From an uncultured Erysipelotrichaceae bacterium (GTDB taxonomy: Bacteria; Bacillota_I; Bacilli_A; RF39; UBA660): DNA of 39,137 bases. Below the pieces are notes generated by a model. That model was not told the origin of the DNA. It was given only the letters and a program-made list of their open reading frames with translations, and ran no database searches. The translations under genes and the position numbers were made by a program. Location of the stretch: the NCBI GenBank assembly GCA_902801685.1, contig CADCIZ010000008.1:1-39137 (forward strand). The letters are read 5' to 3'. Shown piece by piece: positions 1 through 39,137 of the stretch; positions within the stretch are counted from its first letter, which is position 1, and each line of letters starts with the position of its first letter.

Positions 1-976
1 TTCCTTTGATATTTCTTCTTTTCAAAGCATCTTCCAATGCTTTTTTACCTGCAATATAAGCATAACTTTTATTTCCCATATATCCTGCAGTAGATGTTTT
101 AGTTTGTCTCCAATGATATAATACTTTTCTAATATGATATATTTTATCTGTAACTTCTGTAAATCTTAAGAATAAATCATAATCTTGTGACCCATCAAAC
201 TCGCTTCTAAATCCACCTAGTTTATCTACAATGCTTTTACGCATGCAACATAGATGACATATATAGTTAACACTCATCAATGTATCTGGTGAATAATCAG
301 GTTTAAAATGTGGTTCCATTTTTCTACCATTAAAATCAAGTTTATCTTCATCAGTATAAATCATATCTATAGACTTATCTTTATTTAATACTTCAACTAT
401 ATAATATAAAGCATCTTTTTCTATCAGATCATCATTATCAAGTAAAACTATAAATTCACCTTTAGCAATGGAAAGTGCACTATTACTCGCTTTAGATATC
501 ATTCCATTTTCCTTGCGATATACTACTTTAACTTTATCATTTTTTTCATACTCTTTTAATGTTTCAATAGTCTCACCAAATGTAGAGTTGTCATCTGCAA
601 TGCATATTTCAAAGTTTGAATAACTTTGATTTAATACTGAATCAATACATTCACTAAGAAGTTCTTTACTAACATTATAAGTAGGAATAATTACAGAAAT
701 AAGTGGATTATATTTAAATTTCTTATATTCAGTAATCTTTTTTTGCGAATCAAACCAACTATTATATGCTTTTTGATTTGTAAATAAATTAGAAGTACCC
801 CCACCTCTTTTAAGTACAACAAAAAATGATTTAATATACTTTTTCATAGCTTTAGGTGGAATTAAGAAATGATGTCTATGCCAAGCAAAGTAAACACTTT
901 TCTTAATTAAATATGTTAACTTCTCTATCTTTGATATAAATTTACGATATATAAAACTTTGTTTTTTATTATTCAT
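1..976 (-). CDS. Glycosyltransferase family 2, 3' end cut by window edge
   Basis: This open frame starts at ATG 974-976 and runs off the left edge with about 325 residues visible. After a basic N-terminal stretch containing WHRHHFLIPP, a GT-A domain begins near residue 100 with ISVIIPTYNVSKELL, followed by IADDNST and LLDNDD, the nucleotide-sugar and metal-binding motifs of GT2 enzymes. The visible part closely parallels residues ~140-420 of the two-domain GT2 at 14540-16720 (shared SECIDSVL.QSY, FRSEFDG.QDYDLFLR and YHWR motifs), so a second GT domain probably lies beyond the edge. It follows the DUF616 gene by 6 bp, so it belongs to the same transcript. Likely role: cytoplasmic sugar transfer, perhaps rhamnosyl, to a growing lipid-linked polysaccharide. 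The sugar specificity cannot be read from the sequence. Confidence 0.85.
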   Translation of the reverse strand, partial: MNNKKQSFIYRKFISKIEKLTYLIKKSVYFAWHRHHFLIPPKAMKKYIKSFFVVLKRGGGTSNLFTNQKAYNSWFDSQKKITEYKKFKYNPLISVIIPTYNVSKELLSECIDSVLNQSYSNFEICIADDNSTFGETIETLKEYEKNDKVKVVYRKENGMISKASNSALSIAKGEFIVLLDNDDLIEKDALYYIVEVLNKDKSIDMIYTDEDKLDFNGRKMEPHFKPDYSPDTLMSVNYICHLCCMRKSIVDKLGGFRSEFDGSQDYDLFLRFTEVTDKIYHIRKVLYHWRQTKTSTAGYMGNKSYAYIAGKKALEDALKRRNIKG

Positions 977-982
977 GTTTCA

Positions 983-2134
983 CTACTTTCTAATTATTTT
1001 CTTTATAGTTCGTAAAGGCTTAGTTATTTTCCAACTACTACTATTTTCAATATTTTTTATTTCATTTCTCAAGTCATTATTTTGATTTTTTAAATTATAT
1101 ATATAATTTTTCTTTTTTAATAGTTCTTCATTAAGTTCAAGTATTATGTTTTGAACGCTGACACTTGCTTTTTCCAAGCGAATAGTAATTTTAACATTTC
1201 CATTAGTCTTTTTATTACCTTCCAAACAAACAAAACTATCAACATTAAAAAACGTATTATTAACATTAAGTGAATTTATATTAGATAACTCGCAATTACT
1301 TTTAACAACAGTGCATAACATACTTTTTACATCAGCAAAGCATATTTTAAAACTACTTTTTTTGTTTTTAAAATCTATTATAAAATCATCCTTATCTTTT
1401 TTATAATAATACACATCTAATATGTCATATACGCCATTATCTTTGCTTGAATAAAAAACATTATACGTTTGGCCATATGAGTTATGAGGTAATGCATCAA
1501 ACCATTTATTATTCCATACAACAATATCAATTGGAGTAATAATAAGCCCAGTTTTAAAAGCAGCATATGTTAAACTTAGTTGATCCCTTTTACTATATTT
1601 CTCAATCATTTCATACCATACTTTTAATGTATCATTCAATAACTTACTTTTATTATTTCTTATAAATACAGTAGTTTCAAATAATCCTAAATCATCCTTG
1701 AACCCATTCTCTTTATAAAACAACATTTGTTTTTTTATTAAATCTTTAGAATCTTTTTTTAATCTAATACATTCATTAGCTTCTTCCTTAACAGTTTTTC
1801 TACAATAATGCTTTGGAACACATAGATTATCTTTTTCGTTATCAAAAAACGTTGAAATAAAGCTATTAACTTTCTTATTAAATGTAACTGAAGCATCCTG
1901 CCATACACTAATATCATATTCCCATATTATAGGATGTCCTAGTATTTTAATCTTACGTGCAAGCCTATGATTATCAACACCTTCATTATCAATATAAATA
2001 ACATTCCATGTTTTAGATTTAATATTATGATTATTTGTAAAACAAAAATAATCAATATTTTTCTCAACATTTTTAATTTCCTTTAAATCATCATAATCTC
2101 CAGTTATACAAGTATAAACACATATTTTACTCAT
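983..2134 (-). CDS. DUF616 glycosyltransferase-like protein
   Basis: The N-terminus (ICVYTCITGDYDDL, then WNVIYID and NHRLARKIKILGH) and the WQDASV segment match the DUF616 family (TOD1/MUCI70-like), which is found as a putative glycosyltransferase in polysaccharide loci. The C-terminal tail carries a short coiled coil and the motif SSSWKITKPLR, commonly seen at the ends of Bacillota glycosyltransferases. A longer start at 2146 is possible, but the ATG at 2132-2134 is preceded by GGGGGATAG at proper spacing and gives a 1-bp gap from the ugd stop codon, so I chose it. Probably acts at the cytoplasmic membrane face on the same polymer as its neighbours. The exact reaction is unknown. Confidence 0.7.
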   Translation of the reverse strand: MSKICVYTCITGDYDDLKEIKNVEKNIDYFCFTNNHNIKSKTWNVIYIDNEGVDNHRLARKIKILGHPIIWEYDISVWQDASVTFNKKVNSFISTFFDNEKDNLCVPKHYCRKTVKEEANECIRLKKDSKDLIKKQMLFYKENGFKDDLGLFETTVFIRNNKSKLLNDTLKVWYEMIEKYSKRDQLSLTYAAFKTGLIITPIDIVVWNNKWFDALPHNSYGQTYNVFYSSKDNGVYDILDVYYYKKDKDDFIIDFKNKKSSFKICFADVKSMLCTVVKSNCELSNINSLNVNNTFFNVDSFVCLEGNKKTNGNVKITIRLEKASVSVQNIILELNEELLKKKNYIYNLKNQNNDLRNEIKNIENSSSWKITKPLRTIKKIIRK

Positions 2135-2135
2135 T

Positions 2136-3425
2136 CTATCCCCCAATACAGTAATAATCTATTCCATTATCTTTCATTTCTTTTTTATTATAACAATTTC
2201 TACCATCAATAACTATAGGATTACTCATCAACTTTTTATAGCAAGAGTAATTATAATACTTAATTTCATCCCACTCTGTCATTATTAAAACAGCTTCACA
2301 GTTTTTAATAGTTTCACTTATACTATTAAAGTATTTTATAGTATCACCATACATTTTTTTTAAATTTTCTAATCCAACTGGATCATACACTCTAACATTT
2401 GCACTTTCGTCTAATAACAAATCAATATTTTTTAACGACGGAGAATCCCGTAAATCATCAGTGCCTGGCTTAAATGTTACGCCTAGAATTGCTATATCTT
2501 TGTTGTTTAAATCATTTATCAATCCTTTTAGTATATCAAAACACTTTCTTTTTTGTTTTTCATTAACACTAATTGTCGATGATACAATTTCCAAATTATA
2601 ATTGTTTTTGTTTGCTAAATCCACTAAAGCCTTCGTATCTTTTGGAAAACAACTTCCACCATAACCAATGCCAGGTTTTAAAAATTTGTTTCCTATGCGA
2701 TCATCATATCCCATTCCAAGTGCAACAGAATTCACATCCGCACCTAATACTTCACATAAATTAGAAATTTCATTAATAAACGAAATTTTTGTTGCCAAAA
2801 AACTGTTACTTGCATATTTTACCATTTCCGAGCTTTTTCTATCCATTACTAAAAAAGGAATTCCCGATTCAATAAATGGCTCATAAAGTTTTTTCATTTT
2901 TTGAATTGCATAATCATCATTACTACCAATTATTATTCTTTTAGAATTAAAAACATCATTAATTGCAGTACCTTGAGATAAAAATTCAGGATTACTGACA
3001 ACATAAATTTTTGATCTTAAACCAGTTGACTTAAAATAAGAATCAATTTCATCATTAGTACCAATTGGAACAGTAGATTTTATAACTACAATTAAATCTT
3101 TGCTGCCATATTTAACTATATCTTCACATACTCTTTTTACATAAGATAGATTAGCAGACCCATCCTCATTTTCCGGTGTTCCAACACCTATAAAAAGAAT
3201 TTCACAATCATTATAAACACTATAGTCGGTTGTAAAATTTAATCTATCTTTATTTTTCTTCAAATAATAATCCATATCTTTTTCATAAATTGGACTTAAA
3301 CCCCGTTTTAACATATCAATCTTATTATTATCAATATCAACACAATTTACATAATGACCAATCTCTGCCAATGTAACACCAGTAACCAACCCAACGTAAC
3401 CTGTACCTACAACTGTAATTTTCAT
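2136..3425 (-). CDS. ugd: UDP-glucose 6-dehydrogenase
   Basis: Oxidises UDP-glucose to UDP-glucuronate with two NAD+. The 429-aa length is typical. The Rossmann motif GTGYVG sits at residues 7-12, the substrate-lysine region MVKYASNSFLATKISF near 201-216, and the catalytic cysteine is C259 in GYGGSCFPKDT. A C-terminal UDP-binding domain follows (ILGVTFKPGTDDLRDSPS). It ends 1 bp before the DUF616 gene and lies just downstream of the DUF1972 rhamnosyltransferase. It implies that the polymer contains glucuronate or a sugar derived from it, although no dedicated glucuronyltransferase or UDP-GlcA epimerase/decarboxylase can be named in this window. Confidence 0.97.
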   Translation of the reverse strand: MKITVVGTGYVGLVTGVTLAEIGHYVNCVDIDNNKIDMLKRGLSPIYEKDMDYYLKKNKDRLNFTTDYSVYNDCEILFIGVGTPENEDGSANLSYVKRVCEDIVKYGSKDLIVVIKSTVPIGTNDEIDSYFKSTGLRSKIYVVSNPEFLSQGTAINDVFNSKRIIIGSNDDYAIQKMKKLYEPFIESGIPFLVMDRKSSEMVKYASNSFLATKISFINEISNLCEVLGADVNSVALGMGYDDRIGNKFLKPGIGYGGSCFPKDTKALVDLANKNNYNLEIVSSTISVNEKQKRKCFDILKGLINDLNNKDIAILGVTFKPGTDDLRDSPSLKNIDLLLDESANVRVYDPVGLENLKKMYGDTIKYFNSISETIKNCEAVLIMTEWDEIKYYNYSCYKKLMSNPIVIDGRNCYNKKEMKDNGIDYYCIGG

Positions 3426-3426
3426 A

Positions 3427-4566
3427 TTATTTAAAAATCTCCTTATATTTATCTACTATAATATCCCAGGTAAAATTGTTTTTTACAATATCTTTTGCCA
3501 ATTTACCTTTTTCTTTTCTAACACTATCTATCAGCTTTTTATTATTAAGCAATTCAGTTAAAGAATTATCATCTTTAAAATATAGACAGCTATTACCTCC
3601 TGCATATCTATTAAAGTTTACATCATACAAAATATTTAAATCAGTAAGACTTAATGCCTCTATTAAACTAGGATTAGTTCCTCCTACACTATGTCCATGT
3701 ATATATAAATAAGCATTCTTTCTAATTACTGCTAATTTATTTTGATCATAAACACCATTTATGAACCTAATTCTTGAATCACTATTACAGTTAGTCTTAT
3801 TAACTAACTCATTATAATAATTACCGCTATTTAAGTTAGATATAATAACTAAATCTTTTTTAATATTACTTTTCATGAATTCTTTAATAACTAATTCATA
3901 ATTATTTTCAGGAACACATCTTCCTACCATTAAGCAATAATTATCTCTTTTTAAATCATATTCTTTAAGAATATCTGATTCTGTAATACTTTTAAAATCA
4001 AAAGTATTTGATCCATATGCAATATATGTAGTTCTATTACTTAATTTAGGATATTTTTCATCTACATAATCTTTAATACCAAGACTATCACAAACAATTA
4101 TATCACTAGACTTTAACATAAATCTTTCACTAAGTAAGAAAAACATTTTTGCAATCTTCCCCCACTTGCTTCGTTTAAATTCTAATCCATCAGGATTAAC
4201 AATCATAGTACATCCTATTTTTTTTAATTTTTTTCTTTTTAAAGATAAATAATTTAATGCTTTCAATCCTAATATATATACATAACTAGACTCAATATTA
4301 TTTTCTTTAATATACTTAATCACAGCATCAATAGACTTTACTGAATACAAAAACATATTAAAACTACCTGTATTCTTAATCCTAATAGGTATAACTTTAA
4401 TATTATCATTTACAGTAATAATATCTTCATCTTTATCAGTAATCTTACTGATATAAAATAAAGTATTAGAATCATTATAGTTATCAACTAAATTAGTAAC
4501 AAATGTCTCCCAACCACCATATTTTTCATGGTAACCACGAGAACCTAATATAAATACATGTTTCAT
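3427..4566 (-). CDS. DUF1972-domain glycosyltransferase (Cps2T/RgpA-like rhamnosyltransferase)
   Basis: The N-terminus FILGSRGYHEKYGGWETFV is the hallmark of the DUF1972 domain that precedes a GT4 fold in Cps2T-type enzymes, which transfer rhamnose from dTDP-rhamnose in pneumococcal capsule and streptococcal rhamnan synthesis. The C-terminal half has the GT-B donor site (YIHGHSVGGTNPSLIEAL). Length is 379 aa, normal for the family. It follows a terminator-like hairpin at 4596-4621 and lies 1 bp before ugd. With rfbABCD in the same locus, a cytoplasmic rhamnosyltransfer step early in chain assembly is the natural reading; the linkage is an inference. Confidence 0.85.
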   Translation of the reverse strand: MKHVFILGSRGYHEKYGGWETFVTNLVDNYNDSNTLFYISKITDKDEDIITVNDNIKVIPIRIKNTGSFNMFLYSVKSIDAVIKYIKENNIESSYVYILGLKALNYLSLKRKKLKKIGCTMIVNPDGLEFKRSKWGKIAKMFFLLSERFMLKSSDIIVCDSLGIKDYVDEKYPKLSNRTTYIAYGSNTFDFKSITESDILKEYDLKRDNYCLMVGRCVPENNYELVIKEFMKSNIKKDLVIISNLNSGNYYNELVNKTNCNSDSRIRFINGVYDQNKLAVIRKNAYLYIHGHSVGGTNPSLIEALSLTDLNILYDVNFNRYAGGNSCLYFKDDNSLTELLNNKKLIDSVRKEKGKLAKDIVKNNFTWDIIVDKYKEIFK

Positions 4567-4592
4567 ACTATCACTCTCACAAACATGATATC

Positions 4593-4621
4593 AAAAAAAG
4601 TAATGTATTTCAATTACTTTT
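4593..4621 (-). terminator. Intrinsic terminator overlapping the GT2 stop codon
   Basis: A perfect 9-bp stem (4596-4604 with 4613-4621), an 8-nt loop and a run of seven T on the minus strand. The TAA of the upstream GT2 gene lies inside the stem. No convincing promoter is visible before the next gene, so it may attenuate rather than end the operon. Confidence 0.75.
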
Positions 4622-5414
4622 CATTTATATTGTTTGATTTTTCTGCATTTTTATAAAATTTGTTTATTAGCTTTGCAATAAAATTTGGCCAAAATTTACA
4701 TAATATATCATAATCTTCTTCAGTTCTGATACCTTTATTAATAATATCAGTTGTTGTTGATTCAGTAGATATTCTATGTCCCATTAGACATTTATTATTA
4801 AATATAAAATTGCCTTTTAACCTGCTAAGTTTTTCCCAAGCGTACCAATCAACATTACAAGTATAATCAGACTTAAATATTTCATTAGGACAATTATCTT
4901 TAACAAAAGTAACAGCAGGACAACAAACACTGTTTCCAAATCTTAATGACAATCTTTTAATAAATTTAAAACCAGATAATTTTTTTAATCGAAGAGGCAT
5001 TAACAAAATCCTTTTTATCTTTAAATTAGTATTTTTATATACTTTATCTTTACCTCTAATTTCATAATAATCAGTGAATATTATACTTGCTTTATTATGT
5101 TTATTATATTCACTTATAACAGTTTCTGCATATCTGTAATCGTATAAATCATCTTGATGAGCCACTGTCACTAACTTAGTATTGCCACTATTTAGTGCAA
5201 AATCAAAATCGCCACCTATATTGGTATGTTTTCCAACAATAACTTCTAATTTATATTTCTTAGCTAATTTTCTAATAAAGTTATTATCTGTAGTTGTTGC
5301 AATTAAAACATTGGTTTTAATGCTTTGATTTATAGCTGATTTAATGCATTCTTCTAAGTGTTCACTTTCTTTATAAGCCAAAACAACAAATGTGTGGATA
5401 TTATTATAACTCAT
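4614..5414 (-). CDS. Glycosyltransferase family 2
   Basis: A 266-aa protein with a GT-A start (HTFVVLAYKESEHLEECI) and a DxD-like metal site in VTVAHQDDLYDYRYA, followed by a region with CCPAVTFVKDNC and WYAWEKLSRLKG that resembles the acceptor half of small GT2 enzymes. A TTG start at 5423 is possible, but the ATG at 5412-5414 has AAGGAAC about 10 bases upstream and is preferred. It overlaps the glf stop by 11 bp, so translation is probably coupled. It is followed by a strong hairpin terminator. Likely a cytoplasmic sugar transferase of the same glycan; the donor is unknown. Confidence 0.8.
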   Translation of the reverse strand: MSYNNIHTFVVLAYKESEHLEECIKSAINQSIKTNVLIATTTDNNFIRKLAKKYKLEVIVGKHTNIGGDFDFALNSGNTKLVTVAHQDDLYDYRYAETVISEYNKHNKASIIFTDYYEIRGKDKVYKNTNLKIKRILLMPLRLKKLSGFKFIKRLSLRFGNSVCCPAVTFVKDNCPNEIFKSDYTCNVDWYAWEKLSRLKGNFIFNNKCLMGHRISTESTTTDIINKGIRTEEDYDILCKFWPNFIAKLINKFYKNAEKSNNINEK

Positions 5415-6519
5415 CAATACCAAGTTCCTTTTTTACACACTCAAACGCAGATTTTATAACATCATCCATATCATAATATTTATATTCAGCAAGTCTACCA
5501 CCAAATATAACAGTATTTTCAGCATCTGCTAGTTTTCTATATTTCTCAGCTAAAACATTATTCTTATTATCATTAATTGCATAGTACTTTTCCATGCCTT
5601 CTTCGTAATCAGAAGGATATTCATATGTAAGAACAGTTTTATCAGATTTTACATTTTCAAAATGCTTATGTTCAATCACCCTTGTATATTTAACCTCATG
5701 CCCAGTATAGTTAACAACAGCATTTCCTTGAAAATTATCTTTATCCAAAACTTTAATATCAAATTTTAAACTTCTCCAGCCTAACTTTCCAAGTGAATAA
5801 TTAAAATATTCATCAATAGGTCCAGTATATACTACTTTATTTGCAATACTTTTATAATATTCAACATCATCAAAAAAATTTGTATTTAATTTAACTTCTA
5901 TTCCTTCAAGCATATTTTCAACTAATTTAGTATAACCACCAATTGGAATTCCTTGATATCTATCATTAAAATAATTGTTATCATAAACTAATCTTACAGG
6001 TAATCTTTTAATAATAAAAGCTGGTAAATCTTTACAATTACAATTCCATTGTTTTTCAGTATAACCTTTTATCAATTTTTCATATATAGTCCTACCTACT
6101 AAAGAGATAGCCTGTTCTTCTAAATTCTTCGGTTCTCCTTTTATTTCATTTTTTTCCTCATTAATATGTCTCATTGCATCAGATGGTGTAAATACATCGT
6201 CCCAAATTTTACTAAAAGTATTCATGTTAAATGGCAAATTATATACCTCATTATTAATCCTAGCAATTGGCGAATTAGTATAACGATTAAATTCAACAAA
6301 AGAATTAACGTAGTCCCAAACATCCTTATAATCTGTATGAAAAATATGTGCTCCATATTTATGTACATTTATACCTTCAATATTTTCAGTATAAACATTA
6401 CCAGCAATATGATTCCTTTTATCAATTACTAAAACCTTTTTCCCATGACTATGCGCTAGATTAGCAAACGTTGCACCAAACAATCCAGCACCAACAACTA
6501 AATAATCATAATTCTTCAT
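5404..6519 (-). CDS. glf: UDP-galactopyranose mutase
   Basis: FAD-dependent enzyme that interconverts UDP-galactopyranose and UDP-galactofuranose. The 371-aa length is standard. The FAD-binding GAGLFG lies near residues 8-13, followed by KRNHIAGNVYTE and the substrate-site segment KYGAHIFHT. WNCNCKDLPAFIIKRLPVR and the C-terminal IFGGRLAEYKYYDMD are typical of bacterial Glf. It sits directly after a probable galactofuranosyltransferase gene (2-bp gap) and before a GT2 gene. The pair implies galactofuranose in the polymer. Confidence 0.97.
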   Translation of the reverse strand: MKNYDYLVVGAGLFGATFANLAHSHGKKVLVIDKRNHIAGNVYTENIEGINVHKYGAHIFHTDYKDVWDYVNSFVEFNRYTNSPIARINNEVYNLPFNMNTFSKIWDDVFTPSDAMRHINEEKNEIKGEPKNLEEQAISLVGRTIYEKLIKGYTEKQWNCNCKDLPAFIIKRLPVRLVYDNNYFNDRYQGIPIGGYTKLVENMLEGIEVKLNTNFFDDVEYYKSIANKVVYTGPIDEYFNYSLGKLGWRSLKFDIKVLDKDNFQGNAVVNYTGHEVKYTRVIEHKHFENVKSDKTVLTYEYPSDYEEGMEKYYAINDNKNNVLAEKYRKLADAENTVIFGGRLAEYKYYDMDDVIKSAFECVKKELGIDEL

Positions 6520-6521
6520 TA

Positions 6522-7571
6522 TTATTCCTCACACTTCTTTAATGCTTTATCTAAAAAATGTCCCTTGGTAACTTGATTTTGAATTTTCTTTACATTTTTT
6601 AAATATTCTTTATAATCTTTCTCATTCATTTTATCAAAAATATCATCTAATTCTTCCAAACTATTAACAGAAAAACCAATTTTATTTTCCTTGACAAAAG
6701 AAGCTAAAGCAGATTTCTTCCATACAATAACGGGAATTCCACTAGCAATGTATAAAGAAATTTTATGTGGATTATTATACTTCAAATAATTTCCAAAGCC
6801 CCCACTACAACTATTACATTCTATTCCATCCCATACCAATCCAAATCCAGTAGCTGCAAATTTAGATAAATCCGTAGAATCAAATGATCCATTAAATTTT
6901 ATTTTTTTAGATTCAGTACCAGTATAATTAATTCCGAACAAAGAAAACTCATAATTATTTATATTTAAATCATTTAATTTATATGCATATGTTGCTTTAT
7001 TATATGCTAAATTTCCTGCGACAGTTACAATATTATAATCTTTAGCTAATTTATTATTATTTGATGTAATTAAATAATCAAATATTCCTAACTCAATTAT
7101 TTTATTATTATCAATTCCTTCTCTCACTAAATAATCTTTCATTTTTGGATTATGAGCAATGATATAATCAAAATTATCCAAAAACTTAATTTCTTTAACC
7201 AGAACTTTATAATATATTTTACCAATTTTTGATGCTGTTCTTAAAGAATTTAAATCATGTATCAAAACAATTGTTTTTAAACGCTTTCCTACTGCATACT
7301 TTCTTATTAATTTTGAATACTTATAAGTTAAACTGTCAAAAGGATATTGAAATAATATAGTTGAATTATTTTCAATTTCAGTAAGACTATCCTTTAATTG
7401 CTTATAACAATACTTAATGTTTTTTAGCATATCGATTTTATTATTAGCTATATTTTCATTGATATATTTGGTTACATAACCTTTTTTAGCTAAAATTTCA
7501 CTAACATCTTGCCTAGCCTTAGACGATGTTTTATCGTTATCAATTATTTTTGCATCATAAACTATCTTCAT
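6522..7571 (-). CDS. Probable galactofuranosyltransferase (GT-B fold sugar transferase)
   Basis: A 349-aa protein beginning MKIVYDAKIIDNDKTSSKARQDV, with FQYPFDSL and IVLIHDLNSLR near the middle and a donor-site region HKISLYIASGIPVIVWKKSALASFV. These resemble the family annotated as beta-1,6-galactofuranosyltransferases in lactobacilli and streptococci. The functional call is supported mainly by the adjacent glf gene, which supplies UDP-Galf. An alternative is another hexosyltransferase of the same fold. It lies 9 bp downstream of the GT8 gene. Confidence 0.7.
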   Translation of the reverse strand: MKIVYDAKIIDNDKTSSKARQDVSEILAKKGYVTKYINENIANNKIDMLKNIKYCYKQLKDSLTEIENNSTILFQYPFDSLTYKYSKLIRKYAVGKRLKTIVLIHDLNSLRTASKIGKIYYKVLVKEIKFLDNFDYIIAHNPKMKDYLVREGIDNNKIIELGIFDYLITSNNNKLAKDYNIVTVAGNLAYNKATYAYKLNDLNINNYEFSLFGINYTGTESKKIKFNGSFDSTDLSKFAATGFGLVWDGIECNSCSGGFGNYLKYNNPHKISLYIASGIPVIVWKKSALASFVKENKIGFSVNSLEELDDIFDKMNEKDYKEYLKNVKKIQNQVTKGHFLDKALKKCEE

Positions 7572-7580
7572 AATTCTCTC

Positions 7581-8564
7581 CTACTTCTTTATTTTTTTAG
7601 ACCTTATTTTCATAAACAAAGGTATTAATCCATTTATAATTTTATATCTAATCATCGGAAACGGTTTAATTAAAAAATTAAATGTATTCCAACAAATAAA
7701 ATATAATTTCCATCCTTGTTCAATATTTTGATTAGCCCAAGGAGTTAATGATAAATAATATATATAATCACACTTATATTTATGTCTATTACCTACTCTC
7801 CAAGGTCTTTCTTCACCCAAATAATGTACTATTATAGGATTATTTTTAGCTTCTTCAAATTCACTTTTAGATATGTATTGAAAGTCACATAATTTGGCCA
7901 AAAATTTATAACTATATTGATAAAATATATTATAATAATTATATTTAGGATTCAATACAATTATATCATTTTTCATAGATCCATTAATCGCATCCTGATC
8001 ATTCGCAAATAGTTTACCATCATTTTCCTTGTAATAACTAATTATTTTGTTTCCAACATTTTTTTTGCGCCAGTTTTTTAAATCAACAAGTAAAACCCCA
8101 GCATTAAAATATGGTAATCCATCTAACTCTAGGGAATGCTTCCTTTTTTTATCTATTGTTGGTTCAATACTAGCAGCAATAGTTTTATCCTGCATATCCA
8201 TAGAATATAAATCACTTAGATTTTCTCTAACGATGGTATCACCATCTAAATACAAAACTCTATCCATTTTTTTAGGCAAAAGTTTATCTAAAAGTAATCT
8301 AGCTAAAACAATTGGATTCCAACCATTTGTATCAAAATCAAAATCAAAATAACTAGATAAATCATCTAATTCTATAAAATAAACATCTCTTGAATATTTT
8401 TTAGTAAAAAACTCTCTTAACTTTTTCTTATTCTTTTTTGATATATTTAAAGACATCAAATAAAAATCAATTTTTTTTATATCCTTATTATTTTCACAAA
8501 TTGAACACATACCTGCACTAACTTGTGGCACAAATTTATCATTTAAAGTATATAAAATATTCAT
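7581..8564 (-). CDS. Glycosyltransferase family 8
   Basis: The N-terminus MNILYTLNDKFVPQVSAGMCSI, the metal-binding DGD in RVLYLDGDTIV, YFNAGVLLVDLKNWR, and FANDQDAING together define GT8 (galactosyl/glucosyl transferases of LgtC/GspA type, retaining). The C-terminal HYLGEERPW supplies the conserved late histidine motif. The start at ATG 8562-8564 is preferred over 8576 because GGAGGAAAGT precedes it; it overlaps the stop of the upstream GT2 in an ATGA arrangement, indicating coupled translation. The C-terminal ~60 residues are hydrophobic and basic, suggesting membrane association. Likely adds Glc or Gal to the repeat unit. Confidence 0.9.
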   Translation of the reverse strand: MNILYTLNDKFVPQVSAGMCSICENNKDIKKIDFYLMSLNISKKNKKKLREFFTKKYSRDVYFIELDDLSSYFDFDFDTNGWNPIVLARLLLDKLLPKKMDRVLYLDGDTIVRENLSDLYSMDMQDKTIAASIEPTIDKKRKHSLELDGLPYFNAGVLLVDLKNWRKKNVGNKIISYYKENDGKLFANDQDAINGSMKNDIIVLNPKYNYYNIFYQYSYKFLAKLCDFQYISKSEFEEAKNNPIIVHYLGEERPWRVGNRHKYKCDYIYYLSLTPWANQNIEQGWKLYFICWNTFNFLIKPFPMIRYKIINGLIPLFMKIRSKKIKK

Positions 8565-9535
8565 ACTTTCCTCCACACTTTAAATTTTTTTAGTAATCTT
8601 ATTAAATAATGAGATAATTTTATTTTTTTAACGATTATAAACATATTTACTATTAAATTAATACTAAATGTTTCTCCTTTTTGCCAATGTAACTTTATTT
8701 TTTTTGAAGCAATTTTTTTTTGTTCTATCCAACAATAGTTTTCTAAATACATCTTGTTAATTATACTAGAATTACCATTATCTAACTGCATTAAAATATT
8801 TTGAACAACTGTTTTTATATAAAAAAATTGGATTGAATCATTTTTATATTTACTTAAATCTATATTATCATATATATTTTTTATAACAGGTAAAACGTTA
8901 AAAATTTTCTTATTCTGTTTCATACTATATGTTACAGACTCAATGTTTTTATAATTATAATAATCATCAGTTGAACACACTTTAATATTTTTTGTTTTCG
9001 AATATGCAGTTAAGCAAAACATTAAATCCTCATTACAAAAATAACTATTATATAAAATATTATTTTTAACTAAAAATTTTCTTTTGTATAATTTAAATGC
9101 TGTTGCAGTATATTTAAACTCACTCCATACATTTTGACTTGGAATACTCTTACAAATTATTTGCATATTTGTTGAATAAATTCTAATCCCACCTATAATA
9201 ATATCTGTATTTTCTTCTGCAACACTTAACATATTTTTTATTGCATCAACAGCAAAACAATCATCAGCGTCTAAAAAAGTAACAAAATCACCACTTGATT
9301 TTTTTAAACCAGTATTTCTTGCACTTCCAGCACCTTTGTTTTTCTGATTAAACACTTTAATTCGATTATCGTTATTCATATAATTTTTTAACTTATTTAA
9401 TGAATTATCACTAGATCCATCATTTACTAAAATTATTTCTAAATTACCATAAGACTGATTAATTAAACTATTTATACATTTATCTATATGTTTTTCCGCA
9501 TTATATACAGGAACAATTACACTAACTTTCAACAT
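8561..9535 (-). CDS. Glycosyltransferase family 2
   Basis: A classic GT2 start (KVSVIVPVYNAEKHIDKCINSLINQ), then VNDGSSDNS, GAGSARNTGLKKSSGDFVTFLDADD with the DxD site, and CNEDLMFCLTAY in the acceptor region. Length is 324 aa, in the range of capsule GT2 enzymes. It starts 10 bp after the flippase gene and ends in an ATGA overlap with the GT8 gene. Likely a cytoplasmic transferase; substrate specificity cannot be deduced. Confidence 0.92.
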   Translation of the reverse strand: MLKVSVIVPVYNAEKHIDKCINSLINQSYGNLEIILVNDGSSDNSLNKLKNYMNNDNRIKVFNQKNKGAGSARNTGLKKSSGDFVTFLDADDCFAVDAIKNMLSVAEENTDIIIGGIRIYSTNMQIICKSIPSQNVWSEFKYTATAFKLYKRKFLVKNNILYNSYFCNEDLMFCLTAYSKTKNIKVCSTDDYYNYKNIESVTYSMKQNKKIFNVLPVIKNIYDNIDLSKYKNDSIQFFYIKTVVQNILMQLDNGNSSIINKMYLENYCWIEQKKIASKKIKLHWQKGETFSINLIVNMFIIVKKIKLSHYLIRLLKKFKVWRKV

Positions 9536-9545
9536 TTTTACTCCT

Positions 9546-10979
9546 TTATTTAAATAACTGTTTAAAATATCTAATTAAATAATTAATCTTGCATCTATAA
9601 TTTATAAATACAATTGCTACAACAACTAACAAAACAGAATATCTTAATAAAAAATTATTATTGGATAATACAAATAAAATAGCAGTTACAACTAGAGATA
9701 TTGATAAAACAGTCAATAGTCTTAAATCATAAAAACTTCTTTTATCAACCTTTCTCATTCCTAAATAATGAAATATCATTAATAATAAATAGCTAACTAA
9801 CGTTGTATATGCAGCTGCAATATATCCAAATTTTTTTATAAATATGTAATTTAATAATATATTTAAAATAGCAGTTATAACCGAAAATAATGCTATTTGT
9901 TTGTTTTTTTCATGGTAGTATTCTATATCATAAAAGAAAATATACATAATCTCAAAAAATATACCTACAGTTATTGGAGCAATTATAATTGCCGATTTAT
10001 AATAATTTTGGGTTAGAAAAATTTTTATCATTTCTGGAGAAAAAGTAAACAAAGATATGCATAAGAGCCAAGCTCCAACCATCATTAATTTTGAATTAGT
10101 TTTAATTGCATCAATTTCATTTTTTTTAATTCTTCTATATACCCAAGGAGACCATGGCATAAATAATTGAATCAAAATTGTGTATAGAATATTTGAAATT
10201 GTATATGCCATACTGTATAATCCAGCTTCAGAACTTCCAACAATATTTTTAATCATTAACAGATCGCAACTTGCCAAAACAATTTGAGCTAACAAATGAG
10301 GAATCATTGGAATACATATTTTTAAAGATTTTTTTATATATGTAACTTTAACCTTAAACTTTCCTTTATATAAAATATATATACCACTACCAATACCAAA
10401 CAAAATGTTAAAAACTTCAATACCTATTATTCTTCCCATGTACTTATGTGACATAAGAAAATATGAAAAAACTAATGATAATACTTGAGCTACTGGTGAT
10501 GCAAGAAGATTATAAATAAATAGTATTTTATATTTATTCTTAAAATTACAATAATTTACCATTATAGTACAGCCATTAACTAAAATAATCAATGAAAACA
10601 TAAGTGTCATCATTTTAAAATCAAAACCAAGAACTGAATTAATATATTTATTAAATATTACGTATATAAAATATATAAAAAAGCAAAACACACTTGAAAA
10701 AATATAAATAGATGATAAAAAAACATAATCATCACCTTTTATATCCAAAATAACTTTATTTATTGATATATATACTGATAAAAGACAAATTAATGAAAGA
10801 ATTGCCTTTAAAGATATAAAACTTGTCGCAATACCTAAATCAGATACTGTAATAATTCTAGTTATTAAAATAGTTGTAACCAAAGAAACTATTATTGAAA
10901 TTATACTTGTTATAGAATTACTTAATATAGATTTTGTAGTATTCTTGCCATCTTCTTTCCTATTCATTTCTATCATCAT
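9546..10979 (-). CDS. Oligosaccharide flippase (Wzx/GacK-like, MOP superfamily)
   Basis: A 477-aa protein with about 12-14 hydrophobic segments, a basic N-terminus and the start pattern SNSITSIISIIVSLVTTILITRIITVSDLG characteristic of polysaccharide-synthesis flippases (short fragments of that run are diagnostic). MPWSPWVYRRIKK near the middle is also typical. It overlaps the DUF2304 gene by 20 bp; an alternative start is ATG 10965-10967. Its position after a GT2/DUF2304 pair matches GacK in the streptococcal group A carbohydrate cluster, which is thought to flip an undecaprenyl-phosphate-linked side-chain sugar. It could instead flip a whole lipid-linked oligosaccharide. Confidence 0.88.
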   Translation of the reverse strand: MMIEMNRKEDGKNTTKSILSNSITSIISIIVSLVTTILITRIITVSDLGIATSFISLKAILSLICLLSVYISINKVILDIKGDDYVFLSSIYIFSSVFCFFIYFIYVIFNKYINSVLGFDFKMMTLMFSLIILVNGCTIMVNYCNFKNKYKILFIYNLLASPVAQVLSLVFSYFLMSHKYMGRIIGIEVFNILFGIGSGIYILYKGKFKVKVTYIKKSLKICIPMIPHLLAQIVLASCDLLMIKNIVGSSEAGLYSMAYTISNILYTILIQLFMPWSPWVYRRIKKNEIDAIKTNSKLMMVGAWLLCISLFTFSPEMIKIFLTQNYYKSAIIIAPITVGIFFEIMYIFFYDIEYYHEKNKQIALFSVITAILNILLNYIFIKKFGYIAAAYTTLVSYLLLMIFHYLGMRKVDKRSFYDLRLLTVLSISLVVTAILFVLSNNNFLLRYSVLLVVVAIVFINYRCKINYLIRYFKQLFK

Positions 10980-11310
10980 CCATTTTATTTTTCAAAATTG
11001 ATATTTCTTGAATTAATAATCTAATTTTTTTATCTTGATTTGATACAATCATTGTCAAAACTATATTTATAACAATCAATAAAGCAATAATAATTGAAAT
11101 TACCATATTAGAACCAGTTTGAAATCCTAAACATCTTGTAATAAAGCTTAGAACCCCTGGAATAATTATGAGAATTTGCAATAAAAGAAATAATATAATC
11201 CAAACAATGGAATATTTGATATTAATTTTATTTTTTTTTAACAAAGCAAGAATTAATACAATAATAAATAGACTAAATATAATTGAAACAATTTTTAAAT
11301 TAAAACTCAT
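10960..11310 (-). CDS. DUF2304 small membrane protein (GacJ-like)
   Basis: A 116-aa protein with three hydrophobic segments (about residues 5-23, 32-52 and 69-90) and a charged, coiled C-terminal tail (NQDKKIRLLIQEISILKNK), matching DUF2304. Members lie next to polyprenyl-phosphate GT2 enzymes; in Streptococcus pyogenes the corresponding GacJ stimulates GacI. Here the start overlaps the GT2 stop by ATGA, so the two products are probably made in equal amounts and form a complex in the cytoplasmic membrane. Confidence 0.85.
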   Translation of the reverse strand: MSFNLKIVSIIFSLFIIVLILALLKKNKINIKYSIVWIILFLLLQILIIIPGVLSFITRCLGFQTGSNMVISIIIALLIVINIVLTMIVSNQDKKIRLLIQEISILKNKMDDDRNE

Positions 11311-12020
11311 TTCTTACCTCCAATACCCACAGTAAGTATTGATAATACCACATTAATCATATAATACACTTTCTTCCAAGTTTTAATACTCGATATTCCA
11401 TTTTCTCTTTCATTCATGCTTACTGGAACTTCCTTAACACACATTTTTTTCTTCAATACCTCAACAGTTGATACAGGTTCAGGATATTCAACTGGATAAT
11501 TAATGGCAAAATATTGAATTAATTTTTTATTAACGGCTCTAAATCCACTCGTGGTATCATAAATTTTTTTTCCTGTTACTATTTTCATAAATATTGAAAT
11601 TATATTTATTCCAAATCTTCTGGCTTTACTCGATTTAAATTTACTACTAGTTTTATCGATAAATCTAGAACCAATAACCATATCAGCATTTTCGTTTATA
11701 ATTGGCTCAATAAGTTTATTTGCATAATTAATATCGTGTTGTCCATCTCCATCAAATTGAATTGCAATATCGAAATCGTTTATTAATGCATATTTATACC
11801 CAGTCTGAACTGCACCACCTATTCCTAAATTATGCACTAAAGAAATATGAGGAATATCATTTTCCTCGCATATTTCTTTAGTTTTATCTGATGAACCGTC
11901 ATCAATTACGATTACATCAAAATTACTTTTATATTTTTTATTATAATTCATTATTTTATTATAATTATCTAAAACATTATCTTCTTCATTAAAAGAAGGA
12001 ATAATTAACAATACTTTCAT
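11307..12020 (-). CDS. Polyprenyl-phosphate glycosyltransferase, DPM1-like GT2 (GacI-like)
   Basis: A short, 237-aa GT2 starting KVLLIIPSFNEEDNVLDNY, with IDDGSSDKT, HNLGIGGAVQTGYKYA, the DxD in IQFDGDGQHD, and GSRF, all typical of DPM1/GtrB-like enzymes that load a sugar onto undecaprenyl phosphate. The C-terminal end (YYMINVVLSILTVGI) is hydrophobic. Together with DUF2304, the flippase and the GT-C gene on the other side of the promoter, it forms a GacIJKL-like extracytoplasmic decoration module. The sugar is GlcNAc in the streptococcal system; here it is unknown. Confidence 0.9.
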   Translation of the reverse strand: MKVLLIIPSFNEEDNVLDNYNKIMNYNKKYKSNFDVIVIDDGSSDKTKEICEENDIPHISLVHNLGIGGAVQTGYKYALINDFDIAIQFDGDGQHDINYANKLIEPIINENADMVIGSRFIDKTSSKFKSSKARRFGINIISIFMKIVTGKKIYDTTSGFRAVNKKLIQYFAINYPVEYPEPVSTVEVLKKKMCVKEVPVSMNERENGISSIKTWKKVYYMINVVLSILTVGIGGKK

Positions 12021-12048
12021 TTTGTTACACCTCTATCACACTACATCT

Positions 12049-12078
12049 ATTATAACACTATCTATCTTTTATAGTCAA
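12049..12078 (-). promoter_or_regulatory. Promoter of the GacI-like block
   Basis: Minus-strand -35 TTGACT (12073-12078), 18-bp spacer and -10 TATAAT (12049-12054) preceded by TGT, an extended -10. It lies about 30 bp before the GT2 start at 12020 and divides the locus into two transcripts, although no strong terminator was found just upstream. Confidence 0.8.
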
Positions 12079-12125
12079 TTAATAAAAGTGTTATTAAAAA
12101 AACAATATTTCTTTATAAGCCAAAA

Positions 12126-13979
12126 TCAAATACAGTAATGTAGAATCACAGTTTCATAAAACGACATCATAAATGCAATAATCAAGCAAAATAATATAAA
12201 TGTATTATACTTATAATCGCTTATACTTGTTCTTATCCGATTTATTTGACAAAATATAATAAATGGAAATAAAAGTGGGATAAAATATCTGTTTTGAACT
12301 CCATTTATTCCTGTATCCCCAACTGGAGTAAATGATAAATACAATGCAGTCCATATTAAAAAAATTGTAAATAAAATTATTAGTATACATGCAATTCTTT
12401 TTCTAAAATTCATTTGATTAGGATAATTATCTGTAATTGAGGCAAATAGTAAAACGCAAAGTAGTAAAAAGTAAATATTTTCTTTTATAAGTCCAATATA
12501 GGAAAAATATCCTAATGTATAATGACCTATAAATTTATAGAAAAATCTATCAAATGCGGTATCTTTCAAAACCATAATATACCCATCCGGATGTTTAATA
12601 ACATTTTTAAATTGTTCAGCGATATTTGTATCTCCACCTCTCGAATCACCTATATTAGTTGAAACTATATCTGTTGGTAAAGCAAAGGTTGATAAGACAA
12701 GAATGAATATTAATAAAATAATTCCCTTAATCCAAAATTCTTGTTTTTTGTTTTTAAACTTAGAAGACGGAATAAATAGAAATAATAATATTATTGGAAT
12801 ATAAACAGCTTTTGTAAAACAAGCAAATAATATTCCGAAAAGAAATACAGAAATATTTTTGAAATTAATTTTGTATTTATCATCACAAAACCAATTCAAA
12901 ATCGATACTACCCCTAATGTTATTCCCGATATAACCGCAGGATCATATGAATATTGGCAAGCAAGAAATAAAGAAGTTGGCAAAAGCCCTATAACAGTTA
13001 TAATCCGCTTCCCATACTTAGATATTTTGATTGCATATGCCATTAAAACCAGATAAAATAATAAATTCATAAACTTTCCAACTTTAAATGATATATAAAA
13101 TGGGAGTTTACATAATTTGCACAAATGATATCCCATTGCGGAAGGAATATATGCAACCTTGTCGTAATGAATTAATCTGCTCGATTGAGTACTATATGTT
13201 GTTTCAATATCTTTGCTCAGATACGACATTTGATTTTCCTGCTCTTCTATCGATGAAATACTCCATCTTCCTACAGATTTATCATCAATCATAGAGTATT
13301 CACCTATATTCCAGGTAAAACTATTCCCAAAAAGTTCATAACTATTTTTAAAATGTATTTGGTCATCCCACGAATAAAATGTTGAAGAAGGTTGAGCAAT
13401 GATAAATGCCCCGCCCATAATTAATCCAACTATAAAAAAATATTTATATAAAACACTGTTATTCTTTTTAGATTTATAATAATATATAATCAATGACAAT
13501 AATATTTCAAAAGAGAAAATAAATAATATTCTAAAATAACTAATTTTTAAACTATTATCAACATAAATTTTTTCAATTGATAATTTTGAATTTTCGTCAA
13601 TCATAATATTAAACTTATTTACAGGAGATTTTATATTTAAAACCTGTAAATTAACTTCATTATCAAAAATATCAATTGCATTCTTTTTTATTTTTTTATT
13701 ATAATAATTTCTAGAAACATATTCAAAATTAGCCTTAACATCTTCAAAACACTTATACTTAATCTTTAATTTATTTACATATATACCGTGAAAATTAAAG
13801 GAAATAATCTTCTTATCATTTGATATTGTTTCATCATATTTATCAACATAATTCATTCCCTTTGATCTACTATTTAAGGTTAATATTTTAAAATTGAATA
13901 CAAAAATTTCAATAACAAAACTAAAAATAATTAATAAAAGTATTAAAACAGTAATTTTTGTTTTATTATTATATTTCAT
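12126..13979 (-). CDS. GT-C fold membrane glycosyltransferase, DUF2142 (GacL-like)
   Basis: A 617-aa protein with an N-terminal membrane anchor (residues ~8-30), an extracytoplasmic beta-rich segment to ~145, then about ten membrane spans. The first outer loop has PSSTFYSWDDQIHFKNSYE, the acidic motif expected of GT-C catalytic sites and of DUF2142. Late in the protein GVQNRYFIPLLFPF matches the other DUF2142 signature. Such enzymes take a sugar from polyprenyl phosphate outside the membrane and attach it to a polymer, as GacL does in group A Streptococcus. The start has AAAGGAGG upstream and overlaps the 198-aa gene by 11 bp. Confidence 0.82.
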   Translation of the reverse strand: MKYNNKTKITVLILLLIIFSFVIEIFVFNFKILTLNSRSKGMNYVDKYDETISNDKKIISFNFHGIYVNKLKIKYKCFEDVKANFEYVSRNYYNKKIKKNAIDIFDNEVNLQVLNIKSPVNKFNIMIDENSKLSIEKIYVDNSLKISYFRILFIFSFEILLSLIIYYYKSKKNNSVLYKYFFIVGLIMGGAFIIAQPSSTFYSWDDQIHFKNSYELFGNSFTWNIGEYSMIDDKSVGRWSISSIEEQENQMSYLSKDIETTYSTQSSRLIHYDKVAYIPSAMGYHLCKLCKLPFYISFKVGKFMNLLFYLVLMAYAIKISKYGKRIITVIGLLPTSLFLACQYSYDPAVISGITLGVVSILNWFCDDKYKINFKNISVFLFGILFACFTKAVYIPIILLFLFIPSSKFKNKKQEFWIKGIILLIFILVLSTFALPTDIVSTNIGDSRGGDTNIAEQFKNVIKHPDGYIMVLKDTAFDRFFYKFIGHYTLGYFSYIGLIKENIYFLLLCVLLFASITDNYPNQMNFRKRIACILIILFTIFLIWTALYLSFTPVGDTGINGVQNRYFIPLLFPFIIFCQINRIRTSISDYKYNTFILFCLIIAFMMSFYETVILHYCI

Positions 13980-14556
13980 TATTATCCTCCTTTGCTAAAG
14001 GTAATAGCAAAAATGCAATTGCACTAATCATAGCAATATACCAGTAATAACTATTATTCGGTTCTAGGCCTTCAATAGAAACTTTTAGTGTTTTATTGAT
14101 ATCATAATCTAAACTATTATCTTTGTTTATTGGATTTCCAATCATACCGTTTAATTGAGAACATTTTGAAAAATCTATTTCTATTTTAAAAGTCAAATCT
14201 TTTAATTTTGTTTTTTTATTAAAGGCTAAATATAAAATATTTGACTTATAATTCTCAACGTATTGAGAAAAGTAATTAACACCTTTTTCATCATTTATAT
14301 CAACCTGAAAATTACAGTTTAATAAAGAGTCATCCTCGAAAAAAATATATAATCCATTTATATTAGTCACACTTGGGTGAATATATTGAATAATTTTTAA
14401 GGGTAATTTTTCAATATGAGTTTCTTTAGTTGTATCATACATATATGTCACAGATTTTTTTTGGGGTTTAAAAAAAATCACAGCAAAAAGAATTATAAGA
14501 GCGAAAAACAACAAACAATAACAAAACAATAATTTATAATTAACTTTTTTTTTCAT
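13969..14556 (-). CDS. Two-span membrane protein of unknown function, partner of the GT-C enzyme
   Basis: I do not recognise a named family. The protein (195 aa from ATG 14554-14556, chosen because AAAGGTG precedes it; GTG 14565 is the longer option) has one N-terminal span (YKLLFCYCLLFFALIILFAV), about 125 extracytoplasmic residues of beta-rich character, and a C-terminal span (YWYIAMISAIAFLLLPL). This is the same layout as the N-terminal part of the neighbouring GT-C protein, which suggests a split or duplicated accessory domain. It overlaps both neighbours, so translation is coupled. Possible role: acceptor-binding or structural subunit of the outer-face glycosyltransferase. Confidence 0.7.
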   Translation of the reverse strand: MKKKVNYKLLFCYCLLFFALIILFAVIFFKPQKKSVTYMYDTTKETHIEKLPLKIIQYIHPSVTNINGLYIFFEDDSLLNCNFQVDINDEKGVNYFSQYVENYKSNILYLAFNKKTKLKDLTFKIEIDFSKCSQLNGMIGNPINKDNSLDYDINKTLKVSIEGLEPNNSYYWYIAMISAIAFLLLPLAKEDNNEI

Positions 14557-16720
14557 AACTTTCACCTTTATCTAATCGAAATGCATATTTTTTACTCAAA
14601 TTAGCATTATAAAATCTATCATGTAGTATAATATCTCCCCATTTATCACACATGTAATCGATTTCTCCTTTGAATCTTCCATATTGGGAATCACTCATAT
14701 CATCTCCCCTGCTTAATGATTCATAATGAAATAGTTTAACTTGTGGTAAAACAACATTGTAATAACCACTCTTAAGCGATTTTAAACAAAAATCCACATC
14801 ATTATATGCAACCTTAATATTTTCATCCAGGCCTTTTAATTCATCGTATTTTGATTTTTTTATCATAAGGCATGCCGCTGTAACGCATGACCAATCGTAA
14901 ACGCCAACTAATCTACCGAAATACCCTGGAACATTTTCTCCAGACTGCACATATGCATGCATCGCAACACCACCTACTCCAGTAACTACACCAGAATGTT
15001 GTATAGTTCTATTAGGATAAAGTAGTTTAGCTCCAACACACCCTATGTGTTTTTGTGATGCATAACCTACCATAGTTTTTAGCCAATCACTAGTTATTAC
15101 CTCGGTATCGTTGTTCAAAAGGACAATATATTCTCCGTTTGATTTTGACAATGCAAAGTTATTAATATATGAATAATTAAATTCACATTCTAATCTGTAA
15201 TAATTAAAACTATTAAAACTACTTTTATACGTTTTTAATAATTCAAATGTATCATCTTCTACACTATTATTATCAATAACAATTATTTCATAATTATTAT
15301 AATCAGTTTTCTTATATATAGAATCAATACATTTTTTTAGAATATCACTTTTATCTTTTGTAGGAATAATTATTGAAACTTTTGGTTCGCTATCTAATTT
15401 GTAATTAATTTGATACATCTGTATATTATTGATTATTTCGACATCAACTGAAATTTTATTTCGTTTAAAATAATCTACTAAAGCTTTTTTTCCATTATCA
15501 ATAACATAACTTTTATTACTGTTTTTAGAAGATGTAGAAGTATCAGTCATCCTCCAATGATAAAGAATTTTACTAACATGTCCAATATTTTTAGTCTTAT
15601 CAACTATACGTAGAAATAAATCATAATCTTGAGCACCATCAAATTCACTTCTAAATCCGCCAATTTTATCTATTATACTTTTTCTAACCATTGTAAAATG
15701 ACATATGTAGTTTACCGATAATAATGTATCTAAAGAAAAATCAGGTTTGAAATGTGGCATACATCTATTACCTTTATAGTCTAATTTATCTTCGTCGGAA
15801 TAAATCATATCTAATTTTTTATTATTGTTCAATTCTTTTACCATATAATATAACGCATTGACATCTAATACGTCATCATTATCAAGAAGAGCAATATATT
15901 CTCCTTGTGCAAGAGATAAAGCACTATTACTTGCTTCAGATATATGTCCATTTTCACTTCTATATATAATTTCTATCTTATCATTTTTCTCATATTCTTT
16001 TAATGTATCAATAGTCTCTTTTAATGTTGAGTTATCATCTGCAATACAAATTTCAAAATTTGTATAGCTTTGCGCTAATACACTATCTATACATTCACTT
16101 AATAATTTTCTTGATACATTATAAGTTGGAATAATTACCGATATTAGTGGTTGATAAGATAACTTTTCAATTTTTTCTTTTTCTTGTTCATCTAACCATT
16201 TTCTATAATCATTATCAACTAATGGATTATATAATAATTCATCAATATTTTTATTACTCATATTATTTGAAAATGAGCGTAAATACTGTTTAATCATTCT
16301 AGGTGGTACAAGCAAATGATGCCTTTTCCACATTAATTTAATTGTCTTTATAATTATTTTTGGTAGCCTAACCATTTTTGTTAAAAAAACAAATATTTTT
16401 TTCCAAAATATATTTATAAATCTACTTAGTTTATTAGTTTTGAAGTTTGCAACTTCAACATTATTGTATAATAACTTAATATTCTTACTACTGTTTGGTA
16501 CTTTAGCTATATATGAAAACATATCCTGATTTTGTTTTAATATTCGATTATATACATATTCTTTATCTAACTTATAATTAGTTCTAAAATATATTTTCTC
16601 TCCGTCAATAATTAACTCAAAATTCCCTTTTTTAAATTCTTTTCCCTCAAAATAAAGAAATACGTTATTGATACCTTTTAGGTATATTTTATTAATTAAA
16701 ACAGAATCATTATTTTGCAT
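14540..16720 (-). CDS. Two-domain glycosyltransferase family 2 (rhamnosyltransferase-like)
   Basis: A 726-aa protein. The first ~150 residues are a beta-rich then basic segment including RHHLLVPPRM. GT2 domain 1 (~190-420) has ISVIIPTYNVSRKLL, ADDNST and LLDNDD. GT2 domain 2 (~450-690) has VSIIIPTKDKSDILKKCI, IDNNS, LLNNDTEV, QHSGVV and the late YNDVDFCLKSL, typical of WbbL/RgpB-type rhamnosyltransferases. Start ATG 16718-16720 follows a strong AGGAGG and a 1-bp gap from the ABC permease stop; the in-frame upstream extension to 16774 lies within that gene and is rejected. Adjacent to the ABC exporter, so probably elongates the main chain that is exported. Paralogous to the cut gene at 1-976. 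Confidence 0.92.
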   Translation of the reverse strand: MQNNDSVLINKIYLKGINNVFLYFEGKEFKKGNFELIIDGEKIYFRTNYKLDKEYVYNRILKQNQDMFSYIAKVPNSSKNIKLLYNNVEVANFKTNKLSRFINIFWKKIFVFLTKMVRLPKIIIKTIKLMWKRHHLLVPPRMIKQYLRSFSNNMSNKNIDELLYNPLVDNDYRKWLDEQEKEKIEKLSYQPLISVIIPTYNVSRKLLSECIDSVLAQSYTNFEICIADDNSTLKETIDTLKEYEKNDKIEIIYRSENGHISEASNSALSLAQGEYIALLDNDDVLDVNALYYMVKELNNNKKLDMIYSDEDKLDYKGNRCMPHFKPDFSLDTLLSVNYICHFTMVRKSIIDKIGGFRSEFDGAQDYDLFLRIVDKTKNIGHVSKILYHWRMTDTSTSSKNSNKSYVIDNGKKALVDYFKRNKISVDVEIINNIQMYQINYKLDSEPKVSIIIPTKDKSDILKKCIDSIYKKTDYNNYEIIVIDNNSVEDDTFELLKTYKSSFNSFNYYRLECEFNYSYINNFALSKSNGEYIVLLNNDTEVITSDWLKTMVGYASQKHIGCVGAKLLYPNRTIQHSGVVTGVGGVAMHAYVQSGENVPGYFGRLVGVYDWSCVTAACLMIKKSKYDELKGLDENIKVAYNDVDFCLKSLKSGYYNVVLPQVKLFHYESLSRGDDMSDSQYGRFKGEIDYMCDKWGDIILHDRFYNANLSKKYAFRLDKGESYEKKS

Positions 16721-16721
16721 G

Positions 16722-17495
16722 CTAAACCTCCTCTGCAAAACCTTTTTGTAATTTTTCAAATATTGAATAGCCAATTATAAATACTAATATTGCAAATAGC
16801 AATACAATTCCAAGGCCAATCATACTTGGATTTCTATGATATAAAAATATATCACGATAAGCATATATCAAATGTGCCATAGGATTAATCTTCAAAATCC
16901 ATGATAAATTATCTGGAAATATATCTGGAGAATAAAGTATTGGAGTAACATAAAAAGCCATAGCTAATACAAATGTTATTATATGTTCGATATCTCTCAT
17001 ATACATTTCTACTGAACTTAATATAAAAGTAATCCCGAGTAATAATATGTACTGTATTAGTGCAATTACAGGTAGCCATATCAAGTGATAACTAACGCCA
17101 ACACCACCAAACACACAGAATAAAAGTACAATAATACAACTAATTCCGAAATTAACAAGTGCACTTGTAACAGCAGATATTGGAAGTAATATTCTTGGAA
17201 AATATACTTTTTTTATAATATCTGCATTACTTAATATGGAAACTATCCCTGTATTGATTGCGCTTGTAAAAAATGTCCATGGAATCATACCAGTAATCAG
17301 ATAAATAAGATAATTTTCTACTTTCATTCGCATAATATATGGAAATACTATTGCATAAACTAATACTGATAATAATGGATTAATAAATGACCATAAAATA
17401 CCTAAAAATGATCCCTTATATTTTCCTCTTATATCTTTTTTTACATTGGATTTAAGAAATTCAAAATAATTTTTTATATCACTTACTAAACTCAT
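16722..17495 (-). CDS. ABC-2 type polysaccharide exporter, permease subunit (RgpC/TagG/Wzm-like)
   Basis: A 257-aa membrane protein with six predicted spans. Conserved features are DIRGKYKGSFLGILWSFINP, VLVYAIVFPYIMRM, LITGMIPWTFF, and the late PDNLSWILKINPM followed by YR. It forms the channel that moves a finished lipid-linked glycan to the outer face. The ATG at 17493-17495 is preferred over GTG 17504 because GGAG lies 8 bases upstream; it overlaps the ATPase stop as TAATG. Confidence 0.95.
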   Translation of the reverse strand: MSLVSDIKNYFEFLKSNVKKDIRGKYKGSFLGILWSFINPLLSVLVYAIVFPYIMRMKVENYLIYLITGMIPWTFFTSAINTGIVSILSNADIIKKVYFPRILLPISAVTSALVNFGISCIIVLLFCVFGGVGVSYHLIWLPVIALIQYILLLGITFILSSVEMYMRDIEHIITFVLAMAFYVTPILYSPDIFPDNLSWILKINPMAHLIYAYRDIFLYHRNPSMIGLGIVLLFAILVFIIGYSIFEKLQKGFAEEV

Positions 17496-18229
17496 TATTT
17501 GCACTCCTTTAAATATGCATCAACTATTTCACTACAATTACCATCCATTTTAACCTCGCCATTATTAATCCAAATTGCTCTATTACATAATTTTTTAATA
17601 GAATTTAAATTATGTGTAACAATTACAATTGTTTTATCACTATCTCTTAGTTCTTCCAGCTTACTAAAACATTTATCTTGGAAATGTTGATCTCCTACTG
17701 CAAGTATTTCATCAATAAGTAAAATATCGGCATCTACATTTATCGCTACAGAAAAAGCAAGTCTCATATACATCCCTGATGAATATGTTCTAACAGGATT
17801 ATCAATAAATTCGCGAAGTTCAGAAAAATCAATAATCTCATCTAATCTAGCATCAATATCTTTTTTAGATAAACCAAATATCGATGCATTAAAATAAATG
17901 TTTTCTCTCCCTGAAAAATCAGGATGAAATCCAGCACCTAATTCTAGCAATGATGTTAATTTGCCACTAGTTTTAACAGTTCCTTTAGTAGGATATATTA
18001 TTTTGGTCATCAATTTTAATAAAGTAGACTTTCCACTTCCATTTACACCAACTAATGCTACAGTTTCACCTTTTTTTATATCTAAATTAATATTTTTTAA
18101 AACTACTCTTGTTTCTTTATCACTGCGATTCCAAAACATTATTTTCTCTTTTAATGTATTAGCTTTATCATAAAAAACATTAAATTTTTTTGTCATATTT
18201 TTTACTTCAATTGCATTTTCCTTTTTCAA
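17495..18229 (-). CDS. Polysaccharide ABC exporter, ATP-binding subunit (RgpD/TagH/Wzt-like)
   Basis: A 244-aa ATPase with Walker A GVNGSGKST, signature YSSGMYMRLAFS and Walker B ILLIDEILAVGD, followed by the switch histidine in VIVTHNLNSI. EVKNMTKKFNVFYDKANTLKEK at the start marks the polysaccharide/teichoic acid export subfamily. There is no long C-terminal carbohydrate-binding domain of the Wzt O8/O9a type, so substrate recognition probably does not depend on a capping modification. The start codon is TTG with AGGTGA upstream. Confidence 0.96.
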   Translation of the reverse strand: MKKENAIEVKNMTKKFNVFYDKANTLKEKIMFWNRSDKETRVVLKNINLDIKKGETVALVGVNGSGKSTLLKLMTKIIYPTKGTVKTSGKLTSLLELGAGFHPDFSGRENIYFNASIFGLSKKDIDARLDEIIDFSELREFIDNPVRTYSSGMYMRLAFSVAINVDADILLIDEILAVGDQHFQDKCFSKLEELRDSDKTIVIVTHNLNSIKKLCNRAIWINNGEVKMDGNCSEIVDAYLKECK

Positions 18230-18231
18230 TT

Positions 18232-19407
18232 TTATTCACCTAACTCTTTTATAATACCATCATAAATACATTCTATCTTATGTAGTTGTTTATCATAATC
18301 ATATATTTGATGACACTTTTCTCTCGCATTATCTATTATATCATTTAATCTATTTCTATTCAAATATATATACTCTAAACTATCAAACCAACTCAGTTCA
18401 TCAGTAATAAAGCCATCCCTACCATTCTTAATTATATTTTTATATACATCATTATTTGTTGCAAGAGATAATGTATTTACGATACTTGCTTCAAAATATT
18501 TTAATTCTGATTTACAATTATTAAACTCATGTTTTTGTAATGGTATAATATTTAAATCAACTTTTCCAATTTCATATTGTAATTCCTCGTAAGATACAAA
18601 TTTAGAAAAAACAACTTTTCCTTTTTTCTTTAACTCTTTTAAGTTGTCAGATAAATCCATATATCCAACAATATTAAGATATATATCATCATATTTATTC
18701 ATAAGTTTAACTAAAGCTTGCTCTGTAACTTCTAAATCTCTCTTATGGGAATTAGAGCCACTAAAATATCCTATTACAAATTTTGAAGAATCATAATTAT
18801 CTGTTTTCAATTTTATAATCTCGTTTGAAACATCTATTTGTTCCTTATTTAAATAATTTCTTAAAATCCAAGTAGGTAATTTTAAATCATCATTTATTCT
18901 TTTTACTAAATTATCTGTTGTCGCAATTACTCCATTACATTCATTAATTATTAATTCATATCTTTTAGCGAGCGAAAAGAATGAATCAATAGAAATATCA
19001 TCATAATAGCTAATACTATTTAAATATTCTGGGACATATTTTGTACTATAAATCATATCATCCATATCATATATAATAACTTTCTTTTTTGATTTTAAAT
19101 ATTTAATAAAATTAGATAATTCAAAAGACCATTTTGCTCTCTGCATAATAAATATATCAATTTTATCAACTAAATTATATATTTTATATAATTCTTCAAC
19201 TAAAAAACAAGTTACACAATATTTTTGACTTTGTTCCATAGTTTCAATAACGTTATAAGCTCTATACCTAAAAGTTGAATTATCAAACACATCTTTTATA
19301 TAAATTACATTTTTCTTATTACTATTTAAAATCTTAACATATCTATCATTAAAATCATCAATGCGCAATTCAAATTCATATTTTCTAGAACATTTAATAT
19401 CATACAT
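18232..19407 (-). CDS. Glycosyltransferase, GT-B fold (GT4-like)
   Basis: A 391-aa protein. The N-terminal half holds FRYRAYNVIETMEQ, IYDMDDMIYS and NGVIATTDNLVKRI; the C-terminal half holds IGYFSGSNSHKRDLEV, VDLNIIPLQKHEFNNCKSELKYFEAS and GRDGFIT. These are features of the GT4 group frequently fused to or next to rhamnan GT2 enzymes; the KSELKYFEAS segment contains the glutamate that usually contacts the donor. It starts 2 bp after the unknown 407-aa gene with GAGGAA upstream and ends 2 bp before the ABC ATPase. Probably a chain-elongating transferase in the cytoplasm. Confidence 0.82.
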   Translation of the reverse strand: MYDIKCSRKYEFELRIDDFNDRYVKILNSNKKNVIYIKDVFDNSTFRYRAYNVIETMEQSQKYCVTCFLVEELYKIYNLVDKIDIFIMQRAKWSFELSNFIKYLKSKKKVIIYDMDDMIYSTKYVPEYLNSISYYDDISIDSFFSLAKRYELIINECNGVIATTDNLVKRINDDLKLPTWILRNYLNKEQIDVSNEIIKLKTDNYDSSKFVIGYFSGSNSHKRDLEVTEQALVKLMNKYDDIYLNIVGYMDLSDNLKELKKKGKVVFSKFVSYEELQYEIGKVDLNIIPLQKHEFNNCKSELKYFEASIVNTLSLATNNDVYKNIIKNGRDGFITDELSWFDSLEYIYLNRNRLNDIIDNAREKCHQIYDYDKQLHKIECIYDGIIKELGE

Positions 19408-19409
19408 TA

Positions 19410-20633
19410 CTATTCCTCATTTCTAGCTTCAATCATTTTTGATTTAAAATCTTCGTAAAAACTATTTTTATCTGAACTATTTTTCAAATCTAAGCTTATT
19501 TCCTTCATATCATCAGTTTTAAACATCACAAAAGGTACTTTCTTTTCACTTTTTTCTAGTTTTGCAACAATAACTGGTTTTTCGTGTTCTTCATCTGTCA
19601 AATAAAATAAGCAATCCTCTTTTACATCACAATTACTATTAAAGTTATATGTAATTACATCAGAATCAAAATGATATTTTATTTTATTATTTACAACATG
19701 TACACTATAACGCTTAGAGTCATAAATCCCATCTAAAAATAACCTATTAAGTAACAAAAAGCCTGGTATAGCAAATTGATTACTATAATAATAAATCTTG
19801 TTAGAATTAAACTTTCTATTTACATTAAAAACAAATTTATAAATGTCTATTTTATCCTGAAGTTTTTCATTATCTCTAATAAAAATAAGATTTTCATGCT
19901 TACACAACTCTGTTATAAACCAATTATTTTCAACGCAATCTTTATATTTGTCTAAGTATAAAAATATTTTCTTTTCATTAAGTGTGGAATTAATAAGTGC
20001 AAACGCGGTTTTTAAACCTGTACAAATATAAATATCTTCATCACTAACAAAAATATAGTCATTATTATTTAAATATGTATATTCTATATCTGATTTAAAT
20101 GTATTTAAAATATCCTTTAATTCTGAAATTTCAAATTTTCTATAAATAAGGCGTAAAATAAGTCCATTTTCTTTACAGTAATTAACTACAGTCTTTATAA
20201 AGTTCTCTTTCACACAAAAATCATCCTCTATAAAGAAATTCAGTCTTTTTATCTTACTATCATAAATAAATAAATTATAATTGTAATAATAATCACATAA
20301 TTTGTAATATAATTCAGGAATTGTACAACCGTTATCTTTTAATATTCTTCGTTTTTCTTTATTTCCATACTTCAGATAATGGATCAAAGGATTCATTCCA
20401 TTTTTTTCAACATCTTTATATAGTTTTAAATATGAATCGTTAGAAAAATAATAGCTAGGGGATTTTCCTTCCTTATATCCGTAATAATAGTAATGTTTTG
20501 CAGCATCTATTTTAACATCTGGATTTTCCATTATATAATATTTTTTTGAAAACAAATTACTATTTTTTATTAATTTAATATTTTTTTTATCATTATATTT
20601 TTTTCGTATTATATTTTTTATTCTTTTAAACAC
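19410..20633 (-). CDS. Unknown protein with N-terminal DV/HY/G-type repeats of glycan-synthesis enzymes
   Basis: The family is not recognised as a whole. Residues ~30-95 carry two copies of a short repeat (MENPDV...HYYYYGYKEGKSPS, then LYKDVEKNGMNPLIHYLKYGNKEKR) that occurs at the N-termini of many large bacterial glycosyltransferases. The remaining ~300 residues are soluble, with alternating beta and alpha character (YYSNQFAIPGFLLLNRLFL, VPFVMFKTDDM) but no clear GT motif, signal peptide or membrane span. The start is GTG 20631-20633 with AGGG eight bases upstream. Position first in the chain-synthesis block suggests a glycosyltransferase or a regulator of chain assembly. Confidence 0.65.
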   Translation of the reverse strand: MFKRIKNIIRKKYNDKKNIKLIKNSNLFSKKYYIMENPDVKIDAAKHYYYYGYKEGKSPSYYFSNDSYLKLYKDVEKNGMNPLIHYLKYGNKEKRRILKDNGCTIPELYYKLCDYYYNYNLFIYDSKIKRLNFFIEDDFCVKENFIKTVVNYCKENGLILRLIYRKFEISELKDILNTFKSDIEYTYLNNNDYIFVSDEDIYICTGLKTAFALINSTLNEKKIFLYLDKYKDCVENNWFITELCKHENLIFIRDNEKLQDKIDIYKFVFNVNRKFNSNKIYYYSNQFAIPGFLLLNRLFLDGIYDSKRYSVHVVNNKIKYHFDSDVITYNFNSNCDVKEDCLFYLTDEEHEKPVIVAKLEKSEKKVPFVMFKTDDMKEISLDLKNSSDKNSFYEDFKSKMIEARNEE

Positions 20634-20671
20634 AATATTTTCCCTAACCTTTCAATAATTTAAACATTCAT

Positions 20672-20701
20672 AATATGATTATAATTTAATATAATCATAT
20701 T
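20672..20701. repeat. AT-rich 12-bp inverted repeat
   Basis: A perfect 12-bp inverted repeat (20672-20683 with 20690-20701, 6-base loop) just after the acyltransferase stop. It lacks a clear T run on the minus strand, so it is either a weak terminator or an mRNA 3'-end/processing hairpin. Confidence 0.55.
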
Positions 20702-21833
20702 ACCAATTAATATGATAATTAAATGAATCTAAGTATTTTTTAATAGATATAATTATTTTATTAACACATGGAATTTTTAATAATACTTTTTCAAAAATTA
20801 TTCTACTCCATTCAACTATTGTTCCCATAATAAATATCCACAGTATACAGATTACCACCCAAATTATATCCGAATAGCCTGTTATTGTTTTATATGTTAC
20901 ATGAAGCAATAAATATAAATGTTCACGCATTATAGGATTTTCATGAAACAAATATACACCTATCACGCTTGTGGATAAAATATTAACAATTTTACTTTTT
21001 AATTTAACTGTATTAAACAATTCAAAATAAGAAATTGTCTGAATTATAACAAACGGAGTTGAATATGTGAACTTTGTATTTAAAACTCTAGTTGATATTT
21101 CTGAAAAGATGTTACTCATACCAACAATTTGATTGGCAAAATTATTTGTTATATAATTCAAAAAGAACATTGCACAAAAAATTAAAAAAAGCAACAATCT
21201 ATATCCATTAGTGCTCGAATATTTAAAATGATAACTATCTTTCAATGGATATTTACGCAAATAAGCACCAATCATATAAATAAAAATAAAATTAAAGAAA
21301 TTATAACCCGTATTATCCAAAAATTTTAATCCAGTTATATATGGAAGAAAAGAAAGAACAACAAAACTCACTATTAAAAATGTCTTAAATTCTTTTTGAG
21401 ATAATTTGTTTATAAACACATTTATATAGTCACTAAATATATATGTTATTATATAAACATTTATAAACCAATAATTACTTACAATAGATGGAAGAAAATT
21501 ACTAATAATTGTAACAATATTATAACTATCTATCCAGCCAATTTTTACAGCAATAAAGTAAATAACTGATGAATAAAAAATAACTTGAATAATAATTTTT
21601 AATAACTTTGAAAATCTAAATTTGCTTTTTGATTGATAATATCCCGACAACATAACAAATGAATTAACATGAACTAAAGTCATAAACATCACTATCTCAA
21701 AAATTATTCGTAATGCTTGATTTGGGCAAGAATTATAAAGACCTCCAAAATTAATAATATGACATAAAATAATTAATAATATTGAAATTATTCTCATTAA
21801 TTCAAAATTTGAATTTCTCTCCTTTTTTAACAT
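20700..21833 (-). CDS. Acyltransferase family 3 membrane protein (OafA-like)
   Basis: A 377-aa protein with about ten spans. The N-terminal NSNFELMRIISILLIILCHII contains the R and H pattern of acyltransferase-3 proteins that O-acylate sugars or peptidoglycan using a cytoplasmic acyl donor. FHENPIMREHLY is in the expected late region. There is no fused SGNH domain, but an SGNH gene lies upstream at 21911-22651, so the two may act as separate halves of an OafA-type system. The start ATG 21831-21833 has GGGGGA upstream; an in-frame ATG at 21851 is less likely. Confidence 0.9.
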   Translation of the reverse strand: MLKKERNSNFELMRIISILLIILCHIINFGGLYNSCPNQALRIIFEIVMFMTLVHVNSFVMLSGYYQSKSKFRFSKLLKIIIQVIFYSSVIYFIAVKIGWIDSYNIVTIISNFLPSIVSNYWFINVYIITYIFSDYINVFINKLSQKEFKTFLIVSFVVLSFLPYITGLKFLDNTGYNFFNFIFIYMIGAYLRKYPLKDSYHFKYSSTNGYRLLLFLIFCAMFFLNYITNNFANQIVGMSNIFSEISTRVLNTKFTYSTPFVIIQTISYFELFNTVKLKSKIVNILSTSVIGVYLFHENPIMREHLYLLLHVTYKTITGYSDIIWVVICILWIFIMGTIVEWSRIIFEKVLLKIPCVNKIIISIKKYLDSFNYHINW

Positions 21834-21862
21834 AAAATCCCCCACTACCATGATACATGTAA

Positions 21863-21868
21863 ATTATA
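21863..21868 (-). promoter_or_regulatory. Extended -10 promoter of the acyltransferase gene
   Basis: TATAAT preceded by TGA on the minus strand, with no good -35. It is about 30 bases before the start codon and just after a terminator-like hairpin. Confidence 0.6.
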
Positions 21869-21884
21869 TCATACTTTTTCAAAG

Positions 21885-21909
21885 AAAAAACATTAATATC
21901 GCAATATTC
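21885..21909 (-). terminator. Probable terminator after the SGNH hydrolase gene
   Basis: A short 5-bp stem (21895-21899 with 21904-21908) with a 4-base loop, two further outer pairs, and six T on the minus strand. Weak stem but well placed, 2 bp after the stop codon. Confidence 0.5.
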
Positions 21910-21910
21910 A

Positions 21911-22651
21911 TTAAATATACTTTTTTAAGATTTCTGTAATTTTTTCAAATCCTTTTTCATTTGTATGTAAACCATCATATGTATAATCACTAATAAGATT
22001 GCCACTATCATCAATTAAATCGTCATACAAATTAATAAATATGTAATTATGACTATCTGCATTTGTTTTTATAATTCTATTAGTTTTCATAATTTTTTCG
22101 TTTTTCCTTTTACCAGGAGCTTCTCCAACATCATGATTTACAGGATAAATAGATTCAACATACACTTCTGCTAATGGTCTATTCTCGTGTATTAAATCAG
22201 ATATTTTTGCAATATCAGCTGCAATCTTAGATGAATCGTCTTCTACTATCTGGTTGGTACCTATCAGCAAAAAAACTTTTGATGGATTATACCGATATAC
22301 TCTATTGTACATATCATCTAATATATTTCCTGTTTTGTGCCCGCTAATTCCGCTATTAACAACATTATTATCAGGATAAAACTTGTCTAAATCATATATT
22401 TCCGTTATTGAATCTCCTAAGAAAACAATATTTTCAGGAATTATATATCTATCTTTATAGTTAGTAACATTTTTAAACTTTACCTTACGATGATTAAATG
22501 TAATATAATGATGCATAATAAATCCTAAAATAACAATAATCATGCCAAGTAATAATTTTATAAACGAACTATAATACATCATATTGTTATATGTTGGATT
22601 TTTAGGAAATATAGTCTTTCTATAATTAATATTTTTCTTTTTATTCTTCAC
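21911..22651 (-). CDS. SGNH/GDSL hydrolase, membrane-anchored
   Basis: A 246-aa protein with an N-terminal span (~30-52: FIKLLLGMIIVILGFIMHHY) and an outside SGNH domain. Block I is FLGDSITE (nucleophile Ser), block II has the Gly in NSGISGHKTG, block III is LLIGTNQ, and block V is YDGLHTNEKG with catalytic Asp and His. Such enzymes add or remove acyl groups on wall glycans at the outer face. GTG 22649-22651 is favoured as the start because GGAGTGG lies upstream; ATG 22666 is the alternative. It lies 17-32 bp after the TupA-like gene and before the acyltransferase gene. Confidence 0.88.
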   Translation of the reverse strand: MKNKKKNINYRKTIFPKNPTYNNMMYYSSFIKLLLGMIIVILGFIMHHYITFNHRKVKFKNVTNYKDRYIIPENIVFLGDSITEIYDLDKFYPDNNVVNSGISGHKTGNILDDMYNRVYRYNPSKVFLLIGTNQIVEDDSSKIAADIAKISDLIHENRPLAEVYVESIYPVNHDVGEAPGKRKNEKIMKTNRIIKTNADSHNYIFINLYDDLIDDSGNLISDYTYDGLHTNEKGFEKITEILKKYI

Positions 22652-22683
22652 AACTAACCACTCCATTAATTAAAAAAATTTGA

Positions 22684-23574
22684 TTACATATAACTTCCCC
22701 ACAATTCATCTTTATTCTCTGGATTAAATTTGGCATATCCAGCTCCAGGTGTGAAAGTCATCTCACCAAAGTATATTTTCTTATTAAATAAGTATAAATC
22801 AATTCTAACATAATTAAAATCTTCACTAAGTTTATCACATACGTATAATATTTCCTTAAAATTTTTAGGCTTATTTATTTTTCTTCCATCGCCAGTAAAA
22901 CCATAATTGTAATCAATTAAATTCCAATTTTCATCATAAATATTTTTGTTCAATTTACCATCAATTAAATAAAAAGTTTCAAAGAATTTATGCTTTTCTT
23001 TACCGTTATTAAAACAATGAATTTTAAAATCATCTGGAATACTTCCATTTTTATCAATTAATAATTCCTCAGCAATTATCTGAGGTTTAATTTTATTATA
23101 AAAAAATTCTCCCCATAAATACCCATATTTTATTCTAGTAAAATAATTCATCATATTTACTATAGAATTAATATCTTCTTTTGTCTTATCATAAACAATA
23201 ATATTAGTACTAGAAGCATTATTAGTCTTTATTGCAAAACAATTAGGCAGTTTTTCAATATCTTTACAAGATATTCTTCTCTTATTAAAATACTTTTTTA
23301 TTAAATATTTATCACCAATTTTCTTTTTTACATACTCTCTTACTTTAACTTTATCAGCACACTCAATCATCAATGCAGTTGCATTTAATTTTCTTAATTG
23401 AATCTTTTCATTAAATGTTTCACAATGACGTAAATCAATGTTCTTCCCATACATCTCTCTATAATACTTCTCTACTATACCAATTCTTCCTCTTTTAGTT
23501 AAAGATTTTCTTCTATTATTATTTATTTGATTTATTCTATCTTTCCATAAATCTTTTGTAGCAATTTCTAACAT
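22684..23574 (-). CDS. TupA-like ATP-grasp protein
   Basis: A 296-aa protein matching the TupA-like ATP-grasp family: KYYREMYGKNIDLRHCETFNEKIQ at the N-terminus, an FAIKTNNAS segment in the nucleotide-binding region, and RIDLYLFNKKIYFGEMTFTPGAGYAKF near the C-terminus (short pieces of these are diagnostic). Family members occur in teichuronopeptide, capsule and exopolysaccharide loci and are proposed to ligate amino acids to uronic acid carboxyl groups or to work with glycosyltransferases. The nearby ugd gene could supply uronate. Strong promoter at 23613-23641. Confidence 0.85.
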   Translation of the reverse strand: MLEIATKDLWKDRINQINNNRRKSLTKRGRIGIVEKYYREMYGKNIDLRHCETFNEKIQLRKLNATALMIECADKVKVREYVKKKIGDKYLIKKYFNKRRISCKDIEKLPNCFAIKTNNASSTNIIVYDKTKEDINSIVNMMNYFTRIKYGYLWGEFFYNKIKPQIIAEELLIDKNGSIPDDFKIHCFNNGKEKHKFFETFYLIDGKLNKNIYDENWNLIDYNYGFTGDGRKINKPKNFKEILYVCDKLSEDFNYVRIDLYLFNKKIYFGEMTFTPGAGYAKFNPENKDELWGSYM

Positions 23575-23612
23575 TCTATCACATCCCTCTAACTTTTTGA
23601 CTCACTTAATAA

Positions 23613-23641
23613 AGTATAACATATCATAAACATTTTATCAA
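23613..23641 (-). promoter_or_regulatory. Promoter of the TupA-like/SGNH pair
   Basis: TTGATA (23636-23641), 17-bp spacer, TATACT (23613-23618) preceded by TGT. About 40 bp before the start codon, directly downstream of the GH25 terminator. Confidence 0.78.
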
Positions 23642-23645
23642 TGAC

Positions 23646-23677
23646 TAAAAAACTTTATAATCAGAAATTATAAAGTT
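23646..23677 (-). terminator. Intrinsic terminator of the GH25 gene
   Basis: A perfect 11-bp stem (23651-23661 with 23667-23677), 5-base loop and T6 on the minus strand, 8 bp past the stop codon. Confidence 0.9.
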
Positions 23678-23684
23678 TCCAAAA

Positions 23685-25679
23685 TCAGTATAAAAATATG
23701 CTCATATCAACATTACCAGATATACCAGGAATACTTCCTGAATCAGTAAACTGCCACCCTCTCCAACCATAAGGATAATTATTTGTACTTGTATATTTTG
23801 CAATCCAATCTAAATAATTTCTGGTTTCTGCATTAAATCTTGTTAAGGCAAAATAATAATACGAATATATCTTTGCTTCATAACCATTTTGAGCTAGATA
23901 ATTGATAAAATTTAATGCAATATTTTGATATTCACTTACTGATATATCATCAGAGTTTTGAACACCAGTATCATATCCTTCTATATCATAATAAACATTT
24001 AATGAAGGTGCTAAATCATATTTTTTTAATATGTTAACCATATTATTGGCTTCAACAAGTGCTTCATTAGAATCATGTGCATAACTGTAAAGATATACTG
24101 TATAGGGTATCGCCAACCTTTTTATCTCTTGAATATAGTATTTAAAATATTTATCTTCTGAATCCCAATAACCTGCCCTCAGAATAATACCGTCTATTTG
24201 TCCAGAATTCCATACTTTATCAAAATCAATATCACCCTGGTGAGATGAAATATCAATATATACCTTTACATTTGAATACATTAAAACACCATTAGAATCA
24301 AACATGTATCTTGTTCCGTTAATTGTTCTTAATCCTTGCGCTTTTGTTAAGTCGCTATACAAATAATAAGTACTGCCATTTATTGTTTTCCATCCACTCT
24401 GTAATTTATACCCATTATCAAAGTAATAATCTACACCATCTATTATTACAGAACCAACTGCTAATTCTCCTGTTTCTAAATTAGCATAATAAGTACTGCC
24501 ATTATAACTAATCCAGTCCCTTAACACACGATACTGTGTTCTTCCAAAAAAATATGCCTTACCATCAATCACATGAATTAAATTATATAGCTGTTTATTA
24601 TTTGGATCAGCATAATACTTATTATCTTTATATTCTATCCATCCTATTTTTGCTTTATAGTCTTCGCCAAATAAATACCCTCTATTTTCAAATGTAAACA
24701 AATCTTTTTGCAATTTGCCTTCTTCATTAGCATAATAATAGTCACCATAATACTCAATTAACCCTTTTTGTAATGCTGCTCCTGTTCTACCAAAAAAATA
24801 ACTATTACCATCTACTTCATTTATTAATCTTTTTAATTTTCCTGTTTCAAGATCTGCATAATATGTTTTTCCATCATAATCTATCCAACCTTTTAACACA
24901 CGATACTGTGTTCTTCCAAAAAAATATAATTCTCCATCTACTTCGTGAATTAAACTGTATAACTGCTTACTATTTTTATCAGCATAATACTTATTATCTT
25001 TATATTCTATCCATCCAGTTTCTGCTTTATAGTCGTCGCCAAATAAATAAGCCTTACCATTTATATACTGTATTCCTGATTGTAACACTCCACTATCATC
25101 TGTTAAATATAAATCGTCATAATAGTTAATTGTTCCCTTTTGTAATGCTGCTCCTGTTCTACCAAAAAAATAACTATTACCATCTACTTCATTTATTAAT
25201 CTTTTTAATTTTCCCGTTTCTAAATCTGCATAATATGTATTTCCGTTATATGTAATCCATCCCTTCTGCATTATACCAGTATCTTGATCAAAATAGTATA
25301 AATTATCATTATCATCTCTTACAATTCCTTTTATCATATTGCCGTTATTATCAAAATAGTAATATTCGTTATCGACATATTGTAAACCATATAAATTATT
25401 ATTCTCTTCGAAAACATCATTTTCATTTTTTGGTGATTCTATCATTTTACCATTATTGTTTTCATCATTATTATTATTATTATTAATTTCAACATCTGAT
25501 TTGTAATTAAATTCGTTTACACTTTCATTATTTTCTATATCTATTTCCTGAATAGTGATTTCCTCATTCATTTCTTCATTTAAAATCGATTCACTAGCAT
25601 TATCAAATTCTTCAGCGTATATATAGTCAACAAATATCATAAATAATAATAAAAGCATAATTAAAAAAGTCTTTTTCAC
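23685..25679 (-). CDS. Secreted GH25 muramidase with cell-wall-binding repeats
   Basis: Cleaves the MurNAc-GlcNAc bond of peptidoglycan. Start GTG 25677-25679 follows GGAAGGAGAG; translation from ATG 25700 would place the ribosome site inside the gene. A signal peptide (KKTFLIMLLLLFMIFVDYIYA) is followed by an acidic, Asn-rich linker, about eighteen ~20-residue aromatic repeats of choline-binding/CW_binding type (GWITYNGNTYYAD, GNSYFFGRTG), and a C-terminal GH25 domain of ~194 residues (VYIDISSHQGDIDF; catalytic acids in YYDIEGYD; WRGWQFTDSG). Two units of exactly 124 aa repeat within the binding region. It has its own promoter and terminator inside the polysaccharide locus, so it may cut wall peptidoglycan during polymer attachment or cell separation. 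Confidence 0.93.
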   Translation of the reverse strand: MKKTFLIMLLLLFMIFVDYIYAEEFDNASESILNEEMNEEITIQEIDIENNESVNEFNYKSDVEINNNNNNDENNNGKMIESPKNENDVFEENNNLYGLQYVDNEYYYFDNNGNMIKGIVRDDNDNLYYFDQDTGIMQKGWITYNGNTYYADLETGKLKRLINEVDGNSYFFGRTGAALQKGTINYYDDLYLTDDSGVLQSGIQYINGKAYLFGDDYKAETGWIEYKDNKYYADKNSKQLYSLIHEVDGELYFFGRTQYRVLKGWIDYDGKTYYADLETGKLKRLINEVDGNSYFFGRTGAALQKGLIEYYGDYYYANEEGKLQKDLFTFENRGYLFGEDYKAKIGWIEYKDNKYYADPNNKQLYNLIHVIDGKAYFFGRTQYRVLRDWISYNGSTYYANLETGELAVGSVIIDGVDYYFDNGYKLQSGWKTINGSTYYLYSDLTKAQGLRTINGTRYMFDSNGVLMYSNVKVYIDISSHQGDIDFDKVWNSGQIDGIILRAGYWDSEDKYFKYYIQEIKRLAIPYTVYLYSYAHDSNEALVEANNMVNILKKYDLAPSLNVYYDIEGYDTGVQNSDDISVSEYQNIALNFINYLAQNGYEAKIYSYYYFALTRFNAETRNYLDWIAKYTSTNNYPYGWRGWQFTDSGSIPGISGNVDMSIFLY
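24516..25259 (-). repeat. Two tandem 372-bp super-repeats in the GH25 gene
   Basis: Units 24888-25259 and 24516-24887, with a third partial unit from 24515 downward. Each begins at a Trp codon and encodes 124 residues (six or so wall-binding repeats). Long blocks are identical in DNA, for example around LKRLINEVDGNSYFFGRTG, and the phase is exactly 372 bp, which shows duplication of whole blocks rather than drift. Confidence 0.9.
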
Positions 25680-25713
25680 GTCTAATAACTCTCCTTCCAT
25701 ACTTTATGTATTA

Positions 25714-25741
25714 ATTCTATCATGAATTTTTAAAAATTCAA
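25714..25741 (-). promoter_or_regulatory. Promoter of the GH25 gene with an 18-bp palindrome between -35 and -10
   Basis: TTGAAT (25736-25741), 16-bp spacer, TAGAAT (25714-25719) preceded by TGA. A perfect 18-bp palindrome occupies 25723-25740, filling the spacer and overlapping the -35, where a dimeric repressor would block polymerase. Confidence 0.6.
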
Positions 25742-25803
25742 ACATATATATATAATAAATTGTGAAAATTAATAAAAGTTTAAAGATTTATTATTCTATA
25801 TCT

Positions 25804-25825
25804 AACTAATATAAAAATATTAGTT
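25804..25825. repeat. 8-bp inverted repeat between rfbB and the GH25 gene
   Basis: AACTAATA (25804-25811) and its reverse complement (25818-25825) with a 6-base loop. It could reinforce the rfb terminator; no T run follows on either strand. Confidence 0.4.
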
Positions 25826-25860
25826 TGAAATAATTATTTTTTTATCAAAATATTGCATAT

Positions 25861-25889
25861 AAAAATGCTTAATTCTTATAAGCATTTTT
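25861..25889 (-). terminator. Intrinsic terminator of the rfb operon
   Basis: A perfect 11-bp stem (25861-25871 with 25879-25889), 7-base loop, ending in T5. The rfbB stop codon lies within the hairpin. Confidence 0.88.
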
Positions 25890-26873
25890 ATATTCGCCGG
25901 ATTTGATATTTTCAATCCAATCCTGGTTATTTACATACCAATCAATAGTTTCTTTAATACCACTTTCAAAAGTATATGTACGATTCCATCCAAGTTCTTT
26001 CTCTACTTTAGTAGAATCAATTGCATATCTTAAATCATGCCCTGGTCTGTCAGTTACATATTCTATTAAATCTTCTGATTTTCCTAATTGTTTTAATATA
26101 GTTTTTACTACTTCTAAATTAGTTCTTTCAGAATGTCCACCTAGATTATAAACTTCACCTACACGACCATTTCTAACAATTAAATCAACACCAATGTTAT
26201 GATCAATTACATGAATCCAATCACGAACATTCTCACCTTTACCATATACTGGTATTTTCTCATCATTAAGTGCTTTACTAATAACAACAGGAATTAACTT
26301 TTCTGGAAATTGATAAGGTCCATAGTTATTAGAACAACGAGATATAGTTACAGGAAGTCCAAATGTTCTATGATATGCCATTACAAGTAAATCGGCACTT
26401 GCTTTAGAAGATGAGTAAGGACTTGATGTATGTAAAGGTGTAGATTCAGTAAATAATAAATCTGGTCTATCTAAAGGTAAATCTCCATATACTTCATCAG
26501 TAGATACTTGATGATATCTTTTAATATTATGACGTCTTGATGCATCCATTAATGTTTGTGTACCAATTATATTTGTTATTAAAAATAATCTTGGATTCTT
26601 AATAGAATTATCAACGTGTGATTCTGCAGCAAAATTAATTACTATATCAAAATTTTCTTCATCAAATAATTTTTCTACAAACTCTGAATCAGTAATATCA
26701 CCATGCACAAATTTATAATTATCTTTACCTTCTAAATCTTTAATATTATTATAATTACCTGCATATGTTAATGCATCTAAACATACAAAATAATCTTCAG
26801 GATACTTATTAACTACATAATGCATGTAATTACTTCCAATAAACCCTGCTCCACCAGTTACTAAAAACTTCAT
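25869..26873 (-). CDS. rfbB: dTDP-glucose 4,6-dehydratase
   Basis: Second step of dTDP-L-rhamnose synthesis. NAD-binding GGAGFIGSNY starts at residue 7 of the chosen frame; STDEVYG carries the catalytic Thr-Asp-Glu and YSSSKASAD the Tyr-xxx-Lys pair; ISRCSNNYGPYQFPEKLIP is family-typical. Start ATG 26871-26873 is preferred to the upstream in-frame start at 26927, since AAAGGATG precedes it and it falls 1 bp after the rfbD stop. 334 aa, usual length. Last gene of rfbACDB, ended by a terminator. Confidence 0.97.
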   Translation of the reverse strand: MKFLVTGGAGFIGSNYMHYVVNKYPEDYFVCLDALTYAGNYNNIKDLEGKDNYKFVHGDITDSEFVEKLFDEENFDIVINFAAESHVDNSIKNPRLFLITNIIGTQTLMDASRRHNIKRYHQVSTDEVYGDLPLDRPDLLFTESTPLHTSSPYSSSKASADLLVMAYHRTFGLPVTISRCSNNYGPYQFPEKLIPVVISKALNDEKIPVYGKGENVRDWIHVIDHNIGVDLIVRNGRVGEVYNLGGHSERTNLEVVKTILKQLGKSEDLIEYVTDRPGHDLRYAIDSTKVEKELGWNRTYTFESGIKETIDWYVNNQDWIENIKSGEYKNAYKN

Positions 26874-26874
26874 A

Positions 26875-27774
26875 CTACACATCCTTTCTATGTTTAATAA
26901 GAATTTTAGCTTCTTCTTTATCTTCATTAATTAATTCTTGTTTATATCTTAGAACTGCATCCTCCCAAGATGGAAGTCTTGAAAAGCCTGCATCATCTAG
27001 AGATTTCTTACTTAATTTTGAATTAAGTGGACGAGTTGCTTTTTGCGGATAACTACTAGTTGGAATAGGATTTACTTCCATACTGATATTACTGCTATCA
27101 AAAATATACTTAGCAAATTCAGCCCAACTACAGAATCCTTCATTATTAGCATGATATGTACCATATTTATCAGTTGCAACCATATCAACTAAAAGGCGAG
27201 ATAAATCAACTGTGTATGTAGGAGAACCTATTTGATCACAAACTACATTAAGACTATCTCTTGATTCAGATAATTTTAACATAGTACGAATAAAGTTCTT
27301 ACCATTAATACCAAATACCCAAGAAATTCTTACTATAAAATGATTCGGATAACTTCTAACAGCCTCTTCTCCTTGAAATTTAGTTAATCCATAAACACTT
27401 AAAGGATTTGTCTTATCATCTACTTCATACATTCCTTCTTTAGTACCATCAAAAACATAATCAGTACTAATATAAACTATTTTTGCCCCAACTTCACGAG
27501 CAGCATCTGCCATGTTTTTAGCGCCTATATAATTAACTTTTTCACATAATTCTTTATTATCTTCCGCACCATCTACATTAGTCCATGCCGCATTATGAAA
27601 TATAACATCTGGTTTTATACTTGTTACTTTTTCCATTACTGCATCTCTATCAGTAATATCCATATCAGCTACATCTGTAGGAAATATATCAGAATCAGCA
27701 ACACCTCTATTTTTTAATTCACGAACAATATCATAACCTAATTGTCCATTATATCCTGTTACTAAATATTTCAT
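26875..27774 (-). CDS. rfbD: dTDP-4-dehydrorhamnose reductase
   Basis: Final step to dTDP-L-rhamnose. The 299-aa protein has GYNGQLGYD (NADPH binding), VDGAEDN, ISTDYVFDG and YGLTKFQGE with the catalytic Tyr-Lys. Start overlaps the rfbC stop by one base (TAATG). The reductase is essential for making the rhamnan in streptococci, where the gene is gacA/rmlD. Confidence 0.97.
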   Translation of the reverse strand: MKYLVTGYNGQLGYDIVRELKNRGVADSDIFPTDVADMDITDRDAVMEKVTSIKPDVIFHNAAWTNVDGAEDNKELCEKVNYIGAKNMADAAREVGAKIVYISTDYVFDGTKEGMYEVDDKTNPLSVYGLTKFQGEEAVRSYPNHFIVRISWVFGINGKNFIRTMLKLSESRDSLNVVCDQIGSPTYTVDLSRLLVDMVATDKYGTYHANNEGFCSWAEFAKYIFDSSNISMEVNPIPTSSYPQKATRPLNSKLSKKSLDDAGFSRLPSWEDAVLRYKQELINEDKEEAKILIKHRKDV

Positions 27775-28358
27775 TATTTATTCTCCTTATATGTAAAGTA
27801 TTTTGGACTTTTTGATAAAACTAAATGTTTTTGGTCTTTCTCTGATAATAATGGTTCATTAATACCATATTCTTCAAACATTTCATTCCATGGAATGTTA
27901 AGTTCTGGATCATTCCATAAAATTCCTGCTTCTTTATCTGGCGCATAATCGTTATCAATTAAGTATTGAAAGATTGTATTATCTTCTAAACTTATAAAAC
28001 CATGCGCAAATCCACGTGGAACAAATAATTGACGATTATTATCTGGAGTAAGTAATACACTTGTATATTTTCCATATGTAGGGGAACCCTCACGTATATC
28101 TACAACAACATCAATTGCCTTACCATTTATAACTTCCACAATCTTTGCTTGACATTTAGGATCCTTTTGAAAATGTAATCCTCTAACAACACCTTTAGAA
28201 CTTTTTGAACGATTTGCTTGTACTACACGTTCAAATTTTATTTTATTCTTATCATAATCTTCTTGAATAAAATAAGGTGAAAAATATCCTCTATCATCAC
28301 CAAATCTATTTGGTTCAATAATATAACAATCTTGTAATTCAGTTTCTATAATTTTCAT
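27774..28358 (-). CDS. rfbC: dTDP-4-dehydrorhamnose 3,5-epimerase
   Basis: Third enzyme of the pathway; 194-aa cupin fold. DDRGYFSPYF, VVRGLHFQ with the catalytic His, and VPRGFAHGFI are diagnostic. Both ends overlap neighbours as TAATG, so translation with rfbA and rfbD is coupled. Confidence 0.97.
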   Translation of the reverse strand: MKIIETELQDCYIIEPNRFGDDRGYFSPYFIQEDYDKNKIKFERVVQANRSKSSKGVVRGLHFQKDPKCQAKIVEVINGKAIDVVVDIREGSPTYGKYTSVLLTPDNNRQLFVPRGFAHGFISLEDNTIFQYLIDNDYAPDKEAGILWNDPELNIPWNEMFEEYGINEPLLSEKDQKHLVLSKSPKYFTYKENK

Positions 28359-29248
28359 TATTTTCTCCTCTTTTCAACTAATCTGCTTAAATACTGCCCA
28401 TATTTATTCTTTCTCATAACTTTCACACTTTCTAATACTTCATCTTTTGATAGCCATTTTTTCTCATACGCAATTGCTTCTGGACAGCAAACGATTTTAT
28501 CCTTATTCTCCTCTACACTTCTAATCATATTTGCTGCATCAATCAAACTATCAAAAGTTCCTGTATCAAACCAAGTATATCCATCTCCAAGCAAACATGC
28601 TTTAAGTTTACCTTGAGCTAGATATTGTGCATTAAGTGATGTTATTTCTAATTCACCACGAGCTGAAGGTCTAACAAGTGCAGCCTCATCACTAACTCCT
28701 TTTGGATAAAAATATAAACCAGTAATTGCATAATCACTCTTAGGTTCTGTAGGTTTTTCTTCTACACTCACAACATAAGTACCTGATTCTGATTCATCAA
28801 TTTCCATAATACCAAATCTCTCTGGATCTTTTACTTGATATCCAAAAATTGTAGCCTTACCATTCTCTGCATTAACAATAGCCTCTTTAAGTAATTTTTC
28901 AAAATCATTACCAAAGAAAATATTATCTCCTAAAACCATTGCGCATGGCTCATCACCTATAAACTCACGCCCAAGTAAAAACGCTTGAGCAAGTCCATCT
29001 GGTGATGGTTGAATAACATAAGATAGTTTAACTCCTAATTTTTTACCATCTTCTAGTAATCTTTTAAAACTAGGTTGATCCTCCCTTGTCGTAATAATTA
29101 GAATATCTCTAATTCCTGCTTGCATTAAAACAGATAGTGGGTAGTAAATCATTGGTTTATCATAAACTGGTACCAATTGTTTACTCTCTCCTTTTGTAAT
29201 AGGATAAAGTCTTGTTCCAGACCCTCCTGCTAATATAATACCCTTCAT
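28358..29248 (-). CDS. rfbA: Glucose-1-phosphate thymidylyltransferase
   Basis: First enzyme of dTDP-L-rhamnose synthesis. The 296-aa protein shows the nucleotidyltransferase loop GGSGTRLYPIT, the VYDKPMIYYPLSVLM segment, VLGDNIFFG with the metal-binding Asp, and YTWFDTGTFDSL. It has a good ribosome site (GGGAGG) and its own promoter. Leads the rfbACDB operon. Confidence 0.97.
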   Translation of the reverse strand: MKGIILAGGSGTRLYPITKGESKQLVPVYDKPMIYYPLSVLMQAGIRDILIITTREDQPSFKRLLEDGKKLGVKLSYVIQPSPDGLAQAFLLGREFIGDEPCAMVLGDNIFFGNDFEKLLKEAIVNAENGKATIFGYQVKDPERFGIMEIDESESGTYVVSVEEKPTEPKSDYAITGLYFYPKGVSDEAALVRPSARGELEITSLNAQYLAQGKLKACLLGDGYTWFDTGTFDSLIDAANMIRSVEENKDKIVCCPEAIAYEKKWLSKDEVLESVKVMRKNKYGQYLSRLVEKRRK

Positions 29249-29263
29249 AATACCTCCCTTTCA

Positions 29264-29293
29264 ATTATAACATGTTTTATGTATTATATTCAA
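29264..29293 (-). promoter_or_regulatory. Promoter of rfbACDB
   Basis: TTGAAT (29288-29293), 18-bp spacer, TATAAT (29264-29269) preceded by TGT, about 16 bases before rfbA's start codon. Confidence 0.75.
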
Positions 29294-29306
29294 ATTTACA
29301 CTTTTA

Positions 29307-30347
29307 TTACTTTTTATTAAAAATCACATTGGTATTTAATACTAAATATATAAATATAAACATTAATAGTCCATATATAATCATACCAATTAACTGACTA
29401 TATAATGTATATATGACTGATGCAATAGAAAATAAAATTGTAATCAAATATATAGTAAGCACAGTCTTTCTTTGTGAATAATTCTTCTTTAACAATTGAT
29501 GATGTATATGCGCCTTATCAGGAGTTGATATACTCTCACCCTTTAATTTTCTTCTAATTATCGCAAATGTCGTATCAAGTATTGGTACAACTAATATAAA
29601 CAAAGGTATAATTATCGCACTCATCATAGTTCCCTTAAAACCAAGAAGCGTAATAACTGCTATCATTAATCCCAAAAACATCGAGCCGGAGTCCCCCATA
29701 AATATCTTAGCTGGATTAAAGTTATGAAATAAAAATCCTACAGTTGAACCAAACATAATAAGAGTTAAAGTAGTTGCAAGTGCAAACTCTCCTTTAATTA
29801 CCCCGATAATACCTATAGTAAGAAAGAATATTGCAGATATTCCACCTGCTAGTCCATCTAACCCATCAATAAAATTCATACAATTAATACATCCAAGTAT
29901 AAAAAATACAGTAACAATGTAAGCGAACCAACCAAAATTAATATATAATCCAAAAAAACTTACATCTTGCAATAATAAACCACCATAAACTACTACAGTT
30001 AAACTTGCAATAAACTGACCTATTAATTTATAACGTGCCCGAAGTGGTTTTATATCATCTATCATACCAGTAATAAGTAATACAAAACTACTAATAAGTA
30101 CCGAATTCATCAAATAAGTATGATTTCCAAATAACATATATCCAAGAAGAAATCCCGCAAATATACCAAGGCCACCAAGTCTTGGCATAGGTTTCTTATG
30201 AATTTTTCTTTCATTTGGAATATCTAATGCATTAACATGAAATGCAATTCTTTTAATAATCGGTATAAAAAATCCTACAAAAATCATCGGTATAAATACC
30301 ATCATTAGTATTACATAAATATTAGTTTCATCTAAATTAGTAAACAT
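29307..30347 (-). CDS. tagO: Undecaprenyl-phosphate GlcNAc-1-phosphate transferase (TagO/WecA-like)
   Basis: A 346-aa integral membrane protein with about ten or eleven spans. Conserved are DIPNERKIHKKPMPRLGG, MIDDIKPL (metal-binding acids), NCMNFIDGLDGLAGG, KIFMGDSGSMFLG, and the basic late loop DKAHIHHQLLKK. It links GlcNAc-1-P to undecaprenyl phosphate to prime wall teichoic acid or rhamnan assembly, as TagO/GacO does. MraY is less likely because of the WecA-type HIHH loop. It has a separate promoter. Confidence 0.95.
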   Translation of the reverse strand: MFTNLDETNIYVILMMVFIPMIFVGFFIPIIKRIAFHVNALDIPNERKIHKKPMPRLGGLGIFAGFLLGYMLFGNHTYLMNSVLISSFVLLITGMIDDIKPLRARYKLIGQFIASLTVVVYGGLLLQDVSFFGLYINFGWFAYIVTVFFILGCINCMNFIDGLDGLAGGISAIFFLTIGIIGVIKGEFALATTLTLIMFGSTVGFLFHNFNPAKIFMGDSGSMFLGLMIAVITLLGFKGTMMSAIIIPLFILVVPILDTTFAIIRRKLKGESISTPDKAHIHHQLLKKNYSQRKTVLTIYLITILFSIASVIYTLYSQLIGMIIYGLLMFIFIYLVLNTNVIFNKK

Positions 30348-30392
30348 ACATTATCATCCTTACTACACAATTTTTCTTCTTTAATTTATTTA

Positions 30393-30422
30393 ATTATATC
30401 ATATTAAAACATATTTTGACAA
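30393..30422 (-). promoter_or_regulatory. Promoter of tagO
   Basis: TTGTCA (30417-30422), 18-bp spacer, TATAAT (30393-30398) with TGA before it. The ribosome site AAGGATG lies further downstream. Confidence 0.75.
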
Positions 30423-30518
30423 TAAATTAAAAAATTATGACATGATATGTAATATGCTTTTTTCTAATTAAAGTAGAAAACACAATTATATTAAAAAATA
30501 CATTTTCACATATTATGC

Positions 30519-31673
30519 TTACTTATTATTAATTACACTACTAATAGGTATATAATAATTATTATCACCAAGTGGAATTAACTCTTCATAAAGAGAAATA
30601 AGTCCCCCAGTTCCTAATTTAACATTTGCTTTTTCTAAATACTTAAAGGTTTTAAGCATTGTTCTATTAGGATTAGCTGTCTTTTTAATTTCAAGTGGAT
30701 ATACTTTACTGTTTTTAGTAATAATTAAATCTATCTCTTCTATTTCTTTATTTCTAAAATGAGTTATATCAAGAGGAATTGAGTTATTATCATATGATTT
30801 TATAATTTCAGAAACAATATACGTTTCTAAATAATTACCAGATTCACTACTTAATTGTAATTCCCTCGTGCTTGTAAATCCAGCAAGAAAAGAACATAAT
30901 CCAGAATCCATAAATACTATCTTTGGTAAATGAGTTAATCTTTCAATCTTTTTATTATGATAAGGCTCTAAAAGATAAATAATTCTACTCGATACTAAAA
31001 CATTTACCCACTCTTTAATAGTATTAGAAGATACATCTACATCATTTGCGATATCAGAATAATTTAACGTCTTTCCGTTTCTAATAGCTAAAACTCTCAT
31101 GAATTTATTAAAAGTTTCAATATTACCTACGTTTATAAGTTTTCTAACATCTTTTTCAATATAAGTATTTACATACGAAGCAAAAAACATGTTTCTATCC
31201 ATATTTTTTACACTACAAAGTTCTGGCATTCCACCATTATAGATAATTTCAAATAATTCGTTAACATTAATATTGTTACTCTTTTTAAGATTATCAGGAT
31301 CAAATACTATATTATTAGTACTATTATTAATCTCTTTATATGTTAGCGAATTCATCTTTATAATTCCAACTCTTCCAGCAAGAGATTCCGTCACATTCTT
31401 CATAAGTTCAAAAGTTTGCGAACCAGAAAGCCAATACTGTCCCCTAGAATTATCATTATCAACTTCCATTTTTATATAGGAAAATAGTTCTGGCGCATAT
31501 TGTATTTCGTCAATAAACAGAGGTTTTCCAAAAGTTTGCAAGAACAATCTAGGATTAATTTTAGCTTCAGCGCGTAATGACTCATCATCAAGCGATACCA
31601 TTTTCATATTATCAGGCATCATCTCTTTCAAAATTGTAGTTTTTCCAACTTGTCTTGGTCCAGTTACTGCCAA
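30519..31673 (-). pseudogene. AAA_14/DUF4143 ATPase, N-terminally truncated
   Basis: A 384-residue frame with Walker A GPRQVGKTT at only residues 5-13, Walker B PLFIDEIQ, the sensor region QYWLSGSQTFELM, and the C-terminal DUF4143 nuclease-like domain (SSRIIYLLEPYHNK, YLETYIVSEI, EIDLIITKNSKVYPLEIKKT). Family members normally have 20-40 residues ahead of Walker A. Here the frame can begin only at TTG 31671-31673 with no ribosome site; upstream the reading frame is closed by TAA at 31683-31685, although FDVLAVTG looks like genuine continuation. A 14-bp direct repeat at this point suggests a small rearrangement. Role of the family is unclear. Probably inactive. Confidence 0.75.
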
Positions 31674-31677
31674 AACA

Positions 31678-31713
31678 TCAAATTAGTCAAATACTTACTT
31701 CAAATTAGTCAAA
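31678..31713. repeat. 14-bp direct repeat at the 5' end of the truncated ATPase
   Basis: TCAAATTAGTCAAA occurs at 31678-31691 and 31700-31713, 22 bp apart. Copies sit at the point where the ATPase frame is interrupted. Confidence 0.8.
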
Positions 31714-31754
31714 AGAATATTTAACAACAGTCACGTAAAATCTATTAAAACTAT

Positions 31755-31782
31755 TTCATTTTTATGATTTTTATTATATAAT
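31755..31782 (+). promoter_or_regulatory. Probable promoter of the 229-aa plus-strand gene
   Basis: TATAAT at 31777-31782 with a weak -35 around 31755-31760; AGGATG (31789-31794) is the ribosome site for ATG 31802. Confidence 0.6.
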
Positions 31783-31801
31783 TTAACTAGGATGTGATAA
31801 G

Positions 31802-32491
31802 ATGAAAAAAGATAAGAACAGATATATAGATTTATCTGATATAAAAGAAGATGAAATGGATAAAACTGCATCATTTACAGATTTAATGTCTAGAGAAGAA
31901 TTAAAGGAAAGAAAAAGAATTAAAGAAGAAGAACAAACTCGTGAGTTAAAAGAGATATTAATGAACGATGATGATAAAAAAGAGTTAAGGAAAGAACTAA
32001 AGAAAAAAGAAAAACGCGAAAAGAGAATTGCCAAAGAAGAGAAAAGATTGGAAAGTATTGCAACGAAAGAAATTAATGACAAAATAAAGGATAATACTTT
32101 AGTAGATGATGAAGATTTAAAAGATTTAACTAAAACTCAAAAATTACTTGATTTAACTAATGAAATAAAAGTTTCAATGCTTAATAATGTTGATGAAAAT
32201 ATTAAGGTTGAAAAGAAAAAATTTGGTATTGGTAACATTTTAATATCTGATTTACTTATAATTATATCTCTAGCATTTTATATTTACTCAATACTATTTA
32301 CTAATTATCAGAATAATCAATTATACTTGCTTATAGGTGGTTTAATAATATTATCTATGATTATGTTTTTCTGTATATCAATTATTAGTAGTAAAACATT
32401 GTCTAAAGTATTTTCTGTATTTATTTACCTTATATTTATAGGATACATATTATTTAATTTAATATTAGTACTTGGAATAATCACATTGTGA
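31802..32491 (+). CDS. Coiled-coil membrane protein of unknown function
   Basis: The only clear plus-strand gene. No family recognised. Residues ~1-138 are very rich in Lys and Glu with heptad-like coiled-coil character (SREELKERKRIKEEEQ, KKELRKELKKKEKREKR); residues ~142-229 form three membrane spans (ISDLLIIISLAFYIYSILF, LYLLIGGLIILSMIMFF, VFSVFIYLIFIGYILFNL). Its ribosome site AGGATG is 7 bases before ATG. The TGA stop lies inside a terminator hairpin that faces the terminator of the convergent operon. The cytoplasmic coiled coil tethered to the membrane suggests a structural or scaffolding role. Confidence 0.85.
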   Translation: MKKDKNRYIDLSDIKEDEMDKTASFTDLMSREELKERKRIKEEEQTRELKEILMNDDDKKELRKELKKKEKREKRIAKEEKRLESIATKEINDKIKDNTLVDDEDLKDLTKTQKLLDLTNEIKVSMLNNVDENIKVEKKKFGIGNILISDLLIIISLAFYIYSILFTNYQNNQLYLLIGGLIILSMIMFFCISIISSKTLSKVFSVFIYLIFIGYILFNLILVLGIITL

Positions 32492-32502
32492 TTATTTTTT
32501 TT
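32477..32502 (+). terminator. Terminator of the 229-aa gene
   Basis: A 7-bp stem (32477-32483 with 32489-32495), 5-base loop (the stem can extend to 9 bp with a 1-base loop), then T8 on the plus strand. Confidence 0.85.
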
Positions 32503-32504
32503 AT

Positions 32505-32526
32505 AAAAAAGTAGCCAAAGCTACTT
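32505..32526 (-). terminator. Terminator of the glucosaminidase/anchor operon
   Basis: A perfect 7-bp stem AAGTAGC/GCTACTT (32509-32515 with 32520-32526), 4-base loop, T6 on the minus strand; the TAG stop of the upstream gene is within it. Directly abuts the opposing terminator. Confidence 0.9.
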
Positions 32527-33816
32527 CATGTGTTTAATCCTATTAAATAAAATTAGTAAGAATAACATTAACATTAATATTGATGTTGAAAGTATTGCGA
32601 TAGTTACTAAATATTTATTGTTAAGAATAGATAAATTTTCTAAATCTTGAGTCTCATACCTTTGTAATGTCTTATCTTTACTATCATATCTATACCATCC
32701 TAAAGAACCTGTATTAACATTCATTCCATATACTAAGTAAAAATCACTTTTCTTATTAGCCTTATAGGAAGTAACTTTATCACCATTTATATCAATATTA
32801 ACTTTCTTTAGTCCTTTTGGAACACTACTAGGTTTTGTATAATATAGTTTAATACTATTAAAAGTTATTTCATGATAAATAGAATAAGATTTACTCTTAG
32901 GATCATATATATATAACTTAATATTACCTTTTTCATCTTTTAAACCAACTAGTATATAACCTGTAATCTCATTATATAAAGCAGGCACTTTTTTATTATC
33001 AATATCAGCTTCAATTGGACTAAAATTATCAGGAGTAGTTAGTTGTTCTACTTTTTTTACAACATTATATTCTTTTTTACCTATCTTAACTTTTATTGGA
33101 TCAATATCTTTAACGTTAATAGTTATGCTATATACTCTTTCATTACCATTTTCGGCAATAACAGTAATTTTTATATTATTAACTCCATCAGTAAGTTTAA
33201 TACTACCCGTTCCAATAATATTTGCGTTATCGTCACTTGGAGTAGCTGTAATATTAACACTCGTTACATCTTCATCTACATCAAGAGTATATTCTGTTTT
33301 TTCTTTATCAAAATCTAATTCATATCCTTCTACTTTTAAACTAGATAAATAATTATCAGAACTATACTCTTTATTAATATCTATTGTATCATCATAATCA
33401 TATGACTGTTTATTCTTCTTACTACTTGATGAATTACTACTAGAAGAATTACCACGACTTGGTTCTACAACATTAATAGTAACTGATTTAGAACCATTTA
33501 CTTCATTATTTGTATCAAAATCAGCAACATTTGTCGCACTTACAGTAATAGTAGCAGTACCAGCAGATTTTGCAGTGAAATATACAGTAGTTGACCCTTC
33601 AAACCAATCACTTTTACCACCTGATAAAACACTATTATTGGATGATGTTATACTGAAATTTCCAGCAAGATTATTAATACCAACATTTATTGTAACAGAA
33701 TCCCCTACTGTTACAGTTCTACTGCTTGAACTTATAGAAAAAGAGCCTGCTTTTACACTAATTGTAAAAAGTGTGAAGCAAAATATAAATAAACTAAGTT
33801 TTAATATATTTCTCAT
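32521..33816 (-). CDS. Membrane-anchored protein with Ig-like and cadherin-like beta-sandwich domains
   Basis: A 431-aa exported protein: signal peptide (ILKLSLFIFCFTLFTISVKAG), an Ig/cohesin-like beta domain (~24-115: TVTVGDSVTINVGINN ... GTATITVSATNV), a Ser/Asn/Lys linker, a cadherin-like beta sandwich (~155-235: LSSLKVEGYELDFDKEKTEYTL ... NGNERVYSITINV), a ~150-residue beta-rich domain without known match, and a C-terminal span (YLVTIAILSTSILMLMLFLLILF) followed by a short basic tail. It thus sits outside, anchored by its C-terminus. It lies 13 bp after the dockerin-bearing glucosaminidase and shares its cadherin-like domain, so it may hold that enzyme at the surface. Confidence 0.82.
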   Translation of the reverse strand: MRNILKLSLFIFCFTLFTISVKAGSFSISSSSRTVTVGDSVTINVGINNLAGNFSITSSNNSVLSGGKSDWFEGSTTVYFTAKSAGTATITVSATNVADFDTNNEVNGSKSVTINVVEPSRGNSSSSNSSSSKKNKQSYDYDDTIDINKEYSSDNYLSSLKVEGYELDFDKEKTEYTLDVDEDVTSVNITATPSDDNANIIGTGSIKLTDGVNNIKITVIAENGNERVYSITINVKDIDPIKVKIGKKEYNVVKKVEQLTTPDNFSPIEADIDNKKVPALYNEITGYILVGLKDEKGNIKLYIYDPKSKSYSIYHEITFNSIKLYYTKPSSVPKGLKKVNIDINGDKVTSYKANKKSDFYLVYGMNVNTGSLGWYRYDSKDKTLQRYETQDLENLSILNNKYLVTIAILSTSILMLMLFLLILFNRIKHMK

Positions 33817-33829
33817 TTATTCACCCCAA

Positions 33830-35899
33830 TCATTGTGGAATTACATAACTTCCCATTATATTATTTTTAACACGTACATAATCTACTGCTGTAATGCTTT
33901 TATTCTTATCAACATCAGCCGCCTCTAAATTAGCTCCAGTAAGACTAGTCCTTTTCATAATATAATTTTTTATCATTACATAATCTACTGCAGTAATTTT
34001 ACCATCACCATTAACATCACCATATACTACTGTTTTTAAAGTCTTTTCTTCATCTTTAGTTTTAATAGTTACACTATAACCTGTTTTAATAGTATCACTA
34101 GCAACTACTTTGCCAGTTGTATCTTTAATAGTAACAGTTGCATTACTTCCAATCTTATTTGTAATTTGATTAATATTAGAACCAACACTAAATCCCATTA
34201 AATATTTATTATTATTCTTAATACCAGCGTTATTAAGTACATTCTCTACACTAACTTTATTATCTGAATTATCAGGAATAGGAGCAGCTTCTCTAATAAT
34301 ATTTATTGTGTAAGTACGTGTATCACCATTTTGTGCTTTAACTGTAATATCGTGTTTAGTATTATCACTAGTTAAGCTAACATAACCAGTACCACTTATA
34401 CTAGCATTAGAATTAACAGTTTCCGCATTTATAGTTACACTATTAACTCCACTTTTTACATAATAGTTATAATTAGTTACACCACCATCAAATGATGAAA
34501 CACTACTACCATTTATACTTAATGATTTTAAATAATTATTAGGATTTCCAGTATTAGGTAAACTAGTAGTTGTAGGCATATTATTATAAACTGGAATGTA
34601 GAAGACAAATGAAGAGTCAAGTATTTTAGAATCATTATAAGATTTATATACTGAATTACCTTCTATCATTGGTGCTTGAATATTAGTTTGATATTGATGT
34701 TCAAAATTATTACCACTTCTACTATTTACATTAGCAACTACATCCCATTTTTTAAAGTAAATTGTATTTTGACCAATATTGATATAGTTTTCACCAATCC
34801 ATTTAGCCCCACCACGAATAGCTTTGTCTAAAGAATTCCATGGTCGATTATAAGTAGTAGTTTGATATCCACTACCTGTAGCCCAATAAAGACCATTGTA
34901 TACTGGATTAGTTCCACTATATGCTCCTATATTATATGGATTATAAATACCGGAATAAGTATTTCCGTTATAAGTAAATGTTCCACCACTTATTGCAGTA
35001 GTCGCATAACTATGTCCTCCTACTTCTTGTTTAGATAAAGAAGCAAGATATACTGGACTTACTTGTGACTCAGATGCCGCAGTTATAAATGATGTTGCAT
35101 AATTATTTAAATAATCTCCATTTAATAATTTTTGAACTACTGATAATGTTTGTAAATCTTTTTCATAAGCAAGTGCTTCAAACTGGAATACATACATATC
35201 AATTAAGAAATTTCTTGGATCCATATAGTAAGCAATAGTATCATAGTTAGCCGCAAACCAATCAGAACCATCATATGCTTTAAATGTATCTGTATAGTAG
35301 TTATAAGAACCAGCCCAAGTATTTAGATAACCTACATTATTATAACCACCAGTTACCTCTAATAAACTATTTCCAAGAGTATTTTCACGACTTACAGCGT
35401 AATTAAAATCAATTCCTGTATTAACTGCAATAAACTTCCAATTAGGATGTGCAGCCTTTAAAATAGATAGTTTAGAAAAATAACTCTCAGGAAATCCAGC
35501 ATTAATAAATTCAGCCGTGTAGTTATTATCTACTTCCCCTTCTCTTTTTAGATTGCTATTACAGAAATATCCTGTATATACTTTAGATGGATTATTTTGA
35601 AATGAATAGTTAACTTTTACATAATAGGTATCACATCTAGTTTTATTAGGCGAAGCATAAGTTGCACCTTCTATTACGGTAACCTGATCTCCTGTATCAA
35701 GCCATACAACACCCGATACATATGAATCAAAATCAGTATCACGATATAAACACTTACCGGTTGAAGTACTTTTTAACTCACACTTAGCTCCATCAGTAAT
35801 CAATACCGTTGCCTTATAATCAGCCTTAACAAAATTATTGAAAGCAAATACTGATACAAAGAAAACAAATATAAATATAAATCTCTTTAAACTATTCAT
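33830..35899 (-). CDS. Secreted N-acetylglucosaminidase with cadherin-like and dockerin domains
   Basis: A 689-aa autolysin-type enzyme. Signal peptide (FIFIFVFFVSVFAFNNFVKA), SH3-like segment (~30-115), then a glucosaminidase domain (~140-430) with KAAHPNWKFIAVNTGIDF, MDPRNFLID, and SLSKQEVGG, the likely catalytic Glu, as in LytD-type GH73 proteins. A cadherin-like domain (~465-545) and an uncharacterised linker domain precede a C-terminal type I dockerin with two calcium loops (DVNGDGKITAVD and DVDKNKSITAVD). Start ATG 35897-35899 has AGGTG upstream; GTG 35908 is the alternative. Cleaves peptidoglycan glycan strands; the dockerin implies docking to a cohesin-like partner. Confidence 0.9.
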   Translation of the reverse strand: MNSLKRFIFIFVFFVSVFAFNNFVKADYKATVLITDGAKCELKSTSTGKCLYRDTDFDSYVSGVVWLDTGDQVTVIEGATYASPNKTRCDTYYVKVNYSFQNNPSKVYTGYFCNSNLKREGEVDNNYTAEFINAGFPESYFSKLSILKAAHPNWKFIAVNTGIDFNYAVSRENTLGNSLLEVTGGYNNVGYLNTWAGSYNYYTDTFKAYDGSDWFAANYDTIAYYMDPRNFLIDMYVFQFEALAYEKDLQTLSVVQKLLNGDYLNNYATSFITAASESQVSPVYLASLSKQEVGGHSYATTAISGGTFTYNGNTYSGIYNPYNIGAYSGTNPVYNGLYWATGSGYQTTTYNRPWNSLDKAIRGGAKWIGENYINIGQNTIYFKKWDVVANVNSRSGNNFEHQYQTNIQAPMIEGNSVYKSYNDSKILDSSFVFYIPVYNNMPTTTSLPNTGNPNNYLKSLSINGSSVSSFDGGVTNYNYYVKSGVNSVTINAETVNSNASISGTGYVSLTSDNTKHDITVKAQNGDTRTYTINIIREAAPIPDNSDNKVSVENVLNNAGIKNNNKYLMGFSVGSNINQITNKIGSNATVTIKDTTGKVVASDTIKTGYSVTIKTKDEEKTLKTVVYGDVNGDGKITAVDYVMIKNYIMKRTSLTGANLEAADVDKNKSITAVDYVRVKNNIMGSYVIPQ

Positions 35900-35922
35900 C
35901 ACACACACCTACCTTCAATCTA

Positions 35923-35928
35923 ATTATA
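35923..35928 (-). promoter_or_regulatory. Extended -10 promoter of the glucosaminidase operon
   Basis: TATAAT preceded by TGT on the minus strand, about 24 bp before the start; the -35 is weak. Confidence 0.6.
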
Positions 35929-35961
35929 ACAAATTTCGACAAATAAATAAAGTAGTTCATG

Positions 35962-35989
35962 AAAAAAATAGGTATATTAAATACCTATT
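35962..35989 (-). terminator. Terminator of the type III toxin pseudogene
   Basis: A perfect 9-bp stem (35967-35975 with 35981-35989), 5-base loop and T7 on the minus strand, overlapping the toxin stop codon. Confidence 0.9.
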
Positions 35990-36259
35990 AGTTCTTTATC
36001 AATACTTAGTTCTTCTAGCATCATTTGCTTTATTTTATCAATATCCGGAAAAAATAAATTAATACCTTTTTTCTTTAAATTAATCATCTCTTTAAAACTA
36101 TTTAAAATTTTCTTTTGAATATACTCAGGAACTTTTGCTGGAATTCCATTAAAAACATGGACATGGTCTATATATTTTTCTAACGTTGGAAATGCATTTT
36201 GAAGCAATATCAAAGAAACTATCTTTTATATGATACAGATATCCAGTTTTTACCTTCAT
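35977..36259 (-). pseudogene. Type III toxin (CptN/ToxN-like endoribonuclease) with internal deletion
   Basis: ATG 36257-36259 follows AGAGGTG and opens a frame reading MKVKTGYLYHIKDSFFD, the typical N-terminus of CptN-like toxins (a short beta strand then YxIKDxFF). That frame ends after 36 codons. From about 36213 another frame continues to 35977 as ILLQNAFPTLEKYIDHVH ... KKGINLFFPDIDKI, the C-terminal third of the same family. The middle 60-80 residues are absent and the two parts are out of frame, so no toxin can be made. Upstream lie the antitoxin repeats and terminator, downstream a terminator. Family assignment is from motif memory plus locus layout. Confidence 0.78.
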
Positions 36260-36279
36260 TACAACACCTCTTAAGATAC

Positions 36280-36309
36280 AAAAGGAAACTTTAAATTAAT
36301 AAAGCTTCC
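36280..36309 (-). terminator. Attenuating terminator between antitoxin RNA and toxin
   Basis: A 10-bp stem with one G-T pair (36284-36293 with 36300-36309), 6-base loop, T4. In type III loci such a hairpin limits toxin mRNA relative to antitoxin RNA. Confidence 0.82.
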
Positions 36310-36320
36310 AAATTTACCAG

Positions 36321-36412
36321 CAGGATTATTTATTACTCGCACCACCTGTAAGCGAGAAACATTGACTAACAGGATTATTTATTACTCGCACCACCTGTAA
36401 GCGAGAAACATT
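36321..36412 (-). repeat. Two 43-bp direct repeats, 49-bp period
   Basis: Copies 36321-36363 and 36370-36412 are identical, separated by 6 bp. They are the antitoxin units described above. Confidence 0.97.
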
Positions 36413-36436
36413 TACATTAATAATTAATGCAATTAA

Positions 36437-36465
36437 AGTATACTACTTTTTTTAAATAGTGTCAA
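36437..36465 (-). promoter_or_regulatory. Promoter of the type III antitoxin RNA
   Basis: Consensus TTGACA (36460-36465), 17-bp spacer, TATACT (36437-36442). Among the strongest promoters in the window, as expected for an antitoxin in excess. Confidence 0.88.
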
Positions 36466-36486
36466 ATCAATTTTCTTGATATTTCA

Positions 36487-36870
36487 TCAAGTTATAATTA
36501 AACTTTTTTCTTTTAATCTATTGATTTTGCTTTGATTTACGGGATAAAAGGTAGCAACATAATTATCTCCACTATGTTTTAATTTTAATTTAACTACAAT
36601 ACAAATTTCATCTTTAAATTTACCAAAATATAACAAAGATTTTCTTTTCTTATCAAAATACACAAACAAAAGTTTTTTAATGATTTTATTAATATTAGAC
36701 ATTGCATAATTATAACTATCAATTGATGTAAACTCAGATATATGTTTATAAGTATGTTTATATAATCCACCAGATTGAATAATTATTTGATTTTCATACT
36801 CTTGTAAATCATATTTCCTAGCAATTTTCCTACTAATTCTTCCAACAACTTTATTAAATTTCTTTTTCAA
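36487..36870 (-). CDS. Small PBECR3-like RNase (BECR-fold), probable toxin
   Basis: A 127-aa basic protein. The layout VGRISRKIARKYDLQEYENQ at the start, a His-rich helix LYKHTYKHISEF, the strand KSLLYFGKF, a hydrophobic strand CIVVKLKL, and NYVATFYPVNQSKINRL near the end resembles PBECR3 (phage Barnase-EndoU-ColicinE5/D-RelE-like nuclease) domains. The paired histidines are the likely catalytic residues. Start is TTG 36868-36870 with AGGGG 9 bases upstream; no ATG is available. It lies behind a hairpin and a structured non-coding RNA and ends 22 bp before the type III antitoxin promoter. Family call is from motif memory and should be tested. Confidence 0.6.
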   Translation of the reverse strand: MKKKFNKVVGRISRKIARKYDLQEYENQIIIQSGGLYKHTYKHISEFTSIDSYNYAMSNINKIIKKLLFVYFDKKRKSLLYFGKFKDEICIVVKLKLKHSGDNYVATFYPVNQSKINRLKEKSLIIT

Positions 36871-36904
36871 TATGTATTTCCCCTGACTGTAAATTTAATA
36901 ACTA

Positions 36905-37089
36905 ACCCACACAATAAGTGTGGGCATTAAGTAAATAAGGTAGTCTCCCAGTCCTACATGTATTCTTTCGGAATATCCTACTCAAACTTATCAAATAAGC
37001 GTTAGTGCAAGAAGAAAATTTACACCCTCTTATTTACCTATTAATATTATATGACAACAAACATAAAATTAATGATAAAATTTGTTGCT
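36905..37089 (-). ncRNA. Candidate structured RNA upstream of the PBECR3-like gene
   Basis: This occupies most of the 381-bp gene-free stretch 36871-37251. On the minus strand it can form: a 5' hairpin (37081-37087 with 37055-37061); a perfect 9-bp closing stem (37029-37037 with 36931-36939); and inside it four hairpins: 37020-37025/37005-37010, 36995-36999/36987-36991, 36971-36975/36961-36965, and 36954-36957/36940-36943. A 7-bp hairpin (36918-36924/36906-36912) follows before the ribosome site. No ORF fits. It could be an antitoxin RNA, a cis-regulatory leader or an IS200/IS605-type end. Confidence 0.6.
36906..36924 (-). terminator. Hairpin between the structured RNA and the PBECR3-like gene
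   Basis: Perfect GC-rich 7-bp stem CCCACAC/GTGTGGG with a 5-base loop. The following bases are T-rich but interrupted, so termination would be partial. Confidence 0.55.
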
Positions 37090-37095
37090 AGAAAT

Positions 37096-37124
37096 AATTT
37101 AACATATTTTTAAACTAGTGTCAA
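37096..37124 (-). promoter_or_regulatory. Promoter of the structured RNA / PBECR3-like cassette
   Basis: TTGACA (37119-37124), 17-bp spacer, TAAATT (37096-37101). The -35 region shares 13 identical bases with the type III antitoxin promoter. Confidence 0.72.
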
Positions 37125-37251
37125 ATCACGTTTTTCATTAAAAATCTAAGTTTTTACAGTATAATATTTACAGTTTATCATAAAATGCTATACAATTTTT
37201 ATTTTTTTGCACTATTTATAGCAATTATATTTTTTCAAATTTTCACCAAAT

Positions 37252-37986
37252 TTATTTATTTTCCTTAACATTTTTCTTAGGAATATACTCAACTTCATCT
37301 TGTTTATTACTAATATCAATTACTTTAGTTCCAGCAATATAATCATGAAGTCCTCTTGCATCACTTGTCATAAATATCATAATTAAAATTAATATTTCAA
37401 CAATGGCTTGAATATTACTAACTATATAATTAGCCATATAAAAATCATTAGCACTAAATATATTAACAAAAATAATCAAAGCAAGATTAATAATTACACC
37501 ATTTAATATTGCGCATCTAATTAAATAATTAAATATATTTAATTCTCCTTTTTTATTCTTAACTACTTTTAATTTCATAAGTTTTTTACCAATAGTTTGT
37601 CCATTCATAGAAAATTGAAATATACCAAAGTACGCAATAACTATCGCAATAGAAATAATAGTAGAAATAACAGAATTCTTAGATATTTCGTAATTAAATT
37701 TCTTTATTTGTTTTTCATAACCTTTTTTATAATCATTATAACTATTTTTAATCTCATTATATTTTTTCTTAGTAATCTTTTTATCCTTATATTTTTCTTT
37801 AGCATTCTCATATTTGTTTTCTAACTTTTCATATTTATCAACATATACTTGATACTCTTTAGCTACCTTTTCATGATTATCATATTGATAATTAATCTGT
37901 TTAATATTAGTAAGCCCAAATACAACTACACTAACTATAACCATATCGATAAAATAGGCTGCAATTCTTTTAAATCTTGTATTCAT
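37252..37986 (-). CDS. RDD family membrane protein with coiled-coil insertion
   Basis: A 244-aa protein. The start (TRFKRIAAYFIDMVIVSVVVF) carries the R...D pattern of RDD proteins, and the middle has FQFSMNGQTIGKKLMKLKVV, with ARGLHDYIAGTKVID near the end, all conserved in the family. Four membrane spans. Between the first and second spans a Lys/Tyr/Glu-rich helical stretch (~35-98) is inserted, predicted to form a coiled coil outside or inside the membrane. Function of RDD proteins is uncertain (some are linked to Na+/H+ exchange). Ribosome site AAGGAG; an extended -10 TATAGT lies ~30 bp upstream. Confidence 0.9.
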   Translation of the reverse strand: MNTRFKRIAAYFIDMVIVSVVVFGLTNIKQINYQYDNHEKVAKEYQVYVDKYEKLENKYENAKEKYKDKKITKKKYNEIKNSYNDYKKGYEKQIKKFNYEISKNSVISTIISIAIVIAYFGIFQFSMNGQTIGKKLMKLKVVKNKKGELNIFNYLIRCAILNGVIINLALIIFVNIFSANDFYMANYIVSNIQAIVEILILIMIFMTSDARGLHDYIAGTKVIDISNKQDEVEYIPKKNVKENK

Positions 37987-38058
37987 AACACCATCTCCTT
38001 ACTAAAACTATATCATACTTTTAATTTAAAATAAATATAATTATTAAAATTTAAAATA

Positions 38059-38081
38059 AATGATTATCACGCAATCATTTA
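38059..38081 (-). terminator. Terminator-like hairpin after the ORF6N pseudogene
   Basis: An 8-bp stem AAATGATT/AATCATTT (38059-38066 with 38074-38081) with a 7-base loop; the downstream T run is broken. Overlaps the pseudogene's stop. Confidence 0.6.
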
Positions 38082-38993
38082 AATCCAATTATTTTATTAA
38101 TATCAGTAATTAATGAATTCTTTATACTATCGTCATGGATAATATCTATACTAGATTTTCTATATCCGATATGATTTATAGAATTACCTGAATGATACAC
38201 CTTATCTTTATCAATTATAAAATATCTGTCATGGAACGTATCATCATAATATACTTTTAAATTATGATAGTCACTACTATATTTATCTATATCTAACTTA
38301 GTAAGTTTACTCCTCTTACCAGTTATAAGAATAACATTACAATCTAAATTTTTAATCATATCAAGTATAGTTTTATCAGTATATCTATCTACTATAATCA
38401 ATTCTTCTTTTGTTTCACTAAATATATCTAACACTTTAGAATATGCATCATAAATCTTACCATTAAAATATACTTCATTAATCTCTTTATCTTTCTCTAA
38501 CTTATCAAGTGATTCTCTAACTTATCAAGTGATTCTTGAATTATTTTAATATCATAATCATGTTCTAATACCATATTATTGATATATTTTTGTTCAAGTA
38601 AATTAGAAGATATATAATGTCTCATAGATACAAAAGCATCCATAATTCTAATACTAACTTCAACAGCAATTTTTGATTTCAAAATTGTACTTAACATAGC
38701 CACACCTTGTTCTGTAAAAACTCTAACTTTATATCTTCTACCACCATGCAACTTCTCATAACTTGAAGTCAAAATTTTTGACCTCAAGTTATCATACTCA
38801 TCTTTTTCTAAAATTCATGAAAACCTTTCAGGAAACTTTTTAGGATTATTCTTTACTGCCTGATTAACTTCCTTTGTTCCATTTTTACATCCGTAAAGTA
38901 AAGCCAAATCTGAATCCAACATTACATATTTACCTCTAACTTCATAAATCATATTTTCAACTTTTATATCATCTTTAACTAAAATATCTTCCA
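38075..38993 (-). pseudogene. ORF6N-domain protein with PLD-like C-terminal domain, broken twice
   Basis: From ATG 38991-38993 (GGAGG upstream) the frame encodes an ORF6N domain: YEVRGKYVMLDSDLALLYGC, NQAVKNNPKKFPERFS, then LRSKILTSSYEKLHGGRRYK and FTEQGVAMLSTILKS. It is interrupted by TGA at 38815-38817, where relatives usually have an aromatic residue, and by a 20-bp tandem duplication (38495-38534) that shifts the frame after LDKLE. With one copy removed the frame continues into NGKIYDAYSKVLDIFSETKEELIIVD and a phosphatase/PLD-like end (DTFHDRYFIID). ORF6N proteins come from phage or toxin-like mobile genes and bind DNA. Clearly inactive. Confidence 0.88.
38495..38534. repeat. 20-bp tandem duplication in the ORF6N pseudogene
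   Basis: The unit CTCTAACTTATCAAGTGATT is at 38495-38514 and again at 38515-38534. Removing one copy restores the frame, so this is a recent slippage or duplication event. Confidence 0.95.
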
Positions 38994-39024
38994 TAAAGTA
39001 CCTCCATCACACACAGTCTCATAC

Positions 39025-39051
39025 ATTATCACAACCCTAATCCATTGTCAA
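39025..39051 (-). promoter_or_regulatory. Promoter of the ORF6N pseudogene
   Basis: TTGACA (39046-39051) and GATAAT (39025-39030) preceded by TGT, with a short 15-bp spacer. Confidence 0.55.
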
Positions 39052-39084
39052 AAATACATTTTTCAATAATTGATACCATATTTA

Positions 39085-39127
39085 TACAATATTTTAACTT
39101 TTGCATATCAGTATTTAAAATATTGTA
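39085..39127. repeat. 13-bp inverted repeat upstream of the ORF6N pseudogene
   Basis: TACAATATTTTAA (39085-39097) and its perfect reverse complement (39115-39127), 17-base spacer. It could be an operator or a terminator of a gene beyond the edge. Confidence 0.5.
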
Positions 39128-39137
39128 AATAATACTG

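Follow-up and report, generated by a model that had tools for sequence, protein, structure and literature searches.

Which polymer do four neighbouring genes of an uncultured Erysipelotrichaceae bacterium serve, and what do they attach to it? These genes, for a GT2, a DUF2304 protein, a flippase and a DUF2142 enzyme, lie in a window that comprises the whole stretch analysed, positions 1–39,137 (39,137 nucleotides) of contig CADCIZ010000008.1 (assembly GCA_902801685.1). A sequence-only reading had taken them for a decoration module like GacI-GacJ-GacK-GacL in a non-streptococcal locus, which would add side chains at the outer face of a rhamnose polymer.

Gene content of the locus

All four open reading frames lie on the minus strand, as do the neighbours described in this section, and were confirmed with ends exactly where the sequence-only reading had placed them. 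Their Pfam families were also as expected, with scores above the curated cut-off in every case. They encode a flippase of the MOP superfamily (9546–10979; 477 aa; PF13440, 38.7 bits; PF01943, 28.9 bits), a GacJ/WpsB-like DUF2304 membrane partner with three predicted transmembrane (TM) helices (10960–11310; 116 aa; PF10066, 77.5 bits), a GacI/WpsA-like GT2 that is predicted to be a polyprenyl-phosphate HexNAc synthase and side-chain starter (11307–12020; 237 aa; PF00535, 82.7 bits) and a putative DUF2142 GT-C transferase (12126–13979; 617 aa; PF09913, 136.4 bits). The junctions inside 9546–12020 overlap, and a gap of 105 bp separates the GT2 gene from the DUF2142 gene. In the gacI-J-K-L order gacL comes last, whereas here the GT-C gene comes first.

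The flippase gene is followed by a close array coding for a GT2 (8561–9535; PF00535, 139 bits) and a GT8 (7581–8576; PF01501; 51.8% identical over 328 residues to the GT8 of a Streptococcus suis locus), both candidate side-chain elongation enzymes, a galactofuranosyltransferase-like enzyme (6522–7571; NF007326, 290 bits, below the cut-off of 420) and a UDP-galactopyranose mutase for UDP-Galf supply (5404–6519; PF03275, 275 bits). These downstream genes point to an oligosaccharide as the side chain. Beyond them lie a further GT2 (4614–5423; 78% identical to that of a congener and 35% to the last glycosyltransferase of the S. suis locus) and a putative first rhamnosyltransferase of the GacB/RgpA/Cps2T type (3427–4566; PF09314; NF046071 for Cps2T, 395.7 bits, below the cut-off of 500; 82% to the congener).

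On the other side of the DUF2142 gene, a gene for an orphan 198-aa protein (13969–14565) precedes those for a tandem GT2-GT2 glycosyltransferase, which is a candidate backbone polymerase (14540–16774; two stretches of PF00535; 57% identity with a tandem GT2 protein in the congener locus), and for a polymer exporter consisting of an RgpC/TagG-like ABC-2 permease (16722–17504; PF01061; 33% to the S. suis permease) and an RgpD/TagH-like ATPase (17495–18229; PF00005; TagH-type NCBIfam below cut-off; 41.5% to the S. suis ATPase). The same contig encodes the dTDP-rhamnose enzymes RmlA, RmlC, RmlD and RmlB (25869–29248) and a TagO/GacO-like initiating phosphosugar transferase (29307–30347; PF00953). 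The Rml genes and the exporter agree with the rhamnose that had been anticipated. RgpF (PF05045) gave no match in this genome, which is 91.7% complete and in which the left edge of the contig falls inside a gene. For this reason we infer the rhamnose backbone itself, and claim system membership for the side-chain branch only.

The putative starter pair and the flippase

The ATGA overlap that had been proposed to couple the GT2 and DUF2304 genes was found at 11307–11310. The GT2 carries the hallmark DxDxQ at residues 90–94, with D90, D92 and Q94 invariant in 20 of 20 aligned sequences, and no TM helix is predicted for it. It is 53.6% identical to the GacI homologue of S. suis; between the DUF2304 protein and its S. 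suis counterpart, identity is 30% across 103 residues. WpsA and GacI, for which the same activity has been measured, are reported to share 43.8% identity (PMC10821137). Since the value for our GT2 is higher, we counted it in favour of a shared role. Among solved structures the best relative of the GT2 by sequence is DPMS (5mlz, E 1.1e-28); the same type of search gave no match for the DUF2304 protein. These data support the earlier view that the pair has recognisable GacI/GacJ features, which are likewise those of WpsA/WpsB.

The S. suis homologue of GacI is reported to start a multi-sugar side chain, which is lost upon its deletion (PMC13015895). The S. thermophilus homologues of the starter are reported to work with GlcNAc or GalNAc. 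Sequence does not reveal the donor sugar; a HexNAc, and in particular GlcNAc, is most likely.

The flippase, with 12 hydrophobic spans, is Wzx-type by family assignment and 62% identical to a congener flippase in the same position. A BLAST comparison with the Wzx of S. suis gave no match at E 0.01. A Wzy polymerase, named beforehand as evidence against a GacI-J-K-L-like module, was not detected by family among 30 window ORFs, a scan that covered the window up to position 36487 except for small and overlapping ORFs. The genome has a single Wzy_C match, on another contig (C57), where its neighbours are type IV pilus-like genes whose translations read as pilin-like, prepilin-peptidase-like and PilC-like proteins. 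We rejected a Wzx/Wzy pathway because the scanned window ORFs contain no Wzy and the Wzy_C protein stands in this pilus-like setting.

The DUF2142 enzyme and its orphan neighbour

The DUF2142 protein had been proposed to act at the outer face of the membrane, and two predicted models of it (pLDDT 55.5 and 69.6) agree with this role. In these models residues ~170–617 form a GT-C core, and D205, which is invariant in 22 of 22 aligned sequences, is the conserved acidic residue of its first outer loop. Structure comparison of the later model gave ALG12 as the best match (Z 15.8), and the chains ranked one to eight by Z (15.8 to 10.2) all belong to glycosyl- or oligosaccharyltransferases; number eight comes from a translocon entry, and we presume this chain to be the oligosaccharyltransferase. 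For the earlier model, chains of the GT-C, translocon-OST or GPI-transamidase kind fill the top 33 rows (Z 15.2 to 8.0), and the next row has a Z of 7.3. The GT-C fold of the core is thus well supported by modelling. Foldseek gave neither model a match at E 0.001; its top row was ALG9 for the first, and for the second the N-terminal domain accounted for most of the rows shown, which were IFT25, CBM, Eph-receptor and further beta sandwiches. Searching solved structures by sequence gave no meaningful match.

Between TM1 and TM2, residues ~38–144 are predicted to form a CBM-like jelly roll. "CBM-like" is meant as a statement about the fold, at Z values of 8.4–8.9 with CBM22 and CBM29 in the later model, near the middling level of the tool. 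In the first model this domain is mostly below pLDDT 50 and has no strands. The evidence for the jelly roll, as for the GT-C fold, comes from predicted models. In 10 of 22 aligned DUF2142 proteins the first span is followed by a long outer loop, so that a built-in binding domain would define a subtype; judged by eye, there was no clear trend between this long-loop type and GacI-like neighbours.

The 198-aa protein has two TM helices that enclose an outer domain, a layout which it shares with the N-terminal part of the DUF2142 protein, and its gene overlaps the DUF2142 gene by 11 bp. It has no Pfam or NCBIfam match, and may be a partner of the GT-C enzyme. No credible relative was found in 145 family genomes besides its own; the sole match (one of the 145, E 7.7e-4) was taken as chance because it lies between genes that read as dnaN and recF. 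When the profile of the protein was compared with the DUF2142 alignment, only the first TM helix matched. The jelly roll and this orphan are the unusual parts of the locus. We tentatively suggest, as a possibility that we consider doubtful, that the jelly roll, and perhaps also the 198-aa protein, is an acceptor- or chain-binding module which sets the site or frequency of side chains on the rhamnose backbone. If true, this would be a built-in carbohydrate-binding domain in a GT-C enzyme of the Gram-positive wall, and a testable idea for how branch placement is set.

The proposed pathway and its alternatives

We consider it likely, with a probability of about two in three, that this is a two-branch locus for a rhamnose-rich wall polysaccharide, in which the four-gene set provides the side-chain branch. 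The GT2 (11307–12020), which the DUF2304 protein would keep at the membrane and stimulate, would transfer a HexNAc, most likely GlcNAc, to undecaprenyl monophosphate. The GT2 and GT8 that follow the flippase gene would extend it in the cytoplasm to a short oligosaccharide, probably together with the galactofuranosyltransferase, whose donor UDP-galactopyranose mutase would supply. The Wzx-type flippase would turn the lipid-linked oligosaccharide to the outer face, where the DUF2142 GT-C enzyme, by way of D205, would move it to a rhamnose-containing backbone. TagO and the GacB-like enzyme would begin this backbone, the ABC pair would export it, and an LCP protein that is encoded on a different contig of this genome (C3) would finally attach it to peptidoglycan. 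In this scheme we infer the identities of the sugars, their order, the acceptor and which protein attaches what.

The locus is a relative of known side-chain machinery of streptococci and lactococci. The closest named one was compared through S. suis record NZ_CP135066.1, which came from a plasmid collection and whose genes, to judge from their order and number, would be the RPS (srp) cluster. There, too, one cluster holds an ABC pair, Wzx, DUF2142, GT8 (52%), GT2, the GacI-like GT2 (53.6%), DUF2304 and a last glycosyltransferase (35%). Hence the label "non-streptococcal" is correct for the organism, but much the same gene set, including DUF2142 and GT8, occurs in a streptococcus. The S. suis cluster differs in having two rhamnan-synthesis-F proteins and a DUF2142 protein of 435 aa that lacks the N-terminal domain predicted here; the stretch read has no Galf genes, and the cluster, as described, has no rml genes.

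The other systems were compared by description. The Lactococcus Wps system (WpsA/B, WpsG, WpsJ; rhamnan-pellicle) also combines a GacI/J-like starter pair, cytoplasmic elongation, a Wzx flippase and a DUF2142-type transferase with a separate ABC-exported rhamnan (PMC10821137, PMC12599335); here, by contrast, no second DUF2142 polymerase and no RgpF were found, and the congener swaps the GT-C enzyme too. S. thermophilus Rgp (ScbA-F and DUF2142) has a starter pair, elongation glycosyltransferases, a flippase and no Wzy, in surroundings of unlike gene content, and its DUF2142 protein is proposed to attach an unpolymerised oligosaccharide. DUF2142 has been proposed as side-chain transferase in both S. 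thermophilus and Pseudolactococcus. S. pyogenes GacI-GacJ-GacK-GacL shares the starter pair and a Wzx-type flippase by a GT-C gene. GacL is described as a PMT_2-type enzyme that adds a single GlcNAc (PMC8035078), unlike the DUF2142 protein here with its extra outer domain and accompanying elongation genes. A better fit than GacIJKL is the system that lactococci, S. thermophilus and S. suis have in common, which is built around DUF2142 and of the oligosaccharide type.

The lactococcal polymerase is also a DUF2142 protein. Its partner consists of a signal peptide, an outer loop and a membrane helix, in that order (PMC12599335; in PMC10821137 the names of the two are exchanged). By analogy, the DUF2142 protein could be a WpsI-like polymerase and the 198-aa protein, with its similar topology and overlapping gene, a WpsH-like co-polymerase, so that an Und-P-linked repeat would be polymerised outside and fixed to the wall or to rhamnan by another enzyme. 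We consider this unlikely, since the genome contains just one DUF2142 copy and no match to the PMT_2 profile, which leaves no second GT-C enzyme from either family that could attach the polymer; moreover, the 198-aa protein is an orphan, and BLAST finds none in the congener.

Quite unlikely is a strict GacIJKL system, in which a single GlcNAc would be flipped as GlcNAc-P-Und and put singly on rhamnan, and the downstream glycosyltransferases would serve the backbone or another branch. All four functions are adjacent, the GacI/GacJ features are present, and the congener keeps the flippase while neighbouring glycosyltransferases are swapped, as expected if the flippase sees only the first sugar. 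We nevertheless rejected this filing because the GT-C enzyme is DUF2142 and not PMT_2, and because elongation genes closely follow the flippase gene; the S. suis locus, as described, also makes a multi-sugar side chain. The earlier reading is supported for the GacI/GacJ-like pair, for transfer at the outer face and for rhamnose, but its GacI-J-K-L label is too narrow. That these genes act on a different polymer (teichoic or lipoteichoic acid, or a glycoprotein) and merely sits in a rhamnose locus is very unlikely: related multi-component systems do decorate teichoic acids (PMC8035078) and a GtrA protein is encoded elsewhere in the genome, but the genes form a tight operon-like array with those for the ABC exporter and rhamnosyltransferase, and the same grouping recurs in the congener and S. 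suis.

The side-chain reading would extend the streptococcal and lactococcal wall-polysaccharide scheme to an uncultured gut lineage with small genomes, whose relatives are recorded as uncultured Bacilli or uncultured Tenericutes. On this reading the cells should be walled, with surfaces that are rich in rhamnose and vary in the manner of serotypes; their interactions with phage, the immune system and lysozyme might then obey known rules. A literature search by title and abstract found no paper on such loci in these uncultured lineages, nor does the excerpted review PMC12413058 mention any.

Comparison with other genomes bears on this reading in both directions. A GacI-like GT2 adjoins DUF2304 in 18 of 18 stretches from relatives, and among 60 genomes eight of the ten with DUF2142 also have DUF2304 (Fisher p 0.0009), which argues for a grouping beyond chance. 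In a class-wide sample of 16 DUF2142 loci with 1.5-kb flanks, a GacI-like GT2 is next door in four and DUF2304 in three; the 12 loci without a GacI-like neighbour within 1.5 kb count against the favoured explanation. BLAST found no counterpart in the congener of the DUF2142 protein, the 198-aa protein, the GT8 or the Galf enzymes. The congener has a different DUF2142 protein (465 aa) together with a DUF7657 protein, so that transfer may depend on several proteins acting jointly. It retains TagO, Rml, the ABC pair, GT2-DUF2304-flippase and Cps2T at 62–96% identity. Backbone genes and the GT2-DUF2304-flippase set therefore appear constant while GT-C and sugar genes are swapped, much like in a serotype locus.

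Gene order and the GT2–DUF2304 pair

The window is an entire contig (G000:C8, 39,137 bp, 25.4% G+C) of a 1.31 Mb genome in 75 contigs with a completeness score of 91.7%, and all genes of interest are on the minus strand. In reading order they encode a TagO-like transferase, RmlA, RmlC, RmlD and RmlB; a GH25 protein with choline-binding repeats, a TupA-like ATP-grasp protein, a GDSL esterase, an acyltransferase, a 407-aa protein and a GT4; an ABC ATPase, an ABC permease, a tandem GT2 and a 198-aa orphan; the DUF2142 protein, GT2, DUF2304 protein and flippase; a GT2, a GT8, a galactofuranosyltransferase-like protein, UDP-galactopyranose mutase and another GT2; and a Cps2T/GacB-like rhamnosyltransferase, a UDP-sugar dehydrogenase, a TOD1/MUCI70-type glycosyltransferase and a gene truncated by the contig end.

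We confirmed the coordinates of the four ORFs singled out by the sequence-only reading (flippase, 9546–10979; DUF2304, 10960–11310; GT2, 11307–12020; DUF2142, 12126–13979). Each scores above its Pfam cut-off, and the proposed ATGA coupling is indeed common to the GT2 stop and the DUF2304 start. Residues 90–94 of GT2 read DGDGQ, with D90, D92 and Q94 invariant in all 20 aligned sequences; PMC10821137 describes DxDxQ as a possible hallmark of polyisoprenyl-phosphate GT2s. Among proteins of solved structure, those nearest to GT2 in sequence are dolichol-phosphate mannose synthase, ArnC and enzymes of the GtrB type. GT2 contains no hydrophobic span and DUF2304 contains three. According to the same paper, WpsA (43.8% identical to GacI) has no TM segment and relies on the 3-TM protein WpsB, and PMC8327497 describes DUF2304 as a typical feature of GacJ-like proteins. 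GT2 is 53.6% identical over 233 residues to the GacI homologue on a Streptococcus suis record (NZ_CP135066.1), and DUF2304 is 30% identical over 103 residues to its counterpart there. Two named relatives match GT2 at 64% identity; their records give them as uncultured Bacilli and uncultured Tenericutes. Of 18 stretches retrieved from the surroundings of other DUF2304 genes, all 18 have a GacI-like GT2 adjoining DUF2304.

Predicted fold of the DUF2142 protein and its N-terminal domain

An alignment of 22 DUF2142 proteins revealed invariant D205, K318, P334, D346, K390 and Y565, with D205 located in FYSWDDQIHF beyond the TM segment at residues 176–194. For a first AlphaFold2 model (10 sequences, pLDDT 55.5), ranking by Z gave GT-C, translocon-OST or GPI-transamidase chains throughout the top 33 rows, from 15.2 down to 8.0; an unrelated chain came next at Z 7.3. 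With a second model (22 sequences, pLDDT 69.6), ALG12 was again the top match (Z 15.8, rmsd 5.0, 306 aligned), and PglB, AftB and ALG9 scored between 11.5 and 12.3. At the level of prediction, residues 170–617 thus have good support for a GT-C fold.

The second model also places strands in residues 49–141, between TM1 and the next TM segment (block confidence 40 to 82). With VIA-align, some 100 residues of this region superposed at 3 Å on jelly rolls of the CBM22, CBM29, CBM35 and CBM32-like kinds, with Z reaching 8.9; Foldseek returned IFT25, CBM and Eph-receptor sandwiches, none reaching E 0.001. We interpret the modeled domain as a jelly roll that may bind sugar. By our reading of hydropathy, an extended loop follows TM1 in 10 of the 22 DUF2142 proteins, and the 435-aa S. 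suis protein does not. Acceptor-binding domains or partner proteins have been raised for GT-Cs (PMC8035078). We regard the locus as a known machine met in a new lineage; the component that merits a test is the domain predicted to bind sugar.

The orphan gene (13969–14565, minus strand), which has the tandem GT2 gene on one side and the DUF2142 gene on the other, matches no family. Its 198-aa product consists of a TM segment, about 140 residues and a second TM segment, and no credible relative was found among 145 family genomes. On another retrieved stretch (L025, 6284–9896), tandem DUF2142 genes, the one lacking and the other bearing the long N-terminal loop, stand directly ahead of a GacI/GacJ pair; they are possibly a polymerase and a ligase.

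Comparison with named side-chain systems

The S. suis record encodes, in order, GT2, ABC permease, ABC ATPase, rhamnan synthesis F, a Wzx-like lipopolysaccharide biosynthesis protein, DUF2142, GT8, GT2, rhamnan synthesis F, GT4, GT2, DUF2304 and GT. By our inference from number and order, this stretch plus one gene ahead would correspond to the srp cluster of 14 genes described in PMC13015895. That paper reports that deletion of srpP, the gacI homologue, leaves the trisaccharide-repeat backbone and abolishes the branched side chain. The S. thermophilus Rgp system comprises ScbA/B, elongation GTs, a flippase and a membrane protein, the last of which is proposed to attach an unpolymerised tetrasaccharide; its locus includes a DUF2142 protein (PMC9746298). 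In Pseudolactococcus, WpsJ was inferred from DUF2142 (PMC12599335). Thus, as the best model we favor an Und-P-primed system for oligosaccharide side chains over a strict GacIJKL system. The four-gene observation itself stands. Its sequence-only reading as a GacIJKL-like module was broadly correct, and the match taken as closest was too narrow; we place that match among DUF2142/oligosaccharide systems. NZ_CP135066.1 is filed as a plasmid and holds infC, rpmI, rplT, aroD and aroC as well as the wall-rhamnan cluster; it looks like chromosomal DNA.

Among 60 genomes, DUF2304 is present in 8 of 10 with DUF2142 (one of the 8 by a sub-cut-off DUF2142 match), and 11 genomes contain DUF2304 without DUF2142 (19 DUF2304 genomes over the cut-off used, of 21 at E 0.001). 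This co-occurrence is partial and counts against the model. In a class sample, 13 of 395 genomes contain DUF2142, and only 4 of the 16 loci checked, other than the present one, have a GacI-like GT2 within 1.5 kb. DUF2142 may therefore be one among several GT-C types that the GacI/GacJ-like starter pair works with.

Conservation in a congener and the rest of the genome

A genome of the same genus (G002) carries the same locus on two fetched stretches (L040, L050). BLAST identified TagO (80%), RmlA/C/D/B (85–96%), Cps2T (82%), ABC ATPase (77%), permease (65%), tandem GT2 (57%), GT2 (68%), DUF2304 (67%), flippase (62%), GT2c (78%), GDSL (55%), acyltransferase (50%) and GH25 (64% over 239 residues). 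Matches were only weak for the TOD1-type protein and for the GT2 that follows the flippase. DUF2142, the 198-aa protein, GT8, galactofuranosyltransferase, mutase, TupA, GT4, the 407-aa protein and UDP-sugar dehydrogenase have no BLAST counterpart in the G002 locus, where a 465-aa DUF2142, a DUF7657/DUF7654 protein, GT11 and other GTs replace them. This contrast, with starter pair and flippase conserved, is the pattern of a serotype-like side-chain locus. The DUF7657/DUF7654 membrane protein (L040, 11056–13119) adjoins the congener's GT2–DUF2304 pair in the position of the GT-C described here, and may be another GT-C type.

Searches of genome G000 (91.7% complete) gave no match to RgpF or PMT_2, one LCP match (C3) and two further flippase-family matches (C12 and C15). 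The single GtrA match (C28) adjoins a gene read as polysaccharide deacetylase, with no GT2 within the 3.3 kb read. The single Wzy_C-family match (C57) lies beside type IV pilus-like genes and may be a pilin glycan ligase.

Within the wall-polysaccharide locus sits the lysozyme-like GH25 protein with choline-binding repeats (23685–25700), which has a relative in the congener's locus. The TOD1/MUCI70 glycosyltransferase-like protein (983–2146) ends in a coiled-looking tail; its family takes its name from plants, yet here it belongs to a wall locus of a bacterium. Two neighboring proteins with Cadherin-like domains are encoded at 32521–35908, and genes of similar size occupy the matching position in the congener (L050, 14917–18401). 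One of the two bears a C-terminal type I dockerin, which seems unusual within a 1.3-Mb genome.
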